From: Polytrichum commune
Lineage: Eukaryota > Streptophyta > Polytrichopsida > Polytrichales > Polytrichaceae
Reading direction: 5' to 3'
Length of the DNA: 64,000 bases
Assembly: GCA_950295325.1 (NCBI GenBank)
Contig: OX485804.1
Coordinates: 10,414,001-10,478,000, forward strand
The position numbers and the translations under genes were made by a program. The notes below the pieces were generated by a model. The model was not told where the DNA came from. It saw only the letters and a list, made by a program, of their open reading frames with translations, and searched no databases. Shown here piece by piece: positions 1 through 64,000 of the stretch; the stretch's first letter is position 1, and the number at the start of each line of letters is the position of its first letter.

Positions 1-178
1 CTTGCTCCCAATCAAAATCATGCCGTAGTTACTTAGGTAGTACAGTTATTCGTCTGGTTGATTGTCACTCCATTGCAGAAAATAATGGGATTGCTTGTAT
101 CATGCTGCACAATTTGCAAAGATATCTTGAATTTTTGGAGGGTAGTGTATATACAACCAGTTTAGAGTCAGGGAAATT

Positions 179-1930
179 TTAGCCTAGGGCTGAAGACCAA
201 AGAAAGTGCATTTTAAATTGAGCGATCCTGTTTGGCAAGAGCAAAATTTTGGACCGATGAAAAAGAAAAAGAAAAAAGAACGTCAATGTTATAACATTGA
301 CATGTGATGCCCCTTCACCATCTCCATTCCATGTCCGTGTGAGCATGGGGGGAGGTGGTTTAGTACCTATGGTTAATGTTATGCGATAATTTTTGATGGT
401 ATGTATGGTGTTTGTGATAAGTAGTTTGTTAGGATGGTTATTTTGGGAGGAGGGGTGGCTGATGTGGTTGAGTAAGAGGTATGTATTATTTAGGCTATCT
501 CTAAAGATATAAGGTATAAGGTATAAGATATAAGAGACATCTATAACCAATAAAATAAGAGAATGTGTATCTATTTACGAAAAGTAATATCACGGAATTA
601 TTTTTCTTGCGAGGAGAAATATATTCTAAGGAGAATGCATTTTATTTTCATGAATATGGAAATTGCTACAAATTTCAAAGGGTTAAAGTTAAGGTAACAC
701 ATGTCAATTTATAGGTTAACCCATAATCACTCATCTAAATGCTAATGCTTGGCTTCAACAATTATCAAAATTCTTATAAGGGTAATCAATCACAAGTTGC
801 CACCACATAAACCTTAACTACATTCACCTAATAAACATAGATATCATCCACGTCAGCATTACATGACCCTAGTGAGTAGTTAAACAAACTTGGTTGACTA
901 TGAATGTCTCGACCTTATGTGCTAGAGGTGAGGGATTGGGTATGTTCTATTGCAAGTAGGAGTGCGTATAGCTCTACTCTGAGAATACTTGGGTATCCCC
1001 GGTAGTTTAGCAACAATGTTCACACGGAGGGCTCCATTTAACACACCTAATATGGTGAGGTTTCCGTTGCCTCCTCCGTCTTTTGGGGCAGGGGGGGGGG
1101 GGGAAGAAGATAGCACTTGTTTGCATGAGTGCATTTCTTATAATTCTAGATTTAGTTGTTAAGTTGAAGGTGGTGAGGATGTCAAGGAATTCAATGGAGT
1201 TTGATTTTTGTTGGGTGGTTAGGCTAGTATAGGTTCGATTTTTGTGCATGTCGTTACATAGTAGCGAGTTGTTTACATGGAATGTGGTGTTTACGGAGTC
1301 TCTATGGATCATGAAATGTTTTTAAAGTATAGATAGTGTTCTAGGCATGGGTGATCTGACACATGCTTGGTACTTGAGTGGAGATGTTCAGCACCGCCGC
1401 ACTTGGTTACAATGAATTTCACTAAGCCTTGCTAGATTTCACCAAGTTGTCTTTGGTCGTAAAGTGTTTGGGTTAGTTGTTCACTTAGGGTTGTAGCACA
1501 TCTAGGTAGGAGGGAGAAGGCTTCGATACCAAATGCTTCTCTAGTTAGTTGGGTGAAAATGTTGGGGTTGCTCATGGTGAGATTGCATGTGGATTTGGCG
1601 AGGTTTATAAGGAGTTTGTCCATCTTTTGAATGTTTGGGATAGAGAAGGGGGTTGTATAGAATACATATTCGATGCTTGGTCTAATGATTGTGTTTAGGA
1701 TTTTGTTTTTTTGTCGGAGTGAGGCGGGCGAAAGTAGTAATGCCATGCTTTGTCTTTTGATTTGGCAATGGTGAGTTTTTTTTTGGATGGACCATTTGAG
1801 GGATGTGAGTAGTTCAATACCTAGGTATTTGTATGGTTCATTTTAGGATAGGATGGGGAGTTGTTGGTTTTTGTAATTGATGTATTTGGTTCTAAGGGAT
1901 GTAGTAAATGCCCATGGTTGAAGTTTGGAT
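179..1930 (-). mobile_element. Decayed non-LTR retrotransposon (LINE) ORF2 3' part
   Basis: Minus-strand reading from about 1930 down to 179 gives broken stretches resembling the C-terminal half of a plant or algal LINE ORF2. The longest open piece (1432-1746) has a leader of the form SPASLRQK, then IIRPSIEY, PFSIPNIQKMDKLL and AFGIEAFSLLP, which I read as the region just after the reverse transcriptase palm. A further piece (about 250-550) resembles the end of a LINE RNase H domain (DSLNNTYLL, NNHPNKLLI). Stops and frameshifts break every part and no intact ORF remains. Poly-G runs near 1090 add noise. Family assignment rests on recall of similar LINE proteins; the exact clade is not determined. 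Confidence 0.55.
548..920. repeat. Diverged dispersed repeat, copy 1 (partner at 16.45-17.14 kb)
   Basis: This stretch shares an ordered series of short matches with 16448-17135: AATAAAATAAGAGA-like start, TTTCTTGCG, CTCATCTAAAT, CAATCACAAG, CCTTAACT, TTCACCTAATA, GTTGACTATG. The partner has an extra internal segment of about 230 bp. Both copies are old. The element type is unknown; no coding capacity is seen. Confidence 0.5.
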
Positions 1931-1944
1931 AAACTATATTCAGA

Positions 1945-2144
1945 TTAAACAAAATAACTAATCCTTCAATAAAATTGGACTAAGTCTAAGTCAATAATTA
2001 TAACATGTTGAATTCTATCGTAAGATCCTTTGATAAAATATGTATAGTGGATTATGATAATATGGCAACAACTATTTTGATTGAATCTTCATTCCTTATC
2101 GTTTTCTTATACATATTCACCATCAGAAAATGGGTATTCTTAGT
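1945..2144 (+). repeat. 200-bp direct repeat, copy A
   Basis: Nearly identical to 5448-5647 at a constant offset of 3503 bp; I noticed one substitution near the start. Similarity begins at TTAAACAAAATAAC and ends at GGGTATTCTTAGT. The ends are not TG...CA, so these do not look like ordinary LTRs. The pair brackets the ELP3 fragment and an unrecognised ORF. Confidence 0.85.
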
Positions 2145-2441
2145 CCAAAGGCCCGCCGCTGGTGGGAGAAGAAGTCCGCAAGGAAGTAGGCACGTAGGAA
2201 GTTGATGGCTGGCCCGGGGAGTGCTCTTAAAGTTAAGACTATATATACACGTGAGTGCGTGTTAATGGCATACGCCCTCCGTAAATTGGTCTTAAAATGG
2301 TTTTTAAATTAAGATTTTTTAAGTGCCAAATAATTATGTATATATCTATCATTTGGTATAAATTTCGAGACAAAAAGTTTCTAAAATATTATAAAACAAA
2401 TGATAGAAGCTTGAACTAAAAAGCGTTGATTTAAAAATTAA

Positions 2442-2825
2442 ACCATGCCAAATTCCACAATTCAGCCTGAGATTGTTCCAAAATGCAGCAGAAACCTTTG
2501 AAATACATCGGCGGCAATGTCTCTCACGATATTACATCAAACTATCCTCGAAAACTAAAATCCAAAAACCTTAAACCTCTGCAAATCTCATCATCGTGGC
2601 GAAGCAAAATTCCACAATTCAGCCTGTAAATTTAGAATAGTGCAGCAGACACACCTCGGCAGAACCATCTCTCTCTCAGACTCCGGCAGCACAGCAGACT
2701 CTTTATTAAAAAGTACAAACAGAAAACCCTGAACCATGCAAAATTCCACGATTCAACCTGTATTTTTTCCAGAATGAGGCAGAAGAAACCATTGAAATAC
2801 CTCGGCAGCACCACCCCTCACGAAA
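2442..2825. repeat. Three imperfect tandem copies beside the ELP3 fragment
   Basis: Copies start near 2442, 2601 and 2731. Each carries AAATTCCAC(A/G)ATTCA, a GCAGCAGA or AGGCAGAAGA block, and two carry a TTGAAATAC(A/C)TCGGC block. Units are roughly 95-160 bp and clearly diverged. On the minus strand they lie directly 3' of the ELP3-like exon, where its first intron would be. Confidence 0.65.
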
Positions 2826-3020
2826 TCACAGCAGACTCTTCACGGAAACTACGCATCGACACGCATCGGACTTCAGCGCATTCTCGCCGCTCCGGCATCC
2901 CTGTATCATAGCTCCCACGATTTCGGCAATGCATCGAACTCGAGCTTCATCCTCACTCAACGATGTCAAAACCCCGCCCCGCCCTGGCGTCGGCTTCTTC
3001 TTGGCTTTCTGCTTCGCCAT
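2826..3020 (-). pseudogene. ELP3 first-exon fragment (Elongator catalytic subunit)
   Basis: The 64-codon ORF begins [16 protein letters not shown], followed by [15 protein letters not shown] and NALKSDACR. This matches the N-terminus of plant ELP3, where KK.PRPGRGG, L(S/T)E(D/E)EARVRAI.EIV and NA(L/I)K..ACRKYGL are conserved. ELP3 is the radical-SAM and acetyltransferase subunit of Elongator, which modifies wobble uridines in tRNA. Homology stops right after ACR, where KYGL should follow; instead the frame runs into a stop about nine codons later. A GTAG just after could be a splice donor, but no downstream ELP3 exon (radical SAM cysteines, GNAT domain) is found before the 200-bp repeat at 2144. 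It is therefore most likely a truncated or captured first exon. The ATG at 3018-3020 would be the native start. Confidence 0.7.
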
Positions 3021-3602
3021 GGTTACTATTTCGTCTTCTACACTAACTCGATTACTTACTCCACCATCGATTGCAACGGTCTCAAGGTTCTAAGTCAGTT
3101 ATAATCAATTTAAAAATTATTTACGATTGCTTTTTTTGAAATGTATACAACAAGAACTTTAGGTTGTGTTTAACAACTTCATATTTTTTTTACAAATTTT
3201 AGATGATTTTTTAGTACATACATAGGGGGGGTCAAAAGTTTGCACTCACGTGATTCGTAGTCATAACTTGAAGTGCACTCCCCGGGATGGCAGGATGCTT
3301 AATGGAAGTTGATGGCAACGCAGGGCCTACATCCAAATCAGTTAATTAGAGTTGACTACTGCTTCTAAAAACTTATTAATAAAGTCGAACTCGAACAGCT
3401 AAGTTGGCTACATGACAGGTGGTCATGCTCTTAGGATGCTCTTAGACACCTGCCTGTTGTTGAGAATGGGAAGGTGGTTGCACTCTTGAACATTACAAAG
3501 TGTCTCTATGATGCTACAGTATTCAAAGTGGATTCAACAAAAACCAATTGTGCACAAACACTCGCAATGTGTTGAGGCAGTGTGTCATAGGGTTGAATTA
3601 CC
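3021..3602. other. Non-coding stretch upstream of ELP3 fragment
   Basis: No coding sequence recognised. The first part would be the promoter and 5' UTR of the ELP3 fragment on the minus strand. GTGCACTCCCCGGGATGG near 3272 is reminiscent of GGCCCGGGGAGTGCTC near 2212 in opposite orientation, possibly the terminal inverted parts of one inserted unit. Confidence 0.3.
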
Positions 3603-4154
3603 TCAACTTCGGTGTGTCGGTGTCACCCACACACCGGCAGACTTGGATGTTCCGTCTCCTCTACGCGCTGCGATCTCCTGCGGCCAACCTCCATGAATAA
3701 GTTCCCGAAGACGATGTAGATCTCCCACGCTTAGCTCGTGTAGCGAGCTTGTGCATAGGTATTCCGGGATTGGTGAGTCTATCTTCCAATCCCTGGTGAA
3801 AACCTCCATGTTCATGTTAAACCCATTAAGGATATACGACATCTTTTCCATTGGAGATAAGTACCCCTTCATAAGCTGCACGTCATGGGACGCCAACCGA
3901 AGCGCTGCGAGCTGCACCGTGTATGTAGCATTCTCCCGGGTCTTCGTCGAAACAGTCGTCAAAGTTGCGAGCAACTTCAGCAATGCACCTCGGTCCACGT
4001 GACGGCGCTCATAATGAACCCAAAGACATTCACAAATGCAACAAAATTTAAGTACATATGCTAGTAGGGCATCACAAACAATATGTTGTCCATTAAATTT
4101 TGTCTTATCCATTGCAACAGGACAAGGACATGCACTCTTAATCAATGACGACAA
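3603..4154 (-). CDS. Unrecognised ORF, possibly an LTR-retrotransposon gag remnant
   Basis: A 183-codon open frame on the minus strand. A segment after the first residues reads MDKTKFNGQH, loosely like the KLNG.NY start of Copia Gag, and later there is MSYILNGFNMNMEVF, like the IL.GL...Y..F part of UBN2-type Gag. The zinc knuckle, protease and later domains are absent. I cannot assign a function with confidence. The position between the two 200-bp repeats suggests a transposon remnant and not a host gene. Confidence 0.3.
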   Translation of the reverse strand: MSSLIKSACPCPVAMDKTKFNGQHIVCDALLAYVLKFCCICECLWVHYERRHVDRGALLKLLATLTTVSTKTRENATYTVQLAALRLASHDVQLMKGYLSPMEKMSYILNGFNMNMEVFTRDWKIDSPIPEYLCTSSLHELSVGDLHRLRELIHGGWPQEIAARRGDGTSKSAGVWVTPTHRS

Positions 4155-5447
4155 GCCTCATGAATATAGACATAATAAAGGACAATACTAGGCAACAACT
4201 ATGATGGCAATGGATGCAAGTAGAATAAGGGGAGCGGTGCTAACCACTGCAATTCCACCACTGAAGTGGCACTTCCAAATTGGAAAAGATAAAAAAAACC
4301 AGTCATGTGTTTCGCAACCGTAAGCCTTATCTCAAGAGTTTTGCTTGTAGGACCCTTTGGATTACATGTTAAAGGATCACATAAGATGATAAAAATAAAG
4401 TACACCTTAAGTCCACTTCCACTATAAAGCACAATCTTCTCACAGGTGGCATGCAAGTTGATGTGCAAATCTAAAATATCATAAAAAACTCACTAAGAAC
4501 TGCATCTTTAACTAACAGATAAGAAACAGACAAGATGATCAAAATAAAGTACCACACCTCGACATCGAAATTCAGAACTCACAGTTTGATCATGACAAAA
4601 AGAAACCCTAAAATAATTTCATATAGTAAACACATTATTATAGATTCACGCAATAATCTAAATTGCAGTTTGCAAAACTTGAAACATTTGATTAAAGAAG
4701 TCAAAGATAATGTAATGTCTCTAACTTTTGGATCACACATCCTGACAAGGATGCAACATGAGATAATCGTACTTGGTGTAGGTTGTAAAGGACTATATAT
4801 ATCATGCATGTAAAATTCTTATAATGACAACAATGATAAAAATCATGTATAGAATTGTGGTGTAAGTTTTACTACTATCTCAATTTTGCATGAATATTTA
4901 TATTTGTCACACATCAAAAAAGGCTTCAAGATAACCAATGGATTCTCATGAAACAATAAATGTTCAATAATTATATTTAATAAATTTCAATCATAAGATT
5001 TTATTTTTAAATTTATACAAAAAATTCAATAAAATTAGCATGACTTTAAGATTGAATGAGGTATGTATTTAATAAAATAATATGTGATTCAAAATTTATT
5101 TTTAATGTATTGAGGTTTGATTTTCATATTTTATATTTTATACTAGTATTTTATTCATTATAAATTAATATTTACAATTAATTTGTTGATATATTAAATT
5201 CTTCTTCTTCTTCTTGAATAGCAGATAAGAACATTAAAATCAGTTTTATCTCTCTACAATCTTTATAGATTTTTTTATTATATACCCATAAATTATTAAA
5301 TTTGAATATAAATGATAACTTTGTGATCATTAGGTAGAAAAACATTATTATAAAACATTATTAAAAAAAAATTCATAATTATTTCAAATATATATTCATT
5401 TGTTTTTATGATTACGCATTTTGCAATATTTTATTTTTTAATTATTT
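4155..5447. other. AT-rich gene-free stretch
   Basis: No gene recognised. From about 4900 on it becomes very AT-rich with T and A runs, and a short (CTT)n tract occurs near 5200-5214. Open frames here are short and of low complexity. Confidence 0.4.
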
Positions 5448-5647
5448 TTAAACAAAATAACTAATCCTTCAATAAAATTGGACTAAATCTAAGTCAATAA
5501 TTATAACATGTTGAATTCTATCGTAAGATCCTTTGATAAAATATGTATAGTGGATTATGATAATATGGCAACAACTATTTTGATTGAATCTTCATTCCTT
5601 ATCGTTTTCTTATACATATTCACCATCAGAAAATGGGTATTCTTAGT
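5448..5647 (+). repeat. 200-bp direct repeat, copy B
   Basis: Second copy of the repeat at 1945-2144, same orientation, nearly identical. The sequence beyond its right border (TTCATCTTATTTTG) differs from that beyond copy A (CCAAAGGCCCGCC), which fixes the border. Confidence 0.85.
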
Positions 5648-6441
5648 TTCATCTTATTTTGACATTCAATCATTCACTCAGGGGTCACATATCCCCCACA
5701 AGATTTAATTATATTGAAAGTGTATTGATGGATCCACACATAGAATTGAAGCAACCCAAAAGCCTGATTTTTAACAATATGTCCATATTCACTTAAATAC
5801 AAGTTAATGAAGAGAAGCCTACCAAAAGGATAGAGAGAATCCCACAGGAGGAAAGAGGGCAAAAGTCCCCCATTACGATAGGAAGGGCTTTGAATTAGCT
5901 TGAATGAATCATGTGTGGATCTCGCTAGGAGGGCTACACCCCTTACATCCAAAGGCGACTCCGACACACTGCTCACAAATTGAAGTCGGTGACATCTTGT
6001 TGGCGCTAGAGACAAGGTGGCAACAACGTGTATTTTGGACAAAGTTTTTGCAAGTTTTGTGGCATTTGCCACGCAAAAACTTGTACAAAAATTAAATGCA
6101 CGTCGATCGACTTGCACGAGACATGCAGTGTGACTTGTGAAGAAAAAAACCACACGTCCATTGACAATTTAGAAATTGAAATGACACGTACTACTAGACA
6201 TGTGACATTGAGGTGACATTTTAGAAGAAAATGTGGATGTCAATTGACATTCATTATTATTTTTGAAAACGTCACGTGACACCTTGGATTTGAAGTTGAA
6301 CGTCAAATGGAATTTGACAAACATACACACTGGGCGGCAATTCCTTAAATAAACGGCATGGCCAAACACTGGATTTGCTACATATGAAGAGGGATCAACA
6401 CTCTGTGACAAATAGAACTTCTATCATATCAACATGAGTAC
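5648..6441. other. Gene-free stretch before the Copia element
   Basis: A 159-codon open frame lies on the minus strand (5674-6153) but shows no recognisable domain; I treat it as chance. No RNA gene seen. Confidence 0.3.
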
Positions 6442-6839
6442 TATTAAGAATGAGAAAACCAGGTGCATAATGAAACAGAGTAACAGTGCTAACTCAAACT
6501 CTTGAACTATCTTGATCAAAGGGGGAACTGTCCTTATATACAATCTGGCTCGATACTTGGACTAGGTCCAAGTGTCGGCACCTGGTTACACCGTGGACTA
6601 GCTACCTCGGTGGGAATATTCTAGCTCGGCCTCGGTATCCTATACCAAGACCGAGGCCCTTAACTAATTGTTTGTTCATAAGTTGAGATACCTTGGACTT
6701 GTGTGCACGGCCTCCTACCGGTGGCCGCCACTTTACTTAAGGTGGCTAATGCCCATGTAGGACTAATTAATACCGATTAGCTTCCATGTTAGATGACGGT
6801 TAACCTAGGTTGCCTAGGTGCTTATCCATTATCTTAACA
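6442..6839 (-). repeat. Copia 3' LTR
   Basis: 398 bp, same length as the partner at 13616-14013. It is the 3' LTR because gag-pol runs on the minus strand. The terminal TG is TA here. The adjacent inner side carries the polypurine tract (6840-6851 on the minus strand). Confidence 0.92.
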
Positions 6840-6925
6840 CTCCTCCTCAACCTAGGATTAACCTCATTAAAAACTTTCTCAAGTAAAACCCGTTTCGGGA
6901 CAAAACCTTAAGGAAGAAAATAATG

Positions 6926-7756
6926 TTAATATTTCAATGAGTCTAGTTCTTGAAGTGACCTCATCCCGGCGGCATGTAACAACTTCTTATCCTTATATGC
7001 CGGGAGAGCTTTGGTAAACATATCGACAATGTTGTGCTCCGACTCTATCTTTTTAATCTCAAGTTGATCATTGTTAATCAAGTTTTGAGAGAAACTAAAG
7101 ATATGTGGACTAATGTGTTTAGTCTGGTCGGCTTTTATGAAGTCCGAGGACATTTGTTGTATGCAGGTTGTATTGTCTTCGAAGATAATCATTGGTTTGT
7201 CCTCCTCCTGGATTTGACATTGTTGTTGTATGATCTTCTCGATGGTTCGTAGCCAAACACTCTCGCGGGCCGCTTCGTGGAAGACCAGCAACTCGGCATG
7301 ATTTGTCGAGGTTGCGGTCACGGTCTGTTTCGTGGATTTCTACGAGATGGGTGCTCCGCATTTAAGGAAGATGTATCCCGTTTGTGATTTCCCGGCGTCC
7401 GGGTCGGTTCGGAATCCTGAATTTGCAAAACCTATCACCTCGGTTTTGTTAGTTCTTTGATAGTATAATCCGAGGTCGGATGTACTTCGTAGGTACCTCA
7501 GCAGGTGCTTGACCCCGTTCCAATGTCGCAGCGTTGGATTTTGGCTATGCCTAGCCAATATGCTCGTTGCGAATGCGATGTTGGGTCTTGTGTGAGTTGT
7601 AAGGTAGCTGAATGAACCAACCGCGGTGAAGTACTTATGTTTGTCTATTACCTCCTCCTCCTCACGAGGTTGGTAGGGGTCTTCATTCGTCTTGCTCCGG
7701 CCGATCATTGGCGCAGCCAATGGGTTGGTGTCCTCCATCTGAAACATTTTGAGCAT
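6926..7756 (-). pseudogene. Copia RNase H region (stop-interrupted)
   Basis: C-terminal part of the Copia polyprotein. Recognisable blocks are the connection region (AAPMIGRSKTNED, RPNIAFATSILARH, HWNGVKHLLRYL), the RNase H start (VIGFANSGF with DPDAGKSQTGY), then STNHAELLVFHEAARE, DNTTCI and the C-terminal HISPHIFSF and DMFTKALP. One amber codon at 7340-7342 replaces the tryptophan expected before KSTKQ. It ends at a normal stop at 6926-6928. It follows the RT segment in the same frame, separated by the amber at 7760-7762. Confidence 0.88.
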
Positions 7757-7759
7757 TTT

Positions 7760-9480
7760 CTACACGTAGGTCTGTTGGTGTAAGAATATGCCGTTCGGCA
7801 TATGGTGGACTTGAAGTCCGAGGCAAAATGTAGTCGGTCCAAGGCATTTCATGTCGAACTTGCTTGTTAGAATGTCTTGAGCATATTTGCACATCTCGGG
7901 GCTCCCGATGATGTTCAAATCATCTACATATGTGGCAATGATTACAAAACCATCCTTAGTGCAATATGTGAAAATGCAAGGTAAGGTAGAGTTGTGTATA
8001 AAACCTTGTGATACCAAAAAGTTGCATAGATGGTGGTACCAGGCTCGGCCTGATTGCTTAAGGCCGTGGATCCTCAAGTCCACAAACCGTCCCGGTTTGG
8101 GTTTAGGAACGGATTCTAGGAATCCGGGTAGGGGGTTGATGTGTAGGATTGAATCCAATGTACCGTGGAGGTACGCGGTTACCACATCCAGTAGATATAT
8201 CTTTAGAGCAAGATGAACTGTTAGTGCCAGTAGGTACCTGAAGGAGACACAGTCCATCACAAGTGAGTATGTTTGGTTAAAATCTACTCCGGGTCTTTGA
8301 GTGCAACCTTGGGCTACTAGCCTTACCTTATACCTTAGGACTCGACCTTGTGAGTCGAGTTTTCGGGTGAAGATTAGCTTGTGGCCGACTGGTGGCTTCT
8401 CAAGGTCATCCGCAATGTCCGAGAATACCTCGTATTTCCGAAGAGAGGTGTATTCGGCTTCTATGGCCGATTGCCACTGAGGCCAATCCTTCTTCTTCCT
8501 AGCTTGGTCTAGGGTAGTTGGATCGGTGTCGAGACTCGAGTCTAAGGACTCGGTAGCGTAATGAACCTTGAGTGTCCGTTTGGGTGTCCGTTTGGTAGGT
8601 GGTTTGGTAGGTGGGCGTTTTTTAGGGAGGATGTTGCCGGTGCCAGGGATGGCACCTTGAATCACCTTTTCCTCGGTTGAGAATCCGTCAGGCACGTTTT
8701 CGGCTAAGGCCTTGAGGTTTAGAAGCTTAGATGTCTCGGTGTTGGTTAACGATGTAGGTGGGTCTGGATTCATGGTTAACGTCTTCGGTGCACCGAAGTT
8801 TAAAGGTGAGCTTGGCTTGTTTGCGGATAGTGTCGGGAATACTTGCTCTAGGAACTTATAGTTAGTGAATCGGGCTTTAAGGAGGTTCCCGGTTGCGGGT
8901 TCTAGATATCTGATTATCGAGGGTGAATCGTATCCAACATAGATTCCCTCGTGTCTTTGTGGGCCTATTTTGTGCCATTTTGGGTCCGGGAGAGGGACCC
9001 AAACTTGGCAACCGAAGGTTCTAATATGGGCCACATTCGGTGGCCTTCCGGATAGGAGTTCGTGAGGTGTTTGTGTGTTGAGGAGGGTGGGTCGTAGCTT
9101 AAGGAGGGCCGCGGCGTGTAAGACCGCATGGCCCCACATGTTGGGTGGTAATCGGGAATGTAGTAACAAAGGTCTTGCTACTAGTTGGATTTTCTTCACA
9201 AATGCCTCTGCGAGGCCATTTTGTGAGTGTTCGTAAGGTACTGAGTAGGTTAGGTTGATCCCAGAGGCGTTACAATAGTCCTCGAAATCGTGAGATCGGA
9301 ATTCCTGGGCGTTGTCCATCCTTAGGTGCTTAATCGGGTTGTCGGGGAAGAGGATAAGGATGGATAAGAGTTTTGGGAAGGCTAGGTTTCGGGTCGGGAG
9401 TAAGGCGACCTCGAGGTGGCTTCCCGATGCGTCCACAAGTACGAAGTAGTAGCGAAAGGTCCCTGAAGGTGGGCTTATCG
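7760..9480 (-). pseudogene. Copia integrase C-terminal half and reverse transcriptase
   Basis: Contains the second half of the integrase core (MDNAQEFRSHDF, then YSVPYEHSQNGLAEAFVK with the catalytic glutamate), a linker, and the Copia-type RT (WQSAIEAEYTSLRK, KLDSQGRVLRYKVRLVAQG, LLDVVTAYLHG, GLKQSGRAWY, ATYVDDLNIIG). The YVDD active site is intact. The N-terminal half of the integrase lies beyond the CACTA insertion at 11117 and up. Removing the insertion plus one copy of its 3-bp duplication brings both halves into one frame. Confidence 0.9.
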
Positions 9481-9749
9481 CACTACTAGAAAATCATGAC
9501 CAAATCAACAAAAAATCAACAGATTTGTGTTGATTTGGGCACTGCAATGACCTATTTCACTGAATTTGTAACTTCTTGCCAAAACCAACAGTTTGGTGCC
9601 TACTTTTTGTTGATTCGAGTAGTACAATGGCCAAATCAACAAAACTCACGCAAAATTAGAATCTTTAGAATATTCCATTATCCTTTTGGAAAAAAATTCG
9701 AGTATTTTGAAATCTTTTTAAACCATTCGAATCTTTTGGAATCTTGAAT

Positions 9750-10280
9750 ACTACTAAATACTGTAAATAATATATTGCAGATTATACTATAAATAATATA
9801 GTGCAGGGTATACTATAAATAGTATATGCAGATTATATTATAAATAGTATATTACATAATAAAGTATAAATAGTATATTACATAATATAGTATAAATAGT
9901 ATAATCTGTAATATACTTAAAATAGTATAATCTGTACTATACTATAAATAGTATAGTTCAAAATATACTATAAATAGTACAATCTGCAATATATTAAAAG
10001 TATGATATGATATATTATACTATAAATAGTGTATTCTGAAATACATTATTTATAGTATAACTTGCAATATATTATTTATAGTATATTTTTGAAGATATGT
10101 TAATATTATATTTTAGAATATAAGTAAATACTACATTTCAGAATATATGTATATAGAACATGTCAAAATATACGTAAATAGTATGTGTCAAAAAACACAT
10201 AAATAATCTATTTTAGGATATACGTATATACTAAGAATTTATTTAAATAGTATATATCAAAATATATTGTAAATAGGTTT
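9750..10280. repeat. AT-rich array of TATAAATAGTATA-like motifs
   Basis: Dense, imperfect repetition of AATAGTATA, TATAAATAGT and variants in both orientations, able to fold into many small hairpins. Lies inside the CACTA element and has no coding potential. Confidence 0.75.
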
Positions 10281-10297
10281 GAAGTGTTCCTCACATA

Positions 10298-10690
10298 CAG
10301 TCTACCCTCTATAAATGTTAACCTCCGGGAGTGGATCAAAGTTAACATTTATAAAGGTGTTAACATCTAACAATCATAAAATTATTTTTTTGAGCAATAT
10401 ACAAATCTTAACATTTATAAATATAAGTTTCAATATCAAGTTTACAAATCATGGGTGAAGTATGAATCAATGGTTCTTTGGTAATTGAATGTGTAGTCTT
10501 TATCATCCACCTTATGGTTGTATTTCATTTGTTAACATTTATAAAGTTAAATTTACAAAGAAGGGAGTACCATTTTGTTAACAATTAACACGTTTAACAT
10601 TTATAGTGTGCAATATGTGGGGAGTAGAAGAAAGTTAACATTTAGAGAGGGTTAACACTTATAGGTGTAACATTTATGGAGGGTGCACTA
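10298..10690. mobile_element. Emigrant-like (Tc1/mariner-pogo) MITE nested in the CACTA element
   Basis: 393 bp with terminal inverted repeats: left CAGTCTACCCTCTATAAATG, right (reverse complement) TAGTGCACCCTCCATAAATG, 16 of 20 positions shared. TA dinucleotides flank both ends (10296-10297, 10691-10692), fitting the TA duplication of Tc1/mariner. The CCTCTATAAAT core resembles known plant Emigrant/pogo ends. Internal copies of GTTAACATTTATA extend the repeats. No ORF. Confidence 0.75.
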
Positions 10691-10732
10691 TAAAAGGGTT
10701 TAAAGCACTCCCTTTATATCAAGAAAGTGTGT

Positions 10733-10790
10733 TGACTTGGTGGTTAGAACCACCAAGTGGGAAGCCCAAGGTTGGGGGTTCCAATCCCTT
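10733..10790 (+). repeat. tRNA-like / SINE-head-like segment
   Basis: GGTTCCAATCC (10767-10777) matches the Pol III B-box consensus GGTTCGANTCC at 10 of 11 positions. About 35 bp upstream TTGACTTGGTGG is a weak A-box candidate. An 11-bp perfect hairpin (ACTTGGTGGTT / AACCACCAAGT) follows. No cloverleaf with proper acceptor stem can be drawn, so this is not called a tRNA gene. Confidence 0.35.
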
Positions 10791-11116
10791 GGCCCGCAAC
10801 TATGACCTCTAGCCTAGCCTAGTAAGCCTAGGCGAGTATGTTGGAGTTGATGGGGATGTAGTTTGTGCTGTGGTAGTAGTCTGAAATTAATTTCTTTTGC
10901 CCGAACATCCAGGCCGTAAAAAATAAAATTTTCCGGAAAATCCGGAAAGTAAAAAAATTTATTTTTATTTTTATTTTTGTTGGTAAACTTTTGATGACCA
11001 GATCAACAGAACAGATCAACAAAACCGTGTTACAGAGTGTCCAGGTCAACGCGTCCTAAGTAACAACCGCGACCAACACTTTTTTGTTGATCCGGACGCA
11101 AAATTTTCTACTAGTG

Positions 11117-13016
11117 TCGGCCCGCATATATCCCTGTGTACCCTGAATAGTGGTGGAGGTAGTTCCGTGGGTAGTGTCCAATGTGATGGCCTCCGGATTA
11201 GTTTTCCTTGGATACAGGCTACGCATTCTTGTGTATTTCCGGCGTCTGCCGTTGTAAGGGCGTGACCTTGGGTCAATGGGATCATCCTCCGGAATATGGT
11301 CGTTCCCGGATGTCCCAGTCTAGAGTGCCAAATATCTGGCTTGGCAGCTTTAGTGTCTATAGACACCCCCTGCGCTAGGTTGCGCTCCGTCGTGGGACCT
11401 CTCTCCCACGCGGCCATGCAAACCTCTTCCTCACCTAGGGTGGGGCTAGATGCCAAGGGTTTTATGGCAACCTTGTAAAGTCCATCGAGGCCCGCGTTAG
11501 CAGTGGCAATGACCTAGGGTCCTTGCCTAAGCTCGATTACTTCTTCATCGCCCTGCATCGCCGTGCAGAGGTGGATATTCCTCGCCCTCAGATCCCGATA
11601 GCTGATCAGGCTCCTCGGCGCATCTGGGGCGTACATTGCCTTCTCGCAATTAAGGGGGAATTCCCCGGGCAAGATAATTGTTGCCCGGCCCTCCCGGAAC
11701 CTTAGCGTCCGGCTTCCGGCCATTGTAAGTATTTTACAGGTGGACCAGGACTTCTCACTTTGGAAGTGGAAGAATTGTGCCTTAGTTAGGATTGTGTGAG
11801 TTGATGCGCTATCCAGGAGGGCAACATCTTGGGTTGACGTGCCTCCTTCCCGGATAGCCATAAAATTTTCCACATCAAAATCAAGATCGGGCATGTCTGA
11901 GGGTTCAAAGTTGTAATTATGTCTTGGTTTATTACGTAGCTCTTGCAATTCCCTGAACATATCTACAATGTACTGTGATGCCCTGCAATCCTTTGCAAAA
12001 TGTCCTTTTCTCCCACATTTGTGACAATTTCCCGAGGTTGTCCTAGCATGTTCCTGCTTAGGTGGGAAGTATCTAGGTCTGTGTGGGTTCCCTATTGCAG
12101 GTTTATTATGCCATTGAGGTGGAGTTTTGCGAAAATAACTTCTTGGTGGCCTACGGGAGGCCTCTGTAGTGTGAACTTCCGTGTGGTGGTGAACTGGTGA
12201 GTCGTCCCGCCGCGGTCCCGCTCCCGGTCCGGCTCCCGCTCCGCGTCCCGTCCCCGGCATCGGTGCGAGTGCTCCCGTGGTTCCGTTTAGCTCCTCCGGC
12301 TCGACGTCCTCGATCTTGGCGATGGTCATATGCACCTCCCTCGCTGGTCGGGACTCCGCGTTTCGTAGCAGGATTTGGTGATGCTTCTCGGCGAGCAATA
12401 GGTGAGACATGAGCTTCGAGTGCTTCTTAAACTTCATATTCCTGTATTGTTGTGAGAGGATGGCCGTTGCAGGTGGGAATGTCGAGAGGGTCCTCTCGAT
12501 TAGCTCCTCGTCCGTGATGACTTGCCCGCACAACCGAAGTTGAGCTGTAATCCGGTGCAGCTCCGAGTTGAATGCGGCGAAGTCCAGGAAATCGAGTACT
12601 CGGATGTTGGTCCAGTCCGCTCGAGCTTGTGGCAGGAACAACGTCTGTTCGTGGTCAAACCGGGCGTGAAGTTCCGCCCATAGCTCGGCGGGGTCCTCGA
12701 TCTGCAAGTATTGAAGTCGTAATGCATGGTCGAGGTGGCGTCGAAGTATCATCAGTGTATGCCATTTGGCTGCTGGCGGGATCGGTGGTGTGTCGTCCGT
12801 TGGGGTGGTGCTTGTGCTTGGAGGTGGTGATGTTAGAGTCTTAGCGAGGTCCTCAGCACTCAGTAACACTTTAGCATCGTTAACCCATTCTAAGAAGTTT
12901 GACCCGTCGGAACTCAGAGGTGCAAACATTAAGGCATGCATTTTGGATTCCGTAAATCTAGATTTTGTAGACATTGATATTATGGTGTGTATGTCATCAG
13001 TTGATGAAGTAAACAT
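11117..13016 (-). pseudogene. Copia gag, protease and integrase N-terminal half
   Basis: Starts at a true ATG (13014-13016). Gag of the UBN2 type extends to about residue 240, then a Pro/Gly/Ala linker, a CCHC zinc knuckle (CHKCGRKGHFAKDC), and a retropepsin with active-site DSAS (ALLDSASTHTIL). An amber codon at 11514-11516 interrupts. The frame then continues into the pre-integrase domain (DIWHSRLGHPG, CVACIQGK) and the start of the integrase core (HRDICGP), cut by the CACTA element at 11116. Single-frame gag-pol is normal for Copia. Confidence 0.92.
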
Positions 13017-13600
13017 CTATGAAATCAAACACTAGTAACACATGCCAGTGTCTACTCCTTAGTTTAGGTAGAAGAGCTTAAAACAGATTGGTTAGAATCT
13101 CAAAGTGGAAGTTTCCAAGTAAATTTCGGCAGCATAACATTTATAAGGGTGGAAAATTTAGAAAAAAAATCTGCAGCGTAACTTTTCTTGTGACTTGGTA
13201 AAAGCAGGAGGTTTATATGATTTGCTATTAACTATTGGACAGTAGTTCGGTATTGTAACAATGTATGACTTTTCTACATGGAAGTCTGGGGAAAAATTTG
13301 GCAGCACTTCGGTACTATCACAACTATCCATAATGTAGAAAATGGGGTAAGAAAGAGCATAATGCTTTCATATATAGTAGCTATCATGGAATGACAAAGA
13401 GCTATATCTGATCCTAGGCAAACTGTGCTTTCTGATAGTAGTCCAATGGTAAAACTATCTGTCTAGTAGTAAAAATAACTTTCTGATGCCTTAAACAAGC
13501 TAAACATGCATGTCTATCTAGTGATCTGTCAAAAGTGACCACTCAAGTGCTCTCAGAGGTGATTGACTAACAATCTAAAGTGAACAATGAGGTGTTAGGA

Positions 13601-13615
13601 GCAGTGCTGATAACG
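13601..13615 (-). promoter_or_regulatory. Candidate primer-binding site of the Copia element
   Basis: Directly inside the 5' LTR the minus strand reads CGTTATCAGCACTGC. TTATCAGCAC is, as I recall, a common first-strand primer site in plant Copia elements. The tRNA pairing was not computed. Confidence 0.5.
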
Positions 13616-14013
13616 TGTTAAGAGTGAGAAAACCAGGTGCATAATGAAACAGAGTAACGGTGCTAACTCAAACTCTTGAACTATCTTGATCAAAGGGGGA
13701 ACTGCCCTTATATACAATCTGGCTCGACACTTGAACTAGGTCCAAGTGTCGGCACCTGGTTACACCGTGGACTAGCTACCTTGGTGGGAATATTCTAGCT
13801 CGGCCTCGGTCTCCTATACCAAGACCGAGGCCCTTAACTAATTGTTTGCTCATAAGTTGAGATACCTTGGACTTGTGTGCACAGCCTCCTACCGGCGGCC
13901 GCCACTTTACTTAAGGTGGCTAATGCCCATGTGGGACTAATTAATACCGATTAGCTTCCATGCTAGATGACGGTTAACCTAGGTTGCCTAGGTGCTTATC
14001 CATTATCTTAACA
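13616..14013 (-). repeat. Copia 5' LTR
   Basis: 398 bp, ends TGTTAAG and TTAACA on the plus strand, which as an inverted pair also define the LTR on the minus strand. It has about a dozen differences from the 3' LTR. The flank after 14013 is TGTAC, matching AGTAC before 6442 at 4 of 5 positions. Confidence 0.92.
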
Positions 14014-16447
14014 TGTACTTATTCAAAGCTCATATGAATATTTCATTCATTATCAAAGTGAAGATTTGTGTGCTTGTCAAATGGCCATTGGGGGTGCATC
14101 GGAAACCTGAATGACGTGCATGGGTCACTTTGAAATTAAACCCCCTATATACAAGTTTATAGAGAAAAAAACAAATGTATATGTGCTAACAACATGCTAG
14201 AAAATGGACTCATGCGTTTATAGTATGCTTTTCGATTGCTTGATTGACTACTTAATTTTAGTTAACTTGTTACTGGAAATAATTAGAAACAGAAGACTTA
14301 TACAATTCGTTTGGAAGGTGCTAAAAGAAATAATGTGATAAATGTCTCCATTACATATATAAATTTCAAACCAAGAATTAAATTTTCCTTTATTATAGAT
14401 AAAATTCACTTTCACTTTCCAATGAGAAAGTCATTGAACATTTTTCCATCCATAGCATGTACCTCAACCATTGCATCAAACAAACAAAGACAAGAGCATA
14501 ATAACTTAGCCACAATTTGGAGTGCAAAACTATAGGAAGCCCATGAGCACTCCAAGAGCCATTAGTATGTTAATACTAATGCCTAGAACCCAAATACGGA
14601 CCCTAACAAGAACATACATGGTAGTCAATAAGGACTATGACAATATGACAACCATGAATGAAAACATGGATTGGATGAAACTAGCACATCTATTGTCAAT
14701 TTTTTCTCTAAACCTTAGGGCCCCCTTTTATACCTCTACCTTTACTTCAAGAAATTTAATAGCCTTTCTAGATGTACACACTAGAGAAAAATAATACTTC
14801 TCCCTTATGTACATTATGCATGCTAACGCCTCAAATAATACCCCCTCTTGTACTCATGTTAATTCGTACGTGGTATGAAGAGTCCACCCCTAGGCACCCC
14901 CCCCCAATTATGTCGATTATTGAGCCTAGAATGATCATCATATTTTGAACACATGGTTCAATTTCTTATAAACACGTATCTTTTTGGTATATGTTCTTGG
15001 AACCACACCTAACCACATACCACTATTATATAGGTGTCTAATTAAAAAAATTAATTTAATAAGGGTTCTTCGTTGTATCTAGTGTAAATTTATGGGAGTC
15101 ACACTCATTGTAGTGATCAGTTATAGCAGTGACACATGAAATAATGTGAGGTAAATAAACCCGTTTCTGTTAACTTAAGCAATTTCACACAGAGTATAGT
15201 ACATTTGTGTAACTAAAGTGATTCTTCACAGGTCTGGAAATTGATATCACAATCCTAAGGAATGTTTCATTCTACCCTTGGTAGAACCAGGCATGCTTAC
15301 CACACTCGATGTCCCTCTACCTTTCTTACCGTCTAGTCATCTTACCACATCATGCTTGGTTCTACCGGCTCCTCATTTCTCTCCTTACCGGGCTACTGAC
15401 CTATTGGTTGAATATAATAGTACCTAGAACCTTTATGGATACTACCGCAAGTAGTTGTAACCCCCAAACCTAGGTATTAGGTCTACTTAGGACCTAGTTT
15501 AGTTATCCAAGCCTCTATCCTTGAGGTTACTACCGGTACCTTCTTTTTACCGCTACTAACCCTTCCTAGTCTTTTCTTCATGAACCTCCAACATTTGTTA
15601 GTTGTCATCCCTTACTTACATGGCTACCTTTTCCTAACAAAGCCAATAATTTTTGTAAGGCAGGCAAAAGGTAAGGCTCCTAACAATACTCTCCCAATAA
15701 CCAGTAGTAAGATTACCCTATTTGATATTACTTCAACATACACTCCTTCTTGAATACACCAATTTCAACATACTTCTCCTTTTTTTTTTATTCCAAAATG
15801 ATAACCTAACCAAAACCTTCACACAAAAACTAGTCCCCCTCCAACATTGTTCACTCCCTATTAAATATTTTTTTGCTCATTCCATCTCAACTTCCTACTT
15901 CCAGTTGTACACACTCCTTCGACAATGGTTCAACTTCTTTAGAACCTTCTCTCTTGTCCTTATCTAATACTCTTCTTTGGACTAACCCTTATCCGTTCCT
16001 ATTTTCTTCTACTTTATTACTACTTCAACAAAAGTTACTCCTACTTACCGTTAACGCACAATGTTTAGCAAAAAGATCACAAATTATTTCCATGTTTTGA
16101 AAGTACCATAAAATTTTAATAGCAAGATTCTCTCCAAACCCATGATATTTACAACATAAGCTGACCTATTTCTAATCACTGAGAGACAAAAACTTGAGTA
16201 CAATCAATGCCCTTCTCAAGGAACCCGAATCCATGCCCTTTTAACTTCCTTTTCCCATCACGCTAGTGTGACGGCAACATGTGTGAAACTTCACGACCTT
16301 TGTCCGTCACCTCAGAAAATGACAGCTACATGTGTGAAACTTCATGGCTTTAGGGGACTCTACGTAGTTAAGATTCGGGGGGTTCCCATAAACAAGACTA
16401 TCTACGACAATGACCGGGAGAACTGGCTGCTAAGGTTGAGGCATCTA
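14014..16447. other. Gene-free stretch with dispersed repeats
   Basis: Contains a copy of the GTGGTTAGGTGTGG dispersed repeat around 14930-15045. From 15240 to 15720 the DNA is rich in CTACC and TTACC motifs. Open frames (14311-14535, 14522-14794, 15722-16100) resemble no family I know and look spurious. Confidence 0.4.
14930..15045 (-). repeat. Dispersed repeat (GTGGTTAGGTGTGG family)
   Basis: The minus strand reads GTGGTATGTGGTTAGGTGTG then GTTCCAA. The same kernel is found at 22262-22450 (minus), 23895-24240 (plus) and 28725-28760 (minus), with weaker relatives elsewhere. Element class unknown. Confidence 0.65.
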
Positions 16448-17135
16448 CAACCCATAAAATAAGAGAGTTTGCATCTTGTTCATGAGGAGTATTAGCAGGG
16501 AATTATATTTCTTGCGGAGCGAAACAAACTCTAAAGAGGACGCACCCCCCCCCCCCCTTGAAAAAACCACGAACACCGAAATTACTACAAAATTTTGAAG
16601 CGGAGAAGTTTACTGGAACGCACAGTCAATCTATGGGCTAGACAACCTGCTCATCTAAATCCTAATGGTTCGCTAAACGATAGTTGTCAAAACTTTCATG
16701 AGGATAATCAGGCCCTTGCCACACGAGAGGAAACTTGCATGAACGGTAGTGAGTTGGATGAATAGCATTGGTTCAAATGAGCAAGTGGTTGCCACATGAG
16801 AGGAAGTATGGGGAGTGGCAACAATGACTTTTTAGCTTCGGATTTTGCTTTGGATCTTGCTTCGGGATCTACTTGGCAATAAAGTAGAGTGACATGGCAC
16901 AATAAATGTAGTTCGCAACTACCGGGCACTAGTGCCCGGAAGTCCACAATACAAGGAGAAAAACGAGGAAAAGGGCCTCAATCACAAGCCGCCTATGTCG
17001 CCGCCGCTGCCACATCAACCTTAACTCTATTCACCTAATAGTATAGACCAACAACACATCCTAATAAGCCACGCCCGCATTCTAATCCCCCTAGGAAACG
17101 ATTAAATGGACCTAGTTGACTATGCATGCCTCAAC
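16448..17135. repeat. Diverged dispersed repeat, copy 2
   Basis: Partner of 548-920, same orientation and same order of short matched blocks, with extra sequence of about 230 bp near 16720-16980. A C10-11 run occurs near 16547. No ORF of interest. Confidence 0.5.
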
Positions 17136-19119
17136 ATTAAACTTTAAAATAAGGGGCCGCCATGACCCTGGAGCTTTGCACCTCAAAGCTGATTCCTAGC
17201 CACATCCAACCTCAAGTTAGTTGAACTGGACCAACAGACACAGTACGGTATATATAAAGAAAGAAAGCTCATGTTACTCATGTTTTCGTATTCTCTCGAT
17301 AATACGACAACTTTAGGCCATTTGTGATACCAATGAGAAGATGACACCTTGATAGTACTACAACTGTGTTTTTGTGTGCGTGTGTTCGTAAACGTGTTCT
17401 CATACTAAAGAGGGCAAACAGTGTGAGAAGTGTAGCTGCCGCCCATCTGCTCCTCCGATGAGCACAGGCTCGACATGGAGCCCAACAAACTTCAAATGCC
17501 TGCCCAAAAGCCAAAGCCCAAAGCCCTCTTTAAAGACAGGCCGCCCCACACACTCCGGAGCCTTCCCTTCCCTTGCTTGTTGCATCACAAAAAGGGCATG
17601 CACCAAGGGCCGCTACTTTCCATGGGCCTTGTCAGAGGCGCCGACCACTGCAGTGTCCGTCCGGGGAGATTCTTGGGCACAATCGCTCCAAAACCCTAAT
17701 TGCTCAAAACCCTAGTGAGTTTCGAAGCCCGGCTGGCTACGTGGTGTGATTTTTTCGGTTCTTTTTTGTTTGAGGTATTAATTTGAGGTATGATCCATAG
17801 GTTCCTCTCGAATGATTTTCGACGTCTCGAGCTTCAATCGGTTGTTTTCCAAACTCAACCGGTTCGTTTGTAACCAGCGGCCGGATCTCCTCGTTCATCG
17901 GGTATCCGATGTCGATGGAATCCGTACACAACGGAGCTCGTGATGGTGGGAAGCTACGAAAGATGGACACATGTCCAACTAGGTTTTCAAAGAAAAGAGC
18001 CACAAGCCACCAAAAAAACTCTTTCCGAAAGAAAACACGTGATAAAAGACAAAAAAGGAAAAAAACGTGAGGAAAAATTGAGGGTTACAAGTGCAAAAAG
18101 TGGGTGTGGTGGGGGGAACTATGGGGAGGTGGTGGCATGGCATAGACAATAGGACAAAGTAGGACAATTTAATTAAGAAAAGAAAAGAAAAGATTTTTTT
18201 TTCTTAAAACGCTCCAAGTAGGGGCGAGGTGACATGTCGTGGGATGTATATAAGCATAGGTATGGGCATACGTGCATATGGCAGGTATGCATGGGCATGT
18301 GCATATGGTTGCTTGGGCGCATGTGTGTATTGGGTTGAGTTCATATGAGATATTAATTCATATGCATCATTGTAACGGGCCTAGCCGGCACAGGTCCAAG
18401 CTACACTAAAAATGATATTTAATGTCATATGGTATTTAATGTCACTATGGTAACGTTTCAGATGCCACTTAAGTGACGATAATTGCAAGACTGTGAACCT
18501 ATAATCCCCCCAAATCTTCGAGTGGATCATAAAGTGCTCACGTAACAGGAATTACGTAAAAATAACCACACCCATTGCATATAATTATAAGACACTCTGC
18601 CCCTGCTAGTTGTGAATAATGTAAAGTAGTGTGGAATTATTCTATTGATGGAATGATCATATTTGATCAAAACATGCAGCCTGAGTGTATCCATGTCTTA
18701 GAAGTGTTGATGAGTTTATGAATTATATTCTAAAACACAGTAATCATCTACAAGTGCAAAAATAATACACACTTCGCACATATTTGTGTCCAACGAAGAC
18801 ATGACACGCCAATGAGAACTCTGATGATGAGCGCTACAAGATCATATTATGAACTCATGAGTTGTGCAATCCTTGGATGCTTCGCTACTAGTGTACGAGT
18901 CATGTGCAATCGTCCCATGTTGATGAAAGAACAATGCAACTCTACCACTATGCTCGATTTGCAAATTTTCCAATGACAAAGGACAAGTTTCTAGTGACGC
19001 ATGTCAATTGCCTAGGACTCGTATGCTTGTAGTGCTGGTTGTTAGAGTTTGCTCTTCCCTCAATCCGTTCACATAATATCCTATAAGAGCTTTGTGAACA
19101 TAACATTATTCAAATCCAT
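17136..19119. other. Gene-free stretch with a GC-rich patch
   Basis: 17430-17720 is GC-rich and ends with AAAACCCTAATTG and AAAACCCTAGTG, resembling plant telo-boxes found in promoters and 5' UTRs. No convincing coding exon follows on the plus strand (a frame from the ATG at 17789 stops quickly). Minus-strand frame 17737-18003 is open for 88 codons but unrecognised. A truncated MITE end (TACACTAAAAATGATATTTA) lies near 18411. Confidence 0.35.
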
Positions 19120-19224
19120 AACAATGTTCTGTGGGACTGTCAGCATTTTACAGAATATTCCCCACACTTAGTACGAATATGGGGAATATTCCATAGAATA
19201 TTGACAGTCCCACAGAGCATTGTT
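19120..19224. ncRNA. Candidate miRNA-like hairpin or small foldback element
   Basis: The 5' arm begins AACAATGTTCTGTGGGACTG and the 3' arm reverse complement begins AACAATGCTCTGTGGGACTG. Pairing continues through TCA..ATT.TA..GAATATTCCCCA, giving about 45 paired positions with a few mismatches and a 15-nt loop. Length and mismatch pattern fit a plant MIRNA precursor. A young MITE would look similar, and no expression data are available. Confidence 0.4.
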
Positions 19225-21317
19225 AAAGATCAAGATAATGGTATGAAAATGTTTTTGCGTTAATAAAATTGGATGCAGGATAGAGGTCAAAGAGGAATGG
19301 TCGATTGGCATGGGTCAGTATATTTAATTCAAGTGTACTAGTCATCATCGCACGCACAAACTCCATTCGTGTTCACACTGCAAGGAGGCTGGCTAAATAA
19401 TTAGGTTCAGTGGTGCACCCCACAAGCATTGGTTCCCTACAGCCTAACTTCCCACGCCCAATTTCCGTCAAATTTTCCGAGCAAAATGTGACCTCGATTT
19501 CAAAAATTGTAGCCGAAGCTCTAAAGTGTTTATTCTGACAAATCCAACAGTTTAGATGTTTGCAAGTTAGAGGTGACTACTCACAATCCAAATTTTAGAC
19601 GTTAAAGTTTTGTCATGTAGGAGATTATAAGAGGTATGTCAATAGTGGTCTTGAAGGGCAACAACTTTGAAATTAAATCGGGGTTGGTTTTTTGATCCAA
19701 CCTTCACTCAAATCATTTGCAATTTGAGGCAACGGTGCCACAACTGCACACCTTCCACATGGATTTACACCCACCTTCCACATGTCCAACTAAAATTAAA
19801 AATTAAAAAAAAAGTTTAAGATATGCAGTCCTCTACACTGCAGAGGCGACAAATGTCAAGTTTTGGTTCATGGACCGGTGCCACTATAAACCACTTGAGA
19901 GTACACTTCCATATTTGAATTAATCCAAAAATAACTATCTCTGTTGAATCAAAATTATCCACGCGGCAGAACATCACAAACTTGAACATGAAAAAGAGGA
20001 AGAGTTGAAACATGTAAAGAACCAACCGAACTAGTTACAAAGGGGTCAAAGCGAACTACTTACGACCAACTTAATTAGGGTTGCACATGACATTAGGTGT
20101 TAAATTATCCACATCGTAGCTTGGTGGTAGTATGTTGAGCTGCAATTCCAGTGTTCGGGGTCCAATTGAGCCGATTCTACACTCTACATTATGTGCTTCA
20201 TTGATGGTTTCACTTGCGGAATGAAATCCCAATCAATTGCTTATTTATTTTAATTGGAAGTGCACATATATATTGGATTTTAGACTTTGAAGATGAAGTG
20301 TACTCAATATGGGATTTGTAGTCAAGCGGCCTTCAAAAATGCAAGGGCAATTTTTTTTTCGAAGTTGGGCAAGACGGACAACAATTTTCGGTCGGGTTTA
20401 GAAAATTTCTCTAGAGGGTTGTCCCAGCCCAGATTTGATACATTCGAAAGTTCGTGAGGGGGTATTTAACGTCTGTCCATGTTAATTTCTTAAAAGTAAC
20501 CGGATAAGTAGTGATAGGTTGGCAACACATGATGCACCCACTTGCTTCTACATGAGGCATTATTATTATTTTTATGTCTATACCCCTTTGTATTATTGCC
20601 TTAAGTATTAGATTAGACTAGGATTTCTAAAACTACTAAAACTTGTTATTTTTGAAACCCTTGAGACAAGGAGCCGACAACGTATGGAAATGTCTAAAGT
20701 GGTTCATCTCATTTGCAAAGATGAATGAACTCTCACTAATGAGAATACATGAGTGCCACGAATCCCCGGCCATCTTTGTCACTTCTCTACTGAATTCATC
20801 TCCAACCCCCCCAATAAAGAACCCACTTGAAGAAACTTCGTAGTCGTGAAGACAACTATTAATTATGCTATCGCATGTGCGTCATCAACCAGCAACTCCT
20901 GCGTAATCATCACTCGAAATACAAAGACGGTGTCATGAACGTTGTCATAATTAATGTTGATTCGAGCATGGGAATAATATCGCATACGACAGGTGGACAG
21001 AAGAAAAAATACATACAGCAGCCAGCGGCGCAGCAGCAAACCTTGAACTCGGGTGCAGCTGCTAAACATTCCCGTGCAGGGAAAACGTAAGAATTCCGTT
21101 CAAAAGGAGGGAATTATGTCAAAGTGGGAAAACCATCCCTTTTCCCATGCGGGAATTTCCCAAATGCACCTTGTGTTTTGTAGGTGCACACGGTCGTGTA
21201 AGGGATTCATTCTAATCCATAGCGGTTGATCCCAACCGCCTCTGATCTGCAAGTAGTATAATCTTGTTGATAAGTCAACAAGAATTTAGTTTCGCATGTG
21301 TAGGAACTCTCGAGTAG
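19225..21317. other. Gene-free stretch upstream of the first P450
   Basis: No coding sequence recognised. Around 20110-20170 a TAGCTTGGTGGTAG...GGGGTCCAATT arrangement faintly recalls Pol III boxes but does not match the B-box. The last few hundred bases are likely the P450 promoter region. Confidence 0.35.
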
Positions 21318-21324
21318 TATAAAA
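21318..21324 (+). promoter_or_regulatory. TATA box of the first P450 gene
   Basis: TATAAAA lies 217 bp before the ATG. A CT-rich leader (CATTCTCTCTAGCTCGCTC) begins about 30 bp downstream, which would place transcription start near 21350. Confidence 0.55.
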
Positions 21325-21534
21325 GGTCATGAAACTGACCCCAGTTTCATCATTCTCTCTAGCTCGCTCTCTCTCGCGCTCTCTCTGACTGATATATTGC
21401 ATGAGAATTTCTGGAAGAAGAAGAAGCAGCAGCTGCTAAGATGGTCTCCGTCCTCGGCTTCGCGCTCTGACAAATTCGAAGAACATCTAGAAAGGGAGTA
21501 GATTCTAGTAGCTACACTGTTGTTTGAGGTTGTT

Positions 21535-24500
21535 ATGATCATGGATGTGATTTACAGCTTGAAGAATGGGCTTGCAGAGCAGACACTGGCAGTCCAGGTG
21601 TTGCTGGCAGCCGTACTGATGTTCCTGCCCTTGTTTGTGCTGGTGAAGTTGGGGCAATTCAATTCCGAGCCTCCTGGAACGAGGAGGCTGCCTCCTTCCC
21701 CTCCATCGTGGCCCATAGTCGGCCATTTGCCTCTACTCATGGGCAAGAAACTGCCGCACCAAATCATGGCCGAGCTCGCACGCGAGTACGGGGACATCTA
21801 CTCTCTCAGGCTCGGTTGCGTGCCTTGTATCGTCGTGACCTCGCCCGAGATGGCGAAGGTGTTTTTACAATCTCTCGACAACATTTGGGCCTCCCGGAGC
21901 CTCCACCACCTTCACGCGGAGTATCTCTCCTACAACCACAAAGGTAGATCTCATGATTAATCATTATATGATGGATCTGTATGTCAAATAACCACTCTCA
22001 TCATCTGAGATTTAACTGTTCCTCACTGGTGAAGGCCCTTGTTACAACCGGTATATTTGTTGTGCTGTCGGTTTGAATGTGCGTTACAAAGCTGGAGGGT
22101 ATAGATGGGTGCTGAATGGTTATTTGATGTTGTGACTAGCCCACTTCTTGGAGGATACGAAACACACGATGAGCACGAGACGGGTAGCAACTCCAAAATC
22201 AGAGACCCTAGCCACTTTCCTCATGATTTCCGGAGCTCGTACGATTGTCTCGTTTGTCACGAACATGAGGGGTTTCGTGCTCAGTAAATGGGTCATATAT
22301 ATGGCAATTGTGTTGGCCATTGATCTTAGAATGGTTATCATATTTTGAGCATATAGGTCAATCTTGTTTGAGCATCTTTTTGGTATCCATTCTGGAGGCA
22401 CACCCAACCACATACCACTCAAATGTAGATGTCCTAATAACCGAAGTAGCTGAATTATAGCCGATGCCTTAGTTGTGATGGGTCTGCTACGTCTTTTGGT
22501 TGGGTGGACAACATGTTTGTTGTTTTCTGGAGGAAACGATGAATTCTCAAACTGTGGCAAATTTGTTAGATGGTTTTGTGCTGCTATGAGCACAAAAAGT
22601 GTAGCAGTGTGTATATTAATTAAGGCTGTGTGGGAAGAGAGGCATGGAATAATTAACTGACAAACATAGTGTTTTTTCGATTGCAATCATGAAGGAAGGT
22701 GATTTGTAGGCTGATTGATTTCTTATCGGGTTTTTTGAATTTTTTTCTATTATGATTCTTGATTAGGTATAGGACTCGCTCAGTACACACCCATGTGGCG
22801 GAAACTAAGGAAAATCTGCACGCTGGAGGTTTTCACCGAGCGACGGATTCAAGCTTCACAACAGCTGCGTCTGGAGGAGGTGAAATACATGATCAGGTAA
22901 TTAATTTCACAATCTCCTGTCACAAGTCCGTGTTTGAAGAAGATCTTCAAGCCACATACTACCTATGCTCATTAATTGCGACCATGGACACATTATAAAT
23001 ACTCTTTGTCTGCATTTTCTTAATCTTGGGATTGCTGCTAAACCCCTAATGTCTCAAGCCTATGAAAGGGTTGTTTTGAGTGCATTTCACTTAATGTTGG
23101 TTGTGGAATTTTCATGCACAAGTTCTGAGGTAAAAATGGGATTTATTTGTAGGTTCCTCAAACATGAGAGGTGAGCTATTTCAAGGGAAAAATTGAGCAT
23201 ATGAATAACTCTTTGGATTCTTAGATTATGACACTTAAAGGAAGGGATGCACAAGAAAATGCCATGTTTTATCCCCCCAAAGAAAGTCCTTTGACCAATC
23301 AAATTCACATGGAAAATGAGAAAAATGCTTGTGTGATTCACTATATGGGAACAATTCAATAGTTGAGCACCCCACAAATTCTCATGCCAAAATGTGTAAA
23401 TCACAATAAGTTGGCGAGCTTGCTTTTGGAGTATGTAAACTATCCCATATTTCTAACCACATACGTGCTAAGGATTCCCTAAAATATCAGAGTCTTTATC
23501 CAAAAGTTACATTGAATGGTCAATGTGAGCACGAAGGTCATTTTTACATGAACCCCGGGGGAAATATTCACTTTTACTAAAACATACATCATGATTGATG
23601 TTCCTGCAAAGTTTGCATCGGAGTGGCAACCATTGATTGAAGTCAACACCCTCACATGAGCTCCCAACACAACAAAAAAAATGATCACTTCCCACTTTAA
23701 CATTGCTTTACACATACTCATCATCTCCAAATTGCATGGCTCATGTGCCTATGGGTAGATATCCATGATGGCTTGATGTTTGATAATCATATTGATTGTA
23801 GATGACTGTAGGGAAGAAATCGTTCTTCAACCAAAAATGAGTTGCTTGAGAAGTTAAGGGTTAGTAATTGTACTAGAGTTAAGGCAGATGTGCCTAATTC
23901 TGTCACATATCTTAATCGGACACCTATATTTGAGTGGTATGTGGTTAGGTGTGGCTCCAAAAATTAATACCAAAAAAACATGTGTTTACAAAAATATTGG
24001 ATTTCGTGCTCAAAATACGATAACCAAAATAGTCAACATAATTGGGGTGGGGACTATATAATCATTTAATGAGCACAACAATCGTCACTTTGATGAAGAA
24101 TAGGATATTCATATGCATATCAGCTCCAAAATTTATGAGGAAAGTGGCTTTGACCCTACTATGGCCTCAATTTGGATTGGCTAACCATGATTCTTGTATT
24201 GGTCGTGTGTTTCATATCCCAGGAGAAGTGGGCTAGCCAACAAACAAAGTAACCATTTTAAGACCCATCTACCTAAGTCTTGTGATAATTTTGCAAGTCT
24301 TACAAGATTTCAAGAAGGAATATAATTCAACTAATCTGTACTCGTGATGATTGGCGAGCCATGCATTATATTTTATTAGATCTATCTTTCAAGACACGGA
24401 GCAACAGAAGACTGTGGAACTCGACACAAAGCTCCATGCATTGACAGCGAATATAACTGCGAGAATGGTGATGAACCGGCGGTTCAGCAAGCCTGCAGTT

Positions 24501-27080
24501 AACTCCAGTTTAGGTACAGCCGACGAAGAAACATCTAAGGTATGGGGATGTTGTTCAGTTACTTTTCTTCGTTGGACACCTAGTATGTATTTGATTGGTG
24601 TTTGGTTAGGTCAGGATCAAAAAACAAACACAGTAAACACTGTCACATGTTTAAAAGAGATTGGACTACTTTTTCAGATTTTATTACCTACTACACACTC
24701 GATAGTGAACTCAATTGGCAGGACCTATGTACTAGGATTCAAGTTAAGAAATAAACAAACACACACTTTCGATAGCCATAACTAAATTAGCGAGGTCCGA
24801 TTTTCAACCAATTTCTGTTGATGCTTCACCGTAGATTTTCCAATGTCATTATTACAAGTTTTGTATGGAAAACGAACAAAATAACACCCACATACCTTAA
24901 CCAGGAGACGCAGGAATTCAAGGAGCTCATTGAGGAGCTGTTCGTGTTACAAGGCACGGTCGTGATTGCGGGTTACCTGCCGTGGCTGCAGCCGATGGAC
25001 CTGGGAGGCATGGAGAAGCGGATGCAGCAGTTGCGGGTGCGCTTTGATGCGTTTTGCGCAGAAATCATCGAGGAGTACGAGGTGAAGCGGCTGAAGGGGC
25101 TGATCGCCGAGCAAGACAAGAGTATGATTGCCTTGCTCTTCAATCAGATGCATGAACAGGATGGTGTGGATCCGATCGACTTGGATAACCTCCGAAGCAC
25201 CATCATAGTAAGATTGATCAGGATCTCCAACACTCATGAGCCCTCCCTGCTTCTTTGAGTTTCTTGAATGTCATGATGTCATAAGACCTCAAACGTACAC
25301 TTTTTCCAATTTACTTTAAGTATGCATTATTTTTAGAAACTAAGAGGTGAGTCAATCTGAGCAGATGTCGTTGAAAGTTCTGTAGGAAATTACTGGAAGA
25401 TTTTAATTGCTAAAATGCCTTTAAAAGTGATTTTTAGACCCCCTCCCCACCCTGCCCTTTTTTACAATATCATGAAGGTTGTCATGGTCAGCTTCGAAGC
25501 ATGCAGCCTCATTGATTTATTTTTCAAGCTGGGTAAAGGTGATTGTATTTTGTAAGCCGCATCCACAATGAAAGCACCAACTAGAGCACCTTAACATGTC
25601 AAATGGCTTTTCTTTGAATGACATGGTCAATTGAGATTGAATTCTGCAACCATGGCCACTTTGCACCCTAAGGTGGTTGAGTTTATATATATCACGCTTT
25701 TAGGGGCCATAATGTAGTTATCACATTAAGTGTAATAATTTCCTTTTAAGGTTGATATACCTTGGAACATAATTTCCTTAGACATCTCTTGTACTTTACT
25801 CATACCTATTCCGACCTTTAGTTTCGTTTGAATTGATTAAATGAGTTGTAAGTATGCGTGTATGTTTGAAGAGAGTTTTGCAACCATCGTGCTCACAACT
25901 TAGCACCCTGATGCGGTTGACTTTGCATAATATATAGAAACGCAAACGTTTCGAGGCACTTGCATGAATACAAACTCATTCGTCACTAGGGACTTTCCAT
26001 GCATCGCATGAATGGGTTTCCTTGGTGACGTACTACCAATTTGTAAGAAGAACGGTTTTGCTCACCAACAGCAGGTAGCACTGCGTATTGATGCCGTATA
26101 GGAGGATATTGTTATTGTCTTTTATGTCATGGGTTGGACGGGTTGTTAATTTCTTTTCAATTTTATTTTGTAACTCAAGAGACAACATGATACATCGTGT
26201 TCGTGGATTACCCATGCATTGCATAGATGATTTCCTTGGTGGTGTACTATCCACTTGGAAGTAGGAGGGTTTTGCTCACCCGCGGGTGACACCGTATATC
26301 ATTGTTCTTAAATTAGGACAATGACGGTGTAGTTGTTTGTCTGTCGATGGGTGTCATTGGGGTTTCGTTTCCAATTCTCTTTTGTTCGGAAGCTGACCTG
26401 GCACCCCATAATTGTGTGTGTCTGAGCAGAACATGTTTGCAGCGGGCTCGGACACCACAATGGTGACGATCGAGTGGGCGATGGCGGAACTCATCAAGAA
26501 CCCGCACACCATGAAGAAGCTCCAGACGGAGCTCGACACCGTCGTCGGCACCGAGCGGCGCATGGTGAGGGAGGCCGACATCCCCGACCTCAAGTACCTG
26601 CAGGCGGTGGTGAAGGAGACGTTCCGGCTGCACCCGCCGGGGCCGTTGCTCGTGCCCCACGAGTCCATCCGCAACTGCGAGGTCGCGGGCTACCACATCC
26701 CCGCGGGCACGCGACTGTTCGTCAACGTGTACGCACTTCAACGGAGCCCCGCCGTGTGGGACCGAGCCCTGGAATTCGATCCCGAGAGGTTCATCCGAGG
26801 CGAGGGGGTGGACATCGATGTGAGAGGCGCCGATTTCCGCCTCCTCCCGTTCGGGTCGGGGAGGCGAGGGTGCCCGGCGGTTTCGCTGGGATCAGTGATC
26901 GTGCAGCTTGGGCTCGCGTCTCTGGTGCATGCGTTCGAGTGGTCTTTGCCCGAGGGCGAAATTCCGGAGGATCTGGACATGGCGGAGTCGCTGGGGCTCA
27001 GCTTGCCGAGGGCGAGCCCTCTATGCTTGCGAGCTCGACCTCGTTTGCCATACGATTTGTATGCATCGGATGTCGAGTGA
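21535..27080 (+). CDS. Cytochrome P450, A-type (CYP71-clan-like), five exons
   Basis: Exons by GT...AG and frame: 21535-21943, 22767-22896, 24380-24539, 24905-25207, 26430-27080; about 550 aa. P450s are haem monooxygenases anchored in the ER membrane and fed electrons by P450 reductase. Visible parts: N-terminal membrane helix (VLLAAVLMFLPLFVLV), proline hinge LPPSPPSWPIVGHLP, helix C WRKLRKICTLEVF, I-helix AAGSDTT, K-helix KETFRLHP (ExxR), FDPERF, and haem loop FGSGRRGCPAVSLG. The Cys ligand is present, but the usual Gly two residues after it is Ala. ATG at 21535 is the first in frame; 21541 is an alternative. Four introns are more than the one or two usual in A-type genes. The last exon is markedly GC-rich compared with the introns. 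Subfamily and substrate cannot be told. Confidence 0.9.
22262..22450 (-). repeat. Dispersed repeat (GTGGTTAGGTGTGG family) in P450 intron 1
   Basis: The minus strand reads TTTGAGTGGTATGTGGTTGG then GTGTGCCTCC, matching the copy at 23895-24240. Also contains the CATATTTTGAGCATATAGGTC block shared with 28085-28110. Confidence 0.65.
23895..24240 (+). repeat. Dispersed repeat (GTGGTTAGGTGTGG family) in P450 intron 2
   Basis: Direct-orientation copy: GGACACCTATATTTGAGTGG, GTATGTGGTTAGGTGTGGC, then AATAGTCAACATAATTGGGG and CACTTTGATGAAGAATA. The same ordered blocks occur at about 28800-29110 and, weaker, 29385-29640. Confidence 0.65.
25985..26320 (+). repeat. Two-copy tandem duplication in P450 intron 4
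   Basis: Blocks CCATGCAT(C/T)GCAT, TTTCCTTGGTG, GTACTA and GGTTTTGCTCACC recur at about 25995-26070 and 26210-26280. Unit about 210 bp. A second diverged pair (TTGCACCCTAAGGTGGTTGA near 25660, TTAGCACCCTGATGCGGTTG near 25900) lies just upstream. Confidence 0.55.
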
Positions 27081-28141
27081 CGAGGGAGGGGGAGGAGAGA
27101 AGAAAGGAAGGAGATGATCGACTTCATGGAAGGTAAACCAGCTTATGCCCCCTTCCCACCGGACTTAATTTACCAAATAACCAAAGTCTTTCTTAAAAAC
27201 CGGGTATTGCTAGCTCCCTCGGTTATATAACGGAGGCATCCAGCTATCCCAATGCACCTACAAGAACTTGCTCCGGAGATTGTCAAGTCGGGTTTTAGTT
27301 AAGTGGTTTTCACACATGTTCCAGTGTTTTATCTACCATGCAATGACATGTTCAACTTGGATAGTTTTTGTCCTATCCCCAAATGCCTTAGTATAGGTTT
27401 ATCTGATCCTTGGTTTTTTTTACTAGAGCTCCTCCTGCCCTCATAGCTAAGACTAAAAGCGACCAATCACAAGGGCAGGAGGCAGCACTTTTAAAAGTCC
27501 TACATTCTTGCCTCATGTCTAGGTACCGATGGGAGGGTCGGTGCTTGAGGCTCAAAACCCTCCACTTTTAAACCATGCCACATCATTTGCCAACTAGGCT
27601 CGGCACTAAATATTGTCGATGATGTGAAGGCCGTGTTTTTAGAACCAACTTTTAGGCGTACCTAAAGTCAAGTGGGAAGGGGGCATTAGACTCATCCATA
27701 TGAATTAATATTCTAAGCCACTCCAATCTCCCTCTCAACTCATGCAATCATATGTTTCCATCCCCATGCGTACTCGCTATATTAATGTATGTGTCCATGT
27801 CCGAAGCCCCCATATTATGGGAACAGTGGGGTGACGTCCTCACCACCACCGGCACGTCTTCTGTTGTATGTACATGGAGCACGCTTAATTTGGCTAAGGT
27901 AGAAGTGTGTTTTTCAAACACTTGTCCTGTCTATACAGAACACGTTGCAATTAGAACAAGATAATTAGCAGACCCAATCATCGTGCCCGTAGCCATTTGC
28001 CTCATAATTATTGGAGCGCCTATGAATCAATGACTTGTTAATTACCAAAAGTGAAGATCCTCCCAATCATGTTGACTGTTACCATGTTTTGAGCATGTAG
28101 TCCAATCTTTTTTTAAACACATGATGCATTTTTGGTGTCAA
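27081..28141. other. Gene-free stretch after the first P450
   Basis: 3' flank of the P450. No ORF with recognisable product. 28040-28140 carries a piece of the dispersed repeat (CATGTTTTGAGCATGTAG). Confidence 0.4.
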
Positions 28142-28210
28142 CACTAGTAGAAAACTATGCCAAAAAGAACCGAAGCCGAAATCGGTTGCAGTTCTTTTGA
28201 CCAGCCTAAT
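28142..28210 (+). mobile_element. CACTA-like terminal fragment
   Basis: CACTAGTAGAAAACTATGCC matches the end of the CACTA-type element at 9481-11116 (CACTAGTAGAAAAT). It is followed by a subterminal foldback AAAGAACCGAAGCCGAAATC / GGTTGCAGTTCTTT. No opposite end (TTTTCTACTAGTG) is found downstream within reach, so the element is truncated or its other end has diverged. Confidence 0.55.
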
Positions 28211-28528
28211 AGAGTTATCCTTTAACTCAAATGAGTTTGGTAGGGAGTTTCTTACAAAACCTTCCATGTTTGGCAAGCTTGAGGTGCATGCGTCGGAGGT
28301 CGTGTGGAGGTTTGAACCAATAACATTCTATATCGGTTCATTGAGGGTCAAACTCATTTTAGCACCGCATGCGGTGCTAAAATGAGTTTGACCCTCAATG
28401 AACCGATATAGAATGTTATTGGTTCAAACCTCCACATGACCTCGGACGCATGCACCTCAAGCTTGCCAAACATGGAAGGTTTTGTAAGAAACTCCCTACC
28501 AAACTCATTTGAGTTAAAGGATAACTCT
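28211..28528. repeat. Nearly perfect 318-bp palindrome
   Basis: Arms 28211-28369 and 28370-28528 are reverse complements without spacer; I found one mismatch (CGTGTGG versus CATGTGG). The centre is AGCACCGCATGCGGTGCT. Transcription of either strand would give a hairpin of about 159 bp. Each arm is open in one frame (start SFNSNEFGREFLTKPS), mirrored in the other arm, but matches no protein I know. Its position next to a CACTA-like end suggests a transposon-borne inverted duplication. Confidence 0.9.
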
Positions 28529-31063
28529 AATATGCAATCGCTAAACGATTGCAGATTTTTTTGTTTTTTGTTTAGCAACTAAAATTTTAAGACTTTGGGG
28601 GCATTTAATGTGTTGTTGTAAAAGGTCTTGAAAATGCCTTTCCAACGGTATATAACACCCCCCAAAATGTTTACAATTGTAGCCACTAAACGAATATATA
28701 TATATAGTGCAATTCTTAGATTCATACCTAACCACATGCCACTCAAATATAGGTATCATAATTAATTCTATGTTTCATTTAGGCACATATGTCTTACTTG
28801 TCCTAAACAGATACCTATATTTGTATGGTTAGTAACTTAGTAGATTTAAGAATAGACACTAAAAGGGCATGTGTCCGAAAAAGATTGGACTACGTGTTCA
28901 AAATTTGTTATTCTTTGACTCATCTAGATTTAATAGTCAACATAATTGGAGGGACCTACATGATTTTTAAAGAAGAAAGATAATCTTCACTTTGATATTG
29001 AGTAAGGAACTCATGCAAGCTTCAAAAATTATGAGGTTACTGGCTACAACCTCTCAATTTGGATTTGCTAATCATCTCATACTAATTGTGTGTTTAATAA
29101 CCTAGGGGAAGTAGGTATGAAGTTAACAGTGGCTGTGTTAGGCCCACAAGGTGAACCCATCATGAACCATGACTTATTATGGATTCTAACATATAAGTTC
29201 ATATTTAAGTCTGCATTGTACATATCCTACAAACCATGTTATAACTATGAGTTTCACATTGAGAATTCCAAAGATAATTCACCTTGACTCCAAAAATAGA
29301 AATGTGAACTTTCATATTTCTTAACTAGATGTGCTAATGTGCTTATGTAGATTTTAGTTCGCTATCAAACCTCAATATATGTTGAAATCCAAAAAGTGTC
29401 TTATACGTTTGTGAGACTCTTCTTAATCAAACACCTAGATTTGCATTGTGTATGGCAAAGCTTGTTATTAAGAACAAACATAGAGAAAGTAAGTGTTAAA
29501 ATGAGATGGGACTTATGCTCAAAATGTATCAACCATTCCAGGTCCAATAGTTAACATAACTGGGGGGCCTCTCTCATCACTTCAAGAGAAAGAGAATCTT
29601 CCCTTCGACTTAGACTTGTAACTTTTGCATCTCAATTGATGAACTTCAACTTTGAATCTCCAAATGACAATCTTTGTGACTTGTAATTGCTAACAGGATG
29701 CAGAGAGAATCCCCAATCAGATCCCATGGCCAAAATTGTGTGTGGAGTTTGAAATGCCCATAATAGGGACGCAGACCTTACCTTTGTGTGTGGTAATTAA
29801 TACATACTTGAGATATTAAGTACATTGTGCTATCAGTGACATCCTTGAAGTATTAGTATTTATAATAATGGCTCAGGGCTTCACACCCCATTCAGCTGCT
29901 TGTCAGTAGTCTTCAGGTTAGGGTCCAGAGGACTTGGAATGACCAACTTACCTGTGCAAGCCCAACAAAGACTAGGGCATCGAGCATGGGAGGTCACAGA
30001 ATAAATGTCCATTAGTGTGCATATTGTTTAGTCACTACAAAATTCAGAAACTTGAGAATGTGGAATGGACTCCTGCACTTACGACATGCTTGCCCTCCAG
30101 CATAGTGGTTCGTAGGTGTGTTCTGAAGCACAACTTCAGATGATTCAGCAGTCTGAGAATTCATTTAAAACATTCCTCAAACAATTGGGAAATGACATAT
30201 TTGTAATTTTCAATACATAAAGTCTTGTGTGTTTAGAATAAAACCACTCATCAGCTGGTGAGTTTGTTGATAGCCCCATTGGTGAGGTAATTCTGTGCAA
30301 TAAATGATCACGTTCAAACTTAGCAATGACTCCCAACATCTTATGTATCCTGAACAGGGATGATTGCAAACTTTAGGTGCCTTACAGTGGCATTTACGCT
30401 TGAGTATGTGAATGTCAAGCTTACTGCCTTCAAATTTCTATCACAAAACTCAGCATTGAAACTGACATCTTATTGAATGATATTGAAATGCACTAACTAT
30501 CAATTCATAATCTCAATGCTAGGAAGAGGAATGCTCTTGGATGAGATACTTAGGTTCAAACTCCCTTATCCAAGACAATTCCATCACAACAACAGACAAC
30601 AAAAAACTTTGTTTGAAGATGCCATTACAAATTAGACAGCAACATGAGTTTTAAGGACTCTGAAAATTGAAAGACAATCACTGGTCAGAGAGGTCAGAAT
30701 CACCTAAAGGAAAAAGTCCCATCCCTTTCTCAATATATGGACTCAAAAGCTTAGTGCCTCAAAAGATATACTGATATCAAGAAAACTTACAAGCGAGTGT
30801 TACTAACAACCGGTTGGTGTCCGGGTCCATCTGTCCAAGGACTCTAATTATCATCAAGCTTGTGATATTAGAAGATGCATAAATTCTTGTAAAGGTGACT
30901 AGTTTTGCTATTCTTTTGTTACAAGAGCAAAACAGACATGGCTTGGATGGCCATCCTGCTATGCTAAGACTCTCAAAGATTGAGAGGCATACCCTCTAAT
31001 TTGTTTGGCACTACCACCAGGATGTCTAAGATGCCACAAATGACCCCAAGGTTGATGGATGAT
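28529..31063. other. Gene-free stretch with dispersed repeats
   Basis: Contains two oppositely oriented copies of the GTGGTTAGGTGTGG family near 28725-28760 and 28800-29110, and a weaker one at 29385-29640. The end is the 3' flank of the Expp1-like gene. No coding region recognised. Confidence 0.45.
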
Positions 31064-32824
31064 TCATGTCCTCCATCTTCCGATACCCATAATATAATTA
31101 TATTGATCGGACAAAGTATTCTTGAGGTTACTGTAAAGGCCATACAATGAATACTGGTTAAGATTACTGATTTGATACCATGAGTTTAGAACTTGTTGAC
31201 GCCGATCTGTGCCAGACCATGTGAGTTGGATGCTGAGACTGCAGTCCTCTCGGCCTCCAGCTTCTTTGCAATTTGCACTCGGAATTGCACACTCACCCCT
31301 GACACAGACAAAGGTGGAGTTCCCTTGGCAAGACTTGCAATTATCGTTCTTCCAGAGAATCTCTTGAAGTCTACCTTGCTCGAAATTTAGAACCTGCAAT
31401 ACAAAGTTGTTTTATCTATCATAAACAAATTGTGCTTGCTCATCTTCAAATGTAGCGTGCACAGGTCCAGAATCCTTCAGGGCTAATGATCTCTTCACAG
31501 TCTTCTACTTTCCCTTGATGTCACTGTATATGATTGATAAAGAACAAAACTAACACAAAGGGCTGATTAACCCCTAAGTGTCCAAAAGGCCCACACTGGG
31601 CCACTCCATGCACAAAAACTACATTTGAGCTAGATACTTCCATTTGTCAAAAGCGACCTTGTCTAAAATTAACTCATTCTTCAAGTGCAGTTTTGAATCA
31701 GTTGAATACCTTAATGTTGTTGATGATTTAGGTTCAAATATACAGCCTGAGTTCCCTTGGATACATATACTTACTTTGTATTTTGATCATCAATGTCAAA
31801 TGAATATTATTTTATTTCATCCTTGACATGAGATAAAGTACCATATAAAGTTTCAAATCCCCCAAATTTTTGAAAAAGATTGATTCTAAGACTTGGTGAG
31901 AGTCGTAGAGATTGTGTATATATGTCGTACATTGAGCCACTACCTCTTTTTAAGGGTTTAGCTAAGGTTCCTGTATCATCATTAACACAGAACCGAGGAG
32001 TCTTACCAATGAAAGGCTGGTGATACGATAGCTGGAATTAGCCAAAAAGTGTGGAGCTGAGACAGCAGCATAACTCTTTCCCGCGAATGCTACACCAAAA
32101 CCACCACCCACAATGTTTTCCTGTATAGGACAGACAACCCATCAGCAATGACATAGCAGAATACCAGAGTTGCAGACCCGAACAGAGAAGAAACGTATCC
32201 TTCATGTGATACAAGTTAAACTCATCCGTATCTCCATGAAGATAGTGGCCACAGATCTTGACTAAAAAGATTTACAAAGATTGCATTTGAATAGCTCATT
32301 GTCTACATGCCTAGATAAGGTTTTCCTATTTTAGATGACTAAATTAATTTTAAATAAAATTAGGCTTTGTTTGCAGCTTGCATGTTGATCCCACTCCAGA
32401 ACGTTGCTTTTCACCAATGGAGGTACACAAACTAAGAACAACATTCAAGAGACTTGGAGAAGTTGAATGTTCTAAGTTTGAGGATATATAATAGGATTTT
32501 CATAATACTTACAGGATCCAACTCGGTGTAGTTGACAAGGACCAGAGTGATCTCATCAACCTTGGGACGGAACAACGCCAAGTGCCCCGAGCTCAATCCT
32601 CCTTGTAACCGCGAGTCGCACGGAGAATACTGCGTCCTGTCCACGAAGAATGAATAATTGCTTCCAATCGCCAAACCAAAAGTGAATCCGTCGTTCTTTA
32701 GAACTGTGGTGTCCATGCATGGGCTGTAGACCACGTTCGTATCCGCCCTTGCTCCAATGCCTAGCAACATTACGAGCAGCAGCACTGGACACATCGGACT
32801 CACGTCGACACAGAACCTCACCAT
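31064..32824 (-). CDS. Expp1-like secreted cysteine-rich protein, three exons
   Basis: Exons on the minus strand: 32824-32513, 32120-32007, 31393-31064, all phase 0, about 251 aa. It matches a plant family annotated as Expp1 protein, small secreted proteins of unknown biochemical role. The N-terminus is a signal peptide (MCPVLLLVMLLGIGARA, cleavage before DTNVVYSPC). Conserved blocks follow: SPCMDTTV, DGFTFGLAIGS, SPCDSRL, LALFRPKVDEITL (exon 1); GVAFAGKSYAA (exon 2); LNFEQGRLQEILWK, C..C.GNS.FVC, DCSL.IQL.WSGTD, VLNSWYQI, SLYGLYSNL (exon 3). The many cysteines suggest disulfides in the apoplast. Start 32824 is the first ATG giving a signal peptide; an in-frame ATG at 32794 also would. Upstream in-frame ATG 32902 would bury the signal and is less likely. 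The gene looks intact. Confidence 0.88.
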
Positions 32825-32840
32825 TGTCCTGTCTTGCACC

Positions 32841-33775
32841 TCCTCTTTAACCCTAAGACACTCCGCCGACCAGCTCACTATCCTCACTGGCAACCGCAAC
32901 ACCGCTTCCTCACCTCTGCTGGATCCTCGCCTCCAAATTCAAAACCAGGTTTGACACACGAAGCGAAACACCTCTGTCGCTATCCTCAATCTCAAGAACA
33001 CACCAAGAACCTAGCTACATCACTCCTTCAATACTACCGCAGTAGCACCTTGGCAACTAGGGAACAGAACACCGCATTTGCACCTGCCAATTCAGTTTGT
33101 AACCCTAGATCCCGATTCACTAAGTGGAAATTGACATTCTGTCGCAGCTCTGTTTCCAAAACCTCCAAAGCAGAAAGGGACTGTTGAACTAACTTAGAAT
33201 AAACTTCCTCTTCACCCCTAACACTGCTTCTTCACTTCCGCTGGATCGACACTCTGCACTCCCAAACCCAATTCCCGCCTCCAAATTCGAAACCAGGTTC
33301 GATGCTCGAATTGAAACACCTCTCCCTTAATCCCAATCCCGAGGGCACATCAAAGAACCTAATCTGTGTCACTCCTGCAATACTCCCGCAATAGCCCCTT
33401 GGAAACTAGCGAATAGCACACGGCACTTGCACCTTCCAATTACGCACCTAGCCCTAGGTCCCGACTCACTAAGCTCACAATACACACCTCCGCATTACAG
33501 AGCAGCTCTGGTTCCACAACCTTCGCAGCAGAAAGAGACTGTGAAACTTAGTTAAGTAAGAAGCTCCCCTCTTTACCCCTAAGATGCTCCGCCCTCTACC
33601 TCGCTCCTTCACCTCTTCTGGCTCGACACCCCGCATTCCCCAAACCAAATCCCCGTCTCCAAATTCATATCCAGGCCTCTCTCCCCCCCCCCTCTCTCTC
33701 TCTCTCCGATAACCTCAATCCTAACAGCACACCAAACACCTAAGCTGCATCACTCCTTCAATACTCCAACGAGGA
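32841..33775. repeat. Three tandem copies in the 5' flank of the Expp1-like gene
   Basis: Copies start near 32841, 33206 and 33567 (unit about 360 bp, the last shortened). Shared ordered blocks: CACTCCTTCAATACT or CACTCCTGCAATACT, CGCCTCCAAATTC(A/G)AAACCAGG, GCAGAAAG(G/A)GACTGT, CGACTCACTAAG-like, CCTAG.TCCCGA. Divergence is substantial. These would lie in the promoter and 5' UTR of the minus-strand gene. Confidence 0.8.
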
Positions 33776-34090
33776 GTGGTGACAAATTTGGCAAGTAAAG
33801 AAGAGGCGGAGCACCCGTGATTGACTGGAGTTACTAGCAACGAGAATGATCGTCCGAAGTCGATGATGTTGAAGGCAGCGATGATCAATCTGCTTCGTCG
33901 TCTTTGCCGAACGTTGCCGGCTGACACCTACCCTAGTGCACGGCAATAGGGGAAGTTCATAATTCAAATTCGATGTCACTTCTTATGTTTGAACTTATGG
34001 CGATCATGGTAAGGTGGATGGGTCTTAAATGGCTACTTTTCCGTTTCACCCGGCTTCTCAAAGGCTATGATACATGCGATTAGCAAGTAA

Positions 34091-34303
34091 TACACCATTA
34101 TGGTATTTAGTGTCACTTACTATTCGGAGTTATACATTGCTATAATGTTCGTTTTTATTGTTAATGTACTTATTACCAAGTTAATGATGTCAATGTCAAC
34201 AACCAATTTGAGTTCTGTTGGTAAAAAATGAGATCCATAGTAAAACGTTATTGCATGAAGTAATTTCAAATAGTGAGTGACACTAGATACCATAAACAGT
34301 GTT
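34091..34303. mobile_element. MITE with GGTATTTAGTGTCAC inverted termini
   Basis: Left arm TACACCATTATGGTATTTAG then TGTCACTTACTATT; right arm reverse complement AACACTGTTTATGGTATCTA then GTGTCACTCACTATT. About 35-bp imperfect terminal inverted repeats, total about 213 bp, no ORF. Related to the elements at 49571-49948 and 18411. Confidence 0.6.
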
Positions 34304-34399
34304 AGTACAAGATGCTTACCAAATTCAAATTAAGAACTTATATGAATCTCTTATTCATTATCAAAGTGAAGATTCTTGTGCTCATTAAATGATCATATA

Positions 34400-35930
34400 G
34401 GTTGAATTTCAAGTTTGCGTTTGTTGAGGATGATGGCAAAGGGGGAACGAACATCGGTGGTGTGTAATTGGGTTTGCATTGTTTTGAGGTGGTTGGGGGG
34501 GGGGAGTTTAAAATGATTGGTAAGGGTTTCGGAAGGTGAAAGTGTGATTCCTCCTTGTTGGTTAGTGGTTAGGACAATGAGTGGCTAAATTTGCCACCTA
34601 TGAGTGATGATGGCAGCAATCAATGGGGTGTATTTGTCCATCTTCCATTGTGCTACTATTTATGAGAAACAACTGTGGTAATATGTGAATTCAATGTAAT
34701 GGAATTTGATGTTGGTTGGGGAAGGGGTCGTGGGTTTGGAGGCCTTTGATGAGAAGAAGGTTTGGCCAGAAGCAAGATGGGCAAATGCATGGGGTAGAGG
34801 GATAAAATGCACGGGAGTAACCAATGTGGGATGGTGTTGTCATAGGGGGTAGTAGAGGAAGATGTTCCATTAATGAGGCATTTGCATCAAGTATGATGAT
34901 GGGATAGTAGGAATTGTTGAATGTGTTCTAGACGGACCCTTGTTATGTATGTCCATGTGCAAGCCCTTAAGGATAAGGTGGGTGCAATTTGCAAGATCGT
35001 GGGGCCATGTGTCGAGGTAGGAGTTTCCAAGGGGGGGGGGGGCATAATGAGCATAATGGGGAAAGGAATTTTTGGGGCCAAAAGAGGTGGTTGCAACAGT
35101 TGCCCATGTATTGAACATTGCAGAATTTGTGTGTTTGAGTGATGTTTTGGAATATGGGATGGTGAAATTGTTCCAAAAGAAGTTGGAGAGATTGTGGTCT
35201 AGTGAGGTGTTATTTGTCCATTTGTGAAGGGTTGGGTGGTGGGGGGGTGACTTTTTGGATAAGGGGAAGTTATATGTCAAGGTTTCAGACGGGCCTTTTC
35301 AAATGTTTTTATCGTGTAGAAAGTGGGAGTAGGGGTGTAAAATGTGGATCGTTTTGTTGTCAAAGGCATGAAGGGGAGCCTTGATGCCAAACTTGTCAAC
35401 GGTATCAGCCATGTCATTGCCTTGGATGCATGTGTCAGGTCGGATTTTGAGGATATGTATCGGGAGGGGGTGAGGTTGTCTTTGTTTGAGGATGTCATTT
35501 AGAAAAACAATCATTGGGATGGTGTCTGTGGGCCATGGGGGAGTGTTTGTAATTCTTTAGTAGGTCTATTAAGACAAAGATGTCAATGAAGATGTAGGTT
35601 GTTAGGTGGGGGTGGAGTAGTGTGGTCGTTTTTTGTAAGGCCAATAAGTTTTGCATGAAGGATATTTTGGCAACATGGTAAGTAGAGGACAAGTAGAGTG
35701 TTGTTGTGTGGAGTGTATACTCCGTGTTCCGCTCTAATATGTTTGATTTCTTCAAAGATGGATTCATATGTGTGTATGCTTTGTTGAGGTGGGAACTTAA
35801 AAGGGGGATCGTGAAGGAAGGTTAGGAAGGGTGGGGTGAGTGGGGTGAGTGGGGTAGTGAATGTAGAAGTGGTTGCAGTCAATAAGGAGAAATTTGAGTG
35901 CAACCTTCTAGGAACCCCCTAGACAACCTT
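34400..35930 (-). mobile_element. Decayed LINE, RNase H and 3' part
   Basis: The minus strand has broken frames with LINE RNase H-like blocks: GVYTPHNNTLLVLYLPCCQN, then KLIGLTK, a degraded IF.DIFVLIDLLKNY, RHHPND, and IRPDTCIQGNDMADTVDKFG (the HTGI.GN..AD.LAK motif). The downstream frame 34870-35280 is C- and P-rich and resembles the tail of the same LINE type as at 179-1930. No intact ORF. Confidence 0.5.
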
Positions 35931-37197
35931 TGAGTTGGTTGAAGAGACAGGGTGATCGGTTGAAGCCTAGTCATCCAAAACAAATTCAATTCATTTGCCC
36001 AACTTGTTTACCCCTCTCAATTAAAAATTGGACCCCTTGAAAAGTAAATGCTTAGAAAACCAAATTTTTGTTTTATCATCCAGTTAGAAAAACAAAACAA
36101 AAAAAGAACCTAAGATTTCAGCATTCATTCCCAATATCCTTGTCAAGGATTGAACTTGACAAAACCCCTAAGTGGTTGGGGGCTAAAGATTCCCACACCC
36201 TCTAAACTCCTAAGTTACCATCCACCACAGAAAACAATGTCCCATAATTCATTGTTCATAAAACAATATTCTTTCCCAACATACTTTTTATCGCAAGAAT
36301 AAAAAAAAAAAAAATAGTAGCAATTGGTAAGGTGGATTATACTCCCCTAGAATAACACAAACAAAGTCAAACCTACAAGAAATAGTCTAAATTGGCTAAC
36401 TTCAAACCATTGTCAACTTACGTTGCAACTCGCATAGTGCAAAATCCTAGAGCACAATGCCGAGTGAGAATGGAGGCATCACAACGAGCCTCACATGCAA
36501 AGGCTTGCACCCAATCCCAACATAAAATTCCCTCAGCCCATTAAAATGCTCACAAAACACGTGAAACCCTAATCAAAAGCCACAGTTGGATAGGGTCTCT
36601 ACAATACACTTTCGAGACAAATGGGATTGTTTGTAGATTAAATAGACAACATGAACACAACAACACCATAGTCACGATGAGCAGTTGAATTCCATACAGA
36701 AGAGAATCACAAAGTTAAGCACCAGGACATCATCATCGTTTTATGTTATGTTATTTGTTTGTTTGTTTGTTTGTTTGTTTTTTGAGATAGAAGGCCAACG
36801 CCGAAGCACAGGAGGCAGTTGACCACCTGGCAAGTTTTCCGTCAAGTAGAGAGGAGATTTCACAGCTGGGATTCCAACTGCCAACCTCTCTTCCTTGAAA
36901 TTTGGGTACCTCTCCACCATCATCCGGTAGTTTAAGGTCATCTCAGACCATGACATCATCAACATCATTATCATCAATCCAACATGGATCTAAAACTAAA
37001 AGAATGGATGCTCACCTACAATACTAAGTACACGTAGCGTAAGCACACAACGTTTTTGATGCAAATCTAGTAGCGGAAGTTATGGAAAGCTTTAGAGGCA
37101 CACCTTGCGATGTGGAAGCTTACAAAAGAGAGTGGTGAAATGAATCATCGGTAGAAGGAAGAAAATATGGAGGTTTACTAAGTTAAGTTGGGTTTAA
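35931..37197. other. Gene-free stretch
   Basis: No gene recognised. A14-15 run near 36300 and a (GTTT)n tract near 36757-36782. Confidence 0.4.
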
Positions 37198-37651
37198 GAG
37201 CAAGCCCAATCAGTGCCTGCATCCGCGTCCAGAAAGAGAAAGTGGCTTCCGTCCGGGATGCAAGAGCAGATGCAGGGAATCCACCCACTCATCACCCTTA
37301 CCACGCCATGTAAACTACTTTATCTAAACTGTAATTCAGAAAATCAGTTAAAGAAAATCAGAGCAATCGTAAGTAGCAACGTCAAACCCTTCCCAAATCT
37401 ACCCAATGTTAAAAAGAAGTTAACTACAAAGTCAGCATTTCCTCATCTTATCTAGGAAGTGTACTTTAAATGGCTTGTCCTATTCAAATAGCAGGGTCCC
37501 TGCATAATGTTGAGCTATGCAGGTAGATCAACACTCCCTGCACTCATTCTCATATGAGATTTGCAGAAATCAAAACCACTGGGGCCTAAACTTGCATTTG
37601 CATCCGCATCGCGGATGAAAAAGCGTAGATGCAGGGCCATTGGGCTTGCCC
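37198..37651. mobile_element. PIF/Harbinger-like MITE
   Basis: Ends GAGCAAGCCCAAT...CCTGCATC and, reverse complemented, GGGCAAGCCCAATGGCCCTG then CATC. TAA flanks both sides (37195-37197 and 37652-37654), the 3-bp duplication of PIF/Harbinger. 454 bp, no transposase. Confidence 0.75.
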
Positions 37652-37877
37652 TAAGATGAATGGAGATGAAGAAGGCAAAGCCGCAAAAGACTTTCATGTT
37701 TGAGAGAGGAGAGGAGAGGCGAATCAATCCCAAAATGTGCTCACTAGAGTGGACGTTGGGTTATTGGAAGGCGCTTGATTGTTGCTTTGGGCATGGTTGG
37801 TGGGTGTGGTAGGGGGGGGGTTGGGGGTGTTATCATTGTGATTATTGTCATTATGGCACTGCTAATTTTGTGTGATT

Positions 37878-37983
37878 TGTCGTGTAAATAGCGATCGTGT
37901 GTCACTGCAGCTCGAGTACCAACCACCACTAACAAACAACACTAAAACATAGCAAAGTCACACATAAACAACACATCTCGACA
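37878..37983 (-). repeat. Gypsy terminal block S, outer copy
   Basis: 106 bp, TGTCGTGTAAATAG to CATCTCGACA, nearly identical to 38321-38426 (one difference seen). Begins TG and ends CA. Absent beside the right-hand X copy. Confidence 0.9.
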
Positions 37984-38318
37984 AGAGAAGGAAGAGAGTA
38001 GAGCACTCACAATAGCTCTAAATCTCTCTTCAAATGCACACAACTAGTCAAGCTATCTCTCACTCCACCAAGGAAGAATCCAAAAGTGTAAGTAGGGGAA
38101 GAAGAACTCAAGATTTATTGCAAAATCATGCAATCTACACCTCACACAAGCTCTCTTCACACACTAACTCACAAGACTTGACTTGGCAAGAATGCCAAGC
38201 CAAGGAGGAGGCTCCTCACTTAGGAGCCTTCTTCTCCACATCTAGATTCATCCATCCAAATCTAGATGGATGAAACCCAACGGATAAGGTGCGGCCGTCG
38301 ACGCCGCATACCGTGACA
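37984..38318 (-). repeat. Gypsy terminal block X, left copy
   Basis: 335 bp, matches 47374-47707 without gaps and with roughly six substitutions. The minus strand starts TGTCACGG and carries AATAAA, a candidate polyadenylation signal. Either X alone or X plus S is the LTR. Confidence 0.9.
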
Positions 38319-38320
38319 GC

Positions 38321-38426
38321 TGTCGTGTAAATAACGATCGTGTGTCACTGCAGCTCGAGTACCAACCACCACTAACAAACAACACTAAAACATAGCAAAG
38401 TCACACATAAACAACACATCTCGACA
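38321..38426 (-). repeat. Gypsy terminal block S, inner copy
   Basis: Second S copy, separated from X by two bases. On the minus strand it is directly preceded by the purine tract GAGGGGGGGCA (38427-38437), which looks like the polypurine tract and marks TGTCGAGATG as the true 3' LTR start. Confidence 0.85.
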
Positions 38427-38710
38427 TGCCCCCCCTCAGTTGACTATGGAGTCCCGCCAAGTAGCTAGGACCAATGCCAATCTAAAGGGCATGGATAATG
38501 AAAGATTGCTCCGCAGCTAACTAGTGTGGTGAACGGTATTCCAAGGAACTGTAGACTGGGTGCAAGGTGAGCCCCATCCTTAATCGCCTCTGATGTTTGG
38601 CCATCAGATCCCAAAGAATTAAATCCACCGCCTCATGTTGATTGCGTCTCTATGCCATAACTCCTCATTTTCCATTTGGGCAGGCACAAGATGATGAAAA
38701 CCACACAGGA

Positions 38711-38888
38711 TCATTGAGTACGATTGGTGGAAGCACCAAGTACCGAAGATCCTCGACAGCGAGGACAACTCCACTGTCCAGATGGTAGAGAAGTCAAGGG
38801 TGGCCTCAAGCATGTCATGTGCCAACTGCGTTGACACTGATCACACAAGAGCATAGTAGCCGCTCATTTTTTCTCCACACACAAAACA
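38711..38888 (-). pseudogene. PHD finger at the C-terminus of the Gypsy integrase
   Basis: Spacing is C-x2-C-x11-C-x2-C-x4-H-x2-C-x14-C-x2-C, the C4HC3 signature of PHD fingers: CFVCGEKMSG, then MLLCDQCQRSWHMTCL, then LPSGQWSCPRC. MLLCD.C...WH..CL is characteristic. PHD fingers bind histone H3 tails and often read lysine-4 methylation state. One 1-nt frameshift lies between GEKMSG and MLLCDQC; all eight zinc ligands are present. A stop follows at 38711-38713. In chromoviruses this position carries a chromodomain that guides integration, so a targeting role is a reasonable inference. Confidence 0.82.
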
Positions 38889-40170
38889 TGGAAGACCCTC
38901 TGGTACGACAGCCAGTTCAGGATGAACTGTACCCTCAATAGGTAGATGACATGGGACACAGTTTTTGGAATGCTCGCGACATTCCCTGCCATCTTTGCCT
39001 TCCAACAACAACAAACCACTCGGCAACACCTCCTTCACCCGAAGGATAGTGCGTCCCGCCCTGACATCCAATGTCGTAGGCGCCTCACGTTGAAGATAAA
39101 CATAATCCCCTTGCTGAAATCTCCGCAACTGAGGTCGGTAAGCACCACTACGAATGCGTGCATAACGCAATGTGTCACGGTGCTGAGCAATGGACAAATT
39201 CTCCATGGCCATAGGCATGGCCCTCTGGAAGAATTGAGCCCGCTCCTGTAAACACTCTACCCAAAGGTCTGGGTCATCCAAGTTCACAACATGAGCTAGT
39301 TTTTCCCGAATAGAACTCGGGAGTATAGGCTCACGTCCATACAATAATTGATACGGGCTGTAGGATGCCAAAGAGGCCTGCCTACTAAATCGATAGCCCA
39401 TAGCAATCTATGGCAACATAAGGTCCCAATCCCGGTGGCTTCCCCGAAGTAATCCATACTTCCTCAAGCCACGCTTGGTTGTCTGAACAACCCGTTCAGC
39501 CAAGCCATCTGCCTCCGGATGATCCCGAGAGGTGGTGCGGTGATCTATGAGAGCCTTAGTGCACAACTCCTCAAAAGCACTCCCTCCCTTGGTCCGTCAA
39601 CACCTCAGCTGGTGCTCCAAAACGTGCTAACACACGATCCAAAAAGGCGGCCGCGGCCAACTCTGCAGAGTTCTGGGGTAGAGCAACAAGCTCAATCCAT
39701 TTGCTAAAATGCTCCACCATCACCAAAACGTACTTTGCTCCACGTGGTGTAACCACCAACGGCCCTGCAAAGTCCAGCGACCAACGGTAGCCTAATCCCA
39801 TGATAGGTAAGGGCTGTAACTGAGGTGATAAGGTGTTAAAGCTAGACCTGACCCGGTCACAAACTTCACACCTCCCGACATATGCAGCCACCTGCTGATA
39901 CATGCCAGTCCACTAATATTGGCCACGCAACATCGAATGTGTCCTGCGTATGCCAAAATGGCCAAGTTCCTCGTGCACTTGTCGCACCAAGGAGACCCTT
40001 TGATCCGGCCTAGGAACAATACGCCTTGTCCCATCCGGCCACAATCGAAATAACAAACCGTTCTCCCAACGGAACCTTGTTATTCGATGTCCAATCCTAT
40101 CCCTTTCCATTGCCGAAATAGACAAAAGAAAGATACCTTGTTGAAGCTTATGCAATACGGGAAGATCCTC
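38889..40170 (-). pseudogene. Gypsy integrase (broken)
   Basis: The HHCC zinc domain is visible (VHEELGHFGI, then CEVCDRV), then the catalytic core with first Asp in WSLDFAGPLVV, second in VLTDQGRE and Glu in the GLAERVVQTTKRG segment, then the C-terminal part (YQLLYGREP, GDYVYLQRE, VLPSGLLLLEGKDGREC). Defects: amber at 39913-39915 and 39408-39410, both where Trp is expected, and a frameshift near 39573. The enzyme would insert the cDNA into host DNA. The PHD finger follows in a shifted frame. Confidence 0.9.
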
Positions 40171-41847
40171 TCATATATCAGCAATAGCTTGAGGCCGATC
40201 ATTCTCATCATCTAAGCCCTGTATCGGAATCTCAACAGATGCACCAGAAAATAAAGTGAGGTAGGCAGCCGCGTGCCAACTTGGAACCGCCTCTCGATCA
40301 CAATCTCCATGCCACCTGGCCCCGGTCAAGTCCTCATCCGAAGGACTTGGATTGCGTGAGAGTCCATCTGCATCCATGTTGGTAATCCCAGCATGGTGTA
40401 CCACCTCAAAGTCATACTCCTGGAGCAACAAAGCCCATCTGGCAAGCTTGCCAGTAAGCTTATCCGACTCCATGAGCCACCGTAACGGCTGATGGTCAAT
40501 CACCAAAATAAAGTGTTGACCATAAAGATATGGCCGGAAATGGGCAATAGCCCACACCGCCGCCAATGCTTTTCCCTCATAGGATGAATAATTGGCCTCC
40601 GCCGTGTTGTTGCTTAGCGACGCGTAAGCAACAACATACTCCCGGCCAACATCATCTTTCTGAGTAAGAACTCCTCCCAAACCCAATGAGCTCCAGTCTG
40701 TATGCAACTGGAAAGATTTGGAGACATCTGGACGTCGAAGCACTGGAGCCGTACCCAGTTTCTGCTTCAATGTCTCAAATGCCTGTTGCTGCTTACGACC
40801 CCAAGTCCAAGGTTGGTCCTTGCTCGTGAGAATGGTGAGCGGCTTGGCAAAGAAGCTAAAGTTCTTGACGAATCGCCGATAGTAATTCGCCAAGCCCAAG
40901 AAAGCACGAAGTCTCGGCACATCTACCGGTGCCGGAATCTTCTGCAATGCGTCCACCTTAGCTTGTTGTACCCCAAGACCTCCTGGAACAATCATATGCC
41001 CCAAATATGCCAACCGGTCATGGAAAAACTTGCACTTGCCGTGGTGCAAGCGCAATTCCCACCGCTGCAACCGTTCAAAAACGGCTTGCAGATGCCTCAC
41101 ATGCTCCTGTGGTGTTGTACTGAAGATGATCACATCATCTATGTAACACCGAGCAAAGGGCAAGCCAGAGAGAACATGATCCATCACCCGCTGAAACTCA
41201 GCGGGTGCATTCTTCAGGCCAAATGGAAGAAACTTCCAATGGTAAAGTTGATCCTTCCCATCTTGATCAACTCCCTAGAATGCGGTTTTCACTCGGTCCC
41301 CCACAAGTAATGGGAGTTGGTGATAGCCGGATCTCAAGTCCAACATGCTAAAGACTCGAGCAAATTCAAGGGCATCGAACAACTCCTTCGGAATTGACAT
41401 GGGATATCGATCCGACTTGGTCTTCCGATTAACTGGATGGTAGTCCCCACACATCCGCTTCTCTGTCTAATTGCCAAAGATATCCTTCTTCGATGGCATA
41501 ACCGTAGTACAAGCATACTCCCCGTTGGAAAGTTCAATTAGCCCTGCTGCCAAGAGCTCTCGGCAACGAGCCTGAACGCCAATCCGCTCGGAAACACTGA
41601 GCCTATAAGGTCTCCGAAAAATGGGATGGTCATCCTCCAACTGAATGTGGATGGGTTTTCCTTTATAACCTTCAAGATCCTGAAGGCTAAAAGCAAAACA
41701 TCTACGGTACGAGCGAATAAATGCTCGTACCTTCCGTGCCTCAGCACCAGTGAGACGAGGGCCTAATTCAAGTGGCCAATCATCAAACTCTGTAGTCTCC
41801 CTCTCCACCAAAGGAGAACCATCTGATGCTGGCACAGACTCTAATTG
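40171..41847 (-). pseudogene. Gypsy reverse transcriptase and RNase H (stop-interrupted)
   Basis: RT motifs in one frame: IFRRPYRLS, CTTVMPSKKD, YPMSIPKELFDALE, WKFLPFGLKNAPAEF, catalytic CYIDDVIIFS, AYLGHMI, LGLANYYRRFV. RNase H motifs follow: LHTDWSSLGLGG, YEGKALAAVWA, VIDHQPLRWL, and a tail like NMDADGLSRNP. Stops at 41467-41469 and 41275-41277 (TAG) and 40171-40173 (TGA) sit where family members have, or probably have, Trp (for example KTAFWGV), so they look like TGG to TAG or TGA decay. This segment shares the frame of the methyltransferase and is separated from it only by the amber at 41848-41850. Confidence 0.92.
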
Positions 41848-43479
41848 CTAATGAGAGGAGGGGGCATTAACCATGCCCCCAGTCTCGGTGCTAGTACTAG
41901 AGTCTGACATTTCTTCATCACCACCAATATGTGATGATGAAGCCAACACCGGAGGCGAAGAAACCGAAGCAGTGTAAAAATATTGAGCTCGAAGCTCCTC
42001 CATCACATGCTGCTCGAATTGAAAAATTCGTTCGGCTTCTCCAACCATGGCGTGAATTCCCTCCTCCATGGATGTGGACCGTTGTGCCCCCTGACCAGAG
42101 TCCTCTGCCCCCAGAGACAACCACTGGTCACCATGATGCCTTTGCAATGAAAAACATAAAGCAACAGTCCACACCATAGTATGAAAATCCATAGCTTGGC
42201 CCAACACGAAGCGTCGTTGGCCCTCAGAAAGGCCGGGAGCTGCGGTGGTGCCAGTGCGGAATCCCATGGCACGTTCCCATTCGTCAGCCAATGGTTCGGT
42301 GTGGGTTTTGGTGTGAACATCCCACACCATACCCAGCCCCCTATCGCGGAAAGTGAATGACTGTGGAAACATCATAAATGTGGGAAAGGCCCGCCGTGGT
42401 GCCCCCATTTTGTTGACCAATGCCAACGGGGGTAAATCATCTCGAACAACCGGCAAAGAAGTCCGGTTTGGGTCCAAGATGTCATCCACCTTTTGATCAA
42501 AAGGTGGAGGCACTGTAGAAAATGCTGCAGCTAAAGTAGATGACGGTGCGAGGTTGGTCCAAATCCACCGAGGTCGGTGGGCATAAGAACCAAAGCTCGC
42601 GGCATCCACAAAAATGGGATCTCCAAGATGTTGACGAACATAATAATCGCCTTCCAACACCTTGTCCCGAGAGTCTCCCAACAAAGGTACATTCTCGAAA
42701 ATATACCCTGGAGGGAAAGGTTGGTGGGAATACCACCACTGCATGAGGCGGATGAGGTCCCAAAATAGAGTAGACCTGGGATCCTCTAGTCCTCCGCCTG
42801 CTCCAGCACGTGAATGGCCCTGGCATGGCCATCCCGCAATCACCATATCCACCGGACCTAAGTGTCGTAAGTCGGCCTCACTGATGAGTGTGACATCACG
42901 AGGGAGACGTGAAAAACACCCACGAATGGCAGTTGGAGGTAACTGCTAGGGATACAATACCATCAATTGGTGAAGATGGTGACGAGCCACACGGGTGGAC
43001 ACTTGAGAGTTCTCCACATAGACATACCGTCTAACCGTGAGGCCAGCCTCCAATACGGCTGCTAAGCCTGTGCCGATGCCCCCAAACAGTTCCACCAAAG
43101 TAATTCCCGCGTCTGGCAGCTCCCATAAAATGGGATGTGCCAATGCCGAGAGGACACCCGATATGATTGGTGTCCTAGGAGTGAGATAGTGAACAATATC
43201 CTCGCACCTCCGAAATAGCTCGGCGGAATCACGCCAAGGAGGAAGGGGATCCTTGGGATGGCACACCAATGCACCCTTAGGTGCCATATCCCGTTGATCG
43301 TCTGTACTCTCCATGAATGCCAATGACTCCTCCAACAATGCGGAACCATAAGGCAATGTGTCCACCATAGCACCACATCCAAAAACCATAGATAATGGTG
43401 CTATGGTCGCAGCCGCCGCGCAGCCACGGAAATAAGTTCCCTGCGGCCATCCCCAGCCAACCAACCTGGTCGGATCCAC
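41848..43479 (-). pseudogene. C5-cytosine DNA methyltransferase domain (DNMT3-like) inside the Gypsy pol
   Basis: Motifs in canonical order on the minus strand: I, ITLVELFGGIGTGLAAVLEA (near 43068-43105, AdoMet binding), then RRYVYVEN; IV, IAGWPCQGHSRAG with the catalytic Cys codon at 42823-42825; VI, YIFENVPLL (about 42690); VIII, YAHRPRWIWTNL (about 42555-42585); X-like, GLSEGQRRFVLGQAMDF (about 42184-42232). The spacing GI.TGL..VL...G..V.RY and DA....HRPRW.WTNL recall DNMT3/DRM enzymes, without the permutation seen in plant DRM. Such enzymes methylate cytosine C5 in DNA. The stretch upstream of motif I (about 180 residues) is unassigned. One in-frame amber at 42946-42948 (TAG CAG TTA) lies between motifs I and IV; a second (TAG CAA TTA) ends the domain. 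No frameshift is seen within the domain. The frame changes just before, near 43430. Confidence 0.88.
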
Positions 43480-44635
43480 GCCTCCTCAGTCCAGTTGTCC
43501 AAACCAAAACCAAGAGGGTAAAATGCTTGCTGACCAACTAAAATGTCATAGTTGGTCGCATCCGTCACCGCACACCTAAGAAGAAGAGGTATGGGTGAAT
43601 CTCCAGGCTTCATTCGGAAGCTACCTGTAATGGCTCTCGAGTATAACCCATGGCCTGCTCCACGTGACTAATGGATGTGACAATGGTGAATGGACAGGGA
43701 GCCAAATCCTCGGCCGTCAACCTCAACTCTTGGGCAAGCCTCTTGCCGATCATAACTGGTTGTGCCCCTGAATCCATCATCACACAACGGGGAGCAACCC
43801 GAGTAGCATTGCTCCCAGTGCGACTGACCACCAAAATTCCGGTATCATTAACCATACGCACAACACTGGGTCGAATGCTGCGGCGCTCGCGGATAGGTCT
43901 AGCAGTGACATCAGACAAATAGGCTGCACCCGCGGATACTGGTAAGTCATAAAACGTGGTCGGTGCCTTGACATCTGAGGCGTGTGCGTCAAAAGACGCA
44001 ATGGTCTCTGCCGCAAGTCTCGCTCGCCGTTTGGCCACATCCTCAGGATCTTCAAAAGCAGGGATGTCCGTAGTGGCTTGAGCCACGGTTAGAGAAGGTA
44101 AGGATGCCTTCCCTTCCAAAATCCTACCTGCTAAGTGAAAAACCTTAGCGGGTTGGACATCAAATGATGACCATTCCATGGCCGTGAACAAAGGTGTGTG
44201 CAACATCTTGGATGCCAACGTGTGCGCCACATCAGTCGCTGAATGTGAAACCTCATCGTTCGGATGACGACCACTGAAAGATTGGACGGCATCGGCCAAT
44301 CCAAAAGATAATGGTAGTCGTGCCTGACCAATTTGGTCCGCGGGCGCATTGTCTCGAGCTCGCGAGCTTGCCACATATTCATTTGTGGTCGAATGTATGG
44401 ATTGTGACACGGCTTGAGCACGTGTCACGGCCGCGGAACTCACCACCTCGCCCGAGGCTCCGAACATATAGTAATCCGGAGTGGAAGAACTAGCCTGAGC
44501 TCCGGAGGAAGATGGTGAGGCCAAGATTTGGCCGGATGACGCCAAGCTTTTGAACCTCTCCTCCATGGCTCCAATCTTCGCCTCCAACGTCTTCTCCCGG
44601 TCGGAAGAAGGACGTTTCTAAGGATGGAGAGCAAA
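43401..44635 (-). pseudogene. Gypsy linker and retropepsin (frameshifted)
   Basis: After the zinc knuckle an amber codon near 44619 is followed by an unassigned 200-residue linker, then a retropepsin with CVMMDSGAQPVMIG, the DSG active-site motif (about 43765-43785). The frame stops at 43610 and resumes in another frame with LLLRCAVTDATNYDILVGQQ then ALYPLGFGLDNW-like residues, the C-terminal protease part. A third frame begins near 43430 and leads into the methyltransferase. The protease would cleave the polyprotein. Confidence 0.82.
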
Positions 44636-45743
44636 GCAGTTCTCTACTACGTGATTGTTCCGCCCACAATGAGAACACTTCAACTGCTTGGGGAACTGAT
44701 TACCCGTCGTTCCCTTTGCCGAGCCCTTAGCTGGAACAAATGGTTTCCGCTTCGGCCTCGGCCAATCCCGCAGCCGCAACCGGAACTCTTCGGGATTTGC
44801 TAGAATCTACTAGCAGGGACATCAAATCAGTGGCATCGTGCTGACACAATGCACGATCACACTGCTCCACAATGGCGAATGCCTCTGCGAGTGTCGCTCG
44901 ATCACCATAATCCATGATGATCCTGGGCAGCACCAAATCAAGGAGGCGTTTGTCAATCTTGGACAAAAACACCTTCATCAATTGATTTTTTGCAAACATA
45001 CCTCCAGATTCTCTGGCAAACCTCGCCAACTTCGTATACATGGAACGAGGTGTATCGTCCTTCTCCTGTCTAAAATCTTATATCCGCTGCATCTGGTCTC
45101 GACGGAAACCTCCGTACTCCTCATGTAGATGCAGCTCAAATGCCCGCAACGGCTCAAAAACTGGCGGAGCCCCCAAAGAGGCTAAAGCCGCCTGGGTAGC
45201 CTGGGCATAACGGGAGAGTGGAAGAATGAGGCTCGACGTACTCGCCACAACGGGAGCAAAACCCTTATCCTTGGGTTCATTAGGAGAAGCTCCCTCCACG
45301 TCCACCACAAATACTCCCTCCGGCACCTCCGATTTAACCTCAGGGACGGCCATGAAACTGGAAGTTGCGCCTTCCTTCAATGCGGATATCAACTCAACCC
45401 GAGTCTCCCAGTACCGCTCCACCTGGCACAGCTCCATCCAATGAGCATCTGTCCACTGCTCATAAGTTTGGAGAGCTTCATGCTCCAAATGCTGAGGCAG
45501 AAGCTGGAACGCATACCAATCGTTGAAATTGGTATTGCGTTGGCGTTTCTCGCGCATCCACGTACGAAACCGGATTTTCCAGTCTTGCAGAGAAATGATC
45601 CCTGCTCGACCGGAAAACCGGTCCCGTATCCCTCCCCTAGTCTTCTCCTCCATATCGTCAAAGGTTCCCACCCACAGGACGTGAGACCGAGTGATAGTCC
45701 CCCACGCCGAAGTAGGCTGAAAAGCCTCGTTGGGTGCTATCAC
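44636..45743 (-). pseudogene. Gypsy gag with CCHC zinc knuckle (broken)
   Basis: Capsid-like Gag: WKIRFRTWMREKRQ, FQLLPQHLEHEALQTYEQW, then a linker, FELHLHEEYGGFRRDQMQRI, a TAA at 45078-45080, and LARFARESGGMFAKNQLMK, KRLLDLVLPRI. A frameshift near 44735 leads to the knuckle CSHCGRNNHVVENC (codons 44678 to 44636), spacing C-x2-C-x4-H-x4-C. The start is unclear: no ATG opens the frame and a stop lies just upstream, so a further frameshift near 45790 is likely. Confidence 0.85.
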
Positions 45744-47373
45744 TGGTTCAACGTCCGAGAGGTCCGAGGGATGACCTTCCGATGCTCATGGGGACGGAGA
45801 ACGATAGTGTTGAGTACGAGTTGTAACCATAAACCCACAATGGAATGGTCACCGAATCAACAACCCAAATGAATTAGTATCCAGGTACAAAGAAAAAAAT
45901 GGTCAAAGGCAACCTGCACCTGCAACCACCACCAAAACTTATGGTCTGCTGGTCATTAACCCAGCCTCACCACAAGTGAAAACAAGCACCGCCCACTTGG
46001 TGCACAAACAAAGGTCCCGTCGGTCATTAATCCGACCTCACATCCACAGTACCCTGTCACAATCTAGGACTACACAAAATGGGGCAGTGCTAGAACACCC
46101 CAGCACTACAGCCCGCCACAGGAGAAGGTGCCAAAACAAAATACAAGGAACAATGCGAGAACAGCATTGGATCCTCTTCCCCAAACCAACATTCAAGCAA
46201 AAATTAAAAGCAACCGCGACCAACCGGCACCCGCCTGCGGTTGGTGGTCAAAATGAAGAGGCCTTGTTGCTTAAGAAAAGAAAATGCACATCTCTCATTT
46301 TCCTACCACTACCTAAGAATTTCTCCTTACAACAATGCCAGGAATATGTGTTGATAAACACAATTCGACCCTAATAATAATTTATTTTAGGCCGAACGAA
46401 AATTCCACATGCCACCCAATTCCCAATGACACTCCCCTCGGAAATTTCGTACAACACAACCCCTAAAAAGAATCCCAAGTACTTTTAATATTTCATAAGA
46501 ACTTAGGTTTTCTTCCTTGTGTCCTTGATTAATGAGCCCGAGAAATTAACCTCTTAGAAAGAAGAGAAAAATTAGAAGTTGAAAGGAAACATAAACTAAT
46601 TAGTTAATTTAATTAATTTAATTAAAATAAAAATCCGGTTTTTATTTATTAAATTAAATTAAATTAAATTAAGTCCGTTTTTAATTCTTTAACTCATTTA
46701 TTAATTCAAAAACAAACACAAAAACAAACACAAAAACATAAACAAAATAAAAATAAAAATGATTGTCAACACGAACCGGTTGAACTTGCAAACACCCAGG
46801 TCTCAATTGATTATGCCCAACATAGTCTCCCCTCAACTGGAACGCAGGCAGACAAACAGCCTGACCAGCAGCCGTCGCTGCTGGCCGCCTGCTGGCAGGC
46901 AGGGTAGGCCGAGCAGACCAGGCAGCGAGCTGGGCAGGCTTAGCCGCCGCTTCGGCCGCAGATAGCCGCTGTTTCGGTACAGACCAGGGCGAGCCAGGAG
47001 TTGGGGCTCCTAGAGCCGGCTCTTGGCCACTCCTTTTTTTTTTTGAATTTGAGTTTGATTTTTTTTTTGGTTTGATTCAAGGTTTCTTCTACTTAGAATC
47101 AAAACTCCGCTTACAAAGCTCAATGTCACGGATTCAAGCTTGAATGTGAGCAAAACAACATGAAATTCCGTGAAAAATGCAATACCTTATCACCACAATT
47201 CACCTTGAAGTGACATTCACAAGCAAGCATTCTTCATGTTGCTTCGCAAATTCGCGGTGTCATCCCTCCGGAGCTTCACAACTTCGTCATTCCTTGTCTT
47301 TACGCCCTCCCTTGCGCGTTACATCTCAAGAATGAAGTAGAAAACATCAAAGATGAGGCAATTCTTGCCAAGT
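45744..47373 (-). other. Gypsy 5' leader region
   Basis: Between gag and the right-hand X block. Holds an AT-rich stretch of TTAAA and TTAAT repeats (about 46595-46700), a (CAAAAACAAA) tract and a GC-rich patch with repeated CAGGCAG and CTGCTGG words (46845-46990). No clear primer-binding site is seen next to X. Confidence 0.45.
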
Positions 47374-47707
47374 GAGAAGGAAGAGAGTAGAACACTCACA
47401 ATAGCTCTAAATCTCTCTTCAAATGCACACAACTAGTCAAGCTATCTCTCACTCCACCAAGGGATAATCCAAGAGTGTAAGTAGGGGAAGAAGAACTCAA
47501 GATTTATTGCAAAATCATGCAATCTACACCTCACACAAGCTCTCTCCACACACTAACTCACAAGACTTGACTTGGCAAGAATGCCAAGCCAAGGAGGAGG
47601 CTCCTCACTTAGAAGCCTTCTTCTCCACATCTAGATTCATCCATCCAAATCTAGATGGATGAAACCCAACGGATAAGGTGCGGCCGTCGACGCCGCATAC
47701 CGTGACA
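47374..47707 (-). repeat. Gypsy terminal block X, right (5') copy
   Basis: Same length as 37985-38318, about 98% identical. The minus strand starts TGTCACGG at 47707. Block S, expected beside it if LTRs were complete, is missing. Confidence 0.9.
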
Positions 47708-49570
47708 GATTGCATAATGTCACAGATCACACTAATTATGTTTTTATCACACATTAATGTGAGCACCACAAAACTCAATATCACATACACTGTCGTTGCC
47801 ACGAAGTGTGATACACTCTAGACTCTGTAGTATTAAACTTGTGGCAACCAAAGTGCATGTGATATTACGGAAATTTTGTAGTGGTAATATGGATGTGTGA
47901 TACTATAGATTTAGTGTATCATGTGACACTATGGAATAACACAAAGTGCAACATTTCAATGTTGTGGTGTGGTCCACTCCACTCCACTTGGCCTTCCTGG
48001 GCAATGTGGCATATGCATGCACCAACATTCAACAAGTGGCAGAAGAAGAAGAAGAAGAAGAACATCTGTTCCCTAGGGTTTCGGGGTATTAGAGAGCGAG
48101 TGACATTATGCAGGTTGATATTACGGAGTTTAGGGTGTACTAGGAGTTTTATAGTGTATATGTGGTGGCCGGCTGGCCTACGACCTACATTATTACTATT
48201 ATTATGCTCTGGAAAACTCACAAATGGATATTATTTATTCTAATCATAGGCTGGAAGGAAATTGAATTCTATCTATGGAAGCATGGCGTGTAGAAGTCAC
48301 ACATATAAGTGAGGTACAGTACACCTAAATGCCACAGTGTCCAAGGCAAGCAAAATATGTGAAGGACTCCTTGAAGTCGCCATGCAAGTCAGGTTGTGGT
48401 GTAAGTTTTTTTAAATCATATTGTCTCATAAACTATCTCATGTCTGTACTAGGTAGCAAGCAACTTAGGAAAAGAAAGGTGGGGAGGGGGGGGGGGGAGG
48501 TTCTTACCATATATATGGGTCTAGTGTTGCATCTAGTGTGTACATACCTTACCTTACCCCCCCCAACTCCAATGGCTTGGGGTCCAAGTAAACTCGTTCT
48601 TCATAAATGAAAGGGCTCTAGTAAAAACAAGTCTTTTACAAGATTGAGAATTGAATAAATTCAATTGGAGTCCATTCAACTGATTTGAGATTTGAGATTC
48701 GTGATTTCTGATGGCATTTCTAGAGTCAATTGGTCTAAAATCCCAAATAATTGGATTGTAGAATATTTTAATACGTGTATACCTCGATGATGGATGAGTT
48801 TATGTAGACATTGTGAATCCTTAGCCAATTCCTGGTACCAAACTACATGTGACTCTAGGTAACTAGCATAATTTCCATGGAGTATGTTCATCATCCATTT
48901 TTGTCAACCCACTTTGTGACACCATACTTGTGAATGTATAAAAGAAGATTATGGACATGAAATAACACGATCCCTCTTGACAATATAACATGGCCGACAT
49001 TAACCCCCCCCCCCTAGTAGTTTTTTGGGGAGGTGAATACGGGCAAGGGCAACCCCCCAAATAGAAATCGAGATTTTTTGGACCCGACCAAAAACTTTTG
49101 CTTGCCCCGCCCAACTTTGAAAACACCATTGCCCTTGCATTCTTGAAGGCCACTTATTCACAAATCCCCATATTGAGTGCACTTCACCTTCAAGGTTCAA
49201 AACCCAATACATATCTTCACTTCCATTAAGTCTATAAGCAATTGACTAGGATTTTATTTTTGAAGTAAGGTCATCAATAAAGCATGTAATTAACTTGAAA
49301 GTAAAAAATCTTACAAAACCCTCATTAGCATTGAGGTTGTAATTTTTGTGACTTACCATTGAAAGGATGTTTGTCATTCTAAAATGGAACTAAAATTAAT
49401 GTTTTATTTTTAGTATGTTTATTTTATGATATTTTAGTTAATAACTTCTATTTTCACAAAGTATTCATACACATTTAAACTAATTAAATGTGATTGAATG
49501 TAATTAAGTCTAAATATCCATCCAATGTCTTGAATTGGCTGCTTGCTTTGGTACTCATGAATGAAAGTGC
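47708..49570. other. Gene-free stretch
   Basis: 47708-48240 has many short inverted words (TGTGATAC, GTATCACA) and a (GAA)n tract near 48040. G-runs at 48485-48499 and C-runs at 48558 and 49005. No gene recognised. Confidence 0.4.
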
Positions 49571-49948
49571 TACACTAAATATGATATTTAGCGTCACCAA
49601 TTCTAATTGTCTTGCTCAATACTATTTGTAAACCATAATATAGTGTCACCAAACACTGAATGTTAACCCAACATTATATCGTCATTCCTTGTAAAAAATA
49701 TGGGGGATTATAGATTTACAATGTTGCAATTACTGCCACATACCAAGTTATTTTTCATCCAAATTCAATCATCTATGACAACATTTCATCACAAGTTGCT
49801 CACAAGAGAAAGTAGGGCTTTGGCCAATGGATGAACTCATCCATTCTCCATGACAATATTTGTTCAACTTCTTCATAAGAAGTGTCATCCAAAAAGTTAC
49901 CATAAAGACATTAAATACCATATGATACTAAATAACATATTTAGTGTA
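49571..49948. mobile_element. MITE with TACACTAAATATG termini
   Basis: Left end TACACTAAATATGATATTTA, right end reverse complement TACACTAAATATGTTATTTA. 378 bp, no ORF. The inner right arm (ATCATATGGTATTTAATGTC) matches the half-element at 18411 almost perfectly. Confidence 0.65.
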
Positions 49949-51059
49949 GTTCGTGTTTTCTATGGATCACGGTTTTTGCTTGCTCCTCACCACCTTCATC
50001 ATAGCATTGTTGCCACTTCTAAATAATCCATCCTCATCTTCATCGTCATTTCATCCCGGTCTCTTACATGGCTGTCGCAAACTTCAACTGTGTGTACAAC
50101 TCTAGCCACTCTTCTCAATACAAGGAACCCCTTGTCCATCACATTTGTTTGAAGAGCCCAATGCAAATTGCATTACCCTACCTTCTATCTTATCAATCAT
50201 GTTGGAAAATTTGAATGTTGCAATGTTGGCTAGTTGTTTTGCAATGGGAATTCCTCACTTTGTTGTTCATGGTGGCAAATACCTAGATTATGTGGAGTTG
50301 TTGTGTTTTGTGCACATGCAACTTGGTGGTCTTTGGTTGCATGGTTTTTATTTCTCTTTCTCTCTTATGTCTTCATTTGCATTCATCACTAGCAACATGT
50401 GCATGTTTTCTTAGGCTTGGGGAGGTATTGGGGTTAATTTTGAATTTTGGGCTTAAAGTTCAAGACTTTACGTTGGGTGATGGCTGATGACATGTGATAA
50501 AGAAGGCGATGCGGGTTCCTATGTGTCTTCCAAGAGGAAGAAGGTGTCCTCGGAGGGCCAGAGGGTCACCGTAGCAAGCGTTAAGGTTGAGTGTGGCTAG
50601 GTGAAGGTGTAGCATTAGATGAACACACTGCTATACTATGGTTCCTCCCACAATTCTACCAATGTGTGACTCTTGGAATTTGTTTGTAATGCCATGCCAC
50701 TAGCTAGTTTGGTGTTGGGAGTTGGTGGTGAGGGTGGAGAGAAGGTGTCAGACTCCATGTTCCAAGTGCTCGTGAATGGAGTGGCCCAACTTCCGAGTCC
50801 AACGTCCAACAACAATGCACCCAATGTTGATGTCTCCAATATCATTGTGCTCAACATCACTTTGGAGGGTGATGACAATGCGAGACGTGTTGCTGACTTG
50901 CCCTAGGTGAGTGGGGACGATACGTATGTTGAGGAGTCTGATGAGGATAGCCAACTTGCAACCAAAAACCACGTAAGAATTATGACTTGATCTGAAAATT
51001 CCAATTAGAGTGAACTTGTAAACCTTTTTGTGGTGAGAAGATCCTTAAGGATAATGGAG

Positions 51060-52110
51060 AACTCCACATGTGTTGAGGTGCAATGTGTGCTCAACTATGG
51101 ACAACATGGAGAGAGTGACGCAACCTAAGTGGGACATTGTAAAGAAGCATGAGGGTAGGAGGAAGGCTCTTGTCAACATGCCTAAATATAAGGTGAAGAA
51201 AGTGAAGTGGTATATGGCAAAGAACTCAAAGCATATGAAGAATTTGACCCTATTCAATGCACGGTCCCTTGACATTGTCTTGTAGCAGATGAACAAATCC
51301 AATAGATTAAAGTGATACAAGAGAAGGTGCGGTTTGTCACCTTGCTCCAAGTGTTGCCAAATGGGCAACCCATGGTCAAATATGAAAGTCGAGCAACCTT
51401 GCACTTGTTCCTCAATGTCCCCAACTTTCCAAGGATGAATTGGTCGGATAGTTATGGTTGGTCAATAGCAAGGTTTATGTATGACCATGTTAAGATTGCC
51501 ATTTCCAAGGTACATGTTGGTGCTAACTTTGTTAGCATTACATGTGATGAGGTTTGTGAAATGGACAATGGGTCATGGATTTCAATCCATGCTTACATTT
51601 TCCAACATTGGTGTCACGTTCTTTACCTCATCTCCCTTTAGAGGGTCATGGATGAATCCGGGTTGAACAATTTGACCTTGGTGATTGTGGACGCCCTCTA
51701 GAATTCGCCAACATGAATAGACCCAACTCGGCCATAGCCTTTCTTTGCTTCGGAGCATACGGTGTTAGTTCATTCAAGGGACAAACAATAAGGGTTAAAA
51801 CCCAAATACAACTTTAAGTGCGTCCCTTTCGCCATTGATGTGCACTGTTGCAACCTGGTTTTTAAAACCCTATCAAAACTTGGCATCATGAGCCAAAACA
51901 AGGGTTTGTTAAAGTTTGCCCATGCATACTTCAAGTTTTCCCCCAATAGACACCTTGAGTTTGTTAGGCTTGCTGAATTGATGGAAACAAAGAGGCTGAA
52001 ACTCTTGAAAAATGCGAAAACCTAGTGGGTCCCATTCATTGAGCCATTGAGACAAGTTTTGCAAGAATATTTGGTTCTCTTGGCAAAGAATGAAGGTTGG
52101 CAATGAGTCT
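51060..52110 (+). pseudogene. hAT-like transposase (DUF4371-type) pseudogene
   Basis: Broken plus-strand frames align in order to the plant hAT-like zinc-finger transposase family. Blocks: QPKWDIVKKHEGRRKA and KNLTLFNARSLD (51109-51270); MNWSDSYGWSIARFMYDHVK, FVSITCDEVCEMDNGSWISI (51433-51600), with the DEV part of the RNase H-like core; KTLSKLGIMSQNKG, YFKFSPNRHLEFVRLAELME, LKLLKNAKT (51860-52022). At least three stops and a gap around 51650-51835 remove function. The N-terminal part may start as far up as 50490. Families like this are abundant in non-seed plants, as I recall. Confidence 0.7.
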
Positions 52111-54234
52111 AAAGCAATATTAGCTCAAATTTGATTCTATCCCCACCTTGTCCATATTTTTATTTCTTTTGTTTTGCTTTGCAATTTATATATATTTGAA
52201 TTTTGCACATCATTTTTATGTTGTTCATTTGTGCCTCAAAAGTTTTGTAGTTGTTCACATCTACTGCTAGTGTTTCTGCATGTTGTGTTTGACATCTTGG
52301 TTGATCCTACATGCTTGCTTGGCATGGTCGCTTGTTGCTTTTGCTAAAGGAAGTGACTCCCTCATCACATTTGCTGAAAAACGGGATGTTTTCATTTGCA
52401 ACTTCTTTTGGTAGTAAAGGTTTGCAGGAGTAGTTTTGCTATGTTTACAACTAATGTGTTGGTGCTTTTAGTAGTGTTGAGTGATTTGTCTTGAAAGACC
52501 TCATGGAAGGAACCCATGAGCAAATCCATACTTAATGGGTGTGAAGTGACTTGGAGAATGTTGGAATGTTTGATCTTAAATGAGACAAAGCACCTAATAG
52601 TTGTTGTGAATGGCAATGATGTATTCGCGAAACACACGAATGTTGAAACATGTGTAGAGGAGTTTATCGCTCAAGATATATATATATATATATATGCAAC
52701 CATGGTTGAAGATGTGAAGAGGCAATGCGTAGGTACGTTGACCCAACTATGTTTTTTTGTTTTTGTTTTCATTTATTTAATTTTCCTTTAATATGATTGT
52801 CCTTTGGTAATGATAGTCATCATCATCATCATCATCATTGTTGTAGCCACCCAATTGATCAAACATCCCTAATATCGATTTCCAGAGCATTTTGTACTAA
52901 ATGCCTTGGCATTGTCTACCCACAGTACTGATCGTCACTGTGCACACTCTACCTTTGGTGTAAATTTTTCTTGTTATTTGCTTATAGTTTGTACTCATTA
53001 AAGCATCAAAACTAGTTTTTTTTTGTGGTTTTGTATGTCTTCAAGGCTTTGAAATACCCACTTGGGAAGTTACATTGCCACATTGCTAAGTCAATCAGGT
53101 GCATGTTAGCCAATGTAGCAACTCAATACCGGATGAGGAGTCACCACATCAACACTTGAAATATTTTGACATTAGCCATATTACGACACTCGAATTCCAC
53201 TCATGTCATTTGACTAAAGCAAACGTGACATTGTTGCCACTATTCCTTTATTTCCAACAAAACACCAATTTGCTTGCATTTTCAACACTTTTTTTTTGTG
53301 TTCTTGTAACCATTTGCTGGCTTGGTAGCTTAAATTGTCCCCAACCAATTTCGTCCGAAATAATAAATTCTTTGTCACCACTTCAAAATGAAGATATATG
53401 TGCAATGTAACCAGATGATCAATATGCAATGGAGTTTTCTTTGCTTTAGACAAATAACCAATCATTTTAGACGGACTTATAGAACATTCATTCAAAGGAG
53501 ATAAAAGAAAATGGAAAGATGTCCATATGTAACTTCCAGAGGGGCTTGGAAACACTAGGGTTGGGACCGAATTATGTCCAAGAATCTCTCGGGACAGGGG
53601 TAGAAGTATCGTACGAATTCGGCAATCATACACGCGTTGTAGCATCAGAGGTGCCAGGTCCAATGACAACTTCCACATTAGTGAAATGGATGAAAAACCC
53701 AGCACCTAGATGAAAGCACCTGCATCTCCAGCCCAAAATAAGCAATGGAAAGGAGGCACCCCGATGAAAAGAGTGGATGAAAATGCGGAGGCAACCTTGT
53801 AACCTGCTCCTGTGCAAAAATTTATGATTATTTGGCAATCATGTAGTGGTCCTAGGACTAGCTTCAGGTGGTCCAACGATGGCTTACACACACAAAAGGA
53901 TGAAAGTTGTGGATGAAAGACGCCCCGACTGGATGAAGTCACCGCCGAAGCCCGGGAAGGAGCCTAGGAAAGTGAAACGGAAAGCAAAGCCATGGCTCAA
54001 AGGTGTACACCACGTGGCGTGAAGACCGCGTGGAAAGAGCCCTGGACCAATCAGAGTGTTTGGACACGTGGAATTTCTCTCTCCTCTCTCTCTTGTCTCC
54101 CTGTTTCCAGCTTCAAGGGTGGACTTTCTCTCGGCTTACTTGCCACCTGAATTTAGCCAGCCTTATTGCTCAAAATCTTTGAAATCTCTAAAATCTCAAT
54201 CATGGCTGCACTTGGCAGTGTGGTAATCAGTGCG
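52111..54234. other. Gene-free stretch
   Basis: A (TA)n tract of about 20 bp at 52676-52695 and an (ATC)n tract near 52819. From about 54000 it becomes the distal promoter side of the second P450, with CACGTGG (54010 and 54067) resembling G-box cores, and a CT-rich patch at 54080-54105. Confidence 0.4.
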
Positions 54235-54780
54235 GTCTGGGGCTTCAGGAAATGATAGGGTTTGTGGGGTTATGTCTGAAATCACCGAAAAATTTCAGGA
54301 AGAGTGTTTAGCTCGAACTTAAGTGTGCAGATGATGCAGACTTTGGTGTAGAATGTGGTGCGATTTTGAGCTTCAGGAAATTTTGGAGGGGTTTTGGGGT
54401 TATGTCGGCAATCACCGAAATTTCGAGGAGTAGCGGTTGGCTTGTTGCTGAATTTGGAGGGGTATTAAGCTTCAGGAAATTGTGGCTTTCTGTGGTTTAT
54501 GTCTGAAATCACCAAAAATTGCAGGAGAAGGGGCTAGCTCTTTGCCAGAGGTCATGCGCAGATGACGCGGACTTTGGTGTGAAACTTGGTGCAGTTCTGA
54601 GCTTCAGGAAGTGGTTGTGGAATTTGGGTGGGGTTTTGAGCTTCAGGAAATTGGGGCTTGTGTGGTTTATGTCTGGAAGCACAAGAATTTTCCAGGAGGA
54701 GTGACTAGCTCTCTTAGAGGATGATACGGACTTTGTTGTGTAATTTGGTGGAATTTTGAGCTTCAGGTTGGTGGAAGGAA
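54235..54780 (+). repeat. Tandem repeats upstream of the second P450
   Basis: GAGCTTCAGGAAATT or close variants occur near 54243, 54370, 54470, 54598, 54637 and 54758, with companion blocks GGTTTATGTCTG, ATCACCGAAA, AGCTCT and GACTTTG(G/T)TGT. About five diverged copies of 100-180 bp in the 5' flank. Confidence 0.7.
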
Positions 54781-54945
54781 GGAAGACGGTGGGATGATGA
54801 TAGGTGGAGAGAGCTGGCAGGGTTAGTAGATGATGACACAGGAGGGTGAGAAGAACAGGTGGGAAAATTCTTCTGGAAGAATGACGATTCTCGAATTTCA
54901 GTGATGGAAAAGAGAATTTGAGGTTTGGTTTGGATTCGCCGCGAA

Positions 54946-57900
54946 ATGATGATAGTGGTATGGATCCTATGGTTGCTGGGGTTGGGAATATGTATAAGCT
55001 TCCTGGGCGTGGTGGCCAGAGATTGGATATGGCGACCTTACATGTTAGTGCAAGAGTGCAGGAGGCAAGGCATCCAGGGTTTTCCTTTTGTACCCATTGT
55101 GGGACAGATGCCAGCAATTGACGAGGTATCAAATCGAATTTTCTGTCATGGCCAAATTTGAGGCAGGAGGATATGAATTGATGAATTTGGTATTTGTTTT
55201 TTGTTTTTGTTTTGCTGTCGACAAAGCTTCTACGCATAGTTCCACATAGATTACATTAAGGGTGCTCGTTATTTGAATGTGGTTGGCCCTTTTTTGATTT
55301 TGAAATTTTTCTTAAATAAATTGAACATGGATGAATGGACATAGTTTTTGCGTGTTCTGTTGCCCCTGCTAGTACCATCTATCTATGCCATGTTTTGAAG
55401 TGTCTTCTTTGCGCAGCCTCTCTTCCTCAATATCTTCAACATTAGTAACACTTCCACATTTCAACACTGAATATGCCACAGATCCCTTCAACTTCCTGGA
55501 ACCTGACCGCTCACACGATAGCATTCCCCTGCAGGTGCTTAAGGGAAGGACCAGGACGGGTACTCGGGTCGACGAAGACATCATAACGGCGACGCAAAAT
55601 TGCTACCGGAAGCATGGGAATACATTTTACTTCACAATTGGCAAGACAGTGAGGTTGAGCATTGCCGACCCACAGTTGATCAAAGCCATATTGATTGTCA
55701 ATTCAAACTCGTATGCGAAACCTCACCACGTGCGAGTTCTTGGGATTTTTGGAACTGGGATATTTGCATCCAGTGGGGAGACTTGGGCGCCACAAAGACA
55801 GCTTCTAAATGGCGCCTTCCACACCAAAGAAATCAAGGTATGTAGAATTTACACGCCAATTCCTCCTGTTTTTGTGTCAACTGTTTACTACAGATTAAGA
55901 CTTCACTCTGCACAATATTTTCTTACATGGATGATGATGCTTGCATCAAAGTGCCTTTAATTCTTGGTACCGTGGAACACTCTTATGAAGTTCAATATTG
56001 ATGTGCAGCAAATTCGTCAGTTTAAAACTCTGTATGCGTGGATAGGAAATGAATTCAAGTCATCTCAAATCTGTTTATTGCTCTTCTTCTCAAGTTTCAG
56101 TGATGGTTATGAATGTGTAGTTTTTATGTATATTCACAACAAATTTGCTCCAGCAGCTCTCCAGAATGCACGTATGGCTCTAAATTGCCTATAAGAATGT
56201 CCGATGGACACTTAGGGTCATCTCTGAGGAAATCCTATTTTTTTATGTAGGCATAGCAACTGAATTCAAGTCATTATAAGTATCTTTAATCTTCTTCTTT
56301 TGTGACGATTTGAGGCAAATGGTGATGGTAGTCTCAAGTTTCAATAATGGTTAATGTATGTATATCCTGTATGTGTGTACAAATAAATTTAGCTCCAGCT
56401 GCTCTTCAGAATGTATGGATGGCTCTAAATTGCCTCTAAGATTGTCCGACTGACATGCGGATCATCTTCGAGGATACACATTTTGACATCTGTGCATATC
56501 AACTGAATTTAAGCCATCACAAATTTCTTCTTCTTATTGAAGAAAAATTGTTTTGGTAGGCTCAAGTTCCGGTAGTGATTATGTATGTGTATCCTCTATA
56601 TACAACAACAATTTAGATCCAGGAGCTCTCCAATCCATGTATGGCTCTAAACTGCCTATAAGATCGTCTGACTGACCACTTAGGGACTTCTTCTCCTTCT
56701 TCTTCTTCTTCGGAAATGGTTATATATGTGTATACTGCATATACACAAGAATTTAGATCCAGCAGCTCTCCAGGACGCATCTATGGCTTTAAATTGCTTA
56801 TAAGAGTGTCCGATTGTCTCTTGGGGTCTTCTCTAAGGATATCCACTTTGATATGTGTGCATAGCAACTGAATTCAAGCCATCACAACGTCTTTTTTTTT
56901 TTCTTCTGTTACGAAACGAGGCAAATGGTGGTGGTAGGCTCAAGTTGTGGAAATGGTTATTTATGTGTATCCTGTATGGACATACACAACACTCTAGATC
57001 CATCAGCTCTCCAGAGTGCAACCATGGCTTTAGAATGCTTGTAAGATTGTCCAACTAATCACTTGGGGTCACCATTTAGGATTACCCATTTCTGTCACTG
57101 AACTTACAATGGCCCATTTTGTTGATGATGCAAACAGAGCAAAATACCCACCATGATCGAGTGTGCACATTCTGCCACGGAAAGGTGGATAGCGAAACTG
57201 AGCAGAGGGCAAGGCGAATTCGACATGTACCAGGAGTTTGCCAAACTGACGTTGGATGTGATTGGGAGAACTGCATTTGGAGCAGAAATTGGCGGGAATG
57301 CCAGGTTGGCGTCCACCGTGATTGGACGCTTCAACCGATACCTTCTCAATTGTAGAGAGCTTGTGTTTGGGCCGGCGGCTATTTATCCAAGACCTCTGTA
57401 AGTAATTTCTGTCTGTCTCTCTAGATGAGGTTGAGAGCTTGAAGGATGGAGCCTTTTAGTCAGTCAAGTCCACTACTCAAATGAAATTGAGCTTTTATCT
57501 TGAGAGCTTGATCTGTTTACTTTGATCTGTTTGATTGTTTAGATGGCGTCTTGATGGATCTCATGTGGAGTGACTAAGACAAGTTCTTGGGTCATTTTTG
57601 ACAAGCTCTCTGTCAAAATCCTCAGCTACCTACCTCATGAAGGTCGCTTAAGAATGTCGAGAGTTTTTGAGTTCTCATTATGTGGGCTGTAAGCCAAAGC
57701 ACTCTCAGGAATTCTGTGCTATGCAAATCCACTTCACAATGAGAATTCACAATTAGAATTGAGCTTTCAACTTGAGAGGTTGATCTTATTACTGGGCTTT
57801 CAATGTTTAGATGTTGTCTTGATGGATCCATGTGGAACAAATATGAGTAGTTCTTTTCCATTTATGACAAGCTCAGAGTCAAAACCATGGAGGTTGCTTA

Positions 57901-59392
57901 AGAATTTCGAGAGTTTGGAGCTCTTGTCTTGTGAGCCCCAAGTCGATGCGCTTCGTTTCTAGCATTCTTTGGTATGTTATGAACTAGTTTGGGCCTGTGC
58001 CGTCCCCGCCCATTGCACCCATGCATATAAATTAAGGTCATCCTTAGATTGTCCTCTCAACATGCCCCCGTCCACAGCCGGCCGTTTTGAAACTTTGTAA
58101 TGGAAACTGCTTCACCATTCTCCCCTTGATATCTCACTTTGAGCATGGCCACTTTACATATGTTACACTTAGAGCTCGAGGATTGGTCGTCCAGCTCAGA
58201 TCTGAATAGTTTGAGCTTTGGATGTTAGTTTGTCAAATCCAAGAATCAAACTCCCGAAATTTGCAATCTGAAACTCTCAACTCGAGCTCTAACCAAAAAA
58301 TAATGATTTATCCTATCCTAATCACAAAGAGAAAGGTGTGAAGAGATGAATACAAGCTACCATTTGTAATGCTTGCCTTGCTCGGCTGCTGTACAAATAA
58401 TCTGTGATGACAAACACTAACAATCTTTGTTGATAAACAATCTGTGATGAGGAACACTCGCAATCTGTGATGACAACGCAATAGTTTTCGTTTGTGTTTG
58501 GTTTGGTTTGGTTCTGAATACCTAACTCTTTATGTATGCCGTTCCAAGCAGATATGGGGCCACGAAAGTGAAGAATGAAATTGCCAAGGACGCAAGATGG
58601 TTAACAAGTTATGTGGAATCGATTCTTCGCCGCAGGGAGGATCAGTCTCGGTCTCGCGGTGGGGATGATGAGGTTCTTCTTGCCTCTGCAGAATCTGTGA
58701 ATGCCTTGCATCATCATGACCTGTTGGACGTGATGATGGAGGCAACAACCACCGAACCAAAAAAACTCACCAAGAAGCAATTACTTGACAATGCACTCAC
58801 ATTCCTTCTTGCGGGACACGAAACGACCGCCAGCCTCCTCACATGGACGATTTATTTGCTAGCCAAGCACCCGCTATGGCAAGAGCGAGCTCGGGCGGAA
58901 GTGGAGGAGTTTTGTCCAGATGGTTTTATAGAGCCCCAAGTGCTAACCCATCTGAAACTTGTGGGGATGATATTGTTCGAGTCCTTGAGGTTGTTTCCTC
59001 CAGTGCCACTCATAGGTCGAACGTGCATTCAAACAAATAGAGTGGGGCCCACTTTGGTGGTGCCTGAAGGCTTGGAAATTGTCATCCCTGTGGCTGTGGT
59101 GCACAGAGATAAGAGTATATGGGGGGAGAATGCAGATGAGTTTTGGCCAGCTAGGTTTGGAGATGGGATTAGTGGAGCTTGTGGAAACCCACTGGCTTTC
59201 ATACCGTTTGGAGCTGGTCCGAGAACGTGCATTGGTCAGACCTTAGCAATCTCGGAAGCCAAGGCTGTGTTGGCAGTCATGTTGCCCTTGTTCACATGGA
59301 AGCTGGGCTCAAGCTATAGCCATAGCCCCGATGTAACACTCACCATGATGCCCGAATTCGGGATGCCTATTGTTTTGGAAAAGTTGCATTGA
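54946..59392 (+). CDS. Cytochrome P450, CYP72 clan, four exons
   Basis: Exons: 54946-55125, 55535-55837, 57138-57397, 58552-59392; 1584 nt, 527 aa, normal for the clan. First ATG after an upstream stop is 54946. Visible: membrane helix (VVWILWLLGLGICISFLGVV), WRP....R.QGI.GFPF (the clan's N-terminal signature), TFYFTIGKTVRLSIADPQLIK, GIFASSGETWAPQRQLLNGAF (helix C), FAKLTLDVIGRTAFG, I-helix LLAGHETTASLLTW, ESLRLFPPVP (ExxR), haem loop FIPFGAGPRTCIGQ with all consensus residues. CYP72-clan enzymes oxidise hormones, fatty acids and terpenoids; the substrate here is open. Introns 2 and 3 hold tandem repeats. Nothing indicates loss of function. Confidence 0.92.
56150..57085 (+). repeat. Five-copy tandem repeat in intron 2 of the second P450
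   Basis: Copies near 56153, 56397, 56620, 56762 and 57003 share CAGCTCTCCAGA, ATGGCT(C/T)TA.A.TGC, TATAAGA(A/T)(T/C)GTC.GA and CACTTAGGG or variants, plus ATGTGTAT and a TTCTTCTTC tract. Unit about 140-250 bp. Confidence 0.8.
57470..57960 (+). repeat. Two-copy tandem duplication in intron 3 of the second P450
   Basis: TTGAGCTTT.(A/T)TCTTGAGAG, GTCTTGATGGATC, ATGTGGA, GACAAGCTC and GCTTAAGAAT(G/T)TCGAGAGTTT recur with an offset of about 280 bp. Related words reappear downstream at 59870-60440. Confidence 0.7.
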
Positions 59393-60511
59393 GAATTTTT
59401 TTGCCCTGTGTTTGATGCCATCGTGATTGTCTTGTCAAGTTTCATCCCTCTACATTTGCTATGCATCATTTGAATCACTGGTGTATGTTCTAGTGGTCTA
59501 GGATTGTTCAAATGTTTGATTTAGGTGTTCACTTAGGGTGGTGATGCTTATTGCTTACTTAAGGTGGCGTAGGTGGGTTCTCATCTGATTCTGATCTGCT
59601 TACGGTGTGCATGGGAATTCTCAAATGGTCAGACCTTTGCAATTTTGAAAGCCAAGGTTGTGTCACACGGTCATGTTGTCCTTGTTCATGTGTCGCCCTG
59701 CTACGGGCTGTAAAAGGAGTCCTCTTGTACAATATAGGTTCGACAGCTATTAGCATGGATGGAACAAAGTACTTAGTCCCCTTTACACTTGAGCTTGAGC
59801 TGAGAGCTCCAAAAAAGGAGCCTTCTTATTGGTGGGGAGTGTCTTAGGCATGCTTGTGCACTCAAATCCACCTTACACATGAGCTCTCACCTTGCGAGCT
59901 TGAACTTTTTACCAGGCTTACAATGCTTAGATGGCACCTCGATGGATCTTACATGAAATGACTATGTATTAGGTGTTATTTTTTCCAGAGGACGGGTATG
60001 TATAATGAGGGACGCCTATTTGAGGAACGCCATTATACATTGATACTTAGCTTCAGAGAACAATACCGCACATAATCGGTGGCATGGTTGCATCGAACCA
60101 ATGATTGCTTGTCACGTCTTTCCTACCTATCTGATATCCTTGGAGCCATTGAGAGAGCGTCACATAGGCGAGATGCAGCCCAGAACTGATTATGATAAGC
60201 TCATAGTCATAGTAAGCTAATTGGGAGCTTGAGCTCTCGTTTTGTGGGTCCTAAGCCAATGAGCTTTCAAGCATTTTTTGGCTTGTCATGATTGCTTTTA
60301 TGTTGAGTACCATTTCCCCTTCATATTTCACATTGGGCACGGCCACTTTACACTTGCTCTAACTGCTGAGAGCTTGAAGATTGGTCAAGCTCTCAGTAGT
60401 GCGAGCTTTGAGCTTTGGATGAAAGCATGTCAACTCTAAGTGTCGGACTCTCAAAAAATTGTAAGTTGGAGCTCTAGTGTAAAGAGGCCTGTCAATATTG
60501 GCGAAGCGATC
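59393..60511. other. Interval between the second P450 and the LpxB-like gene
   Basis: Contains further diverged copies of the intron-3 repeat (GAGCTT, CTTGCGAGCTTGAAC, GCTTAGATGGCACCTCGATG). The promoter of the LpxB-like gene should lie here, but no clear TATA box is seen. Confidence 0.45.
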
Positions 60512-63500
60512 ATGTCTCTACGTGGGGTAGTCACACCGGGTTACGCATTAACTGCAAATCCTACACAACCATTCCGCAAGTATGATGATGGATCTCGAAT
60601 TAGCACAAGTCCAAGAATTAGTTCTCGAATTTTGGGCATCGCCGGAGGTACGAAGGAATTTTCAGGCCGGGCTTACAGACAGCGGCAAATTGCAGGTGCA
60701 AGAGCAACAAATAGCGCAGCCTCTTCGAATTTCAAACGCGATACCAAACCATTCCGCATTCTGGTAAATTGTCTCACTTCAGACAATTTTGTCAGCTCAT
60801 CTCATGTGATTTGATTGCAACCGGGCGAGAGAATTTCACTTGGTTCAAATTGTAAGCACCGTGGACAATGAAAATGGAGGGCGAAGGTTGACCCCTTGCG
60901 GTTGTTGAAATTTTGTCAGGCACCGTATATGTTTGTTTGATTCTAGAATGTGGACATTAGGGGTTGATTCACATCTTGTGCAGTGAACGAATCTCCTTCA
61001 CACCTTAACCCCTAAAGCCGGAAGCCTAAACACTTGCAAATTTGTAAATTTCTGTAGCCCAGATAATAATGTCTATAGGTCTCACTTTCTTTTTTTGCTT
61101 ATCTGGGCTTCAATCAAGAAAGTGTCAAGCAGTTAATTCTCTTGGGTCGTGCTTTCCCCTCTGTATTGGCCACACGATTTATTTTTGATAGCTTAACCAT
61201 GCCGCGAGTGGTTCGCGTCTCGTGCATTAACAAATCTCCTTAGTAGCTTCAACCCTAAATCCTAAACCCTTGCGAATTTTGTGTAGCCCAATTGAGAATG
61301 TCTTTAGGTCTCACTTTCTTTTTTGCTTGTGTGGGCTCCAATCAAAAAAGTGTCAAGCATTTGATTCTTTGGCCTTGCCTTTCTCTTTGCAATGGGCATA
61401 CGCTTTATTTTTCATAGCTTGAACATGCCGTGAGTGAATTGTGTCTCATGCATTAAGCAATACTATTTTGTAGCTAAAACCCTAAACCCTGAACCCTTGC
61501 CGATTTTGTGTAGCCCAGTAATAACGTCTATAGGTCTCACTTTCTTAAGTGGGCTTGAATCAAGAAAGTGTCAAGCAGTTAATTCTCTTGGGTGTTGCTT
61601 TCCCTTCACATTGGCCACACGATTTTTGTTTCAGTATCTTACTCATGCCACAAGTGATTTGCATCTTGTTCAATGTGCATTGAACGAATGTCCTTCGTAG
61701 CGTACACTCTAAACCCTAGCAAATTTTGTGTAGCCTAGTAAATGATACCTGTCTCACTTTACGTGGCCCCTGCAGATTAGCACAGGTGATGTGATGGGCG
61801 ATATGCATGGAGCCGCTCTCATACGCACTCTTTTAGACGAAGCTTCCCTTGGGGAAAAAATTATTGAGATTTATGCCATTGGTGGGCAGCGGATGAAGAA
61901 TTCCGGAGCAATCCTAATCGGTGGGTGCCGTGTGAGTCAGATCTCTCCCAGTCACATGGCTTTCTTAGGTCCTGTTTTTCTTCTCACTCATCAGACCTGA
62001 AGTTCCAATATATAATTGCACTCTGGAACATATTATCGTGTAAGAACCAAGTTCTCATCTACACTACATTGCACACTCCATTCTTGGCCTGAGACAGAAG
62101 AGTTTCTGATGTGATCCCCTTTTTATATGCAATTGGTCAGTGTTTGTTGTCAAGTCATGGTGTTGTTAATTCAGATCGCTCATGGACCTCTCAATGCTGC
62201 AGGCGACAACACAGGGTTAAGTTCTATTGGGCTACTCGAAGCTGTACCGCTCATTCTACCCTCGATACAGCTCCAACAGCGCGTACGCACATTCTTGAGA
62301 GGCCACGCTCCTGATGTTGTGGTATAGCTTCTGTCTCTCTTTTTTGGTACCCTCAAGTGCACTAAGGCTATTAGTCAATTAAGGATGTTTGTCCACATTA
62401 ATCTATTGGCTGTTGTATTTGCTGGGTCCCCTACACCTGATTCAATGGTACTAGTACCCCTTTACCATGCCAACTAGATTTAGCATTTTGCAACCTTAGG
62501 GTTATTTAGGTCTACTGAGTAAGTGACAGCCGTTTTCTTTTTGATTGCTGTGGGAGTTATCCTTTGTACTTCATTTTGTTTGAAAGCATGGAGCTGCATG
62601 CAGGTGTTGATTGATTATCCAGGGGTCAACATTCCATTTGGAGCGTACATCAAGAGCCATTTCGGTAAGAAAAACTTCAAAGTTGTTTTCTAGGATAATG
62701 CTGGACTGGAAAAGAATTGGAGTTTAAGGTCTCAGTTTTTTCTTGAAGTATCTGAGCAGCCATGTTTATCTGGGTTATAATGCAGACCACATGAAAGGTG
62801 TAACTATGATGGACAATCAATGTAAAAGGGCTTTGTGTGGATGGTTCCAAATACAATGTTCAGAATTACATTCGGAGGTCATTTAAGCTACTAGTGAGCA
62901 AGCAGTGATAGAGGATTTTCTTCTAGAGAAACCAGGGGAAGTTTTGTACTAATAGAAACTTTCTTAATCAGGGTGTAAGGTTGTGTATTACATTCCACCA
63001 AATGAATGGCTATGGAGCACATCACGAACTCAGACTATTGTTGACACCTGTGATGCCATTTTAACTGTGTATCCTGGAGAAGTAAGTCTTACTTTCTGAG
63101 CTTTAAAGTTGTTGAAAGTTGAGGAGAAAATATGAGAAAGGGATATTGACCTGCTTGATTTATCTCTTGAATAGGCAGAATATTTTCAGAATGCTGGTGG
63201 TCGAATTGTGGAAGTTGGACATCCTCTGATTGATCTATTCAATCCTGTTTCAACACGTCAACAGGTTTGTGCCTTGGCACTCTATTCTCTAGCCCTTAAA
63301 GGATCAAGGGGGCTTCGATGTACAACTTTTATACACAATTTCTACCAGTGTCACCAAGTCTTGGGATCATGTTTTTCATATTGTAAGTTTGAAACTTTAT
63401 TCAGTGCATTATCAGGTGTGGATAAGAAAATCGAAGTATACTCACATGTGACATTGAAGATCAAATGCATTTGCATCCAAAGGCACCCAGACTATGTATT

Positions 63501-64000
63501 CAATCCCAAAAATTCACTAACATTAAGGTATTCAACCAATTTGAAAAGTGCATTGGAAGAATGTATCAATTATAGACAGGTTCACTTTTGACACAATTAC
63601 CTAAAGTGGAACTATGTAGCTCAAATACACTTTTTTGTGCATGAAGAGGCCCAGATTGGGCCCTTTGGACGCTTAGGGATTAAATACAGAGCCATTTGCT
63701 TGTGTTTCTTGATCTGAACCTGTCAGGACGTAAGGGTGGTAGGGTATTTGACATGACAAATTCAATTTGTTGATTTCAAGTATACTGTGATGTTGTAGGC
63801 GAGGAGATCTCTAGGATACAACGAAAGGGATTTGGTGATATTGTTGATGCCGGCATCACGGTCTCAAGAACTAAGGCATGTCTGGCCCATCATAGCATCA
63901 GCAGCAAGCCTCTTGCTGGAGCGGGTTTGTGCCCTGGATAGGTAAGGAGACATGGACCCTCTTTTTCTTTTTTTTAACTCAAATCTACCAAGGGAACCTT
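60512..64000 (+). CDS. LpxB-like lipid-A-disaccharide synthase homologue, cyanobacterial type (5' part)
   Basis: Seven exons visible: 60512-60763, 61776-61920, 62203-62321, 62604-62664, 62972-63081, 63175-63264, 63799-63941; the rest is beyond the window. LpxB (GT19 family) joins UDP-diacylglucosamine and lipid X into the lipid A disaccharide. Exon 1 gives about 75 residues rich in Ser, Arg, Thr and Ala with few acidic ones, a transit-peptide-like leader, then KPFRIL running into ISTGDVMGDMHG. Further blocks: IYAIGGQRMKNSGA, SSIGLLEAVPLILPSIQ, PDVVVLIDYPGVNIPFGAY, VVYYIPPNEWLW, GEAEYFQNAGG, VEVGHPLIDLF, LLMPASRSQELRHVWP. The YY(I)(A/P)P.EW.W block resembles cyanobacterial LpxB more than the mitochondrial plant enzyme (YVAPSFWAW). 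Plastid targeting is inferred. The ATG at 60512 is the first in the frame. No defect seen. Confidence 0.87.
60966..61745 (+). repeat. Four-copy tandem repeat in intron 1 of the LpxB-like gene
   Basis: Copies start near 60966, 61208, 61432 and 61660 (unit about 230 bp). Shared blocks: GTGCATT.A..AATCTCCTT, CCCTAAA(C)CCT, TTGTGTAGCCCA, TAGGTCTCACTTTCTT, GGGCTTCAATCAAGAAAGTG, TCAAGCAGTTAATTCTCTTG, GGCCACACGATTT. The last, shortened copy ends just before the exon 2 acceptor. Confidence 0.85.

What the first reader, a model, noticed from the sequence alone, without database searches (positions are those of the whole stretch)
41848..43479. A Ty3/Gypsy element carrying a DNMT3-like cytosine DNA methyltransferase between protease and reverse transcriptase
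Seen: C5-MTase motifs I (VELFGGIGTG), IV (GWPCQG), VI (FENV), VIII (HRPRWIW) and an X-like block in canonical order, in the same frame as the downstream RT. Known: C5-MTases share this order, and as I recall methyltransferase-bearing retrotransposons have been described from Symbiodinium and the alga Klebsormidium. Inferred: an element that methylates its own cDNA or genomic copies, perhaps to mask itself, to limit damage to the host or to protect new insertions. If the host is a land plant, this extends that phenomenon.
Basis: partly seen in the sequence, partly recalled or inferred. Interest (0 to 1): 0.92.

Follow-up and report, generated by a model that had tools for sequence, protein, structure and literature searches.

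The report
Plant retrotransposon carrying a DNA methyltransferase
A damaged jumping gene in what is probably a plant genome carries the remains of its own DNA-methylating enzyme and a chromatin-reading module; elements of this kind are already known from an alga, and this looks like a further member in another host.

Summary
Minus strand 43485-41848 encodes a C5 cytosine methyltransferase domain between protease and reverse transcriptase of a retroelement with Ty3/Gypsy-type Pol (Pfam DNA_methylase 46 bits; best solved relative DNMT3A). It shares the RT frame, but two TAG stops break it, one between motifs I and IV, so this copy cannot make the whole enzyme. The repeats are split, 335-coding-106-335-106, as in PAT elements, yet there is a DDE integrase, a 4-bp target duplication and no tyrosine recombinase among Pfam hits. 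A PHD finger follows the integrase (37 bits). Frameshifts and stops show the copy is dead, though its repeats still match at 98-99%. The closest known system is KnitGypsy-Dnmt3 of the alga Klebsormidium nitens (PMC5890265), reported with Gypsy domains, DNMT3 in Pol and DIRS-like repeats. This is most likely a further member of that kind, in a probable land plant. Sibling copies, selection and a tree could not be tested. Self-methylation of cDNA is inference; the published yeast test of the Klebsormidium enzyme was inconclusive.

The parts
37878..47707 (-). whole element, termini TGTCACGG...CACGACA
   Evidence: repeat pairs and terminal sequence
37874..37877 (.). putative target site duplication, GATT on + strand (AATC on -), one end
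   Evidence: random 4-mer pairs in this window match at a rate of 0.00545 (20000 pairs)
47708..47711 (.). putative target site duplication, other end
47374..47708 (-). 5' terminal repeat B' (335 bp; its outermost base overlaps the duplication)
   Evidence: 98.2% identical to 37985-38319; contains AATAAA
47340..47373 (-). primer-binding-site region just downstream of B'; complementary to a stretch near 47585-47570 in B' (possible self-priming)
   Evidence: duplex -39.0 kcal/mol for 47334-47378 against B'; 500 base shuffles of the site mean -25.9, sd 3.1, lowest -36.5
44727..45785 (-). Gag-like region, broken by a stop at 45080
   Evidence: open frames; no Pfam match; assigned by position
44636..44677 (-). 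CCHC zinc knuckle CX2CX4HX4C
   Evidence: read by eye in the translation; no Pfam hit
43404..43774 (-). aspartic protease region beginning DSGA, spread over two frames
   Evidence: Asp_protease_2 17 bits, below cut-off 24.3; second half read by eye
41848..43403 (-). DNMT3-like C5 cytosine methyltransferase domain and flanking linkers, with a TAG stop inside
   Evidence: PF00145 46.1 bits; DNMT3A E 6.7e-10; motif positions; stops
40414..41847 (-). reverse transcriptase and RNase H, with TAG stops at 41469 and 41277
   Evidence: RVT_1 93.9 bits, RT_RNaseH 117.9 bits; Ty3 Gag-Pol chain E 8.9e-54
39574..40170 (-). DDE integrase: H2C2 zinc finger and rve core, with a TAG stop at 39915
   Evidence: PF17921 57.3 bits, PF00665 40.9 bits; foamy-virus and Ty3 integrase
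38841..39407 (-). presumed integrase C-terminal region in a shifted frame; ends with the first Cys pair of the PHD finger
   Evidence: open frame, no Pfam hit, reading by eye
38756..38884 (-). PHD finger, with a frame shift inside it
   Evidence: PF00628 37.2 bits, E 2.9e-9, cut-off 24; PDB best a CHD4 chain, E 2e-19; frames
38427..38437 (-). polypurine-tract-like GAGGGGGGGCA abutting repeat A'
38321..38426 (-). internal repeat A' (106 bp)
   Evidence: 99.1% identical to 37878-37983
38315..38324 (.). palindrome GACAGCTGTC at the A'-B junction: 3' end, GC, 5' end of the element
37985..38319 (-). internal repeat B (335 bp)
37878..37983 (-). 3' terminal repeat A (106 bp)

Best explanation
This is a defective copy, with little-diverged repeats, of a retroelement with Ty3/Gypsy-type Pol and split direct repeats. 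Its Pol region runs protease, DNMT3-like cytosine methyltransferase, reverse transcriptase/RNase H, DDE integrase, PHD finger. Shown from sequence: this order (protease weakly), the repeat arrangement, TG...CA ends with a 4-bp flanking match, and the breaks in the frames. Inferred from PMC5890265 and family knowledge: an intact relative makes the methyltransferase as part of Pol and methylates its new cDNA (I give this step about 0.35). Also inferred: reverse transcription uses the PPT-like and primer-site-like sequences that bound a 443-bp A+B unit, giving a circular or tandem form; the DDE integrase opens it at the internal A|B palindrome; the PHD finger guides integration by reading a histone tail. 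This copy can do none of it now. The confidence below is for anatomy and kind, not for these inferred steps.
For: Methyltransferase. RT and integrase. PHD. Repeats, ends, flanking match, palindrome. No tyrosine recombinase among Pfam hits (E<=0.5) in 18 six-frame pieces covering 38427-47373. Third-position GC of the MTase frame (0.483) is like RT (0.493) and integrase (0.508), against 0.425 overall GC of the window. Precedent with the same reported domain set and repeat layout: KnitGypsy-Dnmt3, with Ka/Ks<0.2 on its DNMT. SymbioDIRS-Dnmt3 enzymes methylate CG de novo in yeast.
Against: Only one copy was seen (no other in the window at E<=0.01). KnitGypsy-Dnmt3 showed no methylation in yeast; the authors call that inconclusive. 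Motif IV reads PCQ where DNMT3A reads PCN, the bacterial-like letter, and the IX/X half is weakly supported. The flanking match is only 4 bp, where Ty3/Gypsy elements usually give about 5 (recalled). Full-length LTRs, a textbook mark of Ty3/Gypsy elements, are absent. Self-priming, circle opening and PHD guidance rest on sequence patterns alone.
Confidence: 0.75

Rival explanations
1. The methyltransferase is a passenger captured by chance by this one copy, with no role in the element.
For: Only one copy could be examined, and its domain carries a stop between motifs I and IV.
Against: The domain sits in frame between protease and RT with third-position composition like RT, and a Gypsy element with DNMT3 in Pol and the same kind of repeat layout is reported in K. 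nitens.
Confidence: 0.1
2. The repeats are the remains of ordinary 443-bp LTRs reshuffled by recombination or deletion in this copy, not a split-repeat family trait.
For: PPT-like and primer-site-like sequences bound A+B as they would a normal LTR.
Against: The outer ends are TG...CA with a matching 4-bp flank, the A'-B junction equals the joined ends plus GC, and K. nitens elements are reported with DIRS-like repeats.
Confidence: 0.15
3. The domain was taken up from a host DNMT3 gene independently of KnitGypsy-Dnmt3.
For: Non-flowering streptophytes keep DNMT3 genes (PMC6453930, passages), and independent captures are already claimed for charophytes and dinoflagellates.
Against: Same placement in Pol and same unusual repeat layout as reported for KnitGypsy-Dnmt3. 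No tree could be built here.
Confidence: 0.2
4. The domain, even when intact, does not methylate DNA and serves as a nucleic-acid-binding or RNA-modifying part.
For: No methylation seen from KnitGypsy-Dnmt3 in yeast; PCQ instead of PCN.
Against: The motif IV Cys, ENV and RxR are all present (their roles recalled); DNMT3B also failed in the same yeast assay.
Confidence: 0.15

Closest known systems
KnitGypsy-Dnmt3 of Klebsormidium nitens (PMC5890265)
   Same: As reported in section 9 and its figure legend: Gypsy domain composition, DNMT3-type domain without DRM rearrangement inside the Pol ORF, repeat structure as in DIRS
   Different: Host here is a probable land plant. A PHD finger is found here; the main text of the paper has no occurrence of PHD, so its presence there is unknown. 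Sequence relatedness not tested.
SymbioDIRS-Dnmt3 of Symbiodinium (PMC5890265)
   Same: DNMT3-type domain in Pol with RT; A-coding-B-A-B repeats
   Different: Uses a tyrosine recombinase; here a DDE integrase and no tyrosine recombinase found
PAT-type DIRS elements (PMC4157794, passages)
   Same: Split direct repeats and a methyltransferase domain
   Different: DIRS-class methyltransferases are described as Dam-like adenine enzymes, and integration is by tyrosine recombinase
Ginger1 transposons (PMC2836005, passages)
   Same: Gypsy-like integrase with a C-terminal PHD in one listed family, Ginger1-9_HM
   Different: DNA transposons; no RT (recalled) and no methyltransferase in the passages seen
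Chromoviruses (chromodomain Gypsy elements; abstract of PMC2864245 in a listing)
   Same: Chromatin-reading module on a Gypsy element
   Different: PHD finger here; no chromodomain hit

Membership tests
Ty3/Gypsy retrotransposon | RT/RNase H upstream of DDE integrase, Ty3-like RT | tested here: met
Ty3/Gypsy retrotransposon | full-length LTR at both ends | tested here: not met
   repeats are split, B'-coding-A'-B-A; so it is filed as Gypsy-type by Pol only, not as an ordinary LTR element
KnitGypsy-Dnmt3-like | DNMT3-type domain, motifs not rearranged, in the Pol ORF | tested here: met
   frame broken by TAG stops in this copy
KnitGypsy-Dnmt3-like | DIRS-like repeat layout with Gypsy domains | tested here: met
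   against the Fig. 4 legend; the figure itself was not seen
KnitGypsy-Dnmt3-like | common descent of MTase and RT | not tested
   no K. nitens sequence reachable; protein database switched off
KnitGypsy-Dnmt3-like | purifying selection across copies | not tested
   no siblings; 11 identical genome requests unanswered
DNMT3 | closest to DNMT3 among DNMT families | tested here: met
   DNMT3A from E 6.7e-10; chains named DRM2 at 0.0014 to 0.0015 and 4onj_A (listed as 'DNA methyltransferase', tobacco DRM as I recall) at 1.2e-7, both on the I-IV block only; 3g7u at 1.9e-5, HhaI at 3.2e-4; none named DNMT1 or CMT among 49 at E<=1. Pairwise ranks, no tree.
DNMT3 | TRD and motif IX/X half | tested here: inconclusive
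   11 of 1000 shuffles reach the score; no related PDB match
DIRS/PAT element | split direct repeats | tested here: met
DIRS/PAT element | tyrosine recombinase; no target duplication (the latter recalled) | tested here: not met
   no such Pfam hit in 18 six-frame pieces; 4-bp flanking match

The most novel reading that the evidence does not exclude
Split direct repeats and a DNA methyltransferase occur together in PAT elements, in SymbioDIRS-Dnmt3, in KnitGypsy-Dnmt3 and here. The bold reading is that the enzyme serves the life cycle that split repeats impose: it marks or protects a circular DNA intermediate whose end-to-end junction the integrase must reopen. In this lineage the element also carries a PHD reader, pairing a writer and a reader of chromatin marks on one retroelement polyprotein, much as DNMT3A pairs its catalytic domain with the ADD reader. 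Against it: Ngaro and Viper elements and one derived PAT lineage have split repeats without a methyltransferase, and Symbiodinium LINEs have a DNMT without such repeats, so the link is at best partial.
Probability: 0.15. Interest if true: 0.85.

Novelty: new member of a known kind. Interest (0 to 1): 0.6.

Why it matters
DNA methylation is a main plant weapon against transposons, so an element that carries a de novo type methyltransferase is a paradox. A member outside Klebsormidium, in a probable land plant, suggests the type is old or spreads, and gives a second host for methylome tests. Split repeats with a DDE integrase and a likely target duplication raise a concrete question about circular intermediates, and the PHD finger suggests guided integration.

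Tried and rejected
Ordinary LTR reading of the 335-bp pair: rejected, because the PPT-like tract abuts the 106-bp repeat and the outer 106-bp copy would be unexplained. Tyrosine recombinase: not found by Pfam in 38427-47373. CpG or CHG depletion as a trace of methylation: CpG o/e element 0.72, MTase 0.63, window 0.61; CHG o/e 0.86, 0.72, 0.75; nothing distinctive. A reassigned TAG codon: 4 of 4 in-frame stops between 43485 and 40174 are TAG, but TGA follows at 40173 and 39573 in the same frame and TAA breaks the gag frame, so decay is simpler. An earlier count said five TAG stops there; one search shows four.

Structure prediction of the methyltransferase without relatives failed (mean pLDDT 34.6), so no fold search was made. 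Relatives: viral contigs and genome contigs gave none, which says little, since these hold viral and prokaryotic sequence.

Papers. For a PHD finger on Ty3/Gypsy integrases: 4 of 4 listed; 3 of 3; 2 of 2; passages read in three of them, the rest seen as listings; none found, the nearest being Ginger1. For DNMT-bearing retrotransposons of land plants: 17 of 18 listed; 20 of 30; 19 of 20; 0; 15 of 65; 8 of 8; passages or sections read only in PMC5890265, PMC12344493, PMC6338049 and PMC6453930; none found there. Supplements were not open to me and the library lacks most subscription papers, so absence from print is not shown.

Full report
What is there. On the minus strand, one frame runs from 43485 to 40174 through a methyltransferase region into RT/RNase H, interrupted by four stops, all TAG, at 42948, 41850, 41469 and 41277. 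Pfam finds DNA_methylase (PF00145) at 46.1 bits, E 5.9e-12. The part 43485-41470 has 2 stops in 672 codons where the other five frames have 12 to 33, so it was a long coding frame until recently. Motifs I, IV, VI and VIII are in canonical order.

Which methyltransferase. By sequence against solved structures, DNMT3A is best (E 6.7e-10), then DNMT3B. Next comes 4onj_A at 1.2e-7, listed only as 'DNA methyltransferase' (tobacco DRM as I recall), and chains named DRM2 follow at 0.0014 to 0.0015; all of these match only the I-IV block, as expected if DRM is rearranged. 3g7u follows at 1.9e-5 and HhaI at 3.2e-4. None of the 49 chains with E<=1 is named DNMT1 or CMT. The half after it is poorly supported, and motif IV reads PCQ, not PCN. 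So DNMT3-like is a fair name for the I-VIII half. No tree was possible.

The element. RT/RNase H matches a chain listed only as 'Reverse transcriptase/ribonuclease H' (4ol8, E 6.1e-54) and Ty3 Gag-Pol (7q5b, E 8.9e-54). The integrase has H2C2 and rve domains, with foamy-virus and Ty3 integrase as solved relatives. A protease-like DSGA region and a CCHC knuckle lie upstream; the first is below Pfam's cut-off and the second was read by eye. Downstream of the integrase is a PHD finger, PF00628 37.2 bits, matching CHD4 and others in the PDB. Its first Cys pair lies in the neighbouring frame. This and other shifts and stops show that the copy is dead.

The repeats. A 335-bp pair (6 differences) and a 106-bp pair (1 difference) are laid out B'-coding-A'-B-A. 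This is the split-direct-repeat layout of PAT elements. The outer ends read TGTCACGG...CACGACA, flanked by AATC on both sides; random 4-mers in this window match at a rate of 0.0055. The internal A'-B junction reads CACGACA-GC-TGTCACGG, the two outer ends joined with two extra bases and holding the palindrome GACAGCTGTC. A purine tract abuts A', and just after B' lies a stretch complementary to part of B' (duplex -39.0 kcal/mol; none of 500 base shuffles as good). B' itself holds a hairpin there, so the match may be a by-product of that hairpin. Seen from reverse transcription the repeat unit is A+B; seen from integration the ends lie between A and B. This is the geometry of a two-repeat circle reopened at its A|B palindrome (inference). 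No tyrosine recombinase domain was listed in 18 six-frame pieces of 38427-47373, so the DDE integrase is the likely agent.

What is known. PMC5890265 (abstract, sections 6, 9, 10, 11 and passages read) describes KnitGypsy-Dnmt3 in the charophyte Klebsormidium nitens: DNMT3 without rearrangement in the Pol ORF of a Gypsy element, repeats like those of DIRS, Ka/Ks<0.2. For DIRS elements the authors think cDNA methylation likely, and call the role in each family unclear. In their yeast assay SymbioDIRS-Dnmt3 enzymes worked; KnitGypsy-Dnmt3 did not, which they call inconclusive. [quoted passage not shown] I saw no report from a land plant in the searches named under Tried and rejected.

Host. Not identified. 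Four ORFs with P450 hits suggest two P450 genes with large introns. For one, the four best solved relatives are ferruginol, isoflavone and sugiol synthases and cinnamic acid 4-hydroxylase, plant enzymes as I recall. The other is uninformative: the 60 of 159 matches shown are nearly all the bifunctional P450 BM3 type. Window GC is 0.425. A land plant is likely; a large-genome charophyte is not excluded.

Verdict. In the reported features that could be tested, the element fits the KnitGypsy-Dnmt3 kind. What may be new is the host lineage, the PHD finger, and the likely target duplication with a DDE integrase on split repeats. Function is inferred, not shown. On checking, one probability (the section on the most novel reading) was lowered because names split-repeat elements that lack a methyltransferase.

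Noticed in passing
6444-14013: A Ty1/copia-type element on the minus strand with 396-bp LTRs 97.0% identical.
   Followed up: partly
1945-2144 and 5448-5647: A 200-bp direct repeat pair 99.5% identical, 3.5 kb apart.
   Followed up: no
9732-10083: AT-rich tandem repeat with 26-bp spacing, TATAAATAGTATA-like units.
   Followed up: no
21502-27077 and 55373-59389: Apparently two plus-strand cytochrome P450 genes split by long introns.
   Followed up: partly
56088-57090 and 61046-61735: Local clusters of diverged repeats, about 74-82% identical.
   Followed up: no
47566-47593: Strong hairpin-forming inverted repeat inside the 335-bp repeat, related to the putative primer site.
   Followed up: partly
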